A stretch of DNA of 64,000 bases from Marinobacter sp. F4206 (lineage in GTDB: Bacteria > Pseudomonadota > Gammaproteobacteria > Pseudomonadales > Oleiphilaceae): the NCBI RefSeq assembly GCF_019392195.1, contig NZ_JAHXKI010000002.1, positions 1,922,001-1,986,000 of the forward strand, read 5' to 3'. The notes beneath the pieces were generated by a model. It did no database searches and was not told the DNA's origin. It worked only from the letters and a program-made list of their open reading frames with translations. The position numbers and the translations under genes are program-made. The first letter of the stretch is position 1. Each line of letters starts with the position of its first letter. Positions 1 to 64,000 of the stretch are shown one piece after another.

Positions 1-697
1 GGTAGTCCATGACCGAGAATTCACCGCCCATGATGATGGCCGACGGGAACAGGAACATGTTCACGATGGAATGCTCGAAGCCCATGAAGAAGAACAGCAT
101 GATCGGCATCCACATGGCCAGCACCTTGCCGCTCACGTTGGTGGAGATCATGGCGCCAACGACACCCATGGAGACCATCCAGTTGCACAGCATGCCGCGG
201 ATGAAGATGGTGGCCCAGCCTGCCGCCCCGTACTCAGCGTAACCCAGGGTCCGGGCCTCACCGACGCTGGCGATCTTGGCGCCAACGGCGCCGGGGTCGG
301 TGTTGAAGCCGTAGGTGAAGATGAAGGCCATCATGAAGGCGACGGTCAGGGCGCCACCGAGGTTGCCCAGAAAAACCCAGCCCCAGTTACGCAGGATGGC
401 TTTCGGCGTTACCCCCGGACGTTTGTCGAGCAGCGCCAGCGGGGTCAGCATGAACACCCCGGTCAGCAGGTCGAAGCCCATGAGGTACAACATGCAGAAA
501 CCGATCGGGAACAGAATGGCGCCGATCAGGAAGACACCGGTCTCGACGGCAACGGTGATGGCAAACGCGGCCGCCAGGGCCAGGATGGCACCGGCCATGA
601 AGGCCCGGATCAGCGTGTCCCGTGTCGACATGTAGATCTTTGATTCACCGGCGTCCACCATCTTGGTGACGAACTCCGAAGGTAAAATATAAGACAT
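1..697 (-). CDS. Formate/nitrite transporter family channel (FocA/NirC-like), 3' end outside window
   Basis: Partial gene: 232 codons are visible from the ATG at 697, and the reading frame runs off the left edge. The translation is strongly hydrophobic with about six membrane segments. It carries FNT landmarks: a GFDLLTG loop near residue 84, CNWMVSMG near residue 190 and GFEHSIVNMF near residue 220. Family members are pentameric inner-membrane channels passing formate, nitrite or related small anions; the substrate here cannot be told. A good SD (AGAGGA) lies 8 bases before the start, preceded by an unusually structured leader described separately. Confidence 0.9.
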   Translation of the reverse strand, partial: MSYILPSEFVTKMVDAGESKIYMSTRDTLIRAFMAGAILALAAAFAITVAVETGVFLIGAILFPIGFCMLYLMGFDLLTGVFMLTPLALLDKRPGVTPKAILRNWGWVFLGNLGGALTVAFMMAFIFTYGFNTDPGAVGAKIASVGEARTLGYAEYGAAGWATIFIRGMLCNWMVSMGVVGAMISTNVSGKVLAMWMPIMLFFFMGFEHSIVNMFLFPSAIIMGGEFSVMDY

Positions 698-1017
698 AAC
701 TGGTTCCTCTCGCCCACAAAAAAACGGCGCTACCCTCCCCATGCCGCGTTCGAGAGTGCAGGGGGTGAGCAGACGCCGTCGTCTGAAAAGTATTCTGTCG
801 CTGTGAACAGAGCCCACGTTGGCTCCGTTAGCTGAGGATTTGCAGAGACCGTGCCAGAGTAACTGTCGGCTTGTGAAAGGTTTTGTATTTCAGAAGGTTG
901 TCAGAGTTGCTCGGGCGCGATGCGGGCGGTGCCGGGCTGGCGCTCCAACACCGGTCGCACCGGTTCAGTGCGTTAATCATTGCCATGCTGCACGCTGGAA
1001 CAGATGTTTGAACGGTG
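698..1017. other. Non-coding gap: structured leader of the FNT gene and 3' flank of tonB
   Basis: I find no convincing gene in these 320 bases. Read on the minus strand towards the FNT gene there is a hairpin-capable GAGCC...GGCTC, then a perfect inverted repeat at 770-785 (CAGACG-CCGT-CGTCTG), then a GC-rich stretch ending in seven T residues about 20 bases before the SD. This could be a leader with a transcription-attenuation element, but it matches no riboswitch class I can recall. Confidence 0.35.
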
Positions 1018-1736
<719 letters not shown>

Positions 1737-1740
<4 letters not shown>

Positions 1741-2144
1741 GATGCCGGTTCCGTCAACAACACAAGCTCGGTGAAACCACCCCGCTCAAGAACCCGGAAC
1801 AGGGCTTCCAGGTCGGTCATGGCGATGGAACCGGCGGCGGCGATTTTCAGGGGGCGGTCGGAATCGGGTGGCGGCAGGCGCCGGATCAGCTTGTCGGCGG
1901 GGAGTGAGTCACCGACAACCTGCCAGTCGCCGCTGGCGGTGACCAACAGATCGGCATGGGGTGCCTGCTGGGTGAGATCCGAGGCGCCCGGCAGCTCCGG
2001 TAAGGGTTCATCCGCAATCTGACCGGCGACAATGAAGAACATCAACAGCAGGAACACCAGATTGATCAGCGGGAGCAGCGCATCTTCCACGCGCTCCATC
2101 AAGGTCTTGCCGGAGGTCGACGGCGGGGGAACCAGGTGGGTCAT
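1737..2144 (-). CDS. exbD: ExbD-family biopolymer transport protein (second copy)
   Basis: 135 aa. A short cytoplasmic tail is followed by one membrane segment (LLPLINLVFLLLMFFIVAG, about residues 24-42) and a periplasmic ExbD/TolR domain. The family's conserved membrane Asp appears to be replaced by Asn here (PLINLVFLL, where the neighbour has PLIDVVFIL). That could make this a structural partner subunit rather than the proton-carrying one. It overlaps the upstream exbD and the downstream tonB by four bases each. Twin ExbD subunits beside one ExbB are known in marine bacteria and xanthomonads. Confidence 0.88.
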
Positions 2145-2536
2145 GGCGTCTGTGTGGTCGCTCGTTTCCAGTGGGTTTTGATACCGGCGCTGTCGAGTCC
2201 GCTAAGGGTCCGGGTAAAATTCCCAAGCCGGGTGTCGGGGCGGGTGCTGAGATTTACCTCGGCGATGCCGCTGGCTGTCAGTTCAGTGATCAGATCCTCC
2301 AACCCAAGGGTTTGAGCCTGCCACTTCACCTCGCCGTTTCCGGTGATGATCAGTTCCGGAATCGACTGCCCGTCCGCGGACGGGCCTTCCGGACTGGCAT
2401 TTGCGAGTTCCAGAAAACCGACCGGCGACAACCGGCTGGTGAGCATGAAGAACACCAAAAGGATGAACACCACGTCGATAAGCGGGGTCATTCGAATGGG
2501 GATGGGCCGCCTCGGGCGAGGTTCAACCAGTTGCAT
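2141..2536 (-). CDS. exbD: ExbD biopolymer transport protein (first copy)
   Basis: 131 aa from the ATG at 2536. A longer in-frame extension upstream is Arg/Pro-rich, lies inside exbB and lacks ExbD features, so I reject it. The protein starts MQLVEPRPRRPIPIRMTPL and runs into the membrane helix IDVVFILLVFFML with the conserved proton-carrying Asp, then a periplasmic domain. It works with the ExbB channel to energise TonB. The start overlaps the end of exbB by 14 bases, and the gene ends in a four-base overlap with the second exbD. Confidence 0.9.
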   Translation of the reverse strand: MQLVEPRPRRPIPIRMTPLIDVVFILLVFFMLTSRLSPVGFLELANASPEGPSADGQSIPELIITGNGEVKWQAQTLGLEDLITELTASGIAEVNLSTRPDTRLGNFTRTLSGLDSAGIKTHWKRATTQTP

Positions 2537-3329
2537 GGGCGAAGCGCTGTCGGCCTTGGTGCTGATCGTCCTGGGCGGTTGCCGGAGGCCTTCGGTCACT
2601 GACCGCGGAGGCTGGTTGCGCTGCTGTGGTCGGTGCCGTGGGCGCGGCCGCGTCGGCGTTGTCGGCGGCATTCAGTACCGTGACGAGGGTGCTGTCGATG
2701 GTCTTGTGAATCCGCCGCAGCCGGAATTCGATCCAGGCCGCCAGCGCCGCAAAGGGGATGGCGATGATCAGGCCCGCGGCGGTTGTGGTCAGGGCCTCGT
2801 AGATTCCACCGCTCAGCTGGGCGGCATTGGCGCGGCCTTCCGTCGCGGCCATGGCACTGAAGGCGTCCATCATGCCCATGACGGTTCCCAGTAACCCGAG
2901 AAGCGGGGCCAGGGCCGCGATCACTTCAATGATTTTCAGGGGCGCCTCAAAAGGTTCCAGGGCCTGTTGGGCGTCCCGTGCCGCCGTGCTTCGAATTCGC
3001 TCGCTGTCCTGCTGTTGCTGACAGGCTTCGATGGTATTGGCAACAAGGCGGAACAGGGGGTTCAGCCGAGCGAACCCACTGACCTGTCGGCGCAGTCTTG
3101 CCGGTTGCACGTCCGCGGGTGTTTGTTGCCACATTGTCACAATTTTTTTAAGTCTGGTGGTCAGACGGGGCGCGTACAACGTGCCCATAAGCATCAGATA
3201 GACGAACGTAATTGCCCCTGCCATGGCAATAGCCAGAAGCACCATCATGACCGGTCCGCCCATCTCGAACAAACGGGAGAGCAGGTCGCGAAGCGGTTCG
3301 GTTGAGGGGTGCAGGGCCGTGTCGGGCAT
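2523..3329 (-). CDS. exbB: ExbB/TolQ/MotA family proton channel
   Basis: 268 aa. There are three membrane segments (about residues 24-46, 138-160 and 184-202), the last two in the typical LAPLLGLLGTVMGMM and GLIIAIPFAAL contexts of the MotA/TolQ/ExbB domain. It forms the inner-membrane proton channel that drives TonB. It is the first gene of a four-gene operon, and a strong Fur box 36 bases upstream of the ATG supports induction on iron starvation. The C-terminus is extended by a low-complexity Ala/Gln/Asp tail that overlaps the next gene. Confidence 0.92.
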   Translation of the reverse strand: MPDTALHPSTEPLRDLLSRLFEMGGPVMMVLLAIAMAGAITFVYLMLMGTLYAPRLTTRLKKIVTMWQQTPADVQPARLRRQVSGFARLNPLFRLVANTIEACQQQQDSERIRSTAARDAQQALEPFEAPLKIIEVIAALAPLLGLLGTVMGMMDAFSAMAATEGRANAAQLSGGIYEALTTTAAGLIIAIPFAALAAWIEFRLRRIHKTIDSTLVTVLNAADNADAAAPTAPTTAAQPASAVSDRRPPATAQDDQHQGRQRFAHATG

Positions 3330-3364
3330 GGTATTCGCCTCGAATTGAAATTGGTGATCTAAAT

Positions 3365-3383
3365 AATAACGATTATCAATAAC
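3365..3383 (-). promoter_or_regulatory. Fur box upstream of exbB
   Basis: The minus strand reads GTTATTGATAATCGTTATT, matching 15 of 19 positions of the Fur consensus GATAATGATAATCATTATC including the core TGATAATC. It sits just before the exbB-exbD-exbD-tonB operon, as expected for iron-repressed TonB systems. Confidence 0.85.
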
Positions 3384-3535
3384 TTTGCAAGGTGTAACCT
3401 GACATTCCCGGAGGCTCTGTTAAAATTCGTACAAATAACAGCCATCAAGACACGCTGCCATCAGAGGTGCGGCGACCAGGAGTGGAGAGTCTCTATTTAC
3501 CGTAACGCCCACGTATCCGGAGCCGGATTTCTGCG

Positions 3536-5899
3536 ATGATTAAACGCTGGTTCGGGAGCCTCGTTAATCGCGCGGTGGCTCTGGTGGTTCTTGTCATCCT
3601 GTTGGCCGCGGTGGTGGTCACCATTGCCGGTTCCCTGCTCAGTCGCGGTGAACTGGAGCAGCAGGCGAAAAACCAGGTCGAAACCATGGCCCGGCTGGTG
3701 TCGGGGGAGCTGGACGACAAGCTCGCCCTGAGACTGGAGACGCTCAGCCACGTCGCCGAGAGTTTCACTATGGATGAGGCGGCTCTGGATGTCCGCGCCC
3801 GGATCCTGATTCGCCAGCAAACCGCGCTCCAGCACCTGTTTGATGGCCTCTACCTGATTGATGCCACCGGGCGGGTTCTCGCCGAGTATCCCGAAGCATT
3901 CGAGCAAACCGGTCTGGATGTCAGCGACCGGGAATATTTCCAGAATGTGTCTCAGCACATGACGCCGGTGATCAGCGATCCCTACGTGTCCAATTATCAG
4001 GACAAGCCGGCGGTCATGATCGCTGCGCCGGTTTTTGATCACCGGCAAAAGTACCTTGGCATGATCGGAGGAGCCATTCTTCTCAAGGGCTCCAACTTCA
4101 TGGAGGAGTTCGCCGGTCTCCGGATCGGCAAGACCGGTTACCTCGAGATTGGCACCCGTAGCGGGGTTACCCTGGCCCATGGCCGCACCGATGAGGTGAT
4201 GGTCCCGGTACGGGTGGAGAATCCCGTGCTCAAGGACGCCATGGGGGGCTTCGAGGGCACCCGGCAGACCCGCAATGGCAATGGCGACACCACCATCATG
4301 TCGGTGCAGCAGATGGCCCAGGTGCCCTGGTACGTGGCGGCGGTATGGCCGGCCCGGGAAGCCTTCGCCCCGATTACCCGCATGGCGGATGCGTTTGTCT
4401 GGACCCTGCTCGGGGTATTGGCGGTGATTGCGCCGCTGGCGCTGTGGGTTTTCCGCCGCCTGATGGCGCCGCTCCGGGCCCTGGGCAGGCAGATCAACGA
4501 ACGTCATCTGGGGGTGCGTAACAATCCGGTGGATGTGTCCGGTGGCCGGGAAATTCGTCAGGTTGCCCAGATCTTCAACACGGTGATGGATGAACGGGAG
4601 GAAGTCCTGGGCTCACTGGCGGAGCGTGAAGCCTTCTTTCGATCACTGACCCAGAGTGCCCCGATCGGCATCGTCCAGACCGATGTCCTTGGCCGAATTG
4701 ACTTTGTGAACCCTGCGTTTGAAAGCATCATCGGGCGTCCGGCCTCCGAGCTCCAGCATACCCACCTGATCAGCGGCATTTACGAGCCCGACCGTGACGC
4801 TGTTCTGGCCGGCTGGAAGCAGGCCCTCAGGAACAAGGAAATATTCCGGGGACGGTTCCGGATTCCGAGCCGGGGCGCGCGTGATCTGGTCTGGGGTGAC
4901 GTCATGACGGCTGTCATTGAAACCCCCGACAAGGCACTGGGAAGCATAACGGTGGTTCGGGATATTTCCCGGGAACTGGAGGTTGAGGAAACACTGAGGG
5001 AGGAGCAGCAGCGGGCGGAAAACATCCTCGGCGTGCTCCAGGAAGGGGTCCTGATGGTGGACGTGCAGGGGCGCATCCGCTACGCCAACCAGGCCGCCTG
5101 CCGGTTCCTGGGTACCGACGGCAACTGCGTCAGGCGCAATTTCTTCGACCTGGTAATGATTGAGGCTGACGACAAGGCTCTGGCTCACACCGATTTCCTG
5201 ACGGGTGAGGACGTGGACAGTCTGTACGGGACGCTGCGCAATCAGAAGGGTGAGATCTTCGACATTGACCTCACCATGCTCCACATCCGCAAGGGCAAGC
5301 AGAACGAGCGCATGGTGTTCGTGATCCGGGATGACAGCGAGCGCCGCCGCGAGGAAGAAAGGCTGTCCTGGGAGGCAAGCCACGACAGTCTCACCCAGCT
5401 GCTTAATCGTCGGGCATTCAGCGCGTCCCTGGTGAAATACCTGGCGGAAGTACCGCAGCAGTCTGTGCGCTCGGTGTTGATGCTGATCGATCTGGACCAT
5501 TTCAAACCGGTCAACGATGAGGGTGGCCACCTGCTGGGTGATGACCTGCTGAAGCGGCTGGCGGACCTGTTCAAGGACGCGGTTCGGCAGTCGGACATCG
5601 TGGCCCGGTTGGGAGGGGACGAATTCGGTATCATTCTGCCCGCCTGTGGCCTTGAGCGGGCGGAGGCGCTGGCGGAGCGCATCCGTGCCCGGGTCCAGGA
5701 CCTGCGTATTGAGCAGGATGGCCGAACCTTCGGGGTGACCGCCAGCATTGGCTTGACCGAGCTGACCCCGGGCGACAGCGGCCCCCGGGAAGTGGTGTCC
5801 CGTGCCGACGAAGGCTCTTACATCGCCAAGTCCCGTGGCCGTAACGCCGTGGTGGTGGTTCCCGCGCCCTCGGACGATCCGGGGCCGGCCCTGCCCTGA
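3536..5899 (+). CDS. Membrane diguanylate cyclase with Cache, two PAS and GGDEF domains
   Basis: 787 aa. An N-terminal helix (about 12-34) is followed by a periplasmic double-Cache sensor (about 40-280), a second membrane helix (about 283-305), a HAMP-like linker, PAS domains near 360-490 and 495-610, and a C-terminal GGDEF domain. The active motif RLGGDEF lies near residue 695, with an inhibitory RxxD I-site (RQSD) exactly five residues before it, so product inhibition is expected. It should make c-di-GMP in response to an extracellular ligand that cannot be named. It ends four bases from the convergent TSUP gene. Confidence 0.92.
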   Translation: MIKRWFGSLVNRAVALVVLVILLAAVVVTIAGSLLSRGELEQQAKNQVETMARLVSGELDDKLALRLETLSHVAESFTMDEAALDVRARILIRQQTALQHLFDGLYLIDATGRVLAEYPEAFEQTGLDVSDREYFQNVSQHMTPVISDPYVSNYQDKPAVMIAAPVFDHRQKYLGMIGGAILLKGSNFMEEFAGLRIGKTGYLEIGTRSGVTLAHGRTDEVMVPVRVENPVLKDAMGGFEGTRQTRNGNGDTTIMSVQQMAQVPWYVAAVWPAREAFAPITRMADAFVWTLLGVLAVIAPLALWVFRRLMAPLRALGRQINERHLGVRNNPVDVSGGREIRQVAQIFNTVMDEREEVLGSLAEREAFFRSLTQSAPIGIVQTDVLGRIDFVNPAFESIIGRPASELQHTHLISGIYEPDRDAVLAGWKQALRNKEIFRGRFRIPSRGARDLVWGDVMTAVIETPDKALGSITVVRDISRELEVEETLREEQQRAENILGVLQEGVLMVDVQGRIRYANQAACRFLGTDGNCVRRNFFDLVMIEADDKALAHTDFLTGEDVDSLYGTLRNQKGEIFDIDLTMLHIRKGKQNERMVFVIRDDSERRREEERLSWEASHDSLTQLLNRRAFSASLVKYLAEVPQQSVRSVLMLIDLDHFKPVNDEGGHLLGDDLLKRLADLFKDAVRQSDIVARLGGDEFGIILPACGLERAEALAERIRARVQDLRIEQDGRTFGVTASIGLTELTPGDSGPREVVSRADEGSYIAKSRGRNAVVVVPAPSDDPGPALP

Positions 5900-5903
5900 G
5901 CCG

Positions 5904-6671
5904 TCAGCCCCACCAGCCTGCGGCGTTGGCCGCCTGCCACAACAGTCGCAACGCCAGTAGGGTCAGAATCAGATCAAAGGTGCGATGGAACCAGCGGTTG
6001 CTCAATGACCTGAGCAGATGCAGCCCCAGCCAGGTCCCGGCAAAGCCGCTGGCAATCATGGCCAGTATGAACGGCAGCCAATCCGGAAAGACAAAACCCG
6101 CGACGGTGAACACCAGAGCCTTGGGGGCATGCTGCAATGTCATGGCCGTGGCAAAGGTGGCGACCGTGGTGAACCGGTCGACATGGATCTGCTTGATGAA
6201 GGCCGCCACCAGAGGGCCGGTGGCGCCGACAAAGAGACTGACAAAACTGGTGAGCCCCGAGGCCAGAAAAATGCCGGGGGCACCAAAGGATGCCCTGGGC
6301 AGCGGCGGTCCCCAGCACAGGTAGAGAACAAACACGCCAATGGTCAGTTGCCACACCGGCGCCGGCAGGTCCACCAGCAGCCAGGCCCCGAGGGCCGCAC
6401 CGACCACCACGCCCGGGGCAAACGCGGCAATTACCTTCCAGTCCACGTGCTTGCGAGTCAGCAGGGCCCGCCCGCCGTTCGAACCGAGCTGGATCATGCC
6501 ATGGACCGGGATGATCGCGGCCGGCGGCATCCAGGTGGCCATCAGCACCAGCAGGAGAACGCCGCCACCGGCGCCAAGGCTGGCAGTGATCATGGACGTC
6601 AGGATCGAGCAGGCGAGCAGAAACACCGCGACAGGCATGCTCAGACTGTCCGGCAGCAGGGTTAATTCCAT
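5904..6671 (-). CDS. TSUP/TauE-SafE family membrane exporter
   Basis: 255 aa with about eight hydrophobic segments. The two-repeat pattern of the TSUP (DUF81) family is visible: SLGAGGGVLLLVLM near residue 30 and FVGATGPLVAAF near residue 155. Members move sulfite, sulfoacetate or other small organic anions across the inner membrane; nothing nearby fixes the substrate. The ATG overlaps the end of the upstream transglycosylase-like gene by ten bases, so the two are probably co-transcribed and translationally coupled. Confidence 0.85.
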   Translation of the reverse strand: MELTLLPDSLSMPVAVFLLACSILTSMITASLGAGGGVLLLVLMATWMPPAAIIPVHGMIQLGSNGGRALLTRKHVDWKVIAAFAPGVVVGAALGAWLLVDLPAPVWQLTIGVFVLYLCWGPPLPRASFGAPGIFLASGLTSFVSLFVGATGPLVAAFIKQIHVDRFTTVATFATAMTLQHAPKALVFTVAGFVFPDWLPFILAMIASGFAGTWLGLHLLRSLSNRWFHRTFDLILTLLALRLLWQAANAAGWWG

Positions 6672-7774
6672 TCACAGAATTCCGTGGTGGCCAGCCGGGG
6701 GGACCGGCACAGGGCTTCCGTGGCCAGTTGAACGTCTGCCACGTAGTAAAGCGAGGCCAGCCCCAGGCGATCGCGGCCCAGGTTGTGGAAAACCATGCCG
6801 AAGGCGATGTCACCCGCGGTAAAACGCTCATGATGCTCGGCAAAGTAGGCAGCGGGTCTGGACAGATCGTCATCCACCAGCAGCGCTTCAACCCGGCCCG
6901 CACCGCCATGATAGGCCTGAACCAGCAGGAGGGTGAACAGGCGCTGTTGCTTGTTCTCGGGCAGATCGCCAAATCGTTCCTCAAAGACGGGCCGGAGGTT
7001 GCTGGCGTTCTGGTCCATCAGTCGCAGGGCACAGTCAATCTGCGCCAGTCGGTGCCAGTAGTTACGGGGTTTGATCCGGCAATCTGACAGCGCAGACGGT
7101 GACAGTTGCAGAATGCCGCGGGCATTGGCACCGGAGTGGGCCCGGACCTGCCCCCCGCTTTCGATCAGGATCTGGCCGGCGAGGTAGCGTGGCAGGGCCC
7201 GAGGCAGATTGAGCCGGTCCTGACCCATGCGGGTCCGGTACACATACATCAAGGCCTCGTGCAGCGATCCGGGCTTGTCGCCGGAGGCGAACGAGAGATC
7301 ATCCCAGGCGCCCCAGAGACGATCGGCGGGCAAGGTGCCGAGATAGCGGGCCACGGCTTCGTCCAGGTTCACATGGGGCTGGTTGCAGGCGAGTGCGAAC
7401 GGGTAGCCGGTCTGGCCGGTTTTCCCCGGCACCCAGGTGTCGGCCCGCTGGTTGTCATGCAGTGAACGCCGGGTCTCGTTCAGGCGTGCCTGGGTTTCGT
7501 CCCGGTCTGCACCGTCGGAAATCCAGGCCAGAAACTGTCCCCGCATATCGAACAGGATATGGCGATCGATGTCGGCGCAGTAGCCGGATTCCCGGAGTAC
7601 CCAGCCACGAATGGTCAGGATGTTGCTGTAAACCCCCTGGCTGGCCCAGTAGGGCGTGTCGCGTACCACCCGGGTCCAGTCGGCCGGGGTCGTCGGTGCC
7701 TCTGCTTCGGCGCTGGCTTGATTCAGGGCAACGCACGCCAGGATGAAAATTAGCCAGAGCTGTCGTAAGCTCAT
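6662..7774 (-). CDS. Periplasmic lytic transglycosylase-like (SLT domain) protein
   Basis: 370 aa from the ATG at 7774, chosen because GGAG sits four bases upstream and the protein then begins with a clean signal peptide ending near NQASA. An ATG at 7789 is also possible. The C-terminal half shows the SLT fold signature: ILIESGGQ with a candidate catalytic Glu, followed by GANARGILQLSPSAL and VQAYHGGAGRVE. The N-terminal half, with several Cys and Trp residues, is not recognised. It probably acts on peptidoglycan in the periplasm. It is divergent from the amidase gene and overlaps the TSUP gene downstream. Confidence 0.8.
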   Translation of the reverse strand: MSLRQLWLIFILACVALNQASAEAEAPTTPADWTRVVRDTPYWASQGVYSNILTIRGWVLRESGYCADIDRHILFDMRGQFLAWISDGADRDETQARLNETRRSLHDNQRADTWVPGKTGQTGYPFALACNQPHVNLDEAVARYLGTLPADRLWGAWDDLSFASGDKPGSLHEALMYVYRTRMGQDRLNLPRALPRYLAGQILIESGGQVRAHSGANARGILQLSPSALSDCRIKPRNYWHRLAQIDCALRLMDQNASNLRPVFEERFGDLPENKQQRLFTLLLVQAYHGGAGRVEALLVDDDLSRPAAYFAEHHERFTAGDIAFGMVFHNLGRDRLGLASLYYVADVQLATEALCRSPRLATTEFCEWN

Positions 7775-7838
7775 CAGTCTCCAGTTCATACACGTTACAT
7801 CCGTGACCTTCCCGATAACACAATAACAAACGGAACCT

Positions 7839-9335
7839 ATGATGAAGCAATCAGAATATCTGAGGTACGACGCCACGGCATTGGCCGATCTGATCCGCCG
7901 TGGTGAGGTCACCTCACGGGAAATCTGCGAGGCGGCCACGGAACGGGCCACCCGGGTAAACGGTACCCTGAATGCCATCTGTTACCCACAGTTTTCCGAA
8001 GCGCCGGGCCAGGAATTTCCGGAACAGGCGACCTTTGCAGGCGTTCCACTTCTGCTCAAGGATCTGGCTCAGGAGCAGGCCGGTCATCCCTGTACCTATG
8101 GCAGTCGCGGATTTACCCGGAATGTGGCGGCCCAGGACTCCGAGTTTGTCCGCCGTGCCCGGGAAGGTGGCCTGGTGTTTCTGGGCCGGACGGCAACGCC
8201 CGAGTTCGGACTGAAGGCGGTCACCGAATCGGAACTGTGGGGCGCGTCCCGCAATCCCTGGAATACCGACCTCACGCCCGGCGGCTCCAGCGGCGGCTCC
8301 GGGGCGGCAGTGGCGGCCGGCATCGTGCCCATGGCCGGGGCCAATGATGGCGGTGGGTCCATTCGGATCCCGGCCGCCTACAACGGTCTGTTCGGCCTCA
8401 AGCCCTCGCGCGGGCGGGTGTCCAGCGGCCCGCTGGTCGGTGAGGCCTGGACCGGCGCTTCGATCGACCACGTGGTCACCCGCACGGTGCGGGACAGCGC
8501 GGCCATGCTGGACGTGGTCAGCGGCCCGGCGGCCGGCGATCCCTTTGCCATTCCCGCGCCCGCCGGGCCCTATGCGGAGTTGAGCCAACAATCTCCGGGC
8601 GCGTTGAAAATCGGCGTGTTCACCTCATCGCCCTACGATACCGAGGTTGCGCCGGATTGCGTTGCGGCGGTCGAGGCGACAGCCCGGGTGCTGGAAAATC
8701 TGGGTCACAAGGTGGAGTATGCCCGGCCCGAATTTGATGGCATGGCCCTGGCCCGGTGCTACCTGGGGCTCTATTTCGGTGAGGTCTCGGCACTGATGGA
8801 ACAGGCCCGGGAGCGCTTCGGGGCCCGGGACGAGGACTTTGAACTGGATACCCGGCTGATCGGCATGCTGGGCAATACCATGCCCCTGCCCGACTACGTC
8901 CGGCGCCGACAGCAGTGGAATGACTTTGCCCGCGCCCTCGGGGCGTTCTTTGGCAGCTACGATCTGTATCTGTGTCCCACCGCCGGTCAGCTCCCGGCCC
9001 GGATCGGCGAGCTGGACACACCGGCGCACCTGAAGTTCGCCGCCAAGCTGATGTTGACGCTGAAAGCGGGCAAGCTGGTGCACCGCACCGGTCAGGTTGA
9101 CCAGATGGCCCTGGAAAGCCTGGCGCGCACTCCGTTTACCCAGTTGGCCAACCTGACCGGGACGCCTGCCATGTCCGTCCCCATGCACTGGACGGCATCC
9201 GGCCTGCCGGTGGGCGTCCAGTTCGGTGGTCGTCATGGCGACGAGGTGCGCCTGCTGCAGCTGGCGGCCCAGCTGGAGGAAGCAAACCCGTGGTTTGGCC
9301 AGTATGAGCGCCTCGAGGACGCCTTCGACGATTAG
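7839..9335 (+). CDS. Amidase signature family hydrolase
   Basis: 498 aa. The amidase signature is complete: catalytic Lys near residue 74 (LLLKDLAQ), cis-Ser in [11 protein letters not shown] near residue 150 and nucleophile Ser in GGGSIRIPA near residue 174. Such enzymes hydrolyse amides or aryl acyl-amides in the cytoplasm. It lacks neighbouring gatB/gatC, so it is not the tRNA amidotransferase subunit. An ATG three bases downstream is an alternative start. It is transcribed divergently from the transglycosylase-like gene across about 65 bases. Confidence 0.88.
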
Positions 9336-9457
9336 GGCTTGTGATCCGCTTGCCAAAACTCCACGTTTATCTTTGTATGCGGAACAGGCTATGCTGTTTG
9401 TCAGGAAGACCCATTCTTCCTGATAGACCCTGATGGCATCGAGGAGGCGAGCGCATT

Positions 9458-10069
9458 ATGAACCAACCGATGGCAATCGACGATCTGGTATCTGTAGCAC
9501 AGGCCGAGGCCATGGGGGAGCTTGACGCCCCGATGATGGCCATAGTTCTGTCCAGCGAGCAAAGCTACGACTTGCCCATTAATTCCCTTGAAACCGATGC
9601 CGACAAGGCCCGCTGGGGATTGATCCTCCGCGCTGCCCGCGAGCATGTGGAAGCGGACGCGGTGGCGGTGCTGTACCCGGCCTGGACCACCATCCGTCAA
9701 AAGAAACCCGAACCGGAGGCGGAACAACTCACGGAGGATCCCGCCGAGGACTCCGGTGACAGCGACAACAGCCCGATAGACACCCTCTTCGTCCAGTTGC
9801 ACACCCGCGATCACGTGTACTGGCGAGGGTTCGAGCAGATTCGCGACCCCAAGCACCAGCGCATCATCGGCTTCCGCCGGATCAAGGCGCTGTCGACCGA
9901 CTACAAACGGGACGAGGCGCCGTCGGTCACCGCCTGGCTCAGTACGCTCTTTGAACCATTGCCGGACGAGGGTGAGGAAACCGCTGTTGACCGGGAGCTG
10001 GCCGACCTGCTGGAAGAGCCGGAAGTCACCGCGGCACTCTACCCGCGTCAGATGCGCGCTCTGCACTGA
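9458..10069 (+). CDS. Uncharacterised acidic protein
   Basis: 203 aa with no family I recognise. There is no signal peptide or membrane segment, so it should be cytoplasmic. The N-terminal part (1-72) and C-terminal part (108-203) look folded and are joined by a very acidic, disordered-looking linker rich in Glu, Asp and Pro. A GAGGAGG sequence lies 11 bases upstream of the ATG; a second Met at residue 5 is an alternative. Codon use resembles its neighbours, arguing that it is a real resident gene. Confidence 0.7.
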   Translation: MNQPMAIDDLVSVAQAEAMGELDAPMMAIVLSSEQSYDLPINSLETDADKARWGLILRAAREHVEADAVAVLYPAWTTIRQKKPEPEAEQLTEDPAEDSGDSDNSPIDTLFVQLHTRDHVYWRGFEQIRDPKHQRIIGFRRIKALSTDYKRDEAPSVTAWLSTLFEPLPDEGEETAVDRELADLLEEPEVTAALYPRQMRALH

Positions 10070-10131
10070 CTCTCTCAAACCCGCCGCCGGCGCCACGTGC
10101 ACCGGCGGCACGGACACTCTCCCGGCTGTCG

Positions 10132-10220
10132 TCAGATTGAAGCCGCACGTTCGATCACCCACACCAAACTGATAGCGCCGACGCCGGCCAGCAGGGCGGG
10201 CACCATGGCCCGTCGGTATC
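10132..10220 (-). pseudogene. Remnant of a HupE/UreJ-like C-terminus
   Basis: The minus strand encodes YRRAMVPALLAGVG and SLVWVIERAAS followed by a stop at 10132. This basic residue-helix-VER pattern resembles the last membrane helix of HupE/UreJ_2 proteins; the intact family member at 55255-56274 ends with a similar ASFWLVERVAG. No start or upstream helices remain. It abuts the DUF4331 remnant in another frame, suggesting a deletion joined the two. Confidence 0.5.
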
Positions 10221-10229
10221 CCCGAACAG

Positions 10230-10543
10230 GATTTCCAGGAGCTCCGGCAGAGTCGGGTGAGTCAGGGAGGTCGCGAACTGGCGGTCGTTATCCACGTGAA
10301 TCTCGTATACGGCGTCGTCATCCAGATCGAAATAGTTCGGACCGCCACAGGCATCCTGCGGGGGGCAGATAATTGGCAATAAGGGCCAGATAACCTCCGC
10401 GCCCGGATTCATAGCTGCGAAACATGTAAAAAATCGGTTCCATCCACTTCTGGGATTTCGGTGATGAAGGGTGCTTCCCGGTGGCTGGATGCATAGCCGT
10501 TGGTGGCACTCAGGCAACACCCGGTAATGGTCAGACCTCGCAT
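10230..10543 (-). pseudogene. Frameshifted, truncated DUF4331 gene
   Basis: From the ATG at 10543 the minus strand encodes a short signal-like N-terminus, then SHREAPFITEIPEVDGTDF. After one extra base in a six-A run (10428-10433, plus strand) it reads YMFRSYESGRGGYLALI. After one extra base in a six-G run (10360-10365) it reads GGPNYFDLDDDAVYEIH. Together these are the start of a DUF4331 secreted protein. About 15-30 further codons follow, and the bulk of the gene is missing. DUF4331 genes often sit beside ECF sigma/anti-sigma pairs in related bacteria (my recollection), and such a pair follows here on the opposite strand. Confidence 0.8.
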
Positions 10544-10598
10544 CCCGATGCCAGGTTGGAGCGTATGGGAACAGAAGCCAATAATAAGTGGAGATGTT

Positions 10599-11156
10599 AT
10601 GAATCCAGGCCAGACCGATCAGGAGGACCTGATGCGCTTACTGTTCTTGGTAGCGCGCCAGGACCGAAGGGCGTTCGAGCAGCTGTATGAGAAGATCGCG
10701 GCGCGCATGTTCGGATTGTGCGTGAAATTGGCAGGCCAGCGGGAGCTGGCGGAAGAAGCCCTGCAGGAGGCTTTCATCCAGATCTGGCATCATGCCGCTG
10801 AGTATCACGAGGGCCGTGGCACGCCCATGGGCTGGATGATGACCATTGCCCGTTACCGGACCCTGGACCTGATCCGGGCCCGGAAAGTCCGTCAGACGTC
10901 TGGCGATGATCACCTTGAGCACATTGAGGACCAGCGTGCCGGTCCCCTCGATGATTCTTTGCGAACCGCCGGCTCGGCCCAGCTGACGGGCTGTCTGGAG
11001 GAACTCACCGACGTTCAGCGGGATAGCATTCTGTTGTCGTACTACCGGGGATTCACCCACGAGGAACTGGCACAGGCCCTGAGCTCGCCGATTGGTACGG
11101 TGAAAAGCTGGATTCGGCGTGGTTTGCTGGCGTTGAAGAGGTGCCTGGAACAATGA
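10599..11156 (+). CDS. ECF-family RNA polymerase sigma factor (SigK/RskA-linked type)
   Basis: 185 aa from the ATG at 10599, which has GGAG five bases upstream; the longer frame overlaps the DUF4331 remnant and lacks sigma features. Region 2 is visible at about residues 25-95 (FEQLYEKIAARMFGLC, EEALQEAFIQIWHHA). Region 4 at about 130-180 contains SYYRGFTHEELAQAL and the helix-turn-helix GTVKSWIRRG. It should direct RNA polymerase to a small regulon when released by the anti-sigma factor encoded next, with which it shares a four-base ATGA overlap. Its usual target region may be the decayed locus just upstream. Confidence 0.93.
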   Translation: MNPGQTDQEDLMRLLFLVARQDRRAFEQLYEKIAARMFGLCVKLAGQRELAEEALQEAFIQIWHHAAEYHEGRGTPMGWMMTIARYRTLDLIRARKVRQTSGDDHLEHIEDQRAGPLDDSLRTAGSAQLTGCLEELTDVQRDSILLSYYRGFTHEELAQALSSPIGTVKSWIRRGLLALKRCLEQ

Positions 11157-11833
11157 AAAAGACACCGGAACGTATCGAAAGCCTGGCCGCCGAATATGTG
11201 CTGGGTTCATTGAAGGGGCAGGCCCGGGCCCGGTTCGAGCGCTGGATGATGGAATCGGCCCGGGTCCGGCAGGAAGTCTGGTTCTGGGAAGAAAAGCTGG
11301 GCCAGCTTTCCTCCGAAGTGCCGGCGGTGACCCCGCCCAGGTCCACCTGGCACGCCATTGAGCGCCGGCTCTGGCCGCACGCGGGCCGGAGCAATAAGGG
11401 ACTGAGCTGGCTGTGGCCGGGCTGGAGCCTGGCGGCAACGGCCGTCGCCGTTGTGCTGGCGTTATTGCTGGTACGGCAGCCTGGGCCCGCGCCCCAGTTG
11501 TCCGGCGCCATTGTCCAGGCCGATCTCAGCGATCCGCTCTGGCTGGTCAGCGAATCCGGGCAGGACAACTTGCTGAAATTGCGATCGGTCGCCGCCAGTG
11601 CCGCTGATGCGGGCAAGGACTACGAGTTGTGGATCGTGCCGGAGAACGGTCAGCCGCTCTCGCTCGGGGTGATTCCCGCCGGCGGCGTGCATCAGGTGAC
11701 ACTGACCGATCAGGCCCGGACGGCGCTGTCGCAGAGTCGGACGCTGGCGATCAGCCTGGAGCCCAGAGGCGGGTCTCCGACCGGGGCACCAACCGGCCCG
11801 ATTCTGCACGTGACCAAGCTCTACGAGCTCTGA
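11153..11833 (+). CDS. Anti-sigma-K factor RskA family membrane protein
   Basis: 226 aa from the ATG at 11153. An upstream GTG at 11141 is possible. The N-terminus has the anti-sigma pattern (LAAEYVLGSL, then RARFERWM). One membrane helix lies near residues 90-108, followed by a periplasmic RskA domain (about 120-226) containing YELWIVPENGQPLSLG. It should hold the ECF sigma factor at the membrane and release it on an envelope signal. It overlaps the sigma stop codon by four bases and ends seven bases from the convergent HDOD gene. Confidence 0.92.
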   Translation: MKKTPERIESLAAEYVLGSLKGQARARFERWMMESARVRQEVWFWEEKLGQLSSEVPAVTPPRSTWHAIERRLWPHAGRSNKGLSWLWPGWSLAATAVAVVLALLLVRQPGPAPQLSGAIVQADLSDPLWLVSESGQDNLLKLRSVAASAADAGKDYELWIVPENGQPLSLGVIPAGGVHQVTLTDQARTALSQSRTLAISLEPRGGSPTGAPTGPILHVTKLYEL

Positions 11834-11840
11834 CGCAGCC

Positions 11841-13298
11841 TTACTTGGCCGCGATCAGGGTCAGGCACAGCTGGGCGTTCTGGATGAAGTGTCCGAACGC
11901 TGACAGCTGTTGCTCGGACGGGGTGTATCCGCCGGCCGCATTGTCGGCATAGAACAGGCCCACCAGGCGGCCGTTGGCCCGGAGTGGACCCACCAGCGCC
12001 GGAACCCGGCCAAGCCAGCGGTCATCGCCGGTTTGGCCGACATCCGCGTCAGGCCGGTAGATAAAACAGCCGTCGTCAGGCAGCAGCCTGCCCAGTGGGC
12101 CAGAACCGTCCCTCGGGATGGTAAGCTGGTCGCGCCAGTCATCGGTTCCGCGCCCGCTCAGTTTCCGTGGCACCAGTTCCCGCCCACTGCGATCGCCCAT
12201 TAGCAGTGCCACCCGCTGCATGCCGATGGCCCGATGAATGCCTTCAATCACCAGTTGGCAGACTTCGTTGATGTCCGGCCTTTCGGCCAGGCTCTCGGTC
12301 AGGTCACGTAGAATCTGGAGTTGCAGCTCCGCATCCATGTCGGGTGCCTTCGCCGCCGCCTTTTCGCCGTCCTGCTGGTTGCCGGGCATCAGTGCCGTGA
12401 CTTGAGGGATGCCCAGGGAGACAGCGACGCGGGCCGCCTCGGTGGCATTGACCTTGATCTGGTCACGAACCGTTGCCGGGTTTTCGCCGATGTCGTCACC
12501 CAGCTTTTCCAGCACCCTGTCCATGTCGGCGCCACGCCAGCCCTGCTCGGACAGTCGCGCCATTTCCACCGAATGCCGTACCAGGCTGGCATTGGGGGAA
12601 TTGGCCTGCCCGGGCGCCACCACGTCCTTGATGAACGGCCCGAGTGACCAGGCCTCCACCAGACCCCGGGTAATCTCGGTAAAGGTCGTGTGCAGCACGG
12701 CCTTCTGGGCGTCTACCGACGGCTCTTCCAGGCGCAACCGCTGTTCCAGTTCGGTGGCCTGTTCGGTCTCGCACGACCAGAACGCGAGCTCCCCGATGTT
12801 CATCAGCAGGGCCCCGATAAAGACTTCTTCCAGCGCCGTTTCATTCCGTTTCGGCATCAGGCAGCGGGCCTGAACCGCGGCGTGGATGGCCCGGGCCAGA
12901 CATCGCAACAGGTGCGGCCGGTCATTGCGCTGCAACAGAGCGTCCACGATCAGGGAGGAGATGGCCATGGATTTCACGGCATCAAAGCCGATCAGGGTGA
13001 TGGCCCGGCTGACGGTGCTGACCTGGGTGCGGGTCTGGTTATAGAACACCGTGTTGGACAGTCGCAGCACCTGGGAGGTGAGCTGGGCATCGTTGAGAAT
13101 CACGTTGGCCAGTTCGTTCACGGTGCTGTTGCGGCTGTCGGTCAGCTCGTTGATGCGCCGGAGGGTGTTGGCCAGTACCGGCAGTTCGACTTTGCTCAGG
13201 TAGGTGATCCAGGCCTGGGTCGAGGTCATCCGGGACGGGCTCGTATCGTTTTCGGTGGTCACTTGGGTGGCCTCAGGGCAGCGCGCTTCTGGGAGCAT
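11841..13298 (-). CDS. HDOD domain protein with C-terminal GAF domain
   Basis: 485 aa. Residues about 30-225 form an HDOD domain (LPVLANTLRRINEL, ILNDAQLTSQVLRLSN, then ALLMNIGELAFW), a signalling relative of HD hydrolases that lacks catalytic metal ligands. Residues about 325-480 resemble a GAF domain (IHRAIGMQRVALL). Such proteins tie ligand sensing to motility, c-di-GMP or stress networks, but the role here is unknown. The start is uncertain because no strong SD precedes either candidate Met (residues 1 and 24). Confidence 0.85.
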   Translation of the reverse strand: MLPEARCPEATQVTTENDTSPSRMTSTQAWITYLSKVELPVLANTLRRINELTDSRNSTVNELANVILNDAQLTSQVLRLSNTVFYNQTRTQVSTVSRAITLIGFDAVKSMAISSLIVDALLQRNDRPHLLRCLARAIHAAVQARCLMPKRNETALEEVFIGALLMNIGELAFWSCETEQATELEQRLRLEEPSVDAQKAVLHTTFTEITRGLVEAWSLGPFIKDVVAPGQANSPNASLVRHSVEMARLSEQGWRGADMDRVLEKLGDDIGENPATVRDQIKVNATEAARVAVSLGIPQVTALMPGNQQDGEKAAAKAPDMDAELQLQILRDLTESLAERPDINEVCQLVIEGIHRAIGMQRVALLMGDRSGRELVPRKLSGRGTDDWRDQLTIPRDGSGPLGRLLPDDGCFIYRPDADVGQTGDDRWLGRVPALVGPLRANGRLVGLFYADNAAGGYTPSEQQLSAFGHFIQNAQLCLTLIAAK

Positions 13299-13422
13299 GG
13301 ACGTTAGTGTTCAGGGCCCAGTTTAGTGCACTGTCCGATACGGTGTCAGGTAACCGTTTGTGTAAGGGCAACTACCCACGGGTATCGGCACCTGCGGATT
13401 CGGGTTTGCCAGGGGAATCGGC

Positions 13423-13428
13423 TATAAT
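13423..13428 (+). promoter_or_regulatory. -10 element of the metNIQ promoter
   Basis: A perfect TATAAT lies 36 bases before the metN GTG start. No convincing -35 box is visible at the normal distance, so the promoter may depend on an activator. I do not see a clear MetJ box or a SAM riboswitch in the 165-base gap. Confidence 0.5.
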
Positions 13429-13463
13429 CGCCGGTTTTAACGCTGCACCCACAAGGCGCTAAC

Positions 13464-14471
13464 GTGATTGTATTTGACCAGGTACAGAAGTCGTATCAGG
13501 TAGGTGGCCGGGCGATCCCCGCGCTGCACCCCACCGATATGACCATTGAAACCGGCGAGGTGTTCGGCATCGTCGGCCATTCCGGCGCAGGTAAATCCAC
13601 GCTGGTGCGTCTGATCAACCTGCTGGAACCGCCCACTGGCGGCCGGATTCTGATCGACGACGAAAACATCACCCATTACAACGCCGCCGAGTTGCGGGCC
13701 TTCCGGCGCAAGGTCGGGATGATCTTCCAGCACTTCAATCTGCTGTCGTCCAAGACCGTGGCGGACAACATCGCCTTTCCCATGAAACTGGCGGGGATTT
13801 ACTCCAAATCCGAGATCCGTAACCGGGTACAGGAGCTACTGGCGCGGGTCAGCCTGACCGATCACGCCAACAAGTACCCGTCCCAGCTGTCCGGCGGCCA
13901 GAAACAGCGGGTGGGGATTGCCCGGGCCTTGGCATGTCGGCCCACCATTCTGCTGTGCGACGAGGCCACCAGCGCCCTGGATCCGCAAACCACCCAGTCG
14001 GTGCTGAAACTGCTGGCGGATATCAACCGTGAGCTGGGCCTGACCATTGTGCTGATCACTCACGAGATGGATGTGGTTCGCCGGGTCTGCGACCGGGTGG
14101 CGGTGATGGACGCCGGCGAGGTGGTTGAAATGGGGCCGGTCAGTGAGGTGTTCCTGCACCCCAAGCATCCGACCACCCGGGACTTCGTGTTCGAGAGCGA
14201 GAGCATTGACCGGGACGAGCTGCAGGAAGATCTGAGCAAGGCCGACGGCCGTATCCTGCGGCTGACGTTCAAAGGTGAATCCACCTACAAACCATTGCTG
14301 GGCAGCGTCGCCCGGGAGTCCGGCGTGGATTTCAGCATCCTGTCGGGCCGCATCGATCACATCAAGGATACCCCCTACGGCCAGCTGACCCTGTCGCTGG
14401 TCGGGGGTGATCTGGAGGTGGCCATGGGCGCTCTCGAGGCCGCCGACGTTCACGTGGAGGTGCTGCGCTGA
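13464..14471 (+). CDS. metN: Methionine ABC transporter ATP-binding protein MetN
   Basis: 335 aa from a GTG start with AAGG seven bases upstream. It has a Walker A (GHSGAGKST, near residue 38), an ABC signature LSGGQKQR and a Walker B ending in CDEATSALD. The C-terminal NIL domain (about 255-335) is the methionine-binding regulatory domain specific to MetN; in known homologues it gives trans-inhibition by internal methionine. It powers high-affinity D/L-methionine uptake through MetI. The stop codon overlaps the metI ATG by one base. Confidence 0.95.
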
Positions 14472-15148
14472 TGGAAGCCTTGATGGATGGATTGCTGAGC
14501 AACGTAGACTGGAGCGAAATTGGCTGGGCCAGCTGGGATACCCTGGTGATGGTGGGCATGTCCCTGCTGTTCAGCGTACTGATCGGCCTGCCCGTTGGTG
14601 TGCTGCTGTTCCTTTTCGGCAAGCGCCAGTTACTGGAACAGCCGGTGGCCTACGCCGTGTTGTCGTTTGTGGTGAACGTGCTGCGGTCGGTGCCCTTTAT
14701 CATCCTGCTGATCGTGATGATTCCGTTCACGGTGATGCTGATCGGCACCTCCCTGGGGGTGGCGGGTGCCATTCCACCGCTGGTGGCAGGCGGTGCGCCG
14801 TTCTTCGCCCGGCTGGTGGAAACCTCGTTGCGGGAAGTGGATCGCGGCATCATTGAAGCGACTCAGGCCATGGGCGCGAGCGTCAAGCAGATCATTTTCG
14901 GCGCTCTGCTGCCCGAGGCGCTGCCCGGCATCATTGCCGGGATCACCGTTACCGCGATCACCCTGGTGTCCTACGCCGCCATGTCCGGCGTTATCGGTGG
15001 CGGTGGCCTGGGTGATCTGGCCATTCGCTTCGGATATCAACGATTCCAGACCGATGTCATGGTTATTACCGTGGCGTTGTTGGTGATTTTCGTTCAGGTG
15101 CTGCAGATGGTCGGTGACCGTCTGGTGCTGTATTTCAGCCGTAAATAA
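14471..15148 (+). CDS. metI: Methionine ABC transporter permease MetI
   Basis: 225 aa with five hydrophobic segments. It contains the binding-protein-dependent permease motif near EATQAMGASVKQIIFGALLPEALPG (about residues 133-157), which contacts the ATPase. It forms the inner-membrane pore for methionine and is translationally coupled to metN (TGATG). A Met at residue 5 is an alternative start. It is followed after 20 bases by metQ with a good SD. Confidence 0.95.
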   Translation: MEALMDGLLSNVDWSEIGWASWDTLVMVGMSLLFSVLIGLPVGVLLFLFGKRQLLEQPVAYAVLSFVVNVLRSVPFIILLIVMIPFTVMLIGTSLGVAGAIPPLVAGGAPFFARLVETSLREVDRGIIEATQAMGASVKQIIFGALLPEALPGIIAGITVTAITLVSYAAMSGVIGGGGLGDLAIRFGYQRFQTDVMVITVALLVIFVQVLQMVGDRLVLYFSRK

Positions 15149-15168
15149 TTCAAACAGGAGAACGTAGA

Positions 15169-15957
15169 ATGAATCTCAAGAAATCCCTGGTGGCGCTGGC
15201 TGCCGCTGCAACCGTTTCTGCCGCTGCAACCGTTTCTGCGGAGGAGCTGTCGGTGGCGGCGACGCCGGTTCCCCACGCCGAAATCCTGGAGTTTGTGAAG
15301 CCGACCCTGGCGGAGCAGGGTGTGGAGCTTGATGTGAAGGTCTTTACCGACTATGTCCAGCCGAACATCCAGGTGGACCAGAAGCGGATGGACGCCAACT
15401 TTTTCCAGCACAAGCCCTACCTGGATGAGTTCAATGCCGGACGCGGCACCGATCTGGTGACGGTAACCGGGGTTCATGTTGAGCCGTTCGGCGCCTACTC
15501 CAGCAAGATCAATTCCCTCGAGGCACTGGAAGACGGTGCGGTCGTCGCGATTCCGAACGACCCCACCAACGGCGGTCGCGCCCTGCTGCTGCTCCAGAAA
15601 GCCGGCCTGATCACGCTCAAGGATGCCAGCAAGATCACGGCAACACCCCGTGACATTGCCGAGAATCCGAAGGGCCTGGACTTCAAGGAACTGGAAGCGG
15701 CGACCCTGCCCCGGATTCTGAACCAGGTCGACATTGCGCTGATCAACACCAACTACGCGCTGGAGGCCGGTCTGAACCCGACCGAAGATGCGCTGGTGAT
15801 TGAGGGCTCCGATTCTCCCTATGTGAACATCCTGGTTGCGCGTCCGGACAACAAGGACAGCGAGGCCATGCAGAAGCTGTCTGACGCTTTGACGTCCGAC
15901 GCGGTCAGGGCGTTCATCAAGGAGAATTATGAGGGCGCCGTGGTTCCGGCGTTCTGA
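15169..15957 (+). CDS. metQ: Methionine-binding protein MetQ (NlpA family)
   Basis: 262 aa. It has a signal peptide and then the NlpA/MetQ fold (TPVPHAEILEFVKP, TVTGVHVEPFGAYS, VAIPNDPTNGGRALLLLQ). It delivers methionine to MetNI. There is no lipobox cysteine, so unlike E. coli MetQ it should be a soluble periplasmic protein. The signal peptide contains an exact 18-base tandem duplication. An SD (AGGAG) precedes the ATG, and a strong bidirectional terminator follows. Confidence 0.95.
   Translation: MNLKKSLVALAAAATVSAAATVSAEELSVAATPVPHAEILEFVKPTLAEQGVELDVKVFTDYVQPNIQVDQKRMDANFFQHKPYLDEFNAGRGTDLVTVTGVHVEPFGAYSSKINSLEALEDGAVVAIPNDPTNGGRALLLLQKAGLITLKDASKITATPRDIAENPKGLDFKELEAATLPRILNQVDIALINTNYALEAGLNPTEDALVIEGSDSPYVNILVARPDNKDSEAMQKLSDALTSDAVRAFIKENYEGAVVPAF
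15202..15237 (+). repeat. 18-base tandem duplication in the metQ signal peptide
   Basis: Two exact adjacent copies (15202-15219 and 15220-15237) encode the six residues AAATVS twice just before the signal cleavage region. The frame is preserved. Confidence 0.95.
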
Positions 15958-15991
15958 GCAGGGCCGGCCCATGGGGCCGGACGGAAGGATT

Positions 15992-16027
15992 AAAAAAGGC
16001 CGGGCAGCTCAGCTGCCCGGCCTTTTT
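15992..16027. terminator. Bidirectional rho-independent terminator between metQ and peroxiredoxin
   Basis: The stem GGCCGGGCAGCT / AGCTGCCCGGCC is flanked by six A on the left and six T on the right. It can end metNIQ transcripts on the plus strand and the convergent peroxiredoxin transcript on the minus strand. Confidence 0.92.
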
Positions 16028-16051
16028 TGTGGGCTGGATTGGCGCCGGTGA

Positions 16052-16705
16052 TCAGTCGCCGCTCCAGTTGGATTTCGGATCCGGGGTCATCCGGAGGTAG
16101 GACTTAACCGCCTTATACCCCTGCGGGAAACGTTTCTTGATCTCGTCCTCATCCTGCAGGGACGGAACAATCACCACATCACCCCCGCGCTCCCAGTTAC
16201 CGGGCGTCGCGACCTTGTGGTCGTCAGTAAGCTGCAGGGAATCGACAACCCGCAGGACCTCGTTGAAGTTCCGCCCGGTGCTGGCCGGGTAAGTGATGAT
16301 CAGACGCACCTTCTTGTTCGGGTCGATCACGAACAGGGAGCGAACGGTGAGGCTGCTGTCGGCATTGGGATGGATCATGTCGTACAGTTCAGACACTTTC
16401 CGATCCTGATCCGCGATGATCGGGAAATTGACCGAGCAACCCTGGGTCTCGTTAATGTCCCTGATCCATTCCTTATGGGAGTCGACCGGATCCACGCTCA
16501 GGGCAAGGGCCTTGACGTTGCGTTTGGCGAATTCATCCTTGAGTTTGGCGGTCAGGCCCAGCTCAGTGGTGCACACCGGAGTGAAATCGGCCGGGTGCGA
16601 AAACAGAATGCCCCAGCTATCGCCAAGCCAGTCGTAGAACGAGATTCGGCCTTCACTCGAATCCTGCTCGAAATCCGGTGCGGTATCTCCAAGACGTAAA
16701 CTCAT
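16052..16705 (-). CDS. 1-Cys peroxiredoxin (Prx6/AhpC-TSA family)
   Basis: 217 aa, the normal length for the Prx6 group. The peroxidatic Cys is residue 45 in the motif HPADFTPVCTTE. The C-terminal extension with PSGNWERGGD-like sequence (here TPGNWERGGDVVIVP) is typical of Prx6 enzymes, which reduce hydrogen peroxide and organic hydroperoxides using external thiols. It should act in the cytoplasm. An excellent SD (AAGGAGAG) precedes the ATG. It converges on metQ across a shared terminator and appears monocistronic. Confidence 0.93.
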   Translation of the reverse strand: MSLRLGDTAPDFEQDSSEGRISFYDWLGDSWGILFSHPADFTPVCTTELGLTAKLKDEFAKRNVKALALSVDPVDSHKEWIRDINETQGCSVNFPIIADQDRKVSELYDMIHPNADSSLTVRSLFVIDPNKKVRLIITYPASTGRNFNEVLRVVDSLQLTDDHKVATPGNWERGGDVVIVPSLQDEDEIKKRFPQGYKAVKSYLRMTPDPKSNWSGD

Positions 16706-16823
16706 AAGCTACTCTCCTTTTCCTGCAACGTTCGGCAGTTATCATTGGCCGGCGGTGGGTGCGCCGGCACGTTTCCTCAGTCTATACAACAAACGTGGGT
16801 TGTGTCGGACCGGAAAACAAGGG

Positions 16824-18188
16824 CTAGGTGTTGCCCGCGGTTTTTTGCCGGTCAAAGTGTTCCCGGGTCAACTTGAACACCACCGGGCTGAGCAACAGCA
16901 GGGCGATCAGGTTGGGCAATGCCATCATCGCATTCAGGGTGTCGGCCACCAGCCAGACAAAACCCAGGTTCAGGGTTGCGCCGACCGGAATCGCAAGGAT
17001 CCAGACCACACGGTAGGGCACAATGGCCTTCACGCCGAACAGGAACTCGATGCAGCGCTCGCCGTAGAACGACCAGCCCAGGATGGTGGTGAAGGCGAAC
17101 ACCGCCAGGGCAATAGCGACCAGGTAATTGCCGACACCGGGCAGGGCCTCGGCAAAGGCCATGGAAGTCAGTTCGGCTCCAGAAACCCCGGATGTCCAGG
17201 TGCCAGAGGTGATGATTACCAGCCCGGTGATGGTGCAGATGATGATGGTGTCGATAAAGGTGCCCAGCATCGCCACCATGCCCTGGTTGATCGGGTTTTT
17301 GGTCTGGGCGGCGGCGTGGGCGATGGGCGCTGACCCGAGGCCGGCCTCGTTGGAGAAAATGCCCCGGGCGACCCCGAAACGAATGGCGGCCCAGACGGCC
17401 GCTCCGGCAAAACCACCCTCGGCAGCAATCGGGCTGAAGGCATGCTCGAACACCAGCCCCAGGGCGGCCGGAATTTCGGCCGCGTTGACGGCCAGAACCA
17501 CCAGCCCGGCGGCCAGATAGGAAATGGCCATCAGTGGTACCAGAGCACTGGCAACGTGGCCGATCCGGCGGATACCGCCGATCAGTACAGCACCAACAAG
17601 TACCATCAGGGTCAGGCCGGTGGCCCAGTGCGGTACCTCGAAACTGGCTTCCATCACGTCCGCGACGGAGTTCGCCTGCACGGTGTTGCCGATACCGAAA
17701 GCCGCAACGGCGGCAAACACGGCAAACAGGACGCCCAGCCAGGCCCATTTACTGCCCAGGCCGTTGCGGATGTAGTACATCGGACCACCGACGTGATCGC
17801 CACGCTCATCCACTTCCCGGAAACGCACCGCCAGCACGGCCTCCGAGTATTTCGTCGCCATCCCGACCAGAGCGGTCAACCACATCCACAGCAGGGCACC
17901 GGGTCCACCCAGGAACACGGCGGTGGCCACGCCGGCAATGTTGCCGGTGCCCACCGTCGCCGAGAGGGCCGTCATCAGTGCCTGGAACGGGGGTATCTCA
18001 CCGGCGGACTCGGCGTCGGCAGCCTTGCGGCCCTGCCACATCAACCGGAAACCGGCACCCAGTTTCAGAATTGGCATCAGCCGGAGCCCCAGACTGAGAA
18101 ACAGTCCGACCCCGAGAATGAGAACCAGCATGGGTGGCCCCCACACCAGTGAATTGATCTGTCCGACGAATGATGAAATGGCTTCCAT
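16824..18188 (-). CDS. Sodium:alanine/glycine symporter (AGCS family)
   Basis: 454 aa with about eleven membrane segments. Family landmarks include LSATVGTGNIAGVATAV near residue 95 and SNEAGLGSAPIAHAAA near residue 270. It imports D/L-alanine or glycine with sodium across the inner membrane. The ATG has GGGAGA upstream, and the gene stands alone, divergent from a CBS-domain gene. Na+ coupling fits a marine host. Confidence 0.93.
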   Translation of the reverse strand: MEAISSFVGQINSLVWGPPMLVLILGVGLFLSLGLRLMPILKLGAGFRLMWQGRKAADAESAGEIPPFQALMTALSATVGTGNIAGVATAVFLGGPGALLWMWLTALVGMATKYSEAVLAVRFREVDERGDHVGGPMYYIRNGLGSKWAWLGVLFAVFAAVAAFGIGNTVQANSVADVMEASFEVPHWATGLTLMVLVGAVLIGGIRRIGHVASALVPLMAISYLAAGLVVLAVNAAEIPAALGLVFEHAFSPIAAEGGFAGAAVWAAIRFGVARGIFSNEAGLGSAPIAHAAAQTKNPINQGMVAMLGTFIDTIIICTITGLVIITSGTWTSGVSGAELTSMAFAEALPGVGNYLVAIALAVFAFTTILGWSFYGERCIEFLFGVKAIVPYRVVWILAIPVGATLNLGFVWLVADTLNAMMALPNLIALLLLSPVVFKLTREHFDRQKTAGNT

Positions 18189-18376
18189 GGGGATCTCCCG
18201 TAGTGAGCAGTTGGAGCCCTTTTGGGGCGTAACCGTATGAGTCTAAGCAATTATTTTGATCTGTAAACGGTTCACCGCGTTTTCTGTTTTCCTTTCTGTG
18301 GTGCATTGCCTATGGTTATAGACAGAGGTTCCGTTTGGGGCCAGCGCAACCGGATTTAGCGGGAGGAGGCCTGCCC

Positions 18377-18808
18377 ATGCGCTCATTGAAAGTCTCTGAT
18401 GTCATGTCGAACCACATTGAGCCCATTCGATGTGGTACGCCGTTGACCCGTGTGGTGAAGTCATTGCTGCAGAATCACGTCACCGGGTTGCCCGTTGTCG
18501 ATGATCAGCGCCGCGTTCTGGGCTTTGTGTCGGAGCAGGATTGCATTCATGCCCTGCTGGTCAGCAGTTACCATTGCGAGGGCGATCCCATCGTGGACGA
18601 TGTGATGTTTCGGGAACCGGTGACGATTTCGCCGGAGATGGCGGTGGTGGACCTCGCCCAGAATCTCGGGGCAAGCAAACCCAAAGTGTATCCGGTCGTT
18701 GACCATGGAAAACTGATTGGCATTGTTACACGCACTGCCATCCTGGCCGAACTGGCCCGGGCCGGCTGCGGGATTGAGTTGCCAAAATACGCCAACGCCG
18801 ACGACTGA
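18377..18808 (+). CDS. Tandem CBS-domain protein
   Basis: 143 aa from the ATG at 18377, chosen for the GGAGG nine bases upstream; an in-frame extension to 18335 has no such site. Two CBS modules (about 1-60 and 70-130) are visible ([38 protein letters not shown]). Stand-alone CBS pairs usually sense adenine nucleotides and regulate a partner, which is not evident here. It lies 29 bases upstream of the S-formylglutathione hydrolase gene and may be co-transcribed with it. Confidence 0.85.
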
Positions 18809-18837
18809 GACCACCCTTTTCCCAAGGCGAGGATGTT

Positions 18838-19683
18838 ATGGAACTCCTATCCACAAACCTGTGTTTCGACGGCGAGCACCGACGGTACCGGCACCACTCC
18901 GCGACTCTGGAGTGCGATATGGAATTTGCCGTCTTTCTTCCCTCGGGGGCCGTGGCCAGGCAGCCGCGCAAAGTACCGGTGTTGTACTGGTTGTCGGGGC
19001 TGACGTGCACCGACCAGAACTTCATGCAGAAAGCCGGGGCCATGAAGCGGGCGGCGGAGCTGGGCCTGGCCATTGTCTGTCCGGACACCAGCCCCCGGGG
19101 CCTGGGCCTTCCGGGTGAAGATGACGAATACGATTTCGGGACCGGCGCCGGGTTCTACATCAATGCCACCCAGCAACCCTGGGCTCCGCATTACCGGATG
19201 TACGATTATGTGGTGAAAGAGTTGCCGCAGCTGGTTGAGAGCGAACTGCCGTTGACCGATCAGCGTTCGGTGAGCGGTCATTCGATGGGGGGGCATGGCG
19301 CCCTCATCGCCGCGCTGAAAAATCCGGGTCGCTATGCCTCGGTGTCAGCCTTCGCCCCGATTGCCAACCCGACCGAGTGCCCCTGGGGCCAGAAAGCGTT
19401 CACGGGTTATCTGGGAGAGGATGTCCGGGCCTGGGAGGAATGGGACGCCACGCTATTGATTCCGACCGCGCGGGAACGGTTGCCCCTGCTGATTGACCAG
19501 GGCACAGCCGATGAATTCCTCGACACCCAACTGAATCCGGATGCCCTGGCGGAGGCCTGCGAGACCTTCCACCACCACATTAACCTGCGCATGCACCGGG
19601 GCTATGACCACAGTTATTTCTTTATCGCCTCATTTATTGACGATCACCTCGTGTACCACGCCCAGGCACTCGGGCTTCGCTGA
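18838..19683 (+). CDS. fghA: S-formylglutathione hydrolase
   Basis: 281 aa, normal for the family. The esterase-D pattern is clear: [14 protein letters not shown] with the oxyanion region, nucleophile Ser near 149 in GHSMGGHG, an Asp in [11 protein letters not shown] and a His in RGYDHSYFF. It completes glutathione-dependent formaldehyde detoxification by splitting S-formylglutathione to formate and glutathione. The usual partner, S-(hydroxymethyl)glutathione dehydrogenase, is not adjacent and must be elsewhere. Confidence 0.94.
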
Positions 19684-19701
19684 GCGGGGCCCGGTCCGGG
19701 C

Positions 19702-20826
19702 TCAGGACCCGAACCCCCAGATCCGGCTGAAATCCATGGAGGGCATGATTTCGGGTTCTTCCAGGGCCCGGATGTTGAACTCCAGTACGCTGGTATCCCG
19801 CTCAAAAGTGCCGTTGTAGCGATTGCCCCGGGGCCCGAAGATGGCCTTCACGAACGGCCCGCGGGCCCGGACCGGGCGGCCGGTCACCACCCCTACTTCG
19901 TTGTTGTCGAGCCGCACCAGGATGCCGGGCGGGTAGTCCCCCAGCACCTGGAGCAGCGCCTTGGGAATGGCCGGGCGGAACTTGCCGTCTGCAAGCGTGG
20001 CGATCAAGCGACGGGCATCGGCCACGTTCATGCGGGCGCGGTAGGCCCGCTTGGTGATCATGGCCACATACCGTTCGGACAGCGCCAGGATTTCAGCTTC
20101 CGGGCGTATATCGGTGCCACTGAGCCCCAGCGGATAGCCGGTGCCATCCGCCTGTTCGTGGTGCTGGGCGATGATCGTGGTCATCAGCGGATTGTCGATG
20201 CCGGCCGCTTGCAGAGCCTGAATGCTGCGTAACGGATGCTTGCGGATCACGCTCCGCTGGTCGTCCGTCAACACCTTGTTGGAGGCATTAAGTTGATCGG
20301 CTACCGGCACCAGCGCCAGATTGGCGGTCAGGGCCGCTCCGGTGAGGACGCTGAGACGCTTTTCCTCCAGCCCGAACTGGCGCCCGATGAACTGGCTGAG
20401 AATGGCATAGAACAGCGTCTGTTCGAGGATGGTCGGGCCAATGGAATACAGGTGGATCAGTGCCAGACTGGCGTCGGGCGCCTCGGTGCAGGTTCGCTCT
20501 ACCATCCGGGTCAGCCCCATCAACCGCTTCTGGGCCGAGGGGTCCGTCTCGGTGATGGCGTCCAGCGTGGTTTCCAGGGCCTGGAGCAGATCCGGGTAGT
20601 CCGCGAAAGGATTGCGTTCGCGAGTATCCTCGAAAATCTCCTCCTGCGGCCGCTCGATCTTGCGTGGTTTGAACCGACCGCGCTCGAACAGCTGTTCCAG
20701 CTGGGAGTTGGTCTGAATCACGTAACCCTGGCGCAGCAGTACGTTGCCGTCGGCATCGTAAACGTTCCACGGCAGGGGGCGGCCCAGCTCGAGGGCGCCA
20801 GGGGCGATTCGGACAAGGTTGCGCAC
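19702..20826 (-). CDS. Degenerate HD-GYP domain protein
   Basis: About 374 aa from a GTG at 20826 with AGGA nine bases upstream. Longer GTG-initiated frames to 20976 lack an SD, so the start is uncertain. An N-terminal module (GRPLPWNVYDADGNVLL) precedes an HD-GYP-like region with QHHEQADGTGYPLGLSG near residue 215. The usual HD dyad in the preceding helix (typically LLHDIGK) is replaced by TGAALTANLALVP, so c-di-GMP hydrolysis may be lost and the protein may act as a sensor. It converges on fghA with an 18-base gap. Confidence 0.75.
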   Translation of the reverse strand: MRNLVRIAPGALELGRPLPWNVYDADGNVLLRQGYVIQTNSQLEQLFERGRFKPRKIERPQEEIFEDTRERNPFADYPDLLQALETTLDAITETDPSAQKRLMGLTRMVERTCTEAPDASLALIHLYSIGPTILEQTLFYAILSQFIGRQFGLEEKRLSVLTGAALTANLALVPVADQLNASNKVLTDDQRSVIRKHPLRSIQALQAAGIDNPLMTTIIAQHHEQADGTGYPLGLSGTDIRPEAEILALSERYVAMITKRAYRARMNVADARRLIATLADGKFRPAIPKALLQVLGDYPPGILVRLDNNEVGVVTGRPVRARGPFVKAIFGPRGNRYNGTFERDTSVLEFNIRALEEPEIMPSMDFSRIWGFGS

Positions 20827-21090
20827 GATCGGGTGTCCTGATGACGGATGTAACAGGGTACAAGTGTACCCCCGAACAGGCTCCGGCCTCCATATCTCCT
20901 TGATGCCGTGGGCTTCTTTTACCCGATTTGACAGTGTGGAAGTGGGGCCGGATTCAAGGAATGAGTGTTCTTTCACGTTTTGTGACGGTGCGTCACGGAT
21001 TTGTAAAATCTGGTGGTGGTATGGCGAACCTTTGCAAGCCTTGAGCTATGCTACCGCACTAAATAACTCTATCGTCGGTTCACACCCCAG

Positions 21091-22119
21091 ATGTTCTACC
21101 GCCTCAAGACGGATTTCCGCCTGTCGATTATTACGCTGCTCGGTGCCAGTGCCATTCTGGGTATCACGCCGTTTGCGATATTTCGATTCGTTCAGGGCAA
21201 TCTTCTGGCGGCAGTGGTCGATGTCACCATCCTGGTCGGGATTGTCGCCAGTGTGACCCATGCCTGGCTGACCGGCCGCACTGAACGCAGTGGCCTGTTC
21301 CTCGCGGTAACGACGTCTTCCAGTGCGGTTGTGGTGGGTGCCGTGACCGGAGAGCCCGGACTGTTCTGGGTGTTCCCCTGCCTGGTCACCAGTTTCTTCC
21401 TGGCGCGGCCCCGTCTTGCCATCGTGATCAACATGGGCGCCATCCTTGCCCTGATGGTCCAGGTCGATATCTTCCGGTCCCTGGTCCAGATGTGGTCTTT
21501 CGCCGCCGGTGCGGTCGTCGTCAGTGCCTGCGCCTACGTCTTTGCCTACCGGAACGAAAGCCAGCGTGAACGGCTGGAGCATCTGGCGACGATTGATCCG
21601 CTCACCGGGGTCCTGAACCGTCGTTCCATGGACCAGGAGCTGGCTCTGGCGGTGGCCAGCGCCAATCGCAGTGGCCAGGCCTGTGCCATTGCCCTGCTCG
21701 ACCTGGATCGGTTCAAGGCCATTAATGACGAGTATGGCCACGGGGTCGGCGACAATGTGCTGGTGGAGATGGTGGCGCTGATTCAGCAGCACACCCGGCG
21801 AACCGACCGTCTGTTCCGATACGGTGGCGAGGAGTTCGTGCTGCTGTTGCCTGGCACCCGCGACGCCGGGCTGACAACGGTACTGACCAACCTGCAGCAG
21901 ATCCTCCGTAAACACCTGAAGCACCCGGGTGGTCCGGTCACCGCGTCCTTCGGTGTCGCCCAGCTTGCCTACCGGGAGACCGTCGACAGTTGGCTGGCCC
22001 GGGCCGACGCCGCTCTGTACGAGGCGAAGGCCTCGGGGCGTGACTGCATCATCTATGCGGATCTGGAACCGGCGCAAAGCGAAACAGCCGCCAGCCCAGA
22101 AGAATGCTCGCTGACGTAA
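21091..22119 (+). CDS. Membrane diguanylate cyclase (GGDEF domain)
   Basis: 342 aa. About five to six membrane helices fill residues 10-155 and form a compact membrane sensor. A GGDEF domain (about 165-325) has the active motif YGGEEF near residue 246 and an I-site RRTD five residues before it. It should synthesise c-di-GMP with product inhibition. The last 71 bases overlap the 3' end of the convergent MATE gene. No strong SD precedes the ATG. Confidence 0.9.
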   Translation: MFYRLKTDFRLSIITLLGASAILGITPFAIFRFVQGNLLAAVVDVTILVGIVASVTHAWLTGRTERSGLFLAVTTSSSAVVVGAVTGEPGLFWVFPCLVTSFFLARPRLAIVINMGAILALMVQVDIFRSLVQMWSFAAGAVVVSACAYVFAYRNESQRERLEHLATIDPLTGVLNRRSMDQELALAVASANRSGQACAIALLDLDRFKAINDEYGHGVGDNVLVEMVALIQQHTRRTDRLFRYGGEEFVLLLPGTRDAGLTTVLTNLQQILRKHLKHPGGPVTASFGVAQLAYRETVDSWLARADAALYEAKASGRDCIIYADLEPAQSETAASPEECSLT

Positions 22120-23446
22120 GCCCGCCGGTCAGCCCTACCCAGAAGCCCGCCGCGCCCATGGCCGGTCGGATCACGTCGGTGAAGGTCAGCAGATAACCCA
22201 GCGGCAGACCCACGCCCCAGAACGAAAACAGCATGATGAACATCGGGATCCGGGTGTCCTTGTAACCCCGCAAGGCACTGATGCAGGTCACCTGGATGAC
22301 GTCCGCAATCTGGAACAAGGCGGCAAAGAGCAGCAGCCGAATCGTGACCTGCTGCACTTCGGCTTCACTGGTATAGAGTGCTGCGATTTGCTCGGAGAAA
22401 ACCCAGAGCAGCACGGCGAAGACCAGTGCCGTGGCCGCTGCCAGTATCAGTGAGCTGCGGGAAATCAGCCGGGCGGTGTCGGGTGTGCCGGCGCCCATGA
22501 GAAAACTCACCCGCAGGGTCAGCGCCATGCCAATGCTCAAAGGTAGCATGAACAGTAGTGAGACCACGTTCAGGGCAATCTGGTGGCCTGCCACCACCAC
22601 CGGACCAAGCGGCGCCAGAAACAGGGCAATGACCGAGAACATGCTGGCTTCGACAAAGATGGTGAAGCCGATGGGCACGCCGAGCTTCAGGATATAGATC
22701 AGGCCGGCCAGGTCCGGTTTTACCCAATCGGCGAGCAGATGGAACCGACGATAGGCCTCGCTGCGATTGAGGTACACCAGCAGTGCGACGGCGGCCACGC
22801 CGTTGGACAGGGACGTGGCCCAGCCGCAGCCAACGCCGCCCATTGCCGGCACGCCCAGCTTTCCGTAGATGAAAATATAGTTGAGCGGCAGGTTGATCAG
22901 GGTGCTGAGGACGGAAAAGGCCATGATCACCCGGGTATGTCCAAGCCCGTCGGTGAGCCCCCGTAAGGCGGTCATCATCAGCATGGCCGGCACGCCCCAG
23001 GCAAAGGCGTCGAGGTACCCCTGAGTAATGTCGGCGGTATGGGGTTCCAGGTTCAGCCGGGCCAGAACCGGGTGCACATGGGTCAGCAGCAGGATCATCA
23101 CCACCGATCCGGCAGCGGCCAGATACAGGCCCTGCCAGGTAGCCGGCATGATCCGCTCCGGCGTCCGGGCACCGTTGTAGCCGGAAATGATCGGTTGCAG
23201 GGCGCCGAGCAGCCCCATAAAGAACAGGAACAGCGGCATCCACAGACTGCTGCCGATGCCGACGGCTGCCAGGTCCTCGGCGCTGGCATGGCCGGCCATG
23301 ACGGTATCGATCACGCCGTTGGCCATTTGCGCAATCTGGGCAATCAGGATGGGGCCGCCGAGGATCGCCAGGGTCCGCCATTCACCCAGGGTCTGGCGCA
23401 CCAGCGGCTGGCGGGGTTCCGGTAGGGGCTGGTGGGTTTCGTCCAT
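22049..23446 (-). CDS. MATE family multidrug efflux protein (NorM-like)
   Basis: 465 aa with twelve predicted helices in two similar halves. The N-terminal PILIAQIAQMANGVIDTVMAG and the VMIAHRI-like helices are typical of NorM-type MATE exporters that expel cationic drugs in exchange for sodium or protons. Its 3' end overlaps the convergent diguanylate cyclase gene by 71 bases. It is divergent from an EamA exporter gene across about 190 bases. Confidence 0.92.
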   Translation of the reverse strand: MDETHQPLPEPRQPLVRQTLGEWRTLAILGGPILIAQIAQMANGVIDTVMAGHASAEDLAAVGIGSSLWMPLFLFFMGLLGALQPIISGYNGARTPERIMPATWQGLYLAAAGSVVMILLLTHVHPVLARLNLEPHTADITQGYLDAFAWGVPAMLMMTALRGLTDGLGHTRVIMAFSVLSTLINLPLNYIFIYGKLGVPAMGGVGCGWATSLSNGVAAVALLVYLNRSEAYRRFHLLADWVKPDLAGLIYILKLGVPIGFTIFVEASMFSVIALFLAPLGPVVVAGHQIALNVVSLLFMLPLSIGMALTLRVSFLMGAGTPDTARLISRSSLILAAATALVFAVLLWVFSEQIAALYTSEAEVQQVTIRLLLFAALFQIADVIQVTCISALRGYKDTRIPMFIMLFSFWGVGLPLGYLLTFTDVIRPAMGAAGFWVGLTGGLTSASILLGWRLFRFAPVPDPHR

Positions 23447-23635
23447 AGCGTGGCGGGTCCGGGTGTCCGTTCATGGTGTTGTTGGTTCCTGCCCAGAGCA
23501 AGCAGGGCAGGCATGGTAACTCATTCGTGGCGGGTGCGGGCATCGGGGTTTTTGCGTCTGGTCCTCTTCCTTACCTGAAAATTTCGGCCAAAACGGTTAA
23601 AGTACGCGCCTCGATTTTCAGGGGTGGCAGTCACG

Positions 23636-24508
23636 ATGGGATTACTGGTTTTTGTTACCGTTCTGTGGGCATTCTCGTTCAGCCTGATCGGCGAGTTTCT
23701 GGCCGGTCAGGTCGACAGCGATTTCGCGGTACTCAGCCGGGTCCTGCTGGGCGCCCTGGTGTTTCTGCCGTTTACCCGCTGGCGTGGCGTACCCTCCGGC
23801 ATGAAGCTGGGCATCCTGGTGACCGGCATGCTGCAGTTCGGAATCACCTACCTGTGTCTGTACCGTTCGTTCAGCTACCTGACGGTGCCGGAAGTCCTGC
23901 TGTTTACCATCTTTACCCCGCTTTATGTGACCCTGATTGATGATGCCCTGTTCCGGCGCTTTTCACCGGTCGCATTGGTGGCCGCGGGCATCGCGACCCT
24001 GGGCGCGGGCATCATCCGCTACGATGGTCTCAGCGAGGATTTCATCACTGGTTTCCTGCTGTTGCAGGTTGCGAACTTCACCTTTGCCGCAGGTCAGGTG
24101 GGGTATAAGCACATCATGCGGCATTACCCGCTTGAGCTGCCGGCGTTCCGGACCTTTGGCTATTTCTTTTTCGGGGCACTGCTCATTGCGTTGCCCTCGT
24201 TCCTGATCTTCGGCAATGCCGAACGCCTGCCGTCCACCTCCCTGCAATGGGGCATTCTGGCCTGGCTGGGTCTCGCGGCCTCGGGTCTCGGCCTGTTCCT
24301 GTGGAACCGGGGTGCCTGTTACGTGGATGCCGGTACCCTGGCGATCATGAACAACGCCCTGGTGCCGGCCGGTTTGCTGGTCAACCTGCTGATCTGGAAT
24401 CGGGATGCGGATCTCATGCGCCTGGCCATCGGCGGGGGCGTGATCGCCTTTTCCCTGTGGGTCAATGCCCGTTTCCACCCCCGCGCCCGTCTCGTCGCGC
24501 CAGCGTGA
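23636..24508 (+). CDS. EamA/DMT superfamily transporter
   Basis: 290 aa from the ATG at 23636, with AGGGG eleven bases upstream. A GTG twelve bases earlier is possible. Ten hydrophobic segments in two EamA repeats are visible (LWAFSFSLIGEFLAG, YRSFSYLTVPEVLLFTIFTPLY in the first half). Such proteins export amino acids, carboxylates or amines; the substrate cannot be inferred. Confidence 0.87.
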   Translation: MGLLVFVTVLWAFSFSLIGEFLAGQVDSDFAVLSRVLLGALVFLPFTRWRGVPSGMKLGILVTGMLQFGITYLCLYRSFSYLTVPEVLLFTIFTPLYVTLIDDALFRRFSPVALVAAGIATLGAGIIRYDGLSEDFITGFLLLQVANFTFAAGQVGYKHIMRHYPLELPAFRTFGYFFFGALLIALPSFLIFGNAERLPSTSLQWGILAWLGLAASGLGLFLWNRGACYVDAGTLAIMNNALVPAGLLVNLLIWNRDADLMRLAIGGGVIAFSLWVNARFHPRARLVAPA

Positions 24509-24522
24509 GTATTTCCCCGTAC

Positions 24523-24549
24523 TAAGGTTTCACCGGTTGTTGCCGATAC
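24523..24549 (+). promoter_or_regulatory. FliA (sigma-28) type promoter of the chemoreceptor gene
   Basis: The sequence reads TAAGGTTT-N11-GCCGATAC, matching the flagellar sigma-28 consensus TAAAGTTT-N11-GCCGATAA at 14 of 16 positions with the correct spacing. It lies about 108 bases before the ATG of the Aer-like receptor. Confidence 0.85.
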
Positions 24550-24656
24550 CGATCGGATTGCAGGATCGTGCATGACGACTACCATGGGTGGCACAGGCGC
24601 GGCTCCTCGCGGTCCGACGTTTCGTTTTCAGGCCTGAATCAGAGAGCAACCAGTTT

Positions 24657-26231
24657 ATGCGCAAGAATCTCCCGGTAACCCAACGTGAAGTCAGAATGCG
24701 CAAGGGTGGGCGACTGATCACCACCACCGATCTGAAAGGTGTGATTACCTACTGCAACGAGGAGTTCGTTGAAATCAGCGGGTTCTCGAGAGACGAACTG
24801 ATCGGTCAGGCCCACAACATCATCCGCCACCCCGATATGCCGGCACCGGTGTTCCGGGGTATGTGGGAGTATCTCAAGGCCGGCAAGGCCTGGATGGGCG
24901 TGGTCAAGAACCGGGCCAAGAGCGGTGATCACTACTGGGTCAGCGCCTACGTGACGCCGATCCGGGAAAACGGCCAGCTGGTCGGCTACGAGTCCGTGCG
25001 GGTCGAGCCGACCCGGGAACAGGTGGCGCGAGCCGAGGCCCTGTACGGCCGGATCTCCGCCGGTAAATCCGTGCAGAGTGCGGGTCACCGCGTGGTGTCG
25101 GCGCTCAAATCCGGCTGGCCGATGCTGTTGTCCCTGGTGCTGAGCCTGGTCGCGCTCGGGTTCGATCAGACCTGGCTGGCGGTGGCGCTCGTGGTGACGG
25201 GGCATGTGCTCGGTGGCGGACTGATCCTGAATTCCACGACCGGACGACTCAACCGATTGCTGAACCTCCGGCCCGATGCTTTCCGGGACCCGGTCGTGGC
25301 GCGGACCTACAGTGATGAAAGCGGATTGTTTGCTCAGCTGGGCCTGGTGCTGATGAGCGAGGAGGCGCGGATCCGGACGGCGCTGGCCCGGATCGACGAT
25401 CAGGCGGAGTTGCTGTACGAGCAGGCCCGGGCCTCCCATGGCTACATCAGTGACGGTGCCGCGGCCATTGCCCGCCAGCGAGCGGAAACCGACCAAACCG
25501 CCTCTGCCATCAACGAGATGACCGCCTCCATACAGGAGGTCACGGAATCGGTCTCCAGCAATGCACGGGAAGCAGAAGAAGCCAATCGCCTGGCGGGTGT
25601 GGGCAGCGAACGCAGCGCTGAGGCGCTGGTGGCCATTGAGCAACTGGTCAGCCGGGTGAACGGGATTGGCCAGACCATCAGCAAGCTGGGTGAGTCCACC
25701 AACAGTATCGGTGAGGCGGCAAGCCTGATCTCCGAGATTGCGGAACAGACCAACCTGCTGGCGCTGAATGCCGCGATCGAGGCGGCCCGGGCCGGTGAGC
25801 AGGGCCGGGGCTTTGCCGTGGTGGCGGACGAGGTCCGCTCCCTCGCCCGCCGGACCCGTGAATCCACGACCCGTATCCAGGACGTGATTGATGATTTCCG
25901 TCATCAGGTCGATTCCGCCGTCCAGGCAACCCAAGACGGTGAGGCGGTTGCGGGTGAAGGCCTGGAGAAGGTTCGCGGCGCCGAAAGCTCCCTGCGCGAT
26001 ATTGTCACCTCCATTGAAACCATTTCGGACAGCTTCATCAGCATGTCGGCGGCGTTCGAAGAGCAGAGCCAGGTGTCGGACGAGATCAATCGCCAGATCA
26101 CCAACATTGCCGAACTGGCCGATCACAGCGACGAACAGGCTGATGCCGCCAGACAAAGCAGCGATCACCTCAGTGGCATGTCCCGGGGTCTGAAGGACCT
26201 GGTGACACGCTTTATCAGCAAAAATAGCTAG
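24657..26231 (+). CDS. Aer-like PAS-domain methyl-accepting chemotaxis protein
   Basis: 524 aa from the ATG at 24657; the in-frame extension to 24588 has no coding character. An N-terminal PAS domain (about 15-115) includes [20 protein letters not shown] and NIIRHPDMP, as in FAD-binding Aer redox sensors. Two helices near 155-195 form a membrane hairpin. A signalling domain includes the hairpin tip [20 protein letters not shown] near residue 360. It should report redox or oxygen state to CheA/CheW. The sigma-28-type promoter ties it to flagellar gene expression. Confidence 0.93.
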
Positions 26232-26397
26232 TTAGCTTCACCCTCTCAGGCATGGCCTCGGACGCGTCCCGTTCGAGGCCGTGCCAACGCTGGCATCGCG
26301 CCGCGAGTGCTGGCAGAATCCCGCTCCAACAGTCCGGGCAAGGTCCGGGCCTTCGTCGTCGTTTTCTATTCCTCAGCCACACGCACAGGAAGCAATC

Positions 26398-27795
26398 ATG
26401 ACTCAGTCCAATTCGGCTTCGGGCAATGGCGCAGCGGCTTCTCGCGGTCTCTGGTCATCCCGGTTGGCCTTCATCCTGGCCGCGACCGGTTCTGCCGTCG
26501 GTCTCGGTAATATCTGGAAGTTCCCCTATGTAACCGGCGAGAACGGTGGTGGTGCGTTCGTGCTGGTGTACCTGCTGTGCATTGCCGTGATCGGTATCCC
26601 GATCATGATGGCGGAAGTCTTCATCGGCCGGAACGGTCGACATAACCCCATCACCAGTATGCGGCTGGTGGCAGAGCGCAACCTGAAGTCGCCAATGTGG
26701 CGGGCATCGGCCATTGTCGGGATGATCGCCGCCTTCGTCATTCTGTCGTTCTACTCGGTCATCGGCGGCTGGTCGGCGTCCTACATCGAACATGCGGCGA
26801 TGGGCGACTTCACCGGCGGTACCGCGGAGTCCATCGGCGACCTGTTCGGCGGTTTGCTGGCGAGTCCCGGACAGCTGCTGATCTGGCACACCATCTTCAT
26901 GACACTGGTGGTTCTGGTGGTCTCCCGGGGCCTCAAGGGTGGCCTGGAGCGGGCCGCCACCATCCTGATGCCGGCGCTGTTCATTCTGTTGCTGGTCGCG
27001 GTTGGCTATGCCACCACCACCGGCCATTTCGGCGAAGCGGTGAGCTTCCTGTTCACCCCGGATTTCGGCGCCCTGTCGATCAGTGGCGTGTTGATCGCCC
27101 TGGGCCATGCCTTCTTCACCTTGAGTCTGGGTATGGCGATCATGATGGCCTACGGCTCTTACCTTGGCCGGGATGTTTCCATTGCCCGCACGGCGATCAG
27201 TGTTGCCCTCATGGACACGATGGTTGCATTGCTGGCGGGTCTGGCCATTTTCCCCGTGGTGTTTGCCAACGGTCTTGAGGCCGGGGCCGGTCCGGGCCTG
27301 ATTTTCCAGACCCTGCCGCTGGCCTTCGGCAACATGCCCATGGGCGGACTGTTCGGCACGCTGTTCTTCGTTCTGCTGCTGTTTGCGGCCTGGACGTCCG
27401 GCATCTCCCTGCTGGAGCCCGTGGTTGAGTGGGTTGAAGAAAGAACCACGCTGGGCCGTTCCGGCAGCGCCATTCTGGTAGGCGTTCTGTGCTGGTCGCT
27501 CGGCATTGCCTCGATTCTGTCGCTCAACATCTGGTCGGATTTTGCGCCGTTGGGAATGTTCGAGCGTTTTGAAGGCAAGACCATTTTCGATCTGCTCGAC
27601 TATGTCACCGCCAACATCATGCTGCCCCTGTCGGGTCTGCTGACTGCGGTCTTTGTCGGCTGGTTCGTGGCGAAGGAATCCCTGAAACTGGATCTGGCCC
27701 TGGACGGAGGGGCGTTCAGCCTCTGGTATAACCTGATCCGCTTCGTCACGCCGGTTGCGGTCGTCATCGTGTTTGCCTACAACCTGATGTCCTGA
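26398..27795 (+). CDS. Sodium-dependent neurotransmitter-family (NSS) symporter
   Basis: 465 aa from the ATG at 26398, chosen for AGGA shortly upstream; the long extension to 26281 lacks membrane or family features. The LeuT-type start ATGSAVGLGNIWKFPY lies near residue 30, and about eleven to twelve helices follow. It imports an amino acid or similar solute with sodium. It stands alone, ending at a strong terminator. Confidence 0.92.
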   Translation: MTQSNSASGNGAAASRGLWSSRLAFILAATGSAVGLGNIWKFPYVTGENGGGAFVLVYLLCIAVIGIPIMMAEVFIGRNGRHNPITSMRLVAERNLKSPMWRASAIVGMIAAFVILSFYSVIGGWSASYIEHAAMGDFTGGTAESIGDLFGGLLASPGQLLIWHTIFMTLVVLVVSRGLKGGLERAATILMPALFILLLVAVGYATTTGHFGEAVSFLFTPDFGALSISGVLIALGHAFFTLSLGMAIMMAYGSYLGRDVSIARTAISVALMDTMVALLAGLAIFPVVFANGLEAGAGPGLIFQTLPLAFGNMPMGGLFGTLFFVLLLFAAWTSGISLLEPVVEWVEERTTLGRSGSAILVGVLCWSLGIASILSLNIWSDFAPLGMFERFEGKTIFDLLDYVTANIMLPLSGLLTAVFVGWFVAKESLKLDLALDGGAFSLWYNLIRFVTPVAVVIVFAYNLMS

Positions 27796-27820
27796 CCCGG
27801 CGGCGACTCCCGTCAGACCG

Positions 27821-27851
27821 AAAACCCGGCTCCTGCTGAGCCGGGTTTTTT
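27821..27851. terminator. Rho-independent terminator after the NSS symporter gene
   Basis: The stem AACCCGGCTC / GAGCCGGGTT with a four-base loop is followed by a T run. A short A run precedes it, so it may also serve the convergent gene on the minus strand. Confidence 0.9.
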
Positions 27852-27862
27852 ATGCCAGTCGA

Positions 27863-28459
27863 TTACTGGGACTGAGAGAAGAATCTCAGGATGTCGAGAT
27901 GGGGCCGGACCGCTTCAATGTCCTCTCGGGGCGCATCCTTGGCGCTCTCCATGGCGTTCATGGCGTTCTCCATCATGGCACGCATCTGGGCTTTCTGGGC
28001 TTCGGTCAGATGGGGGCTGTTCTCGATTTCCACCAGGGCCGAGGTGATCTCCTGCTGGGCGTCCGGGTTTTGCTGCTCCAGCTCAATCGCCATCCATGCG
28101 TTGTAGATCCGATCCCCGGTGTTGCTCCAGTCCTCGAGGTCGCTGAAACCATGTTCCCGGGCGATGTCCTCCAGGCGTAGGTAAGCAGGCTGGCCTTCCA
28201 TCCTGGCCAGGGTGTCGGAAAAGATGTGGGCAAAATCCGGCATCCCGGATTCCCCGTCGGCCGCCAGCTCGTCACCAAGGGCTTCGAAATCCGGTTCCAG
28301 ATCCTCGGCGGCTTTCATGGTGTCAACAAACGCGCGGATGGTCTGTTCCGACAGGTCTCGGGCCTGCGCGGGCAGCGACGCAAGCGTCAGGAAGGCAACC
28401 AGGAAAGGGAAGAGCAGTGTCGCCAGCGGGAAACGGGGGGCACGGTAAGCGTGGGTCAT
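27863..28459 (-). CDS. Small secreted protein of unknown function
   Basis: 198 aa. A clear signal peptide (hydrophobic about 12-32, cleavage near PAQA) precedes a helical, acidic mature protein with no Cys. I do not recognise a family. The sequence is rich in Met, Glu and Ala towards the end (AQMRAMMENAMNAMES), suggesting a helical bundle in the periplasm. A strong SD (AAGGAGAG) precedes the ATG. It appears monocistronic between terminator-like hairpins. Confidence 0.75.
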   Translation of the reverse strand: MTHAYRAPRFPLATLLFPFLVAFLTLASLPAQARDLSEQTIRAFVDTMKAAEDLEPDFEALGDELAADGESGMPDFAHIFSDTLARMEGQPAYLRLEDIAREHGFSDLEDWSNTGDRIYNAWMAIELEQQNPDAQQEITSALVEIENSPHLTEAQKAQMRAMMENAMNAMESAKDAPREDIEAVRPHLDILRFFSQSQ

Positions 28460-28577
28460 GGGGGAACTCTCCTTGTTGGTCGACCCCGGTTCCTTGAGTC
28501 CGGGGCCGTGTCCTGAGAGTAATCCCTACATGGGCAATCTGCCACCCGCAGGTATCCGGGGTGGCAGAATCCAGCGA

Positions 28578-29888
28578 TCAGAAGAACAGATCTGGTAACC
28601 AGGTGGCGATTTCCGGGAACACCATGATCAGTCCAAGCCCGACGATCTCGACAATGACGAACGGAATGATCGACTTGTAGATGTCGGTCATGGTGATGCC
28701 CGGCGGGACGATGCCCTTCAGGTAAAACAGGTTGAATCCGAAGGGCGGGGTCATGTAGCCGATTTCCATGTTGATCACGAACAGGATGCCGAACCAGATC
28801 GGATCAAAGCCCAGGCTTTCCACGATGGGCATGAACACCGGCAGGGTGATCAGCATGATGCCGACCGGGTCCAGGACCATGGCCAGCAGGAACACGATCA
28901 CCATCATCGCGATAATGATGCCCCAGGGTCCACCCGGGATCATGTTCATCATGCTTTCAATCAGTTCCTGCGCGCCCATGCTTTGATACGCGGCGCTGAA
29001 GGCGTGCGCGGCGAACAGAATCCACATGATCATGCCCGTGAGCTTGAAGGTGCGGATGGCCGCCTCCTGCAATACGCTCCACTTGAACTGGCGATAGACC
29101 GCGGCTGAGATCAGCGCCCCGAGTACGCCCATGGCGGCCGCTTCGGTCGGTGTGGTGATGCCCCCGATGATGGAGCCAAGGACCATGACCACCACGCCAA
29201 TGGGCAACAGCACCGCCCGCAAGGCGCGCAACTTCTCCGGCCAGCTGGCGCGCTCCTCTTCCGGCAGTGCGGGAGCCAGCTCCGGCTGCAGGTGGCTGCG
29301 CACCAGGATGTAGATGGCGGTGAGTACCATCAGCAATATGCCGGGCATGATGCCGGCGGCGAACATCTGGCCGACCGATACGCCGGTGATCAGGGCGTAC
29401 AGGATCATCAGGATGCTGGGCGGGATCAGGATGCCCCAGCCACCGCCCGTGTTGATCACGCCCAGGGCCATGCTCTTGTCATAACCCCGCTCCAGCATGG
29501 ACGGCAGGGCGATGGTCCCCATGGCCACGACGGCGGCGCCACTGATCCCCACCATGGCGGCAAAAACCGCGCAGATGATCAGGGTGCCCAGGGCAAGGCC
29601 GCCCCGGAGGCCGCCGCACCAGAGGTGCATCATACGATACAGGTCCCGGGCGACCCCCGTGCGTTCCAGCACCATGGCCATGAACACGAACAGCGGGATT
29701 GCCACCAGGGTAAAGCTGCCCATGGTGCCCCAGATCTGGGAGGCAACCATGTAGAAGGAGTCGAAGCCCCAGGTGAAATACAGGAACACCACGGAGACGC
29801 CGCCGAGTACGAACGCCAGCGGCAGGCCCAGCAGCAGGAAAAACAGCAGGGCGCCGAAGAACAGCAGGGTCAGGACTTCAATACTCAC
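28578..29888 (-). CDS. TRAP transporter large permease (DctM family)
   Basis: 436 aa, the usual length, with about twelve helices. Typical features are the N-terminal LLFFGALLFFLLLGLPLAFVLGG and the NTGGGWGILIPPSILMILY loop. It is the ion-coupled permease of a tripartite periplasmic transporter for an organic acid. It starts at a GTG whose bases overlap the dctQ-type stop by four (GTGA). It is last in the order SBP, small permease, large permease. A hairpin without a T run (28539-28567) follows. Confidence 0.94.
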   Translation of the reverse strand: MSIEVLTLLFFGALLFFLLLGLPLAFVLGGVSVVFLYFTWGFDSFYMVASQIWGTMGSFTLVAIPLFVFMAMVLERTGVARDLYRMMHLWCGGLRGGLALGTLIICAVFAAMVGISGAAVVAMGTIALPSMLERGYDKSMALGVINTGGGWGILIPPSILMILYALITGVSVGQMFAAGIMPGILLMVLTAIYILVRSHLQPELAPALPEEERASWPEKLRALRAVLLPIGVVVMVLGSIIGGITTPTEAAAMGVLGALISAAVYRQFKWSVLQEAAIRTFKLTGMIMWILFAAHAFSAAYQSMGAQELIESMMNMIPGGPWGIIIAMMVIVFLLAMVLDPVGIMLITLPVFMPIVESLGFDPIWFGILFVINMEIGYMTPPFGFNLFYLKGIVPPGITMTDIYKSIIPFVIVEIVGLGLIMVFPEIATWLPDLFF

Positions 29889-30430
29889 AGCTGTTCTCCT
29901 TCGGACTCGCCCTCTTCCGGCGTGTAGTAATCCAGGTTAAAGGCCACGGCAATATCTTCCAGCAGCTTGACCAGACCCTGCAGGACCAGCAGACCGGTGC
30001 CCAGGGGAATGGCAAGCTTCACCGGCCAGATCGGCGGGTTCCAGGCCGAGTAGCTGCTTTCCCAACTGGACATGGATTCCTGGGCCATATCGATCCCGAA
30101 CCACAGCAGGGCCAGGGTGAAGATGAAGAACACCAGCGAGGTGAAAATATCCAGAACCGCCCGCTTGCGCGGCGCCAGATGGGAATGCAGCAGGTCGACA
30201 TTCACGTGCCCGCGATGGGCCATGATGTAGCCGCCGGACATGACGGCGTAAATTCCGAACAGCATCTGGGTCAGCTCGTTGGTCCAGACCGTGGGTGAGT
30301 TGAGCAGGTAGCGGAAGCCGACCTCCAGCAACAGAAACACGAACATGGCGAAAATAAGGAGGGCTATCCATCGCCCGACGAAATCATTGAGACGGGTGAC
30401 CCCTCTCATGAATGCGCTCAACACACCCAT
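29885..30430 (-). CDS. TRAP transporter small permease (DctQ family)
   Basis: 181 aa with four membrane helices and the family motif RRGHVNVDLL-like sequence (here AHRGHVNVDLLHSHL near residue 75). It pairs with the large permease encoded next, overlapping it by four bases. The SD CTGGAG precedes the ATG. A terminator-like hairpin separates it from the upstream binding-protein gene, as expected when the binding protein is needed in excess. Confidence 0.93.
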   Translation of the reverse strand: MGVLSAFMRGVTRLNDFVGRWIALLIFAMFVFLLLEVGFRYLLNSPTVWTNELTQMLFGIYAVMSGGYIMAHRGHVNVDLLHSHLAPRKRAVLDIFTSLVFFIFTLALLWFGIDMAQESMSSWESSYSAWNPPIWPVKLAIPLGTGLLVLQGLVKLLEDIAVAFNLDYYTPEEGESEGEQL

Positions 30431-30468
30431 GGCTTTCTCCAGAAGAACGGTGATTGTATTCGGGGGGC

Positions 30469-30496
30469 AAAAGGCCGGAGACGCGAGGCTCCGGCC
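30469..30496 (-). terminator. Intra-operon attenuating hairpin between TRAP binding protein and permease genes
   Basis: On the minus strand a perfect 8-bp stem (GGCCGGAG / CTCCGGCC) with an eight-base loop is followed by TTTT. It should partly stop transcription after the binding-protein gene, giving more binding protein than permease. Confidence 0.7.
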
Positions 30497-30520
30497 CTGA
30501 TTGTGCCTGGTTCGCGGGGC

Positions 30521-31567
30521 TTAGAGGTAGCCCAGCTCAGCCAGGTACTCTTTCAGCATCGCCAGCGCCTTTTTGGCGTTGTCGCTGCGCTTGGCTTCCT
30601 CGTCCCACATTGTCTGGGCGGTCTGAACCAGTTTGTCCTGGACTTCGTCCGGCAGTACGTTGACCTCGACACCCTGCTCGGCGATCGCCTTGGCCAGAGT
30701 GATGCGTTCCTTGTACTGGTACTCGTTGGTGCGGATCCAGAACTGCTCCTGCAGTGTGTCCTTGACGATCTTCTGCATGTCCTCCGGCAGCTTGTCGAGC
30801 GCCTTCTGGCTGACAATGATGGCGTCAGTGCCGGCGATGTTCAGGGCGGGTTGCACATGGTACTTGGCCACTTCGTACAGGCCCATGCTGAAGGCGCCCT
30901 GGGATGCGCCCCAGTGAGCGCCATCGACAATGCCGGAATCCAGCGCAGAGTAGAGTTCACCGCCGGGGATGTAGGAGGCGGCGGCACCCGCTTCGGTCAG
31001 GAAGGTCTGCAGGGCACCGGAGGAGCGGATCTTCAGGCTGGTGAAGTCGTCCCAGCTGGTGATCGGCTTCTTCACGACCATCTCGGTCGGGTAGACCTTG
31101 TCGGTAGCCCAGTAGACGCCATGCTCGGCGGCTTCGTCGCGCAGCATCTGTTCGAAGCCCAGGTTCTGGTGGAAGTACGCGGCTTCCCATACGTTGCGGA
31201 ACGCGAACGGCAGGCCGGAGGCGATGCCGGCGAGGGACACCTTGTCCTGGGCGTAGGCCGGAGAGATGGTGCCCATCTCGAGAATGCCACGGCTGACGGC
31301 GTTGAAGGTTTCCTTGGCCTTGAACAGGGCACCGGCTTCGTACAGTTTCAGCTGCAGGCGTCCATCGGTACGCTCATCCAGAACCCGCTGCAGTCGTTCC
31401 AGACTGTCGGTGTAGGAGCTGCTGGAGCCGGGCCAGTGTGACTGAACCTTCCAGGTGTAGGTGTCCTGGGCAGCGGCCGGGCCGGCGCTCAGGGCCGCGG
31501 AAATCCCCAGGGTCAGGGCTGACGCGTAAACGGTCAGGGTTTTGCGGGCATGTGCAAAAAGAGTCAT
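30521..31567 (-). CDS. TRAP transporter substrate-binding protein (DctP family)
   Basis: 348 aa from the ATG at 31567, chosen because GAGG lies about seven bases upstream; an ATG at 31579 lacks an SD. It has a signal peptide ending near AGPAAA and a DctP fold with WKVQSHWPG at the mature N-terminus, IRSSGALQTFLTEAGA and GIVDGAHWG, the last typical of keto-acid or lactate-type binders. It captures an organic acid in the periplasm for the DctQM permease. Nearby acyl-CoA enzymes suggest a carboxylate destined for CoA activation. Confidence 0.92.
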   Translation of the reverse strand: MTLFAHARKTLTVYASALTLGISAALSAGPAAAQDTYTWKVQSHWPGSSSSYTDSLERLQRVLDERTDGRLQLKLYEAGALFKAKETFNAVSRGILEMGTISPAYAQDKVSLAGIASGLPFAFRNVWEAAYFHQNLGFEQMLRDEAAEHGVYWATDKVYPTEMVVKKPITSWDDFTSLKIRSSGALQTFLTEAGAAASYIPGGELYSALDSGIVDGAHWGASQGAFSMGLYEVAKYHVQPALNIAGTDAIIVSQKALDKLPEDMQKIVKDTLQEQFWIRTNEYQYKERITLAKAIAEQGVEVNVLPDEVQDKLVQTAQTMWDEEAKRSDNAKKALAMLKEYLAELGYL

Positions 31568-31730
31568 GACGGGCCTCATTCGTTATTGTAGTGGTGTCTC
31601 TTTGTGTTTCACTGTGCAGAACTGTTAACTGCATGGTGAATTTATGTTCTCTGAATCTATCACAAGATTGGTTGTTTGCAATAGGATGTTTGGAGGCGAC
31701 AACCGAAAACTGTGTCAGAAGGATAGCCCA

Positions 31731-32471
31731 ATGATCGATGTACAGCAGGCCGACGGCGTTCTCCACCTCGTGATCAACCGTCCGGACAAGAAGAACGCGC
31801 TGACCCGGACCATGTACGAGGCCCTGGCTCGCGCTGTGAGCGCTGCCAACGAGGATGAACGGGTCAGTGCCATTGTTATTTCCGGGGCCGGGGCGGTGTT
31901 CACCGCCGGTAACGATCTGGATGATTTTCGCGCCCGCGCCACGGATGACAACCCCAGGCCGTCGGCGGGACTGGCCTTCATCGAAACCCTGATGAACTGC
32001 GATATCCCGGTAATTGCCGCCGTTGAAGGGCTGGCCATCGGTATCGGCACCACCATGCTGCTGCATTGCGATACCGTAATCTCGGCCCGCAGCGCCACCT
32101 ACAAGACCGCGTTCGTTGATCTGGGACTGGTGCCCGAAGCGGCTTCGACGGTGACCATGACGCTGCATCTGGGGGCTCGTCGGGCGGCGGACCTGTTGCT
32201 GTTGGGTGAGGTCCTCAAGGGGGACGAGGCGCGGGAGTGCGGGCTGGCCAGCCGGGTGGTGGAGGATGGCGCCGCCGTAGCTGAAGCGCTGGCGCTGGCC
32301 CGACGACTCGCCGGCAAGCCGCGGGAGGCGCTGCGCGCCAGCAAACGCCTGATGCGAGCGCCCTGGCGTGACCAGATCAAGGCGGCGCTGGAACGGGAGC
32401 GGGCAGTATTCTCCGAGCGGCTCCGGTCGGAAGACTGCCGGGCAGCACTGGATCGACTGGCCCGCCGGTGA
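31731..32471 (+). CDS. Enoyl-CoA hydratase/isomerase family protein
   Basis: 246 aa from the ATG at 31731, with AAGGA seven bases upstream; the extension to 31644 is non-coding in character. The crotonase fold is evident (INRPDKKNALTRTMYEAL, SGAGAVFTAGNDLDDF, EGLAIGIGTTMLLHCD). The usual second catalytic Glu position is occupied by FVDLGLVPEAAST. It should hydrate or isomerise an enoyl-CoA. It is divergent from the TRAP operon and ends three bases from the convergent acyl-CoA synthetase. Confidence 0.9.
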   Translation: MIDVQQADGVLHLVINRPDKKNALTRTMYEALARAVSAANEDERVSAIVISGAGAVFTAGNDLDDFRARATDDNPRPSAGLAFIETLMNCDIPVIAAVEGLAIGIGTTMLLHCDTVISARSATYKTAFVDLGLVPEAASTVTMTLHLGARRAADLLLLGEVLKGDEARECGLASRVVEDGAAVAEALALARRLAGKPREALRASKRLMRAPWRDQIKAALERERAVFSERLRSEDCRAALDRLARR

Positions 32472-32474
32472 ACG

Positions 32475-34076
32475 TCAGTGCGTGTTCCTGTCCCAGTAAG
32501 GGGCGCGCAGCTCCCGTTTGAGCACCTTGCCGATGGTTGATCGTGGCAGATCGTCCCGGAACTCGATGCGGGCCAAGCGCTGGGACTTGCCCAGCCGCTC
32601 ATTGGCCCAGTCGAGGATCGCGGTCTCGCTGTCGGTATACCAGGGGTGTCGAACCACCAGCCCCAGCGGGGTCTCGCCCCAGTGTTCGCTGGGTATCCCG
32701 ATCACCGCGACATCGGCCACCGCCGGGTGGGCCAGCAGAGTCTTCTCCAGGTCCACCGCGTAGATATTAAAACCGCCGGAAATGATCATGTCCTTGCGGC
32801 GATCGAGAATGTAGACGAAGCCATCCTCGTCAATGCGCCCCATATCGCCGCTCCGGTAGAAAACCTCACCTTCCGGGCTGGTCCACAGCATCTCTTGCGT
32901 CTGTTCCGGCCGGTTGACGTAACCGCGCATCATGGAAATGGCACGCCCGACGATTTCACCAACCTCGCCTTGCCCCAGCTCCCGGCCGCTGTCGTCAATC
33001 ACCCGCACCTCGGCACCCTCGGTAGGTGTGCCGACCGATTCCCACTTGTCCGGGTGGGCGGCGCAGTCCAGGCAGGTTGAAATACCGCCTTCGGTCAGGC
33101 CGTAGACCTCCCGGATGTTGCCGGGCCAGCGGGCCATGGCGTCGGCGATGACGTCGGCCCGCAAGGGCGCACTGGTGCAGAGCTTGAGCTTGTAGCTGGA
33201 CAGGTCGAAGCGGTCGAACTCCGGCTCGGCCAGGATGCGCTGGTACTGGACCGGGACCAGCATGGCGTGGGTGACCCGGTGCTGCTCCGACAGTTCAAGG
33301 AACCGATGCGCGTTGAATTTCGCCATCAGGATCAGAGTGCCGCCGAAGAACAGGGTGGGTAGCACCGACACCAGCGTGGTATTGGAATACAGCGGGGTGG
33401 AAACCAGGTTGATGGCGTCGCCGTCCAGCCCGAACCGGCTCATGCGCAGGATCTGGCGCTGGCGAAAGCGGTAGTCGTGCAGGATGCCCTTGGGCGTGCC
33501 GGTGGTCCCGGAGCTGTAGATGATATTGAAGGGATCGTCTAGCGTGACTGGCGCGGGTACAGGGGTTGCAGAGGCGCCGTCCAGCCAGTCGTTGAGGCCG
33601 GGGCCGATGCCCTCACCGTTGCCGTAGAGGGCCAGAATGCGACTGTCGTCCAGGCTCGTCAGCCGGGACCGAAAGGCCGATAACAGCTCGGCATTTGTGG
33701 GGGAGACGAACAGGAATCGGGCCCCGCAGTCCTCCAGCATCAGGGTCAGCGAGTCCGCACTGGCCATGCCGGACAGCGGCACCATACAACCGCCCGCCAC
33801 CAACGTACCCAGGTACACAGCGACATAGTCCGCGCTGTTCTCGGACAGGGCTGCGACCGACTCGCCCGATTCGAGCCCGGCGTCCCTGAGGCGGTTGGCA
33901 ATCCGGTTTACCCGGTCCATCAGGGCGCGCCAGCTGACGGTCTCCCGCTCGTCAATGAGCGCGGGTTGGTCGCCCCGGTGCAGGGCGTGCGTCTGAATCT
34001 GGTGTCCGATGGGGTTCAGGGCTTCCCCGTTTTCCGCAGGTGCATAGACGGGCATCGATTGCATGTTGTTTTTCAT
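32475..34076 (-). CDS. AMP-forming acyl-CoA synthetase
   Basis: 533 aa. The adenylate-forming P-loop YSSGTTGTPKGILHDY lies near residue 190, YGLTEGG near 325, the YRSGDMGRIDEDGFVYI motif near 410 and the C-terminal catalytic Lys context PRSTIGKVLKREL near 520. It activates a carboxylate to its CoA thioester. The substrate is unknown, but its position among TRAP transporter and beta-oxidation genes suggests the imported acid. It faces the SDR gene at 34222 across 145 bases that probably hold divergent promoters. Confidence 0.93.
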   Translation of the reverse strand: MKNNMQSMPVYAPAENGEALNPIGHQIQTHALHRGDQPALIDERETVSWRALMDRVNRIANRLRDAGLESGESVAALSENSADYVAVYLGTLVAGGCMVPLSGMASADSLTLMLEDCGARFLFVSPTNAELLSAFRSRLTSLDDSRILALYGNGEGIGPGLNDWLDGASATPVPAPVTLDDPFNIIYSSGTTGTPKGILHDYRFRQRQILRMSRFGLDGDAINLVSTPLYSNTTLVSVLPTLFFGGTLILMAKFNAHRFLELSEQHRVTHAMLVPVQYQRILAEPEFDRFDLSSYKLKLCTSAPLRADVIADAMARWPGNIREVYGLTEGGISTCLDCAAHPDKWESVGTPTEGAEVRVIDDSGRELGQGEVGEIVGRAISMMRGYVNRPEQTQEMLWTSPEGEVFYRSGDMGRIDEDGFVYILDRRKDMIISGGFNIYAVDLEKTLLAHPAVADVAVIGIPSEHWGETPLGLVVRHPWYTDSETAILDWANERLGKSQRLARIEFRDDLPRSTIGKVLKRELRAPYWDRNTH

Positions 34077-34221
34077 TTTCTGCCGCTCCGGTGCTACTGT
34101 GTTTTATCTAGTGAAATTACCTTTCGAATATATTGACTCAAAACCGGAAGGCGTGACAAATTAATGAGCAAGCTAAAACCGCCAAGACAAAAACAATGCA
34201 GACACATGAGGGGTAAGTGGC

Positions 34222-35016
34222 ATGGCGCGTTTTGATAACCGGACGGCCATCGTGACCGGTGCCGGCAGCGGAATTGGTCGGGCAACCGCCCTGCGTCTGG
34301 CCCGGGAAGGGGCCCGCGTGGTGATGGCAGATACCTCCGAATCGGGATTGGTGGAAACCGAAAACAGCCTGCCCGAGGGCTCGGAATGCCTGCGCCGTGT
34401 GGTGGATGTCGCCGACGAAGCCCAGGTGGCGGCTCTTGTGGACGAGACCCTGGCCAGCTTCGGCAAGATCGATGTCCTGTGTAACATCGCCGGCATCGCC
34501 AGCACCACGGGCGGCCATCCGTCGGTGACCGGCAATACGCGCGAGGAGTGGGACAAGGTCCTGTCGGTGAACCTGGTGGGCACCATGCTGCTGATCAAGC
34601 ACGTGGCGCCCCACATGCAGACTCGTAAGATCGGTTCGATCGTCAACACCGCGTCGGTGGCAGGCATCCGTTCCGGCGCCGGCGGTAATGCCTACAGCGC
34701 CTCCAAGGCTGGCGTGATCAATCTCACCATGACTTCGGCCTGCGATCTGGGCGGCGACAACGTGCGGGTGAACGCGGTGTGCCCCGGCCTGGTCGAGAGT
34801 GGCATGACCCGGGCCGTGTTTGACTACGCCCGCGCCAACGAGAAAGCCCACAAATTGGGCGCCCGCTGCGAACTTCGTCGCTACGGCGATCCCGAGGAAA
34901 TAGCCGCCGCCATCCTGTTCCTTGCCAGTGATGATGCCAGTTACATCACCGGTCAGGCACTGCCGGTGGACGGTGGCAACACGGCATCACTTAATCTACC
35001 GGGGATGAAAGTCTGA
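34222..35016 (+). CDS. Short-chain dehydrogenase/reductase
   Basis: 264 aa classical SDR. It has the cofactor motif TGAGSGIG near residue 13, NIAGIAS at about 90, and the catalytic Tyr-Lys pair in YSASKAG near residue 158. An Asp (MADTSE) after the second strand favours NAD. It is the first gene of the long plus-strand catabolic run, with a GAGGGG SD. The stop overlaps the thioesterase ATG by one base. It probably oxidises or reduces a hydroxyacyl intermediate. Confidence 0.92.
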   Translation: MARFDNRTAIVTGAGSGIGRATALRLAREGARVVMADTSESGLVETENSLPEGSECLRRVVDVADEAQVAALVDETLASFGKIDVLCNIAGIASTTGGHPSVTGNTREEWDKVLSVNLVGTMLLIKHVAPHMQTRKIGSIVNTASVAGIRSGAGGNAYSASKAGVINLTMTSACDLGGDNVRVNAVCPGLVESGMTRAVFDYARANEKAHKLGARCELRRYGDPEEIAAAILFLASDDASYITGQALPVDGGNTASLNLPGMKV

Positions 35017-35456
35017 TGAGCGATCACAATTCCGAGTTCATCCATGGTTCCGAGCTGGCGGGCTTCCACAGTCTGCTGGGTTATCACCAGGCGGAATGGG
35101 TGGATGGCGAAGCGGTCATTGCGCTGGAACTCCAGCCCCGACACCTCAACCTGGGCGGCGTGATCCATGGCGGCGTCCTGACCTCGCTGCTGGATATTGC
35201 CATGGCCCAGGCCGGTACCTATTGCCCCTATCCCGGTCGAATGCGCAAGGCCATCACCCTGTCGCTGACCACCACGTTCACCGGCCAGTGTTCGAGCGGA
35301 ACCATCCGCGTCACCGGACGCAAGCGCGCCGGGGGTACCCGGATATTCAACAGCACCGGTGAAGTCCACGATGAGCAGGGCAACCTGCTGGCCATCGCCG
35401 AAGGCACCTTCCGGATTCGCTCCGGCAGCGACAAGCCGGAAGGCGTCCCGATCTGA
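35016..35456 (+). CDS. PaaI-family hotdog thioesterase
   Basis: 146 aa with the hotdog motif LNLGGVIHGGVLTSLLDIAMAQ near residue 45 (HGG plus an Asp six residues later), typical of PaaI/YbgC-like acyl-CoA thioesterases. It may rescue CoA from dead-end acyl-CoAs in this pathway. It is coupled by a one-base overlap to the preceding SDR and lies 32 bases before the acyl-CoA dehydrogenase. Confidence 0.9.
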   Translation: MSDHNSEFIHGSELAGFHSLLGYHQAEWVDGEAVIALELQPRHLNLGGVIHGGVLTSLLDIAMAQAGTYCPYPGRMRKAITLSLTTTFTGQCSSGTIRVTGRKRAGGTRIFNSTGEVHDEQGNLLAIAEGTFRIRSGSDKPEGVPI

Positions 35457-35488
35457 TTTTCTGACAAGACCAACAAGAGGAAGCGGAC

Positions 35489-36691
35489 ATGTTTGAACTG
35501 TCTGACAAGGCGAAAGAACTGCAGGCGCAGTTGAACGAGTTCATGGATGCGTACATCTATCCGAACGAGCACAAGCACCATGAGCAGGTCGAACAGGCAG
35601 AGAACCGCTGGGCGCCGGTGCCGATCATTGAGGAACTCAAGGGCAAGGCGAAGGCCGCGGGCCTTTGGAACCTTTTCCTGCCGGAGAGTGAGTACGGCGC
35701 CGGGCTGACGAACTTCGAGTACGCCCACCTGTGCGAAATCATGGGGCGTTCGGAAATGGCGCCGGAAGTGTTCAACTGCTCCGCGCCGGACACCGGGAAC
35801 ATGGAAACCATCGCCCGCTACGGCAACGCCGAGCAGCAGGAGCAGTGGCTGAAGCCCCTGCTGGCCGGCGAGATCCGCTCCTGCTTCTCCATGACCGAGC
35901 CGGATGTCGCGTCGTCCGACGCCACCAATATTGCCTGCGAGATTCGTCGCGAAGGCGATGAGTACGTTATCAACGGTAAGAAATGGTGGTCGTCGGGCGC
36001 CATGACCACCACCAGCAAGATCGCCATTGTCATGGGCAAGACCGACCCGACTGCGGAAAAGCACAAGCAGCAGTCGATGATCCTGGTGCCGCTGGATACC
36101 CCGGGCGTGAAGATGATCCGCCCGTTGACGGTGTTTGGCTATGACCACGCGCCCCACGGCCACGCCGAGATCCATTACGACAACGTTCGGGTGCCGGCCA
36201 GCAACATGTTGCTGGGCGAAGGCCGCGGATTCGAGATTGCCCAGGGCCGACTTGGGCCGGGCCGCATCCACCATTGCATGCGCACCATCGGGGTGGCCGA
36301 GCGGGCCCTGGAGTTGATGTGCAAGCGCGCCAATGAGCGCGAGGCTTTCGGCAAGCCGTTGTCGAGCTTCGATTCCATTCGCAAGGATATCGCCCGCAGC
36401 CGCATTGAGATCGAGCAGGCCCGGCTGATGACCCTGAAGGCGGCGCACATGATGGACACCGTGGGTAACAAGGTGGCTCGTCAGGAAATTGCCATGATCA
36501 AGGTGATTGCGCCCAGCATGGCGCTGAAGGTGATCGACCGGGCCATTCAGGTGCACGGCGGCGCCGGTGTGAGTCAGGACACCTTCCTGGCGTCGGCCTG
36601 GGCCAAGGTGCGGACCCTGCGTCTGGCGGACGGGCCGGATGAGGTGCATCTGGATTCCGTGGCCAAGCTTGAGCTTCGCCAGTACCGCTAG
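35489..36691 (+). CDS. ACAD10/11-like acyl-CoA dehydrogenase
   Basis: 400 aa. The sequence follows the ACAD10/ACAD11 subgroup closely: [57 protein letters not shown] and HGGAGVSQD, with LADGPDEVH near the C-terminus. In mammals the same domain is fused to an APH kinase. In the bacterial levulinate (Lva) pathway a related dehydrogenase acts after a 4-hydroxyacyl-CoA kinase. I infer it removes phosphate from a 4-phosphoacyl-CoA to give an enoyl-CoA. The kinase gene lies two genes downstream. SD AGAGGAAG. Confidence 0.93.
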
Positions 36692-36710
36692 TTTTGAGCA
36701 AGAGGATCGA

Positions 36711-37481
36711 ATGATGAACAACCCGCTGTTTGATATGACCGGCAAGGTGGCCCTGATTACCGGCTCCACCAAGGGTATTGGCCGTTCCATCGCGGAAGAA
36801 ATGGCCCGTCTGGGCGCGAAGGTCGTGATTTCCAGCCGCAAGGCCGAGGCCTGCGAGCAGGTGGCGAATGAGTTAAAAGAGCAGGGCTACGAGGCCCTCG
36901 CCATTCCCTGCCATGTCGGTAAGAAAGACGACCTGCAGAATCTCGTGGCAAAAACCAACGAAGCCTGGGGCGCCATCGACGTGCTCGTGTGCAACGCCGC
37001 CACCAACCCGGTTTACGGCCCAACGTCGGAAATGACCGACGAGGCCTGGGACAAGATCATGGACACCAACGTCAAGGGCACCTTCTGGCTCACCAACATG
37101 GTGCTGCCGCAGATGGCCGAGAAAGGTGAAGGTGCGGTGGTTCTGCTATCCAGTATCGCCGGCATCCGGGGTAACACCACTATTGGCACCTACGGCGTGT
37201 CCAAGGCGGCGGAAGCGGCCTTGGCCCGGAATCTGGCGGTGGAGTGGGGCCCGAAGGGCATCCGCATCAACAGCATTGCCCCCGGTCTGATCAAGACTGA
37301 CTTTGCCAAGGCCTTGTGGGAAGACCCGGTGCGGGTCAAGCGGGCGGAAGACAAGACGCCGCTGCGCCGAATCGGCGACCCGGTCGACATTGCCGGGCTG
37401 GCGGTTTTTCTGTCCACCAGGGCCAGTGCCTATATCACTGGGCAGGTGATCGTCGCGGACGGTGGGGAAACCATTTGCTGA
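36711..37481 (+). CDS. Short-chain dehydrogenase/reductase (DHRS4/Lva-like)
   Basis: 256 aa from the ATG at 36711 (a second ATG follows at once); AGAGGA precedes. Motifs are TGSTKGIGRSIA, NAATNP, SSIAGIRG and the catalytic pair in YGVSKAAEAA near residue 160. A basic SSRKAEA stretch after the second strand favours NADP. It sits between the ACAD10/11-like dehydrogenase and the kinase, so it may reduce a 4-keto group to 4-hydroxy or oxidise the hydroxyl. Confidence 0.92.
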   Translation: MMNNPLFDMTGKVALITGSTKGIGRSIAEEMARLGAKVVISSRKAEACEQVANELKEQGYEALAIPCHVGKKDDLQNLVAKTNEAWGAIDVLVCNAATNPVYGPTSEMTDEAWDKIMDTNVKGTFWLTNMVLPQMAEKGEGAVVLLSSIAGIRGNTTIGTYGVSKAAEAALARNLAVEWGPKGIRINSIAPGLIKTDFAKALWEDPVRVKRAEDKTPLRRIGDPVDIAGLAVFLSTRASAYITGQVIVADGGETIC

Positions 37482-37494
37482 GGCAGATTCTCGT

Positions 37495-37605
37495 GCGTGG
37501 CGGTGGGCCGGTGGGAGGGGTGCCTTTCTTCCGGGAAAAAGAACTCGCTGCGCTCAGACACCTTTGTTCCCTGCACAAAGGCACCCTACCCGCCGTCCGC
37601 GGAAC
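37495..37605. repeat. Complex inverted-repeat element in the SDR-kinase spacer
   Basis: This 168-base spacer contains an exact 10-base inverted repeat (GGGTGCCTTT at 37518-37527 and AAAGGCACCC at 37577-37586), a nested stem CTTTGT / ACAAAG (37562-37567, 37575-37580), and imperfect outer G-rich/C-rich pairing. It encodes nothing I recognise. It may be a dispersed REP-like element or an RNA-processing structure inside the operon. Confidence 0.55.
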
Positions 37606-37649
37606 TCGGTGCGGGCTGCGGTACACAAAGATTGAAAAAGGCTGAGACG

Positions 37650-38714
37650 ATGAGTATGGAGCCGGAGTTGGTGGACGTTCTGCCAGCGCACAAATTCGAC
37701 GAAGCCGGGCTTTTGGTTTGGCTGCAAAAGGAGTTACCGGAGATTGGTAATCGGCTGGCGGTGAAACAGTTTCAGGGCGGCCAATCCAACCCCACGTTTC
37801 TGCTGGACACCGACAATGGCCGTTATGTCCTGCGCAAGAAACCACCCGGAAAGACGCTGCCCTCTGCCCACATGGTGGAGCGTGAGTACAAGGTGATGCG
37901 TGCATTGTCCGAGCACACCGACGTGCCGGTTCCGAAGGTTCGGGTGTTGTGTGAGGACAGCGACATCATTGGCACGCCGTTCTACGTCATGGACTTCATG
38001 GAAGGCCGGATTGTCAGCCATTCGGCCCTGCGGGCGCTGGACCGTCAGGAGCGAATGCCGGCCCATCTCTCTGCCATCGATACCCTGGCGAAACTGCATT
38101 CGGTGGATGTGAACGCGGTTGGTCTTGGTGATTTTGGTCGGCCCGAGGGTTACGTGGCCCGGCAGGTGTCGCGCTGGACCAAGCAATATCTGGCATCGAA
38201 GACTGACGATATGCCGGCCATGGACAAGCTGATGGCGTGGCTGTCGGAGAACCTCCCTGCCAACGATGAGTGCGCCATCGCCCATGGCGATTACCGGTTC
38301 GGCAACCTGATGTTGGCCCCGGATAAGCCCGAGGTGATTGCGATCCTGGACTGGGAACTGTCCACCCTCGGGCACCCGCTGGCGGATCTGGCCTATTACT
38401 GTCTTCCTTATTACCTGCCCTCGGACATGGAGGGTATGCGCGGCCTGCAAGGGGAAGACCTTGAGGCGCTGGGTATTCCCAGCGAGCAGGAAACCATCGC
38501 CCGCTACTGCGACCAGTCCGGACGCGACGGCATCGATGACTGGCATGTGTACCTGGCGTTCTCTCTGTTCCGTCTGGCCGCCATCCTGCAGGGTGTCTAC
38601 AAGCGCGCCCTGGATGGCAACGCCGCGAACGCCAACGCGCTGGATGTGGGCAAACGTGCCAGCCTGCTCGCCCAGGTGGGCTGGAAAATTGCCAGCGAAG
38701 GAGCACAGCCATGA
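37650..38714 (+). CDS. APH-family kinase of the ACAD10/11 (LvaA-like) type
   Basis: 354 aa from the ATG at 37650 (another at 37656). Kinase motifs are GGQSNPTF near residue 47, YVLRKKPPGKTLPSAH with the ATP-binding Lys, VEREYKVM, catalytic AHGDYRFGNLM near 212 and DWELSTLG near 232. This is the APH subfamily fused to acyl-CoA dehydrogenase in ACAD10/11 and found as LvaA in levulinate catabolism, where it phosphorylates 4-hydroxyacyl-CoA. Drug resistance is unlikely. The last bases overlap surE by four. Confidence 0.92.
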   Translation: MSMEPELVDVLPAHKFDEAGLLVWLQKELPEIGNRLAVKQFQGGQSNPTFLLDTDNGRYVLRKKPPGKTLPSAHMVEREYKVMRALSEHTDVPVPKVRVLCEDSDIIGTPFYVMDFMEGRIVSHSALRALDRQERMPAHLSAIDTLAKLHSVDVNAVGLGDFGRPEGYVARQVSRWTKQYLASKTDDMPAMDKLMAWLSENLPANDECAIAHGDYRFGNLMLAPDKPEVIAILDWELSTLGHPLADLAYYCLPYYLPSDMEGMRGLQGEDLEALGIPSEQETIARYCDQSGRDGIDDWHVYLAFSLFRLAAILQGVYKRALDGNAANANALDVGKRASLLAQVGWKIASEGAQP

Positions 38715-39490
38715 CGGGTCCCATCGTTCAACGCATCCTGATCACCAACGACGACGGCATCAATGCCCCCGGGCTGGCGGTGCTGGAGGCGATTGCCGGC
38801 AACCTGGCCGAAGAGGTCTGGGTCGTGGCGCCGGAACACGATCGCAGCGGCGCCGGCCAGAGCATTTCCATTCACGATCCGCTGCGGGTCTATGAAACCG
38901 GCCCGAGGCGCTACGCGGTGTCCGGTACGCCGGCAGACTGCGTGCTTTATTCCCTGGCCAAGTGGTTTGAGGAGACGCCGCCGGACCTGGTGCTCTCCGG
39001 CGTCAACTGCGGAGCCAACATCAGTGATTCGGTGCAGTACTCCGGCACCGTGGGTGCGGTGCTCAGTGCCGTGCACATGAACATTCCCGCCATTGCCCTC
39101 AGCCAGGCGTTCCTGTCCCGGGAGGGTATCCAGTGGGCACCGGTGCAACAGTTCGGCGAGGCGGTTATCCGCAAGCTCTGGCAGCCGGACAGGGTGCGGG
39201 CCTGGAACGTCAACTTCCCGGCCTGCGACGCCAGTGACATTAGCCGGGCGACCTGGTGTCGGCAGTCCACCGGCTCGATTCAACGCGCCCGTCTGATGGC
39301 GGGGCGGGACGCCCGGAGCCTGCCTTATTGGTGGCTCGGTTTTGAACGCGACTCCCGCCACATCGTGGCGCCGGATGCCGACGTGACCGTGCTGCGGGAC
39401 CGGGCCATTGCCATTACACCACTACGACACGAAGACCCCCTGCCAGGGGGCGCCAACGAATTCGATCTGTCCGCATTGGCGGCTGACTGA
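38711..39490 (+). CDS. surE: SurE family phosphatase/nucleotidase
   Basis: 259 aa. The metal-binding start ILITNDDGINAPG (Asp14-Asp15), EHDRSGAGQSIS and SGVNCGANISDSVQYSGTVGA match SurE 5'/3'-nucleotidases. It is not in the usual surE-pcm-rpoS setting. It lies inside a catabolic operon and overlaps the kinase stop by four bases (ATGA), so the two proteins are made together. A role as phosphatase on a phosphorylated acyl-CoA or nucleotide by-product is a guess. Confidence 0.92.
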   Translation: MTGPIVQRILITNDDGINAPGLAVLEAIAGNLAEEVWVVAPEHDRSGAGQSISIHDPLRVYETGPRRYAVSGTPADCVLYSLAKWFEETPPDLVLSGVNCGANISDSVQYSGTVGAVLSAVHMNIPAIALSQAFLSREGIQWAPVQQFGEAVIRKLWQPDRVRAWNVNFPACDASDISRATWCRQSTGSIQRARLMAGRDARSLPYWWLGFERDSRHIVAPDADVTVLRDRAIAITPLRHEDPLPGGANEFDLSALAAD

Positions 39491-39514
39491 TTAACCCTGG
39501 GGAGAACAACAACC

Positions 39515-41179
39515 ATGTTCACACGCCATTACAAGGTCTGGCCGCACGAGCTGCCCAAGACCATGACCCTGCCGCAGACCAGCGTGTTCACCAATCTGGA
39601 CATAACGGCCCGCCGGTACCCGGACCACACCGCGATCATTTTCTACGACGCACCGATCACCTATCGCCGGCTGCTGGATGAAGTCGAGGCCATGGCCGGC
39701 TACCTGCAGGCCCAGGGCGTGAAGAAAGGCGACCGGGTGCTGCTGTACATGCAGAACTCGCCGCAGTACGTGATTTCCTACTACGCCATCCTGCGTGCCG
39801 ACGCAGTGGTGATTCCGGTCAACCCGATGAACCGCGCCGCGGAGCTTGAGCACTACATTGCCGACACCGGGGCCGCGGTGTGCCTTGCCGGCCAGGAACT
39901 GGCGGGATTCATTGCACCACTGCTCGAGGAAACCGATCTGGAGCAGGTGGTGGTGGCGTCCTACAGCACCTACATCAAACCCGACACCGATCTGGATCTG
40001 CCGGCGGAAGTAGCCGCTCTGCCCTGGTCTAAAGAACTCCCCGGTGTGGTGAGCTGGGAGTCGGCCATGGCGGCCGGGCATGTCCCGGGCGCCCATACGG
40101 CTACCCCGGACGACCTGGCGGTGATTCCCTACAGTTCTGGCACCACCGGCGCACCCAAGGGTTGCATGCATACGCACCGCTCGGTGATGGCCACGGCGGT
40201 CCACCGGGTGTTCTGGAACCTGAGCACCCCGGACAGTGTGCAGTTGGCCACCCTGCCGTTTTTCCACGTGACCGGGATGACCGGCTCCATGAACGGCCCC
40301 ATTTTCAGTGGCTCGACCTCGGTGATCATGACCCGATGGGAGCGCACCACGGCAGCGAAACTCATTGAGCGGTACAGCGTCACCGGCTGGACCAACATCG
40401 TGACCATGGCGGTGGATTTCCTGTCCAATCCGGACATCGGCCAGTACGACCTCTCCAGCCTCAACATGATCGGGGGTGGTGGCGCCGCCATGCCGGTCGC
40501 GGTGGCCGAAAAACTGAAAGCGATGACCGGACTGGACTACATCGAAGGCTATGGCCTGTCCGAGACCATGGCGGCGACCCACATCAATCCGAATGCCCAC
40601 CCCAAACCCCAGTGCCTGGGTATTCCGGTGTTCGACGTGGACAGCCGCATCATTGATGTGGACACCCTGGAAGAAAAGGCCCCGGGGGAGACTGGCGAGA
40701 TTGTCTCCTGTGGCCCGCAGGTCACGATCGGGTACTGGAACCGCCCGGCGGAAACCGAGGCGGCCTTTGTCGAGATCGACGGCAAGCGTTTCTTCCGTAC
40801 CGGAGACCTCGGTTACTACGACGAGAACGGCTATTTCTTCATGGTCGATCGGGTCAAGCGGATGATCAACGCCTCGGGCTTCAAGGTCTGGCCGTCCGAG
40901 GTGGAAGGACTGATGTACCGGCACCCGGCCATCCACGAGGTGTGCATCATTTCCTCGCCCGATCCCAAGCGGGGCGAGACCGTGAAGGCCTGCATCGTGC
41001 TGACCCCGGAGGCGGACGGCAAGACCTCTGTCGAGGACATCACCGGGTGGTGCAAGGATCAGATGGCGGCCTACAAGGTACCCACGCTCGTGGAGTTTGT
41101 GGAGGCGCTGCCGAAGTCGCCCACCGGCAAGCTGATGTGGCGGGCCCTTCAGGAGCAGGAGTGGAATGAAAGCGCCTGA
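39515..41179 (+). CDS. Long-chain fatty-acid-CoA ligase family protein
   Basis: 554 aa. The P-loop YSSGTTGAPKGCMHTHRS lies near residue 205, GYGLSETMA near 345, FRTGDLGYYDENGYFFMVDR near 430 and the catalytic Lys context SPTGKLMWRAL near 540. It activates the pathway's carboxylic acid to acyl-CoA. Position directly after the kinase-SurE pair and before the Liv-type importer suggests the imported acid is its substrate. A GGGGAG SD precedes the ATG. Confidence 0.93.
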   Translation: MFTRHYKVWPHELPKTMTLPQTSVFTNLDITARRYPDHTAIIFYDAPITYRRLLDEVEAMAGYLQAQGVKKGDRVLLYMQNSPQYVISYYAILRADAVVIPVNPMNRAAELEHYIADTGAAVCLAGQELAGFIAPLLEETDLEQVVVASYSTYIKPDTDLDLPAEVAALPWSKELPGVVSWESAMAAGHVPGAHTATPDDLAVIPYSSGTTGAPKGCMHTHRSVMATAVHRVFWNLSTPDSVQLATLPFFHVTGMTGSMNGPIFSGSTSVIMTRWERTTAAKLIERYSVTGWTNIVTMAVDFLSNPDIGQYDLSSLNMIGGGGAAMPVAVAEKLKAMTGLDYIEGYGLSETMAATHINPNAHPKPQCLGIPVFDVDSRIIDVDTLEEKAPGETGEIVSCGPQVTIGYWNRPAETEAAFVEIDGKRFFRTGDLGYYDENGYFFMVDRVKRMINASGFKVWPSEVEGLMYRHPAIHEVCIISSPDPKRGETVKACIVLTPEADGKTSVEDITGWCKDQMAAYKVPTLVEFVEALPKSPTGKLMWRALQEQEWNESA

Positions 41180-41233
41180 AGATGGCTAAAACAGAGTTAA
41201 ATAAATCGCAGAGCGAAACTAGATTTTAAATAA

Positions 41234-41239
41234 TTGACA
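41234..41239 (+). promoter_or_regulatory. -35 box candidate for the liv operon
   Basis: A perfect TTGACA occurs in an AT-rich part of the 165-base gap before livH. The region at the proper distance (around 41256, TAATTG) is a poor -10, so the site is uncertain. Confidence 0.35.
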
Positions 41240-41344
41240 ACTGAGACGATCGGTGTAATTGTTTCATTCAAGCCGCAGGGCAGTCATGCCCTGCAGAACT
41301 GAGCCCAACGATTTCCGATAAAAACAAACAACGGAGGGGCAGAA

Positions 41345-42208
41345 TTGAACCTTTTCCTGCAGCAAGTCATCAACGGGTTAACCCTGGGGAGTATCTACGG
41401 TCTCGTAGCCCTGGGCCTGACCCTGGTCTACGGAATACTCCACATTCCGAACTTTGCACACGGCGCGCTCTACATGGTCGGTGCCTTCATGTCCTACTTC
41501 TTCATGGTCGATCTGGGGGTCCATTACTGGCTGGCCATGGCCGGGTCTGCGGCCGTCATCGCGATCCTGGGGATTCTCTGTGAGCGGCTGGTGTTTCACC
41601 CCCTGAGGCACTCGCCCCCGATCCACGACAAGATCGCCGCGATTGGCATCCTGCTGTTCCTGGAAGCGCTGGTTCAGATGTTCTGGGGCTCGGATTTCCG
41701 GCGCATGAGCTCGCCGTTCACCGGCATCATGAATTTTGACGGACTGATCATTCCGGAGCAGCGCCTGCTCATCATCGTCGGCGCCTTTGTGCTGGTGTTT
41801 GCCCTGCAGATGTTCCTGCGCAAGACCATGACCGGCGCCACCATCATTGCCATGGCCCAGAGCCGGGAAGGCGCGTTCCTGGTCGGTATCGACGCCAATC
41901 GGGTGGCGATGATGACCTTCGCAATATCCGGTGCCCTCGCCGCGGTGGCCGCCACCCTGTACGCGCCCATCAACCTGGTTTACCCGGCCATGGGGCACCT
42001 GGTCATCATGAAGGCCTTCGTGATCATCATCCTTGGCGGCATGGGCAGCATTCCCGGTGCCATTGCCGGCGGCATGATCATCGGGTTTGCCGAAGCCTTT
42101 GGCGGCTTCTACATCTCCACCGCCTACAAGGACATCATTGCCTTCGGCCTGCTGGTACTGATTCTCTCCATCCGCCCACAGGGCCTGTTCGCAAAGGGGG
42201 CGCACTGA
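41345..42208 (+). CDS. livH: Liv-type ABC transporter permease (LivH)
   Basis: 287 aa from a TTG start with GGAGG eight bases upstream. The LivH fold is visible: NGLTLGSIYGLVALGLTLVYG at the start and ILGGMGSIPGAIAGG near residue 225, about eight helices. It pairs with LivM as the membrane pore. Despite the family name these importers often carry aromatic or aliphatic acids; the neighbouring CoA ligase favours that here. The rare start codon may tune expression. Confidence 0.92.
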   Translation: MNLFLQQVINGLTLGSIYGLVALGLTLVYGILHIPNFAHGALYMVGAFMSYFFMVDLGVHYWLAMAGSAAVIAILGILCERLVFHPLRHSPPIHDKIAAIGILLFLEALVQMFWGSDFRRMSSPFTGIMNFDGLIIPEQRLLIIVGAFVLVFALQMFLRKTMTGATIIAMAQSREGAFLVGIDANRVAMMTFAISGALAAVAATLYAPINLVYPAMGHLVIMKAFVIIILGGMGSIPGAIAGGMIIGFAEAFGGFYISTAYKDIIAFGLLVLILSIRPQGLFAKGAH

Positions 42209-42210
42209 TC

Positions 42211-43245
42211 ATGTTGTTCAAGCTTGGATCCCTGTTAATGACACCGGGCGCGAAACTGGCATTGCTGGTCTTTGCGATCGTGTTTCCCTTCCTCGCCAGT
42301 AATGAGTACCAGGTCTATGTGATGGCATCGGCCTTTGTCTGGGCCATCGCGGTATACGGCCTGAACATCATTACCGGGTTTTGCGGTCAGCTGAACCTGG
42401 CCCACGGTGGTTTCTTTGCCATTGGTGCCTACACCCTGGGCCTGCTCACGGCCGATGCCGGCTGGAGTTTCTGGCCCGCGTTTGTGGCCGCACTGCTGGT
42501 AACCGCCGTGCTGGGATTCTTCGTGGGCATCGTATCCCTGCGCCTGAAAGAGCACTACTTCGCTATTTTCACCCTGTGTGTGGGGTTCATCATTTACCTG
42601 CTGATCGACAAGTGGGAAGAGCTCACCCACGGGCCCATCGGGGTGCGTGACATTGCCGAACCCTATGGCTTTGGCCTGGTCGACTTCACCGAAACGACGC
42701 CTTTCTATTACCTGGTGCTGGCGTTCCTGGTGTTTGCCATCTGGTTCATGGGGCGGCTTTCCCGCTCCCTGCTGGGCCGGACCTTCATTGCCATCCGTAA
42801 TGGTGACGAGCTGGCCCAGTCCCTGGGCATCAATCTGATGCGCAACAAGGTCCTGGCGTTCGTGCTGTCCACCACCTACGCCGGTCTGGCCGGTGCACTC
42901 TACGCGGGGATGGTGCGGTTTATCGGGCCGGAAGAGGCCAACATCGTGCACACCTTCGACATGATCACCTACCTGCTGGTGGGCGGCATCGGCACCATCA
43001 CCGGGCCGCTGCTGGGGACCGTGGGTATCGTCTGGATCACCCAGTCGCTGCAGTTCCTGGAAGAGTACCGGATGATTATCTTTGGTCCGCTGCTGGTGCT
43101 GCTGGTGATCTTCTTCCCGCGCGGCATCACCGGATCCTTCCTGACCTGGATGCACCGGAAAGCGCAGGCCTTTGTACCGGAGAAGAAGCGCAGCGAGAGC
43201 AAAGTGACCACGACCCAGACCCGGGAGGCCGAGAACAATGCTTAA
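42211..43245 (+). CDS. livM: Liv-type ABC transporter permease (LivM)
   Basis: 344 aa with nine to ten helices. Typical sequences are [25 protein letters not shown] near residue 50 (the family hallmark) and [16 protein letters not shown] near residue 255. It begins two bases after livH and overlaps livG by eight bases. A basic C-terminal tail extends beyond the last helix. Confidence 0.93.
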
Positions 43246-44005
43246 GGTAGAGCACCTGACGAAAATGTTTGGCGGCCTGGCCGCGGTAAACGATGTGTCC
43301 GTGGAGTTCGAGGCGGGCAAGATCAACGCGATCATCGGCCCTAACGGCGCCGGCAAGAGCACGTTTTTCAACCTGATTTCCGGCCTGCATCAACCTACCT
43401 CCGGCCGGATCCTTCTGGATGGCGAAGACGTGACCCGCATGCCCTGCGATCAGGTGGCGCGGCTCGGCGTCGGCCGGACCTTTCAGACCACCAACCTGTT
43501 CGAGCAGGCGACCGTTCTCGACAACCTGATTGTCGGTCATCGCCTGCGCACGAAATCCGGACTCTGGGACGTATTGATCAACAGCCGGCGTCTGCAACGC
43601 GAGGAGAAGGCGGCGCGGGACAAGGCCATGGAGGCCCTGGATTTTGTCGGACTGACCCGGGTGGCTGGCCAGTTCATCGCGGACATTACCCAGGAAGAGC
43701 GCAAGCGGGTGGCGTTCGCCCTGGCGCTGGCGACCGATCCCAAGATCGTGCTGCTGGACGAACCGGCTGCCGGGGTGAACCCCGAGGAAACCGAAGGCTT
43801 TGCCGCGCTCATGCGCAAGATGGTGAATAACGGCCTGACCGTGTGCCTGATCGAACACAAGATGGACATGATTATGAGCCTGGCGGACAAGATCATGGTG
43901 CTGGACCACGGCGAGAAGATTGCCGAGGGCACACCGGAGCAGGTTCGTAACAATCCGGTGGTGATCGAGGCCTACCTGGGAGGAGATGAAGATGCTGCAG
44001 CTTGA
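43238..44005 (+). CDS. livG: Liv-type ABC transporter ATPase (LivG)
   Basis: 255 aa. Walker A is GPNGAGKST near residue 36 and Walker B is [15 protein letters not shown] near residue 163. The signature position reads [14 protein letters not shown], lacking the canonical LSGGQ as is common in LivG, although here even the second Gly is replaced. It energises import with LivF. Overlaps at both ends indicate tight coupling. Confidence 0.92.
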
Positions 44006-44699
44006 GAACGTTGATGTCTGCTACGGCAGCTTCAAGGCCCTGACCGACATCTCCATGACCGTGGACACCGGCGAGTTGGTGGTGCTGCTTGGCGCCAACG
44101 GGGCCGGCAAGACCAGCCTGTTCAACGGCATCAGCGGACTGGTTAAGCCCGCCGCCGGCGACATCCGCTTCGAGGACAAGAAACTCAACGGCATGAAGGC
44201 CAGCGCTATCGTCTCCAGCGGTGTCGTGCAGTGTGCCGAGGGCCGCAAGCTGTTTCCCCAGATGACGGTCCAGCAGAATCTGATGATGGGCGCCTATGTC
44301 CATCGGGGCGACCGGCACGGCAACCGGAAACGGCTGAACGAAGTGCTCGAACTGTTTCCGATCCTCGAGGACAAGGCCCAACAGCCGGCCGGTTCCCTGT
44401 CCGGGGGACAGCAGCAGATGGTCGCCATTGGCCGGGCCATGATGAGTCGTCCGCGCCTGCTGATGCTGGACGAACCGTCGCTTGGCCTGGCGCCACTGGT
44501 GGTCAAGCAGATGTTCGAGACCATCCGGCAGATCAACAGCCTGGGCACCACGGTGTTGCTGGCTGAGCAGAACGCCTTTGCGGCCCTCAAAATCGCCCAC
44601 CGGGCTTATGTCATGGAAAACGGTCACCTCGTCATGGAGGGCGACCGGGAGGCCATGCTCGGCAATGAGCAGGTCCGCAAGGCCTATATCGGGGCCTGA
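43992..44699 (+). CDS. livF: Liv-type ABC transporter ATPase (LivF)
   Basis: 235 aa from the ATG at 43992, which has AGGAG six bases upstream; an ATG at 43986 is less well placed. Walker A GANGAGKTS, signature LSGGQQQMVAIGRA and Walker B LMLDEPSLGLAP are all intact. It overlaps livG by 14 bases. It forms the second ATPase of the importer. Confidence 0.93.
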   Translation: MLQLENVDVCYGSFKALTDISMTVDTGELVVLLGANGAGKTSLFNGISGLVKPAAGDIRFEDKKLNGMKASAIVSSGVVQCAEGRKLFPQMTVQQNLMMGAYVHRGDRHGNRKRLNEVLELFPILEDKAQQPAGSLSGGQQQMVAIGRAMMSRPRLLMLDEPSLGLAPLVVKQMFETIRQINSLGTTVLLAEQNAFAALKIAHRAYVMENGHLVMEGDREAMLGNEQVRKAYIGA

Positions 44700-44748
44700 C
44701 GGCCCCGGCGAATGATTGACGAAGAGCGCAACCAACCAGGAGAAAACA

Positions 44749-45897
44749 ATGAAAACAGTAAAAACACTGGGTAAAACTGTCGCAGCGGCAACCCTTGGCA
44801 TGAGTCTCACCGCCGGTGCAGTAGCGGGTGAGGTCAATATCGGGTTTACCGGCCCACTCAGCGGCGGTGCCGCCCTGTATGGCGAAAACACCCTGTCCGG
44901 CCTGCGGATGGCGGCGGATGAAATCAACGCCGCCGGCGGGTTCGACCTGAAGGGCGAGAAAACCACCATCAATCTGGTCTCCCTGGACGACCGTTATTCT
45001 CCGGCCCAGGCTGCCACCAACGCCAAGCGCCTGAAGCAGGAGTCGAACGTACCGGCGATCTTTATTCCGCACTCCGGCGGTGTCTTTGCGTTGCAGGATT
45101 TCAATGAGAAGGACGATTTTCTGGTCATGGCCTACACCAGCGTGCCAACCGTGACGGAGAAGGGGAATTCCCTGACGGTGCGGATTCCGCCGACCTTCGA
45201 CGGTTACGTCCGGGCGTTTACGGACTACGGGCTGGAAAATCTCGGCACCACTCTGGGCATGGCCGGTGCCACCCACGAGTACGCCAAGATCTGGGCGTCC
45301 ATGATTGAAAAGGAGTGGACGGCCAAGGGCGGCAAGGTGGTCGCCAACAACCCGATGGACTACAACAAGTCCGCCGACTTCTTCACCGGTGTGAGCCGCA
45401 TCATTGCCGAGGACCCGGACGTCATGTTCGTGGGTGGCGCCTCCGAGCCGACCGGCCTGGTGGTTCAGCAGGCCCGTCAGATGGGCTTCCAGGGCGGGTT
45501 CATCGTGATGGATCAGGCCAAGATTGACGAAGTGGCCGCTGTGGCCGGTGGGCTGGAGATGGTTGAAGGCGCGGTCGGAGTCGTGCCACTGAGCGTCTAT
45601 GAGACCGAGGCGGCGCAGGACTTCATCAAACGCTACAAGGCCGAATACGGCAAGACCCCGGGTTCCGAAGCAGCCTACAACTACCTGGCCCTGCATGGCC
45701 TGGTGGAGGCGATGGATGCCACTGAGTCAACCGATCCCAAAGTGATCCGCGCGGCCCTTGGCGACGCCATGAAGAACATGGAGACCCGCAAGAACCCGTA
45801 CGAGGTGACCAACGTCACCGACAAGGGCGGCTTTGTCACGGAAACCACCCTGGCGGTGGTGAAAGATGGCAAAATCGTTCAGGAAGAGATTGAGTAA
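44749..45897 (+). CDS. Liv-type ABC transporter substrate-binding protein (LivK-like)
   Basis: 382 aa from the ATG at 44749 with AGGAG eight bases upstream. A signal peptide ends near AGAVAG. The mature protein shows the periplasmic-binding type 1 pattern (VNIGFTGPLSGGAALYGENTLSG, AAYNYLALHGLVEAMD). Ligand choice cannot be read from sequence, but the setting among CoA ligases and dehydrogenases suggests a carboxylate rather than an amino acid. A terminator follows. Confidence 0.92.
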   Translation: MKTVKTLGKTVAAATLGMSLTAGAVAGEVNIGFTGPLSGGAALYGENTLSGLRMAADEINAAGGFDLKGEKTTINLVSLDDRYSPAQAATNAKRLKQESNVPAIFIPHSGGVFALQDFNEKDDFLVMAYTSVPTVTEKGNSLTVRIPPTFDGYVRAFTDYGLENLGTTLGMAGATHEYAKIWASMIEKEWTAKGGKVVANNPMDYNKSADFFTGVSRIIAEDPDVMFVGGASEPTGLVVQQARQMGFQGGFIVMDQAKIDEVAAVAGGLEMVEGAVGVVPLSVYETEAAQDFIKRYKAEYGKTPGSEAAYNYLALHGLVEAMDATESTDPKVIRAALGDAMKNMETRKNPYEVTNVTDKGGFVTETTLAVVKDGKIVQEEIE

Positions 45898-45914
45898 GGC
45901 TTAAGGCCTTCTTC

Positions 45915-45949
45915 AGGGGCAGGTCATTGTCGATGGCCTGCCCCTTTTT
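45915..45949 (+). terminator. Rho-independent terminator after the liv operon
   Basis: Stem GGGGCAGG / CCTGCCCC with a 12-base loop is followed by five T residues, closing the plus-strand run before the panE-like gene. Confidence 0.85.
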
Positions 45950-45984
45950 CGTTGGTTTTCGACTCCAGAGGAATCGTTAGCATC

Positions 45985-46920
45985 ATGAACAACCCTCCCA
46001 GCATTCTGATCGTTGGCGCCGGTGCCATTGGCAGTTTTTACGGCGCCATTCTCAAGCGCGCCGGCTGTCCGGTCAGCACAGTCCTGCGTTCCGAGTACGA
46101 CCTAGTGAAAGCCCGGGGCATTCGCATCTCCAGCCCGCTCGGGGATTTGTCGTATCAGCCGGATCACGTTTACCGCGACGGCGATACGCCGGAGACGCCG
46201 CCGGATTACCTGATCCTGTGCGTCAAGGTGCTGCCAGGTCTCGATCGGGCGGAGCTGGTCCGGCCCTGGATGGGTCCGAACACCCGTCTGGTGCTGATCG
46301 AGAATGGCCTGGACATCGAGCGGGAGCTGGCCGAGGCCTTTCCGGACAACCCCATCATCAGTTGCCTGGCCTTCATCGCGGCCAGTCGCACCGAACCGGG
46401 CGTGGTGGAGCACAAGGCCTACGGCAAGCTGGTCATGGGGCGTTATCCCGAGGGTGTTGATGAGCACTGCCAGAACCTGGCCGAGCGTTTCATTGAGGGC
46501 GGGATCAAGGTGGACCTGACCGAAGCCGTGGTGGGGGAGCGCTGGCGCAAGTGCCTGTGGAATACACCGTTCAATCCGCTGTCGGTGATTGCCAATGGCG
46601 CTGACACCCGAACCATTCTGGACACCGAGGGGGGTGAGGCATTGATCCGGGCCATGATCGCCGAGGTCATGGCTGTGGCGGCGGCCGAAGGCTACCCCAT
46701 GGACGAGTCGCTGATTGACCAGAACATCGAGGGTACCCGCAAGATGCCGCCCTACAAGAACAGCATGGCACTGGATTACCTCAACGATCGCCCCATCGAG
46801 CGGGATGCCGTGCTGGGCAATGTGGTGGCTATTGCCGAGCGTCACGGCATTGCCGTTCCACACCTGAATACCGTGTTGGTCACGCTGAAGATGCGGGCGG
46901 CACTGGAAGGCCGGGCCTGA
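45985..46920 (+). CDS. Ketopantoate reductase family (PanE/ApbA) protein
   Basis: 311 aa from the ATG at 45985. A Rossmann start ILIVGAGAIGSFYGAIL binds NADP(H). The central Lys-bearing helix EAVVGERWRKCLWNTPFNPL, and KMPPYKNSMALDYLNDRP near the C-terminus, fit the 2-dehydropantoate reductase family. Because it lies between two catabolic clusters, it may reduce another 2-keto acid rather than serve pantothenate synthesis. It converges on the MaoC gene; a 7-bp stem overlaps its stop codon. Confidence 0.87.
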   Translation: MNNPPSILIVGAGAIGSFYGAILKRAGCPVSTVLRSEYDLVKARGIRISSPLGDLSYQPDHVYRDGDTPETPPDYLILCVKVLPGLDRAELVRPWMGPNTRLVLIENGLDIERELAEAFPDNPIISCLAFIAASRTEPGVVEHKAYGKLVMGRYPEGVDEHCQNLAERFIEGGIKVDLTEAVVGERWRKCLWNTPFNPLSVIANGADTRTILDTEGGEALIRAMIAEVMAVAAAEGYPMDESLIDQNIEGTRKMPPYKNSMALDYLNDRPIERDAVLGNVVAIAERHGIAVPHLNTVLVTLKMRAALEGRA

Positions 46921-46936
46921 CGGCCCGGTCAACCGG

Positions 46937-47392
46937 TCAGACCACGTACATTACCAGGTTTTCCGCGACGCACGCGGGCTTGTCCTCGCCCTTGATCTCT
47001 ACCGTGGTGAGGTAGCTGGCCATATAACGGTGCTCATCCACCTGGTTCACGTCGAGCAGCTGGACCTTGGTGCGGATATCCGATCCGGACTTGACCGCAG
47101 ATGGAAAGCGCAACTTGTTCAGGCCATAGTTGATGGTTGCCGTGGGCCCGATCACCTTGAGGGCCTGGGGGTTCAGCCGTGATATCAGTGACACGGTCAG
47201 ATAGCCATGGGCAATCGGACTTTTCCAGGGTGATTCCCTTTTTGCCCGTTCGACATCGAGGTGAATCCATTGGTGGTCGCCCGTGGCGTCAGCGAACGCT
47301 TTAATCATGTCCTGAGTAACGGTCAACCAGGGGCTGTGACTGACAAGCGTGCCTTTTTGATCAGCCAGTTCTTCCAGTTTGACTTCAATCAT
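46937..47392 (-). CDS. MaoC-like (R)-specific enoyl-CoA hydratase
   Basis: 151 aa hotdog protein. The hydratase-2 motif is clear: FADATGDHQWIHLD followed by SPIAHGYLTVSL. It should add water to an enoyl-CoA. It is the last gene of the minus-strand operon after two acyl-CoA dehydrogenases and a class II aldolase, eleven bases downstream of the aldolase gene. Confidence 0.92.
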   Translation of the reverse strand: MIEVKLEELADQKGTLVSHSPWLTVTQDMIKAFADATGDHQWIHLDVERAKRESPWKSPIAHGYLTVSLISRLNPQALKVIGPTATINYGLNKLRFPSAVKSGSDIRTKVQLLDVNQVDEHRYMASYLTTVEIKGEDKPACVAENLVMYVV

Positions 47393-47403
47393 CTTTTTTC
47401 CCC

Positions 47404-48165
47404 TTAAACCGCGTAGCCCGGGTTTTTGCTGTCGAGCAGGCGCAACAGTGCGGGCCAGGTGAGTTTGGCGGCGGCGCCCAGATTCTGCGATTGCTCGGCG
47501 GTGGTCTGCACCGCCTGTTCCGACGGCATCCAGGTGGGGCCGCAGCTTTGCGCCTTGACCTGGATTTCGCAGGCCTTCATCAGGAAGTACAGGTAGGTGA
47601 AGGTTTCCGGTACGGTCTCGCCGGCGGTCAGAACCCCATGGTTGCGCAACAGCATCATCGACTTGTCCCCCAGATCCCGGATCAGCCGTTCGCGCTCGTC
47701 CAGATTCAGGGCGACCCCCTCGTAATCATGGTAGCTGAGGTGGTCCAGGCACAGCATGGCGGTCTGGCTCAGGGGCAGCAGGCCGTCCCGGTGCGCTGAT
47801 ACCGCCACGCCATCGGCCGCGTGCAGATGCATGACCGCGCCGGCGTCCTCGCGCCCCATGTGGACGGCGCTGTGAATGGTAAACCCGGCCGGATTGACCC
47901 GGCCCAGTCCACCCGCTGCCACCACCTGGCCTTCGCGATCCACCTTCACCAGCGATGACGCGGTGATTTCGTGGAACAGCAGGCCGTAGGGGTTGATCAG
48001 GAAATGATGGTCAGGACCGGGCACCCGGGCCGACAGGTGGGTGAAGACCAGGTCGTCCCAGCCGAACAGCGCAACCAGCCGGTAAGCGGCCGCCAGTTCG
48101 GTGCGCACCTGCCATTCGGCTTTGTTCAGCGACTCGGTGCTGGTGTGTTGGGTGTCTGTTGTCAT
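47404..48165 (-). CDS. Class II aldolase/adducin family protein
   Basis: 253 aa from the ATG at 48165, chosen for GAGGTGA shortly upstream; the extension to 48219 is not supported. The N-terminal FTHLSARVPG, GAVMHLHAADGVAVSA with zinc-type His residues, and LLRNHGVLTAGETV match the class II aldolase/adducin fold. It may cleave or rearrange a beta-hydroxyacyl-CoA made by the flanking dehydrogenases and hydratase; the true reaction is unknown. Confidence 0.85.
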   Translation of the reverse strand: MTTDTQHTSTESLNKAEWQVRTELAAAYRLVALFGWDDLVFTHLSARVPGPDHHFLINPYGLLFHEITASSLVKVDREGQVVAAGGLGRVNPAGFTIHSAVHMGREDAGAVMHLHAADGVAVSAHRDGLLPLSQTAMLCLDHLSYHDYEGVALNLDERERLIRDLGDKSMMLLRNHGVLTAGETVPETFTYLYFLMKACEIQVKAQSCGPTWMPSEQAVQTTAEQSQNLGAAAKLTWPALLRLLDSKNPGYAV

Positions 48166-48277
48166 TGTGATCACCTCGATTGGTGCAGAACCAAAAAAAG
48201 GGGGTGGCCTGAAGGGCACCCCCGAACGGGACCTCTGACTGGAAGGAGAGAGGTCCCAGGCTCACTATCGAACGGGG

Positions 48278-49420
<1,143 letters not shown>

Positions 49421-49430
49421 GGTCGCCTCC

Positions 49431-50627
49431 TTAAAGCCCGAGAATCATTTTCGACACGATGTTCTTCTGGATCTCGTTGGACCCGCCGAAAATCGAGAGC
49501 TTGCGGTTGTTGAAGTACTGGGCCGAGAGCGGTGCGGCGTTCTCGTCCGACAGGAAGTCGCCGTCGTAATCCAGATCCAGCTCCTCCTCCACGAACGGAA
49601 TGGCGTAGGGGCCAATGGCCCGGCGCGCCAGGTCATTGATGGACTGGCGGATTTCGGTGCCCTTGACCTTCAGCATGGAGCTTTCGGCGCCGGGAACGCC
49701 ACCGCCCTCCACCGAGGCAATGATGCGCAGGTTGCTGATGGCGGCGGCGGTGAGATCGATCTCGACCTTGGCGATGCGCTGGCTGAAGGCGGGATCCTCG
49801 ATCAGCGGGCGGCCATTCTTGATCCGACGGGACGCCAGCTGCTTCAGGTGCGACAGGGCGGCCTTGGACATGCCGATGCCGGCCAGGCCGGTCCGCTCGT
49901 AGGTGAGCAGGTATTTGGCGTAGGTCCAGCCCTTGTCTTCCTCGCCCACCAGGTTCTCCACCGGAACCTTCACGTCTTCGAAGAAAACCTCGTTCACTTC
50001 GTGCTCACCGTCCAGGGTGATGATCGGGCGCACCGTGATGCCCGGGGTGTTCATATCAATCAGCAGGAAGGAAATGCCTTCCTGGGCCTTGACCTCGGTG
50101 TTGGTGCGAACCAGGCAGAAAATCATGTTGGCGTGCTGGCCCAGAGTGGTCCAGGTCTTCTGGCCATTCACGACGTAGTGGTCACCGTCGCGCACGGCCC
50201 GGGTTTTCAACGAGGCGAGGTCAGAACCGGCGCCCGGCTCCGAATAGCCCTGGCACCACCAGTGTTCGCCGCTGAGGATGCGGGGCAGGTAGTGCTGCTT
50301 CTGTTCTTCGTTGCCGAATTTGATGATGACCGGCGCCACCATGTTGACCCCGAAGGGAATCGAACGGGGCACGCCGTAACGGCAGGACTCTTCATCCCAG
50401 ATGTGTTTCTGTACCGGGGTCCATTTGACGCCGCCGTACTCCTCCGGCCAGTGGGTGGCATACCAGCCCTGGGCTACGAGAATCTTCTGCCACCGCTGAT
50501 GGTCCTCTTTGGACAAGCGACGGAAGCCTTTCACTTTGGCGGCAATGTCCGCCGGCAGCTTCTCATCCAGGAACGCGCGCACTTCATTTCGGAAGGCAAG
50601 TTCCTCGGCCGTGTAGTTCATGTTCAT
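49431..50627 (-). CDS. Acyl-CoA dehydrogenase, large-partner (PimC/ChsE-like) type
   Basis: 398 aa. Features are WPEEYGGVKWTPVQKHIW, WCQGYSEPGAGSDLASLKT for FAD contact, the VNGQKTWTT strand and the C-terminal FGGSNEIQKNIVSKMILGL. It pairs with the next gene as a probable heteromer. It is the first gene of the four-gene minus-strand operon, facing the porin gene across 326 bases. GAGG lies upstream of the ATG; a second ATG two codons later is possible. Confidence 0.9.
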   Translation of the reverse strand: MNMNYTAEELAFRNEVRAFLDEKLPADIAAKVKGFRRLSKEDHQRWQKILVAQGWYATHWPEEYGGVKWTPVQKHIWDEESCRYGVPRSIPFGVNMVAPVIIKFGNEEQKQHYLPRILSGEHWWCQGYSEPGAGSDLASLKTRAVRDGDHYVVNGQKTWTTLGQHANMIFCLVRTNTEVKAQEGISFLLIDMNTPGITVRPIITLDGEHEVNEVFFEDVKVPVENLVGEEDKGWTYAKYLLTYERTGLAGIGMSKAALSHLKQLASRRIKNGRPLIEDPAFSQRIAKVEIDLTAAAISNLRIIASVEGGGVPGAESSMLKVKGTEIRQSINDLARRAIGPYAIPFVEEELDLDYDGDFLSDENAAPLSAQYFNNRKLSIFGGSNEIQKNIVSKMILGL

Positions 50628-50953
50628 GAGATAACCTCGTTTTGCATTACAGCGAAAATATATACCGCATAGCAGAATTACTCAATGATCCTTCACTCAT
50701 CCATTGCCTGTCAACGACATTGAAACCATAAAACGCTAGGTAACCAATAATTCCATAAAAAAATGTTTACTACGGGTTGTCGATATAAAAACGTTTGTCT
50801 ATAGTCGCTAACACGGAAGCTGGTACCGCTATGCGGAAATAAAAACAGACAAGATACCGCACTGCGAAACCTCATGGTTTAAAGAGCATCCCGCTGTACC
50901 GGCGCCGGAGAGTTCAATAACAAAGACACAATCAACTCCGTCAGAGGTTAGTT
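50628..50953. other. Divergent control region between the dehydrogenase operon and the porin
   Basis: This 326-base AT-rich gap holds no gene. It contains a good sigma-70 promoter for the porin and three related near-palindromes of form CCGC-N3-GCGG (50665-50675, 50826-50836 and 50857-50867; the middle one is perfect). One lies on the operon side and two just downstream of the porin -10 box. They look like operators for a shared regulator that is not encoded in this stretch. Confidence 0.55.
50777..50805 (+). promoter_or_regulatory. Sigma-70 promoter of the DcaP-like porin gene
   Basis: TTGTCG and TATAGT are separated by exactly 17 bases. The predicted transcript would have a leader of about 140 bases, within which two of the CCGC-N3-GCGG sites fall, a position fitting repression. 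Confidence 0.7.
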
Positions 50954-52264
50954 ATGACAACAAGAACACCCTTCAAACCCCGTCCGCTTGTCCGGGCCGT
51001 AGCCCTTGCCGGTCTTCCCCTGATCACTCTTGCGTCTTCAGGTGCCTTCGCCCAAAGCGATGCCGAGCTGGATCAGCTTCGTGAGCGTGTGCAGATGCTC
51101 GAAAGCAAGCTGGAAGGCGCGGTCTCCACCGCCCCGGAACTGAGTGAGGACAACCCCTACATTCTGCGCGAAGGCGACGGCCTGAAAATCGGGGGCACCA
51201 CCATCTCCTTCGGCGGCTTTATCAAGGCCGACATGATTTACGGCTCCAACGGAAATGGTCAGCTCAACACCTACTCCATCGGTCTGCCCCGCACCTTTGC
51301 GTCCGCTGCGGCGACCGAAAATGACTGGAAGGTCGGGTTCAGTGCCCGGGAGTCACGGTTCAGCTTCGGCACCTCCACCGAAGATGTGGCCGGGCACACC
51401 CTGCGTACCTATCTGGAAATGGATTTTCAGCAGGGCATTGGCGCACCGGGCAACGAAGTGGTTTCCAACAGCTACTCACCGCGTCTGCGCCAGGCCTACG
51501 GTAACTGGAATGGCTGGGAGTTTGGCCAGACCTACACCACCTTCAGTGATCTGGCCGCCATGCCGGAAATCCTGAATCAGGGCAAGCAGGCCGCCTTCAT
51601 CTATACGGTTCAGCCGATGATTCGTTACAACATGGCCGTTCCCGGGGGCAAGCTGATGGTAGCGCTTGAGAACCCCGAAGATGGATTTGGTACCAACTCC
51701 TATGACGACCAGTCCTACCCCGATCTGACCGCCCGTTACCAGGTTCGAGGCAAGTACGGCTTCTACTCGGTAGCCGGCCTGCTGCGCAACCTTGAAGATG
51801 ATGCCTCTGGTGAAACCGACGTGGCCGGCGCAGTGTCCTTAAGCGCTCGAATTCCAACCGTCGGCAAGGACGATATCCGTCTTCAATATAATTACGGCGC
51901 TCTCGGCCGCTACATGGGGCTGTTTACCTATCCGGACGTGGACCTGGCGGCCCAGGCCGGTGGTGAGGTGAAGGCACTGGATACCTACGGCGCGACCGCG
52001 GCCTACCGCCATTTCTGGTCGTCCGCATGGCGTTCCACGGTGTCCGTGTCGCACACCGAGATCGTGGATGATCTGACCGCGCCGCCGGCGGGTACCCTGA
52101 GTTACTTTGATTCCGCCACCTCGGCCCACGCGAACCTGCTCTGGTCCGCCCATCCCAACCTGACCCTGGGCCTGGAATACGCCTACTGGGACTTTGGCGA
52201 AATCGCGGGCAGTGGCAGCAATCAGTACGAGCAGGTGATGGCGTCTGCGAAGTTGAGCTTTTAA
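50954..52264 (+). CDS. DcaP-like trimeric outer-membrane porin
   Basis: 436 aa. A signal peptide (to about residue 34, ending GAFAQ) is followed by a coiled-coil segment (DAELDQLRERVQMLESKLEG), then a beta-barrel with SFGGFIKADMIYGS and regular amphipathic strands ending in Phe (AKLSF), as outer-membrane barrels do. DcaP proteins admit dicarboxylic or aromatic acids. It lies divergent from the paired dehydrogenase operon, which may degrade the imported acid. A terminator follows. Confidence 0.88.
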   Translation: MTTRTPFKPRPLVRAVALAGLPLITLASSGAFAQSDAELDQLRERVQMLESKLEGAVSTAPELSEDNPYILREGDGLKIGGTTISFGGFIKADMIYGSNGNGQLNTYSIGLPRTFASAAATENDWKVGFSARESRFSFGTSTEDVAGHTLRTYLEMDFQQGIGAPGNEVVSNSYSPRLRQAYGNWNGWEFGQTYTTFSDLAAMPEILNQGKQAAFIYTVQPMIRYNMAVPGGKLMVALENPEDGFGTNSYDDQSYPDLTARYQVRGKYGFYSVAGLLRNLEDDASGETDVAGAVSLSARIPTVGKDDIRLQYNYGALGRYMGLFTYPDVDLAAQAGGEVKALDTYGATAAYRHFWSSAWRSTVSVSHTEIVDDLTAPPAGTLSYFDSATSAHANLLWSAHPNLTLGLEYAYWDFGEIAGSGSNQYEQVMASAKLSF

Positions 52265-52317
52265 TTGCTGCAAGAACACCTGAATTGAGTTAACCGCACT
52301 CTCGCTTTGCATTTTCA

Positions 52318-52351
52318 GCCCCGGCCACGTCCCCCGTGCCGGGGCTTTTTT
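52318..52351 (+). terminator. Rho-independent terminator after the porin gene
   Basis: Stem GCCCCGGC / GCCGGGGC with a 12-base loop, followed by six T residues, 54 bases after the porin stop. Confidence 0.88.
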
Positions 52352-52506
52352 GTGTCTGAACGGGCATCCCTGGGTGGGCGTTTGGAACAGCCCCTTCCGT
52401 GATCAGAAATTGGTCTATAGTGATGAATACCTTTGATATCAGGAAATGACCAAGGATGGCTGTCTGGTCGAGGTGTACACCAGACATCAGGATCAGGAGG
52501 TCCCGA

Positions 52507-54408
52507 ATGAACCGCAGATCCCTTTTTCGTTATCTGGGGCCCCTGGCCCTGGGCGTGATGGCTCCGGCATTACAGGCTCAGGATCTTAAGGTCGGCGAAG
52601 ACGAATACATAGCGCCGGCAACGCCCTACTCCCCCTACGTCGATGACCACTTTCCCCAGAATGCCTACTTTGGTGACACCCATCTGCACACCGCCTGGTC
52701 GGCAGACGCCGGCATGGGGGGCGCGACGACGGGCCCGGATGTGGCCTATCGGGCCGCCCGCGGCGAGGTGGTAGACAGTCAGACGGCAGGGCCCTTCAAG
52801 CTGCTGCGGCCACTGGATTTTATTGTGGTTGCCGATCACGCCGAGAATATGGGGTTATCGGATTACCTGGAGCGTGGTGATCCGCTTGTGCGCCGCACGG
52901 ACGGTGGCGAGCGCTGGTACCAGATGTTCAAGGCGGGTGATGGCTACGATGCGTTTATCGAATGGATCGCATCGAACGGGCGTGGTGAGGACATGATCAA
53001 GAGTCCGGAAATGGTGGCTGCGGTCTGGCAAAAGGTGATCGACAACGCGGAGCATTATTATGAACCGGGCGTGTTCACCACCTTTATCGGCTACGAATGG
53101 ACCTCCGGCCCGGCCGGCAACAACCTGCACCGGAATGTGATCTTCCGGGACGGCGCGGACCGGACGCGCCAGATCGTGCCTTTTTCCGCGCTCGACAGCG
53201 ACGACCCTGAAGATCTCTGGGATTATCTCGAGGCCTATGAAAAAGAAACGGGTGGTCAGGTACTGGCCATTCCCCACAATGGCAATCTGTCCAACGGCAT
53301 GATGTTCATGCTCGAAACCTTCGACGGCGAGGCGTTTGACGAAGCCTACGCCCGTCGACGAGCCGAGTATGAGCCCGTGGTGGAGGTGACCCAGCCCAAG
53401 GGAACCGGGGAAACCCACCCGTTCCTGTCCCCGGACGATGCCTTTGCCGACCATGAGATTATCGACACATCCAACCTCGCGGGGTCCGCGCCCAAGGAAG
53501 AGGACATGCTTCGCACCGAGTATGCCCGGTCAGCACTGAAGCTGGGGCTTGCCGAGGCGGAGCGGCTGGGCGTGAATCCCTACAAATTCGGCATGATCGG
53601 TTCAACCGATGCCCACAATGCGCTGCCATCTACCCGCGAAGAGAACTGGTTCGGTAAGGCCTACATCGTCGAGCCTTCGCCCCACCGCAAGGACGGCGTG
53701 CTGATCGAGAGTACCGTCGACCCGAAACTGTCCATTTACGACATTGATCTGGGTGCCTCCGGTCTGGCCGGGGTCTGGGCCACCGAGAATACCCGGGAAG
53801 CCATCTGGGACGCCTTCGCCCGGCGCGAGGTATTCGCCACCTCCGGCAGCCGACTGCGCGTGCGGGTGTTCGGAGGCTGGGATTTCCAGCCGGACGAGGT
53901 GCTGCGTCCGGACTTTGCCGATGCCGGTTATTCACGGGGCGTGCCCATGGGGGGCGATCTGCGGCCGGCACCGGAAGGCCAGGAGGCGCCAACCTTTATG
54001 GTTCGGGCCCTGAGGGATCCGGACGGTGCAAACCTGGACCGGATCCAGATAGTGAAAGGCTGGGTTGATGGCAATGGGGAAACCCGGGAGAAAATCTGGG
54101 ATGTCGTCTGTGCCGGTCGTGAAATCATGGAAGGCGCCTGCGACGGCGATGTCGGCAACACGGTGAACGTGGCCAACGCCAGCTACACCAACGAGATCGG
54201 CAGAGCCTTGTTGGCCGGACACTGGACCGATCCCGAGTTCGATCCGGACCAGCGAGCCTTCTATTATGTGCGGGTGCTGGAGATTCCGACGCCAAGATGG
54301 ACGGCTTACGACGCAAAATATTTCCAGATCAAGATGCCGGAAGGTACGCCGATGGAGGTGATCGACCGGGCTTACACCTCACCGATCTGGTACACCCCGG
54401 AGGGCTGA
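52507..54408 (+). CDS. DUF3604 secreted protein (PHP-like metal hydrolase fold)
   Basis: 633 aa from the ATG at 52507, with AGGAGG upstream. A signal peptide ends near PALQA. DUF3604 proteins carry PHP-like metal motifs, seen here as YFGDTHLHTAWSADAGM near residue 55, FIVVADHAENMGL near 115 and GMIGSTDAHNALP near 365. The fold suggests a periplasmic metal-dependent hydrolase of unknown substrate. Next come, almost without gap, a PpiC-type isomerase and a HupE/UreJ protein. An unverified TATAGT lies about 90 bases upstream. Confidence 0.87.
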   Translation: MNRRSLFRYLGPLALGVMAPALQAQDLKVGEDEYIAPATPYSPYVDDHFPQNAYFGDTHLHTAWSADAGMGGATTGPDVAYRAARGEVVDSQTAGPFKLLRPLDFIVVADHAENMGLSDYLERGDPLVRRTDGGERWYQMFKAGDGYDAFIEWIASNGRGEDMIKSPEMVAAVWQKVIDNAEHYYEPGVFTTFIGYEWTSGPAGNNLHRNVIFRDGADRTRQIVPFSALDSDDPEDLWDYLEAYEKETGGQVLAIPHNGNLSNGMMFMLETFDGEAFDEAYARRRAEYEPVVEVTQPKGTGETHPFLSPDDAFADHEIIDTSNLAGSAPKEEDMLRTEYARSALKLGLAEAERLGVNPYKFGMIGSTDAHNALPSTREENWFGKAYIVEPSPHRKDGVLIESTVDPKLSIYDIDLGASGLAGVWATENTREAIWDAFARREVFATSGSRLRVRVFGGWDFQPDEVLRPDFADAGYSRGVPMGGDLRPAPEGQEAPTFMVRALRDPDGANLDRIQIVKGWVDGNGETREKIWDVVCAGREIMEGACDGDVGNTVNVANASYTNEIGRALLAGHWTDPEFDPDQRAFYYVRVLEIPTPRWTAYDAKYFQIKMPEGTPMEVIDRAYTSPIWYTPEG

Positions 54409-54412
54409 TGCG

Positions 54413-55258
54413 GTGTCTGATCTATCGATAAAGCAACTGTTACGTGAACCCTTCTTTCACTTCCTGCTGATCGGGGTGGCGCTGTTCGGACTCTATGGCT
54501 GGCTGAACGACGCGCCTGAAGATCCGTTGACCCAGAGTCTGGTGGTCACCGAGCGGGACGTCGCCCAACTCGCCAGCAACTTTCGCCGGGTCTGGCAGCG
54601 ATCGCCGACGCACCAGGAACTGCAGCATCTGGTGGATAAGCACGTGCAGGAAGAGATTCTGGTACGGGAAGCCCTCGCCATGGGGCTTGACTCCGGCGAT
54701 GCGGTCATTCGCCAGCGCCTGAGGCAGAAGATGGAGTTCATTCTCGATGGTGCCGTGGCCTCCCTGGTGCCGTCTGAGCAGACCCTGAGGGACTTTTACC
54801 GGGCCAATCCGGAGCGGTTTGCGACCCGGCCCAGGGTCGGGTTTCAGCAGGTTTTCCTGGGCCCGGCGGTGGAGAAGGCCGCCGTGGCGGCCGCACTCAA
54901 GGAACTGGAGGGCGGCAGGCCGCCGAGCGAGGTTGGCCAGGCCACCCTGCTGGCCCCGGAAATACGTGCCAGTGCGGCGACGACGGTGGATTCGAACTTC
55001 GGTGCCGGATTCTTTGGCCAGCTCGTCACCCTGCCACCGGATACCTGGGCTGGACCGGTTGAGTCGGCTTATGGCCAGCATCTGGTGAAAGTGACCGAGA
55101 CGATCACGGGCACACTCCCCGAGTTCGAGGCCATCCGGGAGCAGGTGGAGGAGGCCTGGCGGCGTGATGCCTCCGAACGGCTTAGCAAAGAACAGTTGCT
55201 GGCCATGAAATCGGACTATGACATCTCACTGCCGGAAGTAGATGGGGTTTCACGATGA
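54413..55258 (+). CDS. Membrane-anchored PpiC-type peptidyl-prolyl isomerase
   Basis: 281 aa from a GTG start four bases after the DUF3604 stop. A membrane helix (about 14-30) anchors a SurA-like helical chaperone part (VDKHVQEEILVREALAMGL) and a parvulin-like domain (RVGFQQVFLG... near residue 140, then TWAGPVESAYGQHLVKVTE near 215). It probably helps fold an exported partner in the periplasm, perhaps the DUF3604 protein. It overlaps the next gene by four bases. Confidence 0.85.
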   Translation: MSDLSIKQLLREPFFHFLLIGVALFGLYGWLNDAPEDPLTQSLVVTERDVAQLASNFRRVWQRSPTHQELQHLVDKHVQEEILVREALAMGLDSGDAVIRQRLRQKMEFILDGAVASLVPSEQTLRDFYRANPERFATRPRVGFQQVFLGPAVEKAAVAAALKELEGGRPPSEVGQATLLAPEIRASAATTVDSNFGAGFFGQLVTLPPDTWAGPVESAYGQHLVKVTETITGTLPEFEAIREQVEEAWRRDASERLSKEQLLAMKSDYDISLPEVDGVSR

Positions 55259-56274
55259 CCAGAGCGGTACCGGTGATCTTTCTGGCGATCTTGATGGCCA
55301 TGCCTTCATTGCTTCAGGCCCACGCACTTGAGCCCGGCTTCCTGAGCCTGACACCGGCGGGTAAGGACAGCTGGCAGGTGGTCTGGCGGGTGCCCCAGGT
55401 GCGCGGGCAACCGATGCAGATTTCCGCAGTTCTGCCCGAAACCTGCGCCCCCCGTGCGGCGCCTGGCCCGGTGCAGTTCGATGGTCGCGCCTTTGTCAGT
55501 CGTTGGGTGGCCACCTGCACCGGTGGACTGGAGGGGGGCACGATAGTCGTCCGCGGGCTGGAAACCACACGAACGGACGTGCTGGTGCGTTACAGCGCGG
55601 AGATCGGTGCGCCACCGGTGGTAACTCGGCTGACGCCGGATGTCGTTTCTTTCGACATTGCCCTGAAAGGCTCCTTTGATTCGGTGTTGTCCAGCTACTT
55701 CGTGCTGGGGGTCGAACACATCCTCGAAGGCTTTGATCACCTGCTGTTCGTCTTCGCCCTGCTGCTCCTGATTCCGAGCTTCAAGATGCTGATTGCCGCC
55801 CTGACTTCGTTCACCCTCGCCCACAGTCTGACCATGGCCGGGGTAACCCTCGGCATGTTCACGCTTCCGGCCCCGCCGGTGGAAGCGGTGATCGCGCTGT
55901 CGATTGTGTTCCTGGCCACGGAACTGGCCCGGCCGGCGGATGACCAGCGACTGACCGCCCGTTATCCCTGGCTGGTGTCGTTTTCCTTCGGGCTCCTGCA
56001 CGGCTTCGGCTTTGCCGGGGCACTGCGGGAAATCGGTCTGCCCGAGGGCGATGTCCCCCTGGCGCTGCTGAGCTTCAATCTCGGTGTGGAAGCCGGGCAG
56101 ATTGGCTTTGTCTGTGCGGTGCTGCTGTCCGGGTACCTTGCCAGGCTTGCGATCCGGCATCGGGACGGAGTCATGCAATGGTTTGAATACACCGGAAAGC
56201 GCCTGGCCAGTTATGGCATTGGCGGCATTGCGTCTTTCTGGCTGGTGGAGCGGGTAGCCGGATTCTGGGTGTAA
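55255..56274 (+). CDS. HupE/UreJ family membrane protein
   Basis: 339 aa. A signal peptide is followed by a periplasmic domain with two Cys pairs' worth of spacing (ETCAPRAA, ATCTGG), then six to seven helices containing the HupE/UreJ_2 signature GVEHILEGFDHLLFVFALLL, TLAHSLTMAG, LHGFGFAGALREIG and FNLGVEAGQIGF. Conserved His, Glu and Asp residues imply metal (nickel, cobalt or other) handling. The ATG overlaps the PpiC stop, so the three genes form one unit. Confidence 0.88.
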   Translation: MTRAVPVIFLAILMAMPSLLQAHALEPGFLSLTPAGKDSWQVVWRVPQVRGQPMQISAVLPETCAPRAAPGPVQFDGRAFVSRWVATCTGGLEGGTIVVRGLETTRTDVLVRYSAEIGAPPVVTRLTPDVVSFDIALKGSFDSVLSSYFVLGVEHILEGFDHLLFVFALLLLIPSFKMLIAALTSFTLAHSLTMAGVTLGMFTLPAPPVEAVIALSIVFLATELARPADDQRLTARYPWLVSFSFGLLHGFGFAGALREIGLPEGDVPLALLSFNLGVEAGQIGFVCAVLLSGYLARLAIRHRDGVMQWFEYTGKRLASYGIGGIASFWLVERVAGFWV

Positions 56275-56383
56275 AGCATCGAAAAAAACGGATTATTACG
56301 CTCAAAAAAACGATCATACCTGTGAATTCACGTGTGGTAGAACTGTGCGACCTTGGGAGCTAGCGCCCGCCAAAAGGATGTTC

Positions 56384-56707
56384 ATGGCTCAACTGCGAGT
56401 GTCGCAAAACCGGAATCGTCTCTGCCTGATACTGTTGATGGCGCTGATGGTGGTCTATGGAGCCACGGGCTCAGGCCTGCCTGCGGCAGACCATCCATTT
56501 GATGAACCGGGATCGTTTCAACCGGCACTCCTGGATGCCTCCGGGGATTCCCCGTTCGGTGAACCCGGTCCAACCGATTCAGCGGCCTCGGGCCGTTTTC
56601 TGCTTCCGGGATACTCGGGACACTCGCCGAATCTGTTTTTCATTGAGCCGCCGGCTCGCCTCGTGAGTTTTCCCACCCTGCCGCAAGGTCCTCCCTTTTT
56701 CGTCTGA
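56384..56707 (+). CDS. Small protein with N-terminal hydrophobic segment, unknown function
   Basis: 107 aa from the ATG at 56384, chosen for AAAAGGA five bases upstream; ATG 56378 and a longer frame to 56345 are alternatives. A basic start and hydrophobic stretch (LCLILLMALMVVYGAT) form a signal or anchor. The rest is Pro/Gly-rich and low in helix, ending in PFFV. I recognise no family. It lies about 110 bases after the HupE-type gene and could be part of that unit. Confidence 0.55.
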   Translation: MAQLRVSQNRNRLCLILLMALMVVYGATGSGLPAADHPFDEPGSFQPALLDASGDSPFGEPGPTDSAASGRFLLPGYSGHSPNLFFIEPPARLVSFPTLPQGPPFFV

Positions 56708-56796
56708 GTCTCAGCTGAAACCCGTTGGTTCTCAGCCCTGTTTCGATCAATCCGCTTCATCACAACCAACCAAACCTAAGTCTGGAGGTATCATCC

Positions 56797-58218
56797 ATGG
56801 CTATTAGGAAGCTTCTGATTGCCAATCGCGGTGAGATTGCAGTCAGAATAGCCCGGGCCTGTAGCGAGCTGGGCATACGTTCGGTCGCCATTTATTCCAA
56901 GGCGGACGAGTATTCCCTGCATGTTAAAAAGGCCGACGAGTCCTATCAGATCAGCCAGGACCCGCTGTCCGGGTATCTGAACCCCCACCACATCGTCAAC
57001 CTGGCGGTGGAAACCGGCTGCGATGCCCTGCATCCCGGCTACGGCTTTCTCTCGGAAAATGCCGAGCTGCCGGCGATCTGCAAGCAGCGGGGGATCACGT
57101 TTGTCGGACCATCCTCGGACGCCATTGCCTCCATGGGTGACAAGACCCAGGCCCGGCAGACCGCCGAGGCCGCGGGTGTGCCGGTAACGCCCGGGTCCAA
57201 GGGGAATCTGGAGGATGTGGCAGACGCGGTCCGGCAGGCCTCCGAGATTGGCTACCCGGTCATGCTCAAGGCCACCTCCGGTGGCGGCGGGCGCGGCATC
57301 CGCCGGTGCGACAACGAGAAAGAGCTGCGCCAGAACTACGAGCGGGTGATTTCCGAGGCCACCAAGGCGTTCGGCAGCGCCGAGGTGTTTCTGGAGAAAT
57401 GCATCATCGACCCCCGCCATATCGAGGTTCAGATCCTGGCGGACAGCCATGGCAACGTGGTGCACCTGTACGAGCGTGACTGTTCGATCCAGCGCCGCAA
57501 CCAGAAGCTGATTGAGCTGGCGCCATCGCCGCAGCTGAAGGAGAGCCAGCGTGAATACATCGGCGACCTGGCGCGGCGGGTGGCCAGACAATGCGGCTAT
57601 GAGAATGCCGGCACCGTGGAATTCCTGCTCGACCATGACGGCAGTTTCTATTTCATGGAGATGAACACCCGGGTTCAGGTGGAGCACACCATCACCGAGG
57701 AAATCACCGGGGTGGACATCATCAAGGCCCAGATCCGGATCGCCGCCGGCGAGACGCTGTGGCTCAAACAGGAGGACATCAGCTATCGGGGCTTTGCCGC
57801 CCAGTTCCGGATCAACGCCGAAGATCCCAAGAACGGCTTCTTGCCGAGCTTTGGCCGGATCAGCCGCTACTATTCGGCCGGTGGCCCGGGTGTGCGTACC
57901 GACGCCAACATGTACACCGGTTACGAGATACCGCCTTATTACGATTCCATGTGCGCCAAGCTGATTGTCTGGGCCATGGACTGGCCGGAGCTGATTGCCC
58001 GCTCCCGCCGGGCGCTGAACGACATGGGCATTTACGGGGTCAAAACCACCATTCCCTACTACCAGCAGATCCTGAGCCACGACGAGTTCCAGGCCGCCGA
58101 CTTCAACACCGGCTTTGTAGAAGCTAATCCACAGCTGCTGGAGTACAGCTCAAAGACCCGCCCTGAAGCCATCGCCACTGCCATCGCGGCGGCTATCGCC
58201 GCCCAGGCGGGCCTGTAA
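56797..58218 (+). CDS. pycA: Biotin carboxylase subunit of a two-subunit pyruvate carboxylase
   Basis: 473 aa from the ATG at 56797 with GGAGG upstream. It has the ATP-grasp biotin carboxylase pattern: KLLIANRGEIAVRIARA, HPGYGFLSENAE, KATSGGGGRGIRRC and EMNTRVQVEHTITEEITG. It carboxylates biotin on the partner subunit encoded 23 bases downstream. The sequence resembles AccC, but the neighbour is an OadA-like carboxyltransferase rather than accB. Pyruvate to oxaloacetate is the likely reaction. Confidence 0.88.
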   Translation: MAIRKLLIANRGEIAVRIARACSELGIRSVAIYSKADEYSLHVKKADESYQISQDPLSGYLNPHHIVNLAVETGCDALHPGYGFLSENAELPAICKQRGITFVGPSSDAIASMGDKTQARQTAEAAGVPVTPGSKGNLEDVADAVRQASEIGYPVMLKATSGGGGRGIRRCDNEKELRQNYERVISEATKAFGSAEVFLEKCIIDPRHIEVQILADSHGNVVHLYERDCSIQRRNQKLIELAPSPQLKESQREYIGDLARRVARQCGYENAGTVEFLLDHDGSFYFMEMNTRVQVEHTITEEITGVDIIKAQIRIAAGETLWLKQEDISYRGFAAQFRINAEDPKNGFLPSFGRISRYYSAGGPGVRTDANMYTGYEIPPYYDSMCAKLIVWAMDWPELIARSRRALNDMGIYGVKTTIPYYQQILSHDEFQAADFNTGFVEANPQLLEYSSKTRPEAIATAIAAAIAAQAGL

Positions 58219-58241
58219 ACCGAACATCGGAGAGATCCAGA

Positions 58242-60038
58242 ATGACCAAGCGCAAGATTCATATTACCGACGTTATCCTGCGGGACGCCCACCAGTCCCT
58301 GATCGCCACCCGAATGCGGACCGAAGACATGCTGCCGGCCTGTGAATGGCTGGATCAGGCCGGTTACTGGTCCCTGGAGTGCTGGGGCGGCGCCACCTTC
58401 GACGCCTGTGTCCGGTTCCTGAAGGAAGACCCCTGGGAACGCCTGCGCACGCTGCGTAAAGCTTTGCCCAACACCCGCCTGCAGATGCTCCTGCGCGGGC
58501 AGAACCTGCTGGGCTATCGCCACTACGGCGATGACGTGGTGGAAGCCTTCGTCGCCAAGGCCGCGGAAAACGGCATCGACGTGTTCCGGGTGTTCGACGC
58601 CCTGAACGACGTGCGCAACCTGGAAACCAGCATCAAGGCCGTCAAGAAAGCCGGCAAGCACGCTCAGGGCACCCTGTGCTATACGGTCAGCCCGGTGCAC
58701 GACACCGATGCCTACCTGGGGCAGGCCAAAGCCATGGCCGAGATGGGCGCGGACAGCATCGCCATCAAGGACATGGCCGGTTTGCTGACCCCGGCGGTCA
58801 CCGCCGAGCTGGTGGGCAAGCTCAAGAGCACCCTGGATCTGCCGGTGTTCCTGCACTCCCACGCCACCTCGGGGATGGCGCCCATGTGCCAGTGGGCGGC
58901 CATGGAAGCCGGTGTCGATCACATCGATACCGCGTTGTCGGCCTTTGCCGGCGGCACCAGCCACCCGCCCACGGAATCGCTGGTGGCGGCGTTGCACGAC
59001 GCCGGCTTCGACACCGGCCTGAATCTGGAGCTGCTGGACAAAGCGACCCGGCATTTCCGGGAAGTGCGGAAGAAGTACCATCAGTTCGAGAGCGCCTACA
59101 ACGGTGTCGATACCTCGGTGCTGCTGTCGCAGGTACCGGGCGGGATGATGTCCAACCTGGCCAACCAGCTCAAGGAACAGGGGGCGCTGGACCGGATTCA
59201 GGAAGTGTTCGAGGAAATTCCCCGCGTTCGCAAGGATCTGGGCTTCCCGCCGCTGGTGACGCCCACGTCCCAGATTGTCGGCACTCAGGCGGTTATCAAC
59301 GTGCTGGGCGGAAAGCGTTACGACAGCATCACCAACGAGGTGAAAAAGTACCTTCAGGGCTGGTATGGCCAGGCACCTGCCGCCGTGGACGCCGAGTTGC
59401 AGCGGCGCGCCGTTGGCAACGAGGACCTGGTCGAGGAGCGGCCGGCAAACCTGATTCCGCGCGAACTTGAGGAACTGCGCAAGCAGGTGGGCGAGCTGGC
59501 CGAGAGCGATGAGGATGTGCTGACCTACGCCATGTTCCCGGATCAGGCCAAGGCCTACCTCGAGCAGCGCCGGGAGGGCACGCTCCAGCCGGAACCCTTA
59601 GAACCCATTCCGAGTGGCTCCGGCGGCAGTGTCTCGTCCAAGTTCAAGATCACCGTGCATGGGGAGAGCTACGACATCGACGTGACCGGAGCCAACCCGA
59701 CCGGTGAAAACGAGCGCCGCTTCTACATGACCGTGGACGGAGTGCCGGAGGAAATTCACCTGGAGTCCCAGGGCGACGCCGGTGAGGGCGGCCGCAAGAG
59801 CGGCGGCCGGGCCAGCGCCACCAAGGAAGGCCACGTGACCACGAGCATGCCCGGTAACATCGTCGACGTGCTGGTCAAGGAAGGCGATCAGGTGTCGGCC
59901 GGTGACCCGGTGTTGATCATCGAAGCCATGAAAATGGAAACCGAGGTCAAGGCCACCATTGGCGGTACCGTCAAGAGTGTGGCGATCGCCAAGGGCGACC
60001 GTGTCGTTCCGGGCGAAGTGCTGGTGGATATCGAATAG
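58242..60038 (+). CDS. pycB: Carboxyltransferase/biotin-carrier subunit of pyruvate carboxylase (OadA-like)
   Basis: 598 aa. An HMGL-like carboxyltransferase domain starts with ITDVILRDAHQSLIATRM and has MLLRGQNLLGYRHYGDD and KDMAGLLTP. A conserved helical region follows, and a C-terminal biotinyl domain has the target Lys in EAMKMETE near residue 565. The linker is rich in Gly and Ser. No oadB or oadG is adjacent, which favours pyruvate carboxylase over sodium-pumping oxaloacetate decarboxylase. It is followed by a strong terminator. Confidence 0.9.
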   Translation: MTKRKIHITDVILRDAHQSLIATRMRTEDMLPACEWLDQAGYWSLECWGGATFDACVRFLKEDPWERLRTLRKALPNTRLQMLLRGQNLLGYRHYGDDVVEAFVAKAAENGIDVFRVFDALNDVRNLETSIKAVKKAGKHAQGTLCYTVSPVHDTDAYLGQAKAMAEMGADSIAIKDMAGLLTPAVTAELVGKLKSTLDLPVFLHSHATSGMAPMCQWAAMEAGVDHIDTALSAFAGGTSHPPTESLVAALHDAGFDTGLNLELLDKATRHFREVRKKYHQFESAYNGVDTSVLLSQVPGGMMSNLANQLKEQGALDRIQEVFEEIPRVRKDLGFPPLVTPTSQIVGTQAVINVLGGKRYDSITNEVKKYLQGWYGQAPAAVDAELQRRAVGNEDLVEERPANLIPRELEELRKQVGELAESDEDVLTYAMFPDQAKAYLEQRREGTLQPEPLEPIPSGSGGSVSSKFKITVHGESYDIDVTGANPTGENERRFYMTVDGVPEEIHLESQGDAGEGGRKSGGRASATKEGHVTTSMPGNIVDVLVKEGDQVSAGDPVLIIEAMKMETEVKATIGGTVKSVAIAKGDRVVPGEVLVDIE

Positions 60039-60060
60039 GTCGTCGGTAACCGTTAGCGCA

Positions 60061-60092
60061 TAAAAAAGCCCCTCGTCCTGAGGGGCTTTTTT
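60061..60092. terminator. Bidirectional terminator between pycB and gcdH
   Basis: A seven-base stem GCCCCTC / GAGGGGC with a five-base loop is flanked by six A and six T residues. It can close both convergent transcripts. Confidence 0.92.
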
Positions 60093-60121
60093 GGTCAGGG
60101 GTCAGCCAATACGGGGTGGTG

Positions 60122-61291
60122 TCAGCTGAACGCGGCGATACCGGTCTGGCCACGGCCCAGAATCAGGGCGTGGACGTCATGGGTACCTTCGTAGGTGTTG
60201 ACCGCTTCGAGGTTCATGACGTGGCGGATCACATGGTATTCGTCGGCAATGCCGTTGCCGCCGTGCATGTCGCGGGCAACCCGGGCGATGTCCAGTGACT
60301 TGCCGCAGTTGTTCCGCTTCATCAGGGAAATGGCGTCGGTCGAATAGTCGCCGGCGTCGATCATGCGGCCCAGCTGCAGGGCACCCTGAAGGCCCAGGGT
60401 GATTTCGGTCTGCATGTCCACCAGCTTCTTCTGGATCAGCTGGTTGGCGGCCAGCGGCTTGCCGAACTGTTTGCGTTCGAGGGTGTAATTACGCGCTGCG
60501 TGCCAACAGAATTCGGCGGCCCCCAACGAGCCCCAGCTGATGCCGAAGCGGGCCTTGTTCAGGCAGCTGAACGGGCCTTTCAGGCCTTCCACGTCCAGCT
60601 TGTTCTCCTCCGGAACAAAGACCTCGTCCATAAAGATGGAGCCGGTCTCGGACGCCCGCAGGGAGAACTTGCCTTCAATCTTCGGTGTTTCCAGGCCCGT
60701 CGCGCCTTCGCGCTCGATCACAAAGCCGGTGATCTTGCCGTCCAGCTTGGCCCAGACCACGCACACATCGGCAATCGGCGAGTTGGTGATCCAGGTCTTG
60801 GAGCCGCTGACCAGATAGCCGCCGTCGACTCTCTTGGCGCGGGTTTCCATGCTGCCCGGGTCCGACCCGTGGTTGGGTTCGGTCAGGCCGAAGCAGCCCA
60901 CCTTTTCGCCGGACGCCAGTTGCGGCAGGATGCGCTTTTTCAGGGCTTCCTGGCCAAAGGCGTGAATCGGGTGAATAACCAGTGAGGACTGGACACTCAG
61001 GGCCGAGCGGTAGGCCGAATCAACCCGTTCCACTTCCCGGGCAATCAGGCCGTAGCAGACGTGGTTCAGGCCCGGGCCGCCGTACTCTTCCGGCAGCGTG
61101 GCACCGAGCATGCCCAGTTCGCCCATCTCGTTGAAGATGTTGCGATCGAATTTTTCGTGCCGGTTGGCTTCAATAATGCCCGGCATCAGGCGCTGGTCGC
61201 AGAAACTGCGGATACTGTCCCGGACCTGACGCTCGGTCTCGTCCAGTTGCTTGTCAAGTTGCAGCAGGTCATCCCAGGGTGTGGAAGCCAT
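60122..61291 (-). CDS. gcdH: Glutaryl-CoA dehydrogenase
   Basis: 389 aa. The sequence follows Gcd[40 protein letters not shown] with the glutarate-binding Arg, [18 protein letters not shown], and [21 protein letters not shown] with the catalytic Glu. It converts glutaryl-CoA to crotonyl-CoA and CO2 in lysine/tryptophan or glutarate breakdown. It lies 21 bases downstream of a thiolase gene, with GAGGAG as SD. Confidence 0.94.
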
Positions 61292-61312
61292 GTTGTTTCT
61301 CCTCAGTAAAAA

Positions 61313-62518
61313 TCAGTGATTAACCCGTTCAATGACAGCGGCAATGCCCTGGCCGACGCCAATGCACATGCTGATCAGGGCGTAGCGGCCGCCGCTGCGT
61401 TCCAGCTGACGAGTCGCAGTGAGTGCAATCCGGGCCCCGGATGCGCCGAGCGGGTGGCCGACAGCAATCGCGCCCCCGTTCGGATTCAGTCGGGAATCGG
61501 TCGGGTCGATACCCAACCGGGTGGTGCAACCGAGAACCTGGGCGGCAAAGGCCTCGTTGATCTCGATCACGTCCATATCCTTGAGGGTCAGGCCGGCCCG
61601 GGCCAGGGCTTTCTCGCTGGCGGGAACCGGGCCATAACCCATAACGTGGGGCGCCACGCCCGCGATGGCGGACGCCACAATCCGGGCCCGGGGCTGCATG
61701 CCGGCCTTTTCGCCGGCCACCCGGGAGCCGATAATCAGGGCCGCGGCGCCGTCATTGATGCCGGACGCGTTGCCCGCGGTGACGACCCCGCCCTCGAACA
61801 GGGGGCGCAGACCGGCCAAGGCATCCAGCGTCGACTGCGGACGAGGATGCTGGTCCTCGCTCACCGTAAGCGGTGGCTTCTTGCGGCCTTGTGGCACCTC
61901 GATGGGTAAAATCTCGTCGGTGTAGAAGCCGGCGCGGCGGGCTTCGTCGTAGCGGGCCTGGCTCTGGGCGGCAAACCGGTCGACCAGGTTCCGGTCCAGA
62001 TTCAGTTCCCGCGCAATGTTGTCGGCGGTTTCGGGCATGGTGTCCGCCCCAAACTCCCGCTCGATGCGGGGATTGGGAAAGCGGGCACCAATGGTGCTGT
62101 CGAAAGCGCGGAGGTCCCGGCTGAAGGGCGACTCGCTCTTGGCCATCACGAACGGGGCACGGCTCATGCTCTCGGCGCCGCCGGCGACAAACAGCTCGCC
62201 CTCGTCACAGCGAATGGCGCGGGCGGCATCAATAATCGCGGCCAGGCCAGAACCGCAGAGGCGATTAACGGTCAGGCCGCCGGTCTCCACCGGCAGTCCC
62301 GCCAACAGGCCGGCATGGCGGGCCAGATTGCGCGCATCTTCGCCGGCCTGGTTGGTGTTGCCGGCAATCACGTCTTCATAGGCTTCCGGGGCGAAGGTAT
62401 TGCGCGCCACCAGGGCCTTGATCACGCTGGCCAGCAGGTCATCGGGTCGGACCGGGGCGAGGGCGCCGGCGTGACGGCCGAAGGCAGTTCTTAACCCGTC
62501 GTAGATGTAGGCGCTCAT
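61313..62518 (-). CDS. Acetyl-CoA acyltransferase (thiolase, PcaF-like)
   Basis: 401 aa. Active-site Cys is in VNRLCGSGLAAI near residue 89. Also present are the NEAFAAQ loop, GGAIAVGHPLGASGAR and CIGVGQG near the C-terminus. The N-terminal GLRTAFGRHAGALAPVRPDDL resembles beta-ketoadipyl-CoA thiolases, though other 3-ketoacyl-CoAs are possible. It should cleave the product of the pathway that includes GcdH. SD AGAGGAAG precedes the ATG, and the gene is first in its operon. Confidence 0.92.
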   Translation of the reverse strand: MSAYIYDGLRTAFGRHAGALAPVRPDDLLASVIKALVARNTFAPEAYEDVIAGNTNQAGEDARNLARHAGLLAGLPVETGGLTVNRLCGSGLAAIIDAARAIRCDEGELFVAGGAESMSRAPFVMAKSESPFSRDLRAFDSTIGARFPNPRIEREFGADTMPETADNIARELNLDRNLVDRFAAQSQARYDEARRAGFYTDEILPIEVPQGRKKPPLTVSEDQHPRPQSTLDALAGLRPLFEGGVVTAGNASGINDGAAALIIGSRVAGEKAGMQPRARIVASAIAGVAPHVMGYGPVPASEKALARAGLTLKDMDVIEINEAFAAQVLGCTTRLGIDPTDSRLNPNGGAIAVGHPLGASGARIALTATRQLERSGGRYALISMCIGVGQGIAAVIERVNH

Positions 62519-62615
62519 GGCGGCTTCCTCTATGAAAAGGGACCAGGTGTCATTGTGAGCCGATGGATCTGGTGAAGAAAGCTATCGGGTCCGCCTGGGC
62601 ATTTATGCTAGTATA

Positions 62616-62632
62616 GTTTCGTTAAGCGAAAC
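62616..62632. promoter_or_regulatory. Palindromic operator candidate between thiolase and membrane protein genes
   Basis: The 17-base sequence GTTTCGTTAAGCGAAAC has perfect 6-base arms around a 5-base centre. It sits in a 199-base divergent gap, beside a TATAGT at 62612-62617. This size and symmetry fit an IclR- or GntR-type regulator site. Confidence 0.5.
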
Positions 62633-62717
62633 ACAGTTTTGTAATCAGTTGCCAAAAGACTAATCCGGGTGTGTGTGAAATGCAAGCAGAGACCATCGTT
62701 GATAACGCGGCGTGCGT

Positions 62718-64000
62718 ATGACGGCTGCTGAGCGCTGGCTGTTGCCGATCGCCGTTACGCTGGAGCTGGTGGCCATGTGCATCGCCAGCCCACCGCTGGG
62801 CGCACTGGCGGGTGTGCTGTTTCTGGTGAGTTTCCTGTTGGCTGGCGGGCGACTGCAGGGCTACTCCCGAGTCCTCTTGCTGGTTGCGCTGGCTGTTACT
62901 GCGTGGCTGTACGCAGGCGGGCATCTGACGGTATCTCAGTTGCTCAAGGCGTCGTCGGATGCGGCGTTCTATGCCGCGTTTCTAGGCAGTCTCGGCATGA
63001 TGCAGTGCCTGGTGCGGCGCTTTGAGGTGTTGCGGCGGATTCACGATGTCCTGCTGGGCGGGCGCCCGGTCTGGCTGTATCCCAAGTACGCTCTGGTGAG
63101 CTGTGGCATTGCCTCGGTCCTGAGCTTCGGGATGATGAATCTGCTGTGTGGCACCTTGTCAGAAACCCTGCGGGAACGTGGCATCACCGGCGCGTCACGA
63201 CTTCGCTGGTTGCGCAGTGTGCTAATCAGTGCGTTGCGGGGGTTTGCCCTGGTGCCGCTGGTTGCTCCCACCAGCGTGGCGGTGGCGATCCTGACTCGGG
63301 AGGTGCCGGTGCTGAGCTGGTCCATGCTGCTGCCCTTTGGTGCGGCGGCAGCGGTGGCCCTGATTCTGCTGGGGTGGTTGCTTGAACAGCGCCGGTTCCG
63401 GCAGGTCAGCACCGAGCGTGTGGCGCTGGAGCAGTGGCCGGTAGGCACACTCAGGCTGGTGGTGCTGGTGTTGGTGGTCTTTTCCGTCATGGCGGCACTG
63501 GTGGCCGTCACCGAACTGAAGGTGTCGGCGGCGGCCATGCTGGCGGTGCCCGCCGTCACCCTGCTTTACATGCTGTGGCAGGATAGGTCTCCGGTGGCCA
63601 TTGCCCGGGAGGCCTCGGCCCAGATATCGGCGTTGAGCAACGAGATGACTATCTTTGCCGCCTCGGCGGTTCTCGGTGTGGCCCTGTCCGCCGTGATACC
63701 GGCGGACGCCTTGAGTGGTCTGGTCGCCTCAGGTGGCGGGGTGTTCCTGCTTGCGGCCGCCGGGTTGCTCATGCTGCCGCTGCTGTCGGCCATCGGCATC
63801 ATTCCGATCACTGTGCTCAGTATCCAGGCAGGCCTGTTGCCACAACTGGTTGCCGAGGGCATGGACCCGTTGCCGATCTCGGTTGCGCTGGTCATCGGGT
63901 TTTCGCTGGCCATGATGCTGTCCCCGTTTGGCCCTTCGGTGATGCTGTTGTCGCGCTTCGGGCAGATATCCCGCTGGAAAGTGGCGTTCCGCTGGAATGG
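62718..64000 (+). CDS. Polytopic membrane protein, 3' end outside window
   Basis: At least 427 codons are open from the ATG at 62718 to the right edge. The product is very hydrophobic with ten or more helices and basic inter-helix loops (RERGITGASRLRWLR). Half-length loops such as LVPLVAPTSVAVAIL and ALSNEMTIFAASAVLG recall ion-transporter superfamily permeases, but I cannot assign a family. It is divergent from the thiolase-gcdH operon, so uptake of a glutarate-like acid is possible but unproven. Confidence 0.75.
   Translation, partial: MTAAERWLLPIAVTLELVAMCIASPPLGALAGVLFLVSFLLAGGRLQGYSRVLLLVALAVTAWLYAGGHLTVSQLLKASSDAAFYAAFLGSLGMMQCLVRRFEVLRRIHDVLLGGRPVWLYPKYALVSCGIASVLSFGMMNLLCGTLSETLRERGITGASRLRWLRSVLISALRGFALVPLVAPTSVAVAILTREVPVLSWSMLLPFGAAAAVALILLGWLLEQRRFRQVSTERVALEQWPVGTLRLVVLVLVVFSVMAALVAVTELKVSAAAMLAVPAVTLLYMLWQDRSPVAIAREASAQISALSNEMTIFAASAVLGVALSAVIPADALSGLVASGGGVFLLAAAGLLMLPLLSAIGIIPITVLSIQAGLLPQLVAEGMDPLPISVALVIGFSLAMMLSPFGPSVMLLSRFGQISRWKVAFRWN

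Follow-up and report, generated by a model that had tools for sequence, protein, structure and literature searches.

The stretch of Marinobacter sp. F4206 DNA that we analysed (the window; 64,000 nucleotides) carries a kinase gene and a surE gene within the following cluster:

31644–32471, + strand: enoyl-CoA hydratase/isomerase family protein (crotonase), accessory; PF00378
32475–34076, − strand: second AMP-forming acyl-CoA ligase, divergent and accessory; PF00501
34222–35016, + strand: SDR oxidoreductase 1; PF13561/PF00106
35016–35456, + strand: hotdog-fold thioesterase; TIGR00369 over cut-off, PF03061
35489–36691, + strand: ACAD10/11-type acyl-CoA dehydrogenase (ACAD); 501 bits to ACAD11 8v3u, signature residues
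36711–37481, + strand: SDR oxidoreductase 2, core gene immediately preceding the kinase; PF13561, frame opens at 36639
37650–38714, + strand: APH-family kinase of the ACAD10/11 type; PF01636, 177.3 bits, ATG start
38711–39490, + strand: second-copy SurE phosphatase; PF01975, 187.8 bits
39515–41179, + strand: AMP-forming fatty-acid CoA ligase, core gene that comes after surE; NF006181, 873 bits (cut-off 705)

These profile matches agree with the initial annotation, which had placed the dehydrogenase, the kinase and surE here, with SDRs, a thioesterase and an acyl-CoA ligase around them. Across the SurE-kinase loci, SDR 2 is 70–98% identical, and in the neighbourhood comparison the fatty-acid CoA ligase comes after surE. 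SDR 1 adjoins the cluster in many, not all, Marinobacter loci and is mostly missing in the Stutzerimonas/Pseudomonas loci. Many Marinobacter loci have a counterpart of the divergent ligase and some are without it. TRAP and Liv-type transporter genes lie at the flanks of the cluster, and a longer, GTG-started frame of the kinase opens at 37497.

ACAD10 and ACAD11 are described as phosphorylating 4-hydroxyacyl-CoA and then eliminating the phosphate, and Burkholderia homologues as able to replace either domain (PMC11342911). Both the kinase and the dehydrogenase had been assigned to this group, and this assignment held. The kinase matched mammalian ACAD11 with 287–291 bits (290.7 bits to 8v3v over residues 6–348), it retains the catalytic HGD aspartate and in the kinase tree it does not fall outside the ACAD10/11 group. 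For the dehydrogenase, we used helix residues equivalent to R626/H634/R637 and a catalytic Asp in place of Glu as criterion for ACAD10/11 membership. Here, we found that R254, H262, R265 and D364 correspond to R626, H634, R637 and D753 of ACAD11, the roles of which are described in PMC12440821. All four residues are present in 23 of 23 cluster ACADs from 26 named loci (three loci yielded no ACAD). In the survey of kinase neighbourhoods described below, R/H/R was present in 73 of 73 ACADs, 69 of which carry D and the remaining four E. The ordinary ACADs of the window (48278–49420 and 49431–50627) are without this signature.

The pair had also been equated with LvaA and LvaC of levulinate catabolism. 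As references we used the operon of pPA272, in which lvaB is annotated, and not that of P. putida KT2440. The kinase is 27% identical to LvaA and the ACAD 34% identical to LvaC, and LvaA occupies a separate branch of the kinase tree (100/100). The correspondence to the two halves of ACAD10/11 thus stands and the close kinship to the Lva proteins does not: kinase and ACAD are closer to mammalian ACAD11 than to LvaA/LvaC, of which they are only a distant sister. Because of this distance levulinate is not indicated as substrate, and we rejected it as an unsupported candidate. LvaB was indeed missing, with a best tblastn match of E 0.25 in the window and no PF19802 match in a profile search of the window's own genome. 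We also sought lva operons by way of ACAD matches in family code f3, taken to be Pseudomonadaceae, and the seven ACADs examined (64–67%) had no recognised kinase within 6 kb.

The four-base overlap of the kinase stop with the surE start, reported initially, was confirmed as ATGA at 38711–38714. A cluster-type SurE directly follows the kinase in 25 of the 26 named loci (Marinobacter, Stutzerimonas/Pseudomonas), and because of this frequency we consider the adjacency to exceed chance. At 18 of these 25 junctions the surE ATG and the kinase stop form a four-base overlap, at two (L011, L024) an in-frame ATG gives an overlap of eight bases, and at five (L013–L015, L029, L036) a gap of 9–14 bases separates the two genes. 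The exception is M. piscensis (L022), with the kinase about 55 kb from surE on the same contig. Among order-level genomes with a cluster-type SurE at E≤1e-45, 11 of 13 had the kinase adjacent, and the arrangement was also seen in two further family codes, one of them outside the order. SurE therefore stays next to the kinase in four families and two orders (two named, two by code), with varying flanking genes. This recurrence in the named loci and in further families rules out an accident of one genome, and it bears out the earlier proposal that SurE is a coupled partner of the kinase. In the kinase tree, the SurE-linked kinases group together in a single clade (99/96; 12 rows), and the SurE tree has the same main split as the kinase tree. 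Kinase and SurE are co-inherited.

The cluster SurE is a regular member of its family, with PF01975 far above the cut-off of 22.1 bits and TIGR00087 at 169.9 bits (cut-off 135.1). N13, D14, D15, S46 and N99 are kept in this protein and across 32 aligned cluster SurEs. We take the DD pair, the Ser and the Asn to be metal-site residues. The window's own genome encodes two SurEs, as does each of nine other cluster-bearing genomes searched. A canonical surE locus has the order truD-surE-pcm-nlpD-rpoS, and the canonical copy of this genome is found on contig C7, flanked by truD and pcm and not far from a sigma-70-type gene. This second copy rules out that the SurE of the window is the sole or canonical one. 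The cluster SurEs form a clade separate from the canonical SurEs of the same genomes and group with the alphaproteobacterial SurEs in our sample, which were the most query-similar among the matches listed. In a first SurE tree, six canonical rows had less than half of the columns filled, and a second tree was built on fuller frames. At two positions, at least 95% of the 32 cluster SurEs depart from what is common among the other SurEs sampled (S107 for N/D, G188 for R), and these replacements may hint at another substrate. The dN/dS values of the cluster SurE (0.085–0.156 over five comparisons) indicate purifying selection. Two SurEs within the kinase-linked clade (L324, L327) are without an adjoining kinase.

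We surveyed 121 kinase neighbourhoods, namely the window and 120 taken from among the kinase matches listed, which is not a random sample; genes were called by our own frame picking, and five neighbourhoods were clipped by contig ends. Profile searches placed a histidine phosphatase within 4.5 kb of the kinase and on its strand in 38 neighbourhoods and a SurE in six. The two never occurred together among the 121 neighbourhoods, and no histidine phosphatase was seen on the strand opposite to the kinase. Among the 38 histidine-phosphatase matches, 33 were strong or lay in Pfam-confirmed clusters; the other five were weak (E about 1e-6, 2.6–3.4 kb off, all family code f48). Neither phosphatase was found within 4.5 kb in 77 neighbourhoods, which suggests that a phosphatase partner is not obligatory or is located elsewhere. 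The own genome of the window contributes a paralogous kinase (L304, 5602–6666) followed by a histidine phosphatase (6666–7355), with one base shared between stop and start. On the kinase tree the histidine-phosphatase neighbour requires 11 changes, and in 11 annotated plasmid stretches with the kinase it adjoined in three and not in eight. Of the 44 loci that have a phosphatase, 9 also have a thioesterase relative no more than 4.5 kb from the kinase, versus 1 of the 77 that have none, counts that come from related and not independent loci. Our sample contained no two sister kinases that had one phosphatase each, and next to the nearest sampled outgroup kinase (Methylobacterium) neither phosphatase was annotated within 6 kb.

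HAD phosphatases were also considered as a third bacterial partner and rejected, since a crude motif scan yielded no convincing HAD gene adjoining a kinase. The same scan returned two HAD-like frames at L165, 4.5–5 kb from the kinase on the opposite strand. A Pfam scan of unassigned neighbour clusters covered 69 of 76 same-strand representatives (families seen: at least 25 of 77). A rescan of 50 of these 69 representatives plus six opposite-strand ones gave one more histidine phosphatase (L217, 5918–6673) and one DSP-PTPase-like match, and the neighbour scan may have missed further phosphatases near the kinases.

Since histidine phosphatases lie near 38 of 121 kinases and next to the own paralogue, the SurE arrangement appears to be one form of a broader, not universal, kinase-plus-phosphatase pattern. 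We interpret SurE as a substitute, confined to its lineage, for the non-homologous histidine phosphatase, a putative replacement that rests on position and family. The chemistry of kinase and ACAD has already been established for ACAD10/11 and bacterial homologues, as described in PMC11342911. By analogy, the ligase would form a hydroxyacyl-CoA, possibly after reduction of a 4-keto group by an SDR, the kinase would phosphorylate the 4-hydroxyl, and the ACAD would eliminate the phosphate to give a 2-enoyl-CoA for beta-oxidation. SurE, co-translated with the kinase, would be a dedicated phosphomonoesterase that reverses the kinase step, acting on the 4-phosphoacyl-CoA or on the free 4-phosphoacid after CoA release by the cluster thioesterase. 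It would work on kinase product that the ACAD cannot use because it is the wrong enantiomer, has the wrong chain or is in excess, and its action would free CoA and return the hydroxy acid. The same task would fall to the histidine phosphatase in many of the related clusters, with SurE taking its place, as a non-homologous counterpart, in a single lineage of the kinase. A free phospho-hydroxy acid is described as detected in cells (PMC11342911). The initial annotation had named a 4-phosphoacyl-CoA or a by-product as SurE substrate, which is plausible, and a stalled 4-phosphoacyl-CoA or 4-phosphoacid is most likely what SurE reverses. Gene order, family membership, conserved residues, the co-inheritance of kinase and SurE and the recurrence of the alternative phosphatase are seen in the sequences themselves; the substrate of the cluster, that of SurE and the valve function are inferred. 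For this explanation as a whole, a split ACAD10/11 module with a SurE that undoes the kinase step as counterpart of the histidine phosphatase, we see an even chance of being right. A more general proposal, which we regard as tentative and somewhat more likely wrong than right, is that kinase and phosphatase together serve as a general proofreading unit in 4-hydroxy-acid catabolism: ACAD10/11-type kinases would repeatedly gain a dedicated phosphatase (histidine phosphatase, SurE, the phosphatase-fold HAD domain in animals) to destroy stalled 4-phosphoacyl-CoA or the free acid, with SurE recruited as phospho-hydroxyacyl(-CoA) phosphatase.

Alternatively, SurE might be a 5'-nucleotidase that removes AMP from the downstream ligase and thereby drives ligation or recycles adenosine. 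Nucleotides are what SurE is reported to act on (PMC8475336), and all six SurE loci of the survey have a ligase no more than 4.5 kb from the kinase, placed after surE. However, only 3 of the 38 histidine-phosphatase loci have a ligase within this distance, compared with 27 for an ACAD10/11-type ACAD and 33 for an SDR. Moreover, it is the kinase that SurE adjoins, mostly by start–stop overlap, and S107 and G188 may point to another substrate. We consider a role in AMP removal unlikely. A non-catalytic or regulatory partner that restrains the kinase or assists its assembly, as LvaB perhaps does with LvaA and the HAD domain with the ACAD10 kinase, appears improbable to us as well. A pull-down showed that LvaA and LvaB interact (PMC6692424). 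The HAD domain of ACAD10 is described as limiting the phosphorylated intermediate and as restraining the kinase while having negligible phosphatase activity (PMC11342911), which means that a kinase partner need not be catalytic; translational coupling is compatible with a complex. Nevertheless, the 32 aligned cluster SurEs keep their catalytic residues, whereas the HAD domain is degenerate, and where the kinase has an alternative neighbour it is from another phosphatase family.

SurE and the kinase might also work on different metabolites, with SurE dephosphorylating another phosphorylated substrate or off-pathway product such as an imported phosphate ester. The TRAP and Liv-type genes at the flanks, a Liv gene no more than 4.5 kb away from the kinase at four of six SurE loci and the description of 5'-nucleotidases as broadly specific phosphatases (PMC8475336) fit this explanation. 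Yet what the histidine-phosphatase loci have in common is the kinase, ACAD and SDR, and Liv or TRAP relatives were found within 4.5 kb of the kinase in none of the 38, which leaves separate metabolites as quite an unlikely explanation. That SurE is a horizontally gained hitch-hiker without a pathway role would fit its separate clade, the grouping with alphaproteobacterial SurEs and the two clade members without a kinase, but we regard this as very improbable, given that SurE is held beside the kinase in four families and two orders despite changing flanks, is under purifying selection and has a counterpart in the second phosphatase family that recurs next to related kinases.

Reversal of the kinase step by SurE, the reading we prefer, would give this family a defined metabolic context outside nucleotide metabolism. 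To our knowledge, SurE is known only as nucleotidase and polyphosphatase. The substrates named in the available part of a review are nucleotides, 3'-AMP and polyphosphate, and phosphoacyl-CoA is not among them (PMC8475336). The ACAD10/11 route was first described in 2024–2025 (PMC11342911, PMC12440821). Among the titles and abstract openings listed in searches of the open-access literature, a scope that leaves most subscription journals outside, none tied SurE to the ACAD10/11 or the levulinate pathway. The only remark in print that we found on a phosphatase next to such a kinase, in the available part of PMC6692424, concerns P. citronellolis, where a histidine phosphatase gene adjoins the lvaA homologue and lvaB is missing. 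New here is that a histidine phosphatase lies near 38 of 121 ACAD10/11-type kinases and SurE near six, never both. This suggests that a phosphatase undoing the kinase product is a recurring part of the 4-hydroxy-acid pathway. The separate bacterial phosphatase genes are genetically removable and offer a direct way to ask why the pathway often has a phosphatase-like partner.

When compared with known systems, the cluster shares with mammalian ACAD10 and ACAD11 the kinase/dehydrogenase subgroup, the R/H/R and Asp residues of the ACAD and the kinase Asp, and ACAD10 likewise has a third, phosphatase-fold domain adjoining its kinase (PMC11342911). In contrast to the mammalian proteins, the cluster consists of separate genes, and in place of a degenerate HAD domain it has a SurE whose catalytic residues are intact. 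The lva operon of Pseudomonas aeruginosa plasmid pPA272 (L290) also clusters kinase, ACAD, SDR and acyl-CoA ligase, and LvaC has the four ACAD signature residues. However, the Marinobacter cluster has SurE instead of LvaB, its kinase and ACAD share just 27% and 34% identity with the Lva proteins, and among the frames beside it, judged without profiles, neither a PrpR-type regulator nor an acetate symporter, both lva features, was recognised. The kinase-histidine phosphatase clusters (the lva-like one of P. citronellolis described in PMC6692424, L304, Deinococcus grandis L300, Sulfitobacter L301 and Caballeronia L302) have the same kinase family with an adjoining phosphatase, often together with ACAD and SDR, but this phosphatase belongs to the unrelated PF00300 family (for L300–L302 by record annotation only). 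Finally, canonical SurE is of the same family and has the same catalytic residues, whereas the cluster SurE is a second copy from a different clade, with another gene context and clade-specific residues.

The initial annotation had placed an acyl-CoA dehydrogenase (ACAD), a kinase and an overlapping surE gene in one cluster. This observation was confirmed, and its gene family assignments were reproduced by Pfam and NCBIfam. The cluster, which lies in a genome of 4.03 Mb, and the transporter genes 3' of it are arranged as follows.

34222-35016, + strand, SDR1 (SDR oxidoreductase)
35016-35456, + strand, thioesterase
35489-36691, + strand, ACAD
36711-37481, + strand, SDR2
37650-38714, + strand, kinase
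38711-39490, + strand, surE
39515-41179, + strand, fatty-acid CoA ligase
41345-45897, + strand, branched-chain-type ABC transporter, 3' of the ligase

The intergenic gaps in the cluster are small except for 168 bases 5' of the kinase gene, and the kinase/surE overlap reads ATGA. The ABC transporter is complete and follows the ligase gene in the window and in some Marinobacter; in others (e.g. loci L011 and L016) the ligase gene is directly followed by a ketopantoate-reductase-like gene, so that the transporter is a patchy insert or loss at this position. On the strand opposite to the cluster a TRAP transporter (28578-31579; DctM, a small DctQ-like protein and DctP) adjoins it in Marinobacter and Stutzerimonas/Pseudomonas loci alike, which hints at a carboxylate imported from outside as substrate. 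The region 45952-50627 carries a ketopantoate-reductase-like gene on the + strand and, on the - strand, two ordinary ACADs together with MaoC and a class II aldolase; many Marinobacter loci have this gene set close to the cluster.

Among proteins of solved structure, the ACAD matched ACAD11 best (8v3u, 501 bits), and the top relatives of the kinase were 3dxp, which is of bacterial origin (351.5 bits), and ACAD11 (8v3v, 290.7 bits). An excerpt of PMC12440821 names residues peculiar to ACAD10/11 and LvaC, and these are present in the window ACAD as R254, H262, R265 and D364. All four were kept in 23/23 cluster ACADs of named loci; among the survey ACADs described below, R, H and R were found in 73/73 and D in 69/73. 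The two ordinary ACADs of the window lack them.

SurE had been proposed as a coupled partner of the kinase, and this pairing held in more than one genome. A SurE scan of genome contigs yielded at least 79 loci, 26 of which lay in the cluster (Marinobacter and Stutzerimonas/Pseudomonas, SurE identity 62-89%), and in 25 of these 26 the kinase was directly upstream of SurE. The exception was M. piscensis (L022), where SurE and SDR2 are still together but the cluster yielded no SDR1, ACAD or kinase; a kinase is located about 55 kb off on the same contig. The other 53 loci (37-48% identity) showed no kinase in the stretches retrieved, some of them short. Among the matches listed, the closest named relatives of the cluster SurE were from Marinobacter. 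SurE of the cluster kind (E<=1e-45) was detected in 13 of 244 order-level genomes and in 6 of 9 genomes of the genus (own genome counted). The kinase adjoins it in 11 of the 13; it does not in G523 and G237, and the G237 SurE falls outside the kinase-linked clade. At class level, 6 of 369 genomes had a SurE match, and kinase-SurE pairs were seen in our genome, G781 and G885, the latter with a family code outside the order; no kinase was present beside the second SurE copy of G885 or the SurE copies of G706, G823 and G920. The order ACAD-SDR2-kinase-SurE-ligase was found again in most kinase-SurE loci. An ACAD of the ACAD10/11 kind was not beside the pair in G473 and G565, nor was it found in the fetched stretches of L019 (which starts at SDR2) and L032.

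The cluster SurE is an additional copy: two SurE genes were counted in our genome and in each of nine other cluster-bearing genomes searched. In our genome the other copy is flanked by truD and pcm, and a sigma-70-type gene is close by. In the SurE tree the 32 kinase-cluster SurEs (L022 included) were on one side of a branch supported at 100/99, with the canonical SurEs apart (100/100). When 10 more SurEs were added, 19 kinase-linked and 2 unlinked rows (L324, L327) formed one clade (100/99). L324 is the G523 SurE, which has no kinase beside it; nearby genes encode an ordinary acyl-CoA dehydrogenase and two proteins of no clear Pfam family. The SurE-linked kinases also formed one clade, both in a 62-row tree (12 kinases, 99/96) and in a quick 129-row tree (the 8 then included, 97), and the main split of the SurE clade, Marinobacteraceae and Stutzerimonas versus families f7 and f278, was the same in the kinases. 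This single clade and the matching splits make it most likely, as judged from sequence, that kinase and SurE have travelled together from a single joining event. The alignment of the 32 cluster SurEs indicated that the catalytic residues are kept, whereas several near-invariant residues differ from other sampled SurEs, such as S107 (N/D in nearly all others) and G188 (R in most others). Against five Marinobacter homologues, dN/dS of SurE was 0.085-0.156.

Kinases of this family (E<=1e-30) were present in 131/398 Pseudomonadota genomes, and we surveyed 121 kinase neighbourhoods (120 from the listed matches plus the window). Here, we found that among the matches listed 6/121 had SurE near the kinase, 38/121 (33 strong, 5 weak) had a histidine phosphatase (PF00300) within 4.5 kb on the kinase's strand, none had both and 77 had neither. 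By profile search, none of the 121 loci had a histidine phosphatase on the other strand or at a greater distance. Since four genomes checked contained 5-7 PF00300 matches each, we estimate that chance would perhaps place one near one or two of the 121 kinases. The phosphatase label changed 11 times on the 129-row kinase tree, so that the association was gained or lost repeatedly. Six genomes (G000, G070, G138, G174, G193, G298) each carry one SurE-linked and one histidine-phosphatase-linked kinase. In our own genome (stretch L304) a second kinase (5602-6666) is followed by a histidine phosphatase (6666-7355), stop and start sharing one base. Outside the survey, a histidine phosphatase or 'phosphoglycerate mutase' was directly beside the kinase in 3 of 11 annotated plasmid stretches (Deinococcus grandis, Sulfitobacter pontiacus, Caballeronia), and an excerpt of PMC6692424 remarks on one histidine phosphatase gene of this placement in P. 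citronellolis. Eight loci (L182, L185-L188, L194-L196; family code f3, by inference Pseudomonadaceae) share a block of histidine phosphatase, SCP2 sterol-transfer protein, kinase and SDR with no adjoining ACAD10/11-type ACAD.

An ACAD10/11-type ACAD was present no more than 4.5 kb from the kinase in 27/38 histidine-phosphatase, 6/6 SurE and 39/77 other loci. The corresponding counts were 33/38, 6/6 and 32/77 for an SDR, 3/38, 6/6 and 6/77 for a ligase, and 4/38, 5/6 and 1/77 for a thioesterase relative. The thioesterase was thus commoner with a phosphatase (9/44) than without (1/77), although these loci are related.

Because two unrelated phosphatase families adjoin one kinase family, our data suggest that they share a substrate, for which the kinase product is the obvious candidate. 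According to excerpts of PMC11342911, cells contain free phospho-hydroxy acid, and the HAD domain of ACAD10 limits the intermediate yet is hardly a phosphatase. The partner phosphatase is therefore best explained as a means of undoing the kinase step: it would reverse the phosphorylation, and the thioesterase would complete the route back to free hydroxy acid and CoA. It is also possible that SurE acts on another phosphoester, that it removes AMP for the ligase or that it is a regulatory partner. The original interpretation is partly supported, hydrolysis of a 4-phosphoacyl-CoA or a by-product by SurE being plausible, and we widen it to a phosphatase recurring beside these kinases. Why so many ACAD10/11-type kinases keep a phosphatase at hand is a general question open to test.

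Kinase and ACAD had also been likened to LvaA and LvaC of levulinate catabolism. As lva reference we used the operon on P. aeruginosa plasmid pPA272 (L290), in which lvaB is annotated (family PF19802). Membership of the ACAD10/11 group stands on the ACAD11 matches and signature residues; close kinship to LvaA/LvaC does not, with identities of 27% (kinase) and 34% (ACAD) and the L290 kinase on a separate branch. An excerpt of PMC11342911 puts ACAD10/11 at 62% and 56% identity to LvaC of P. putida, with which our 34%, measured against LvaC of pPA272, is difficult to reconcile. The lack of an LvaB homologue was borne out by profile search (0 PF19802 matches in our genome). An LvaB-family protein (PF19802, 7035-7409) lies directly 3' of the kinase in a cluster from Cupriavidus (L292) that includes indolepyruvate ferredoxin oxidoreductase, and LvaB-type partners may thus reach past levulinate operons. 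The reactions of kinase and ACAD have been established with ACAD10/11 and with homologues from bacteria (excerpts of PMC11342911, PMC12440821); the ACAD10/11 module is of a known kind, and its SurE partner is new.
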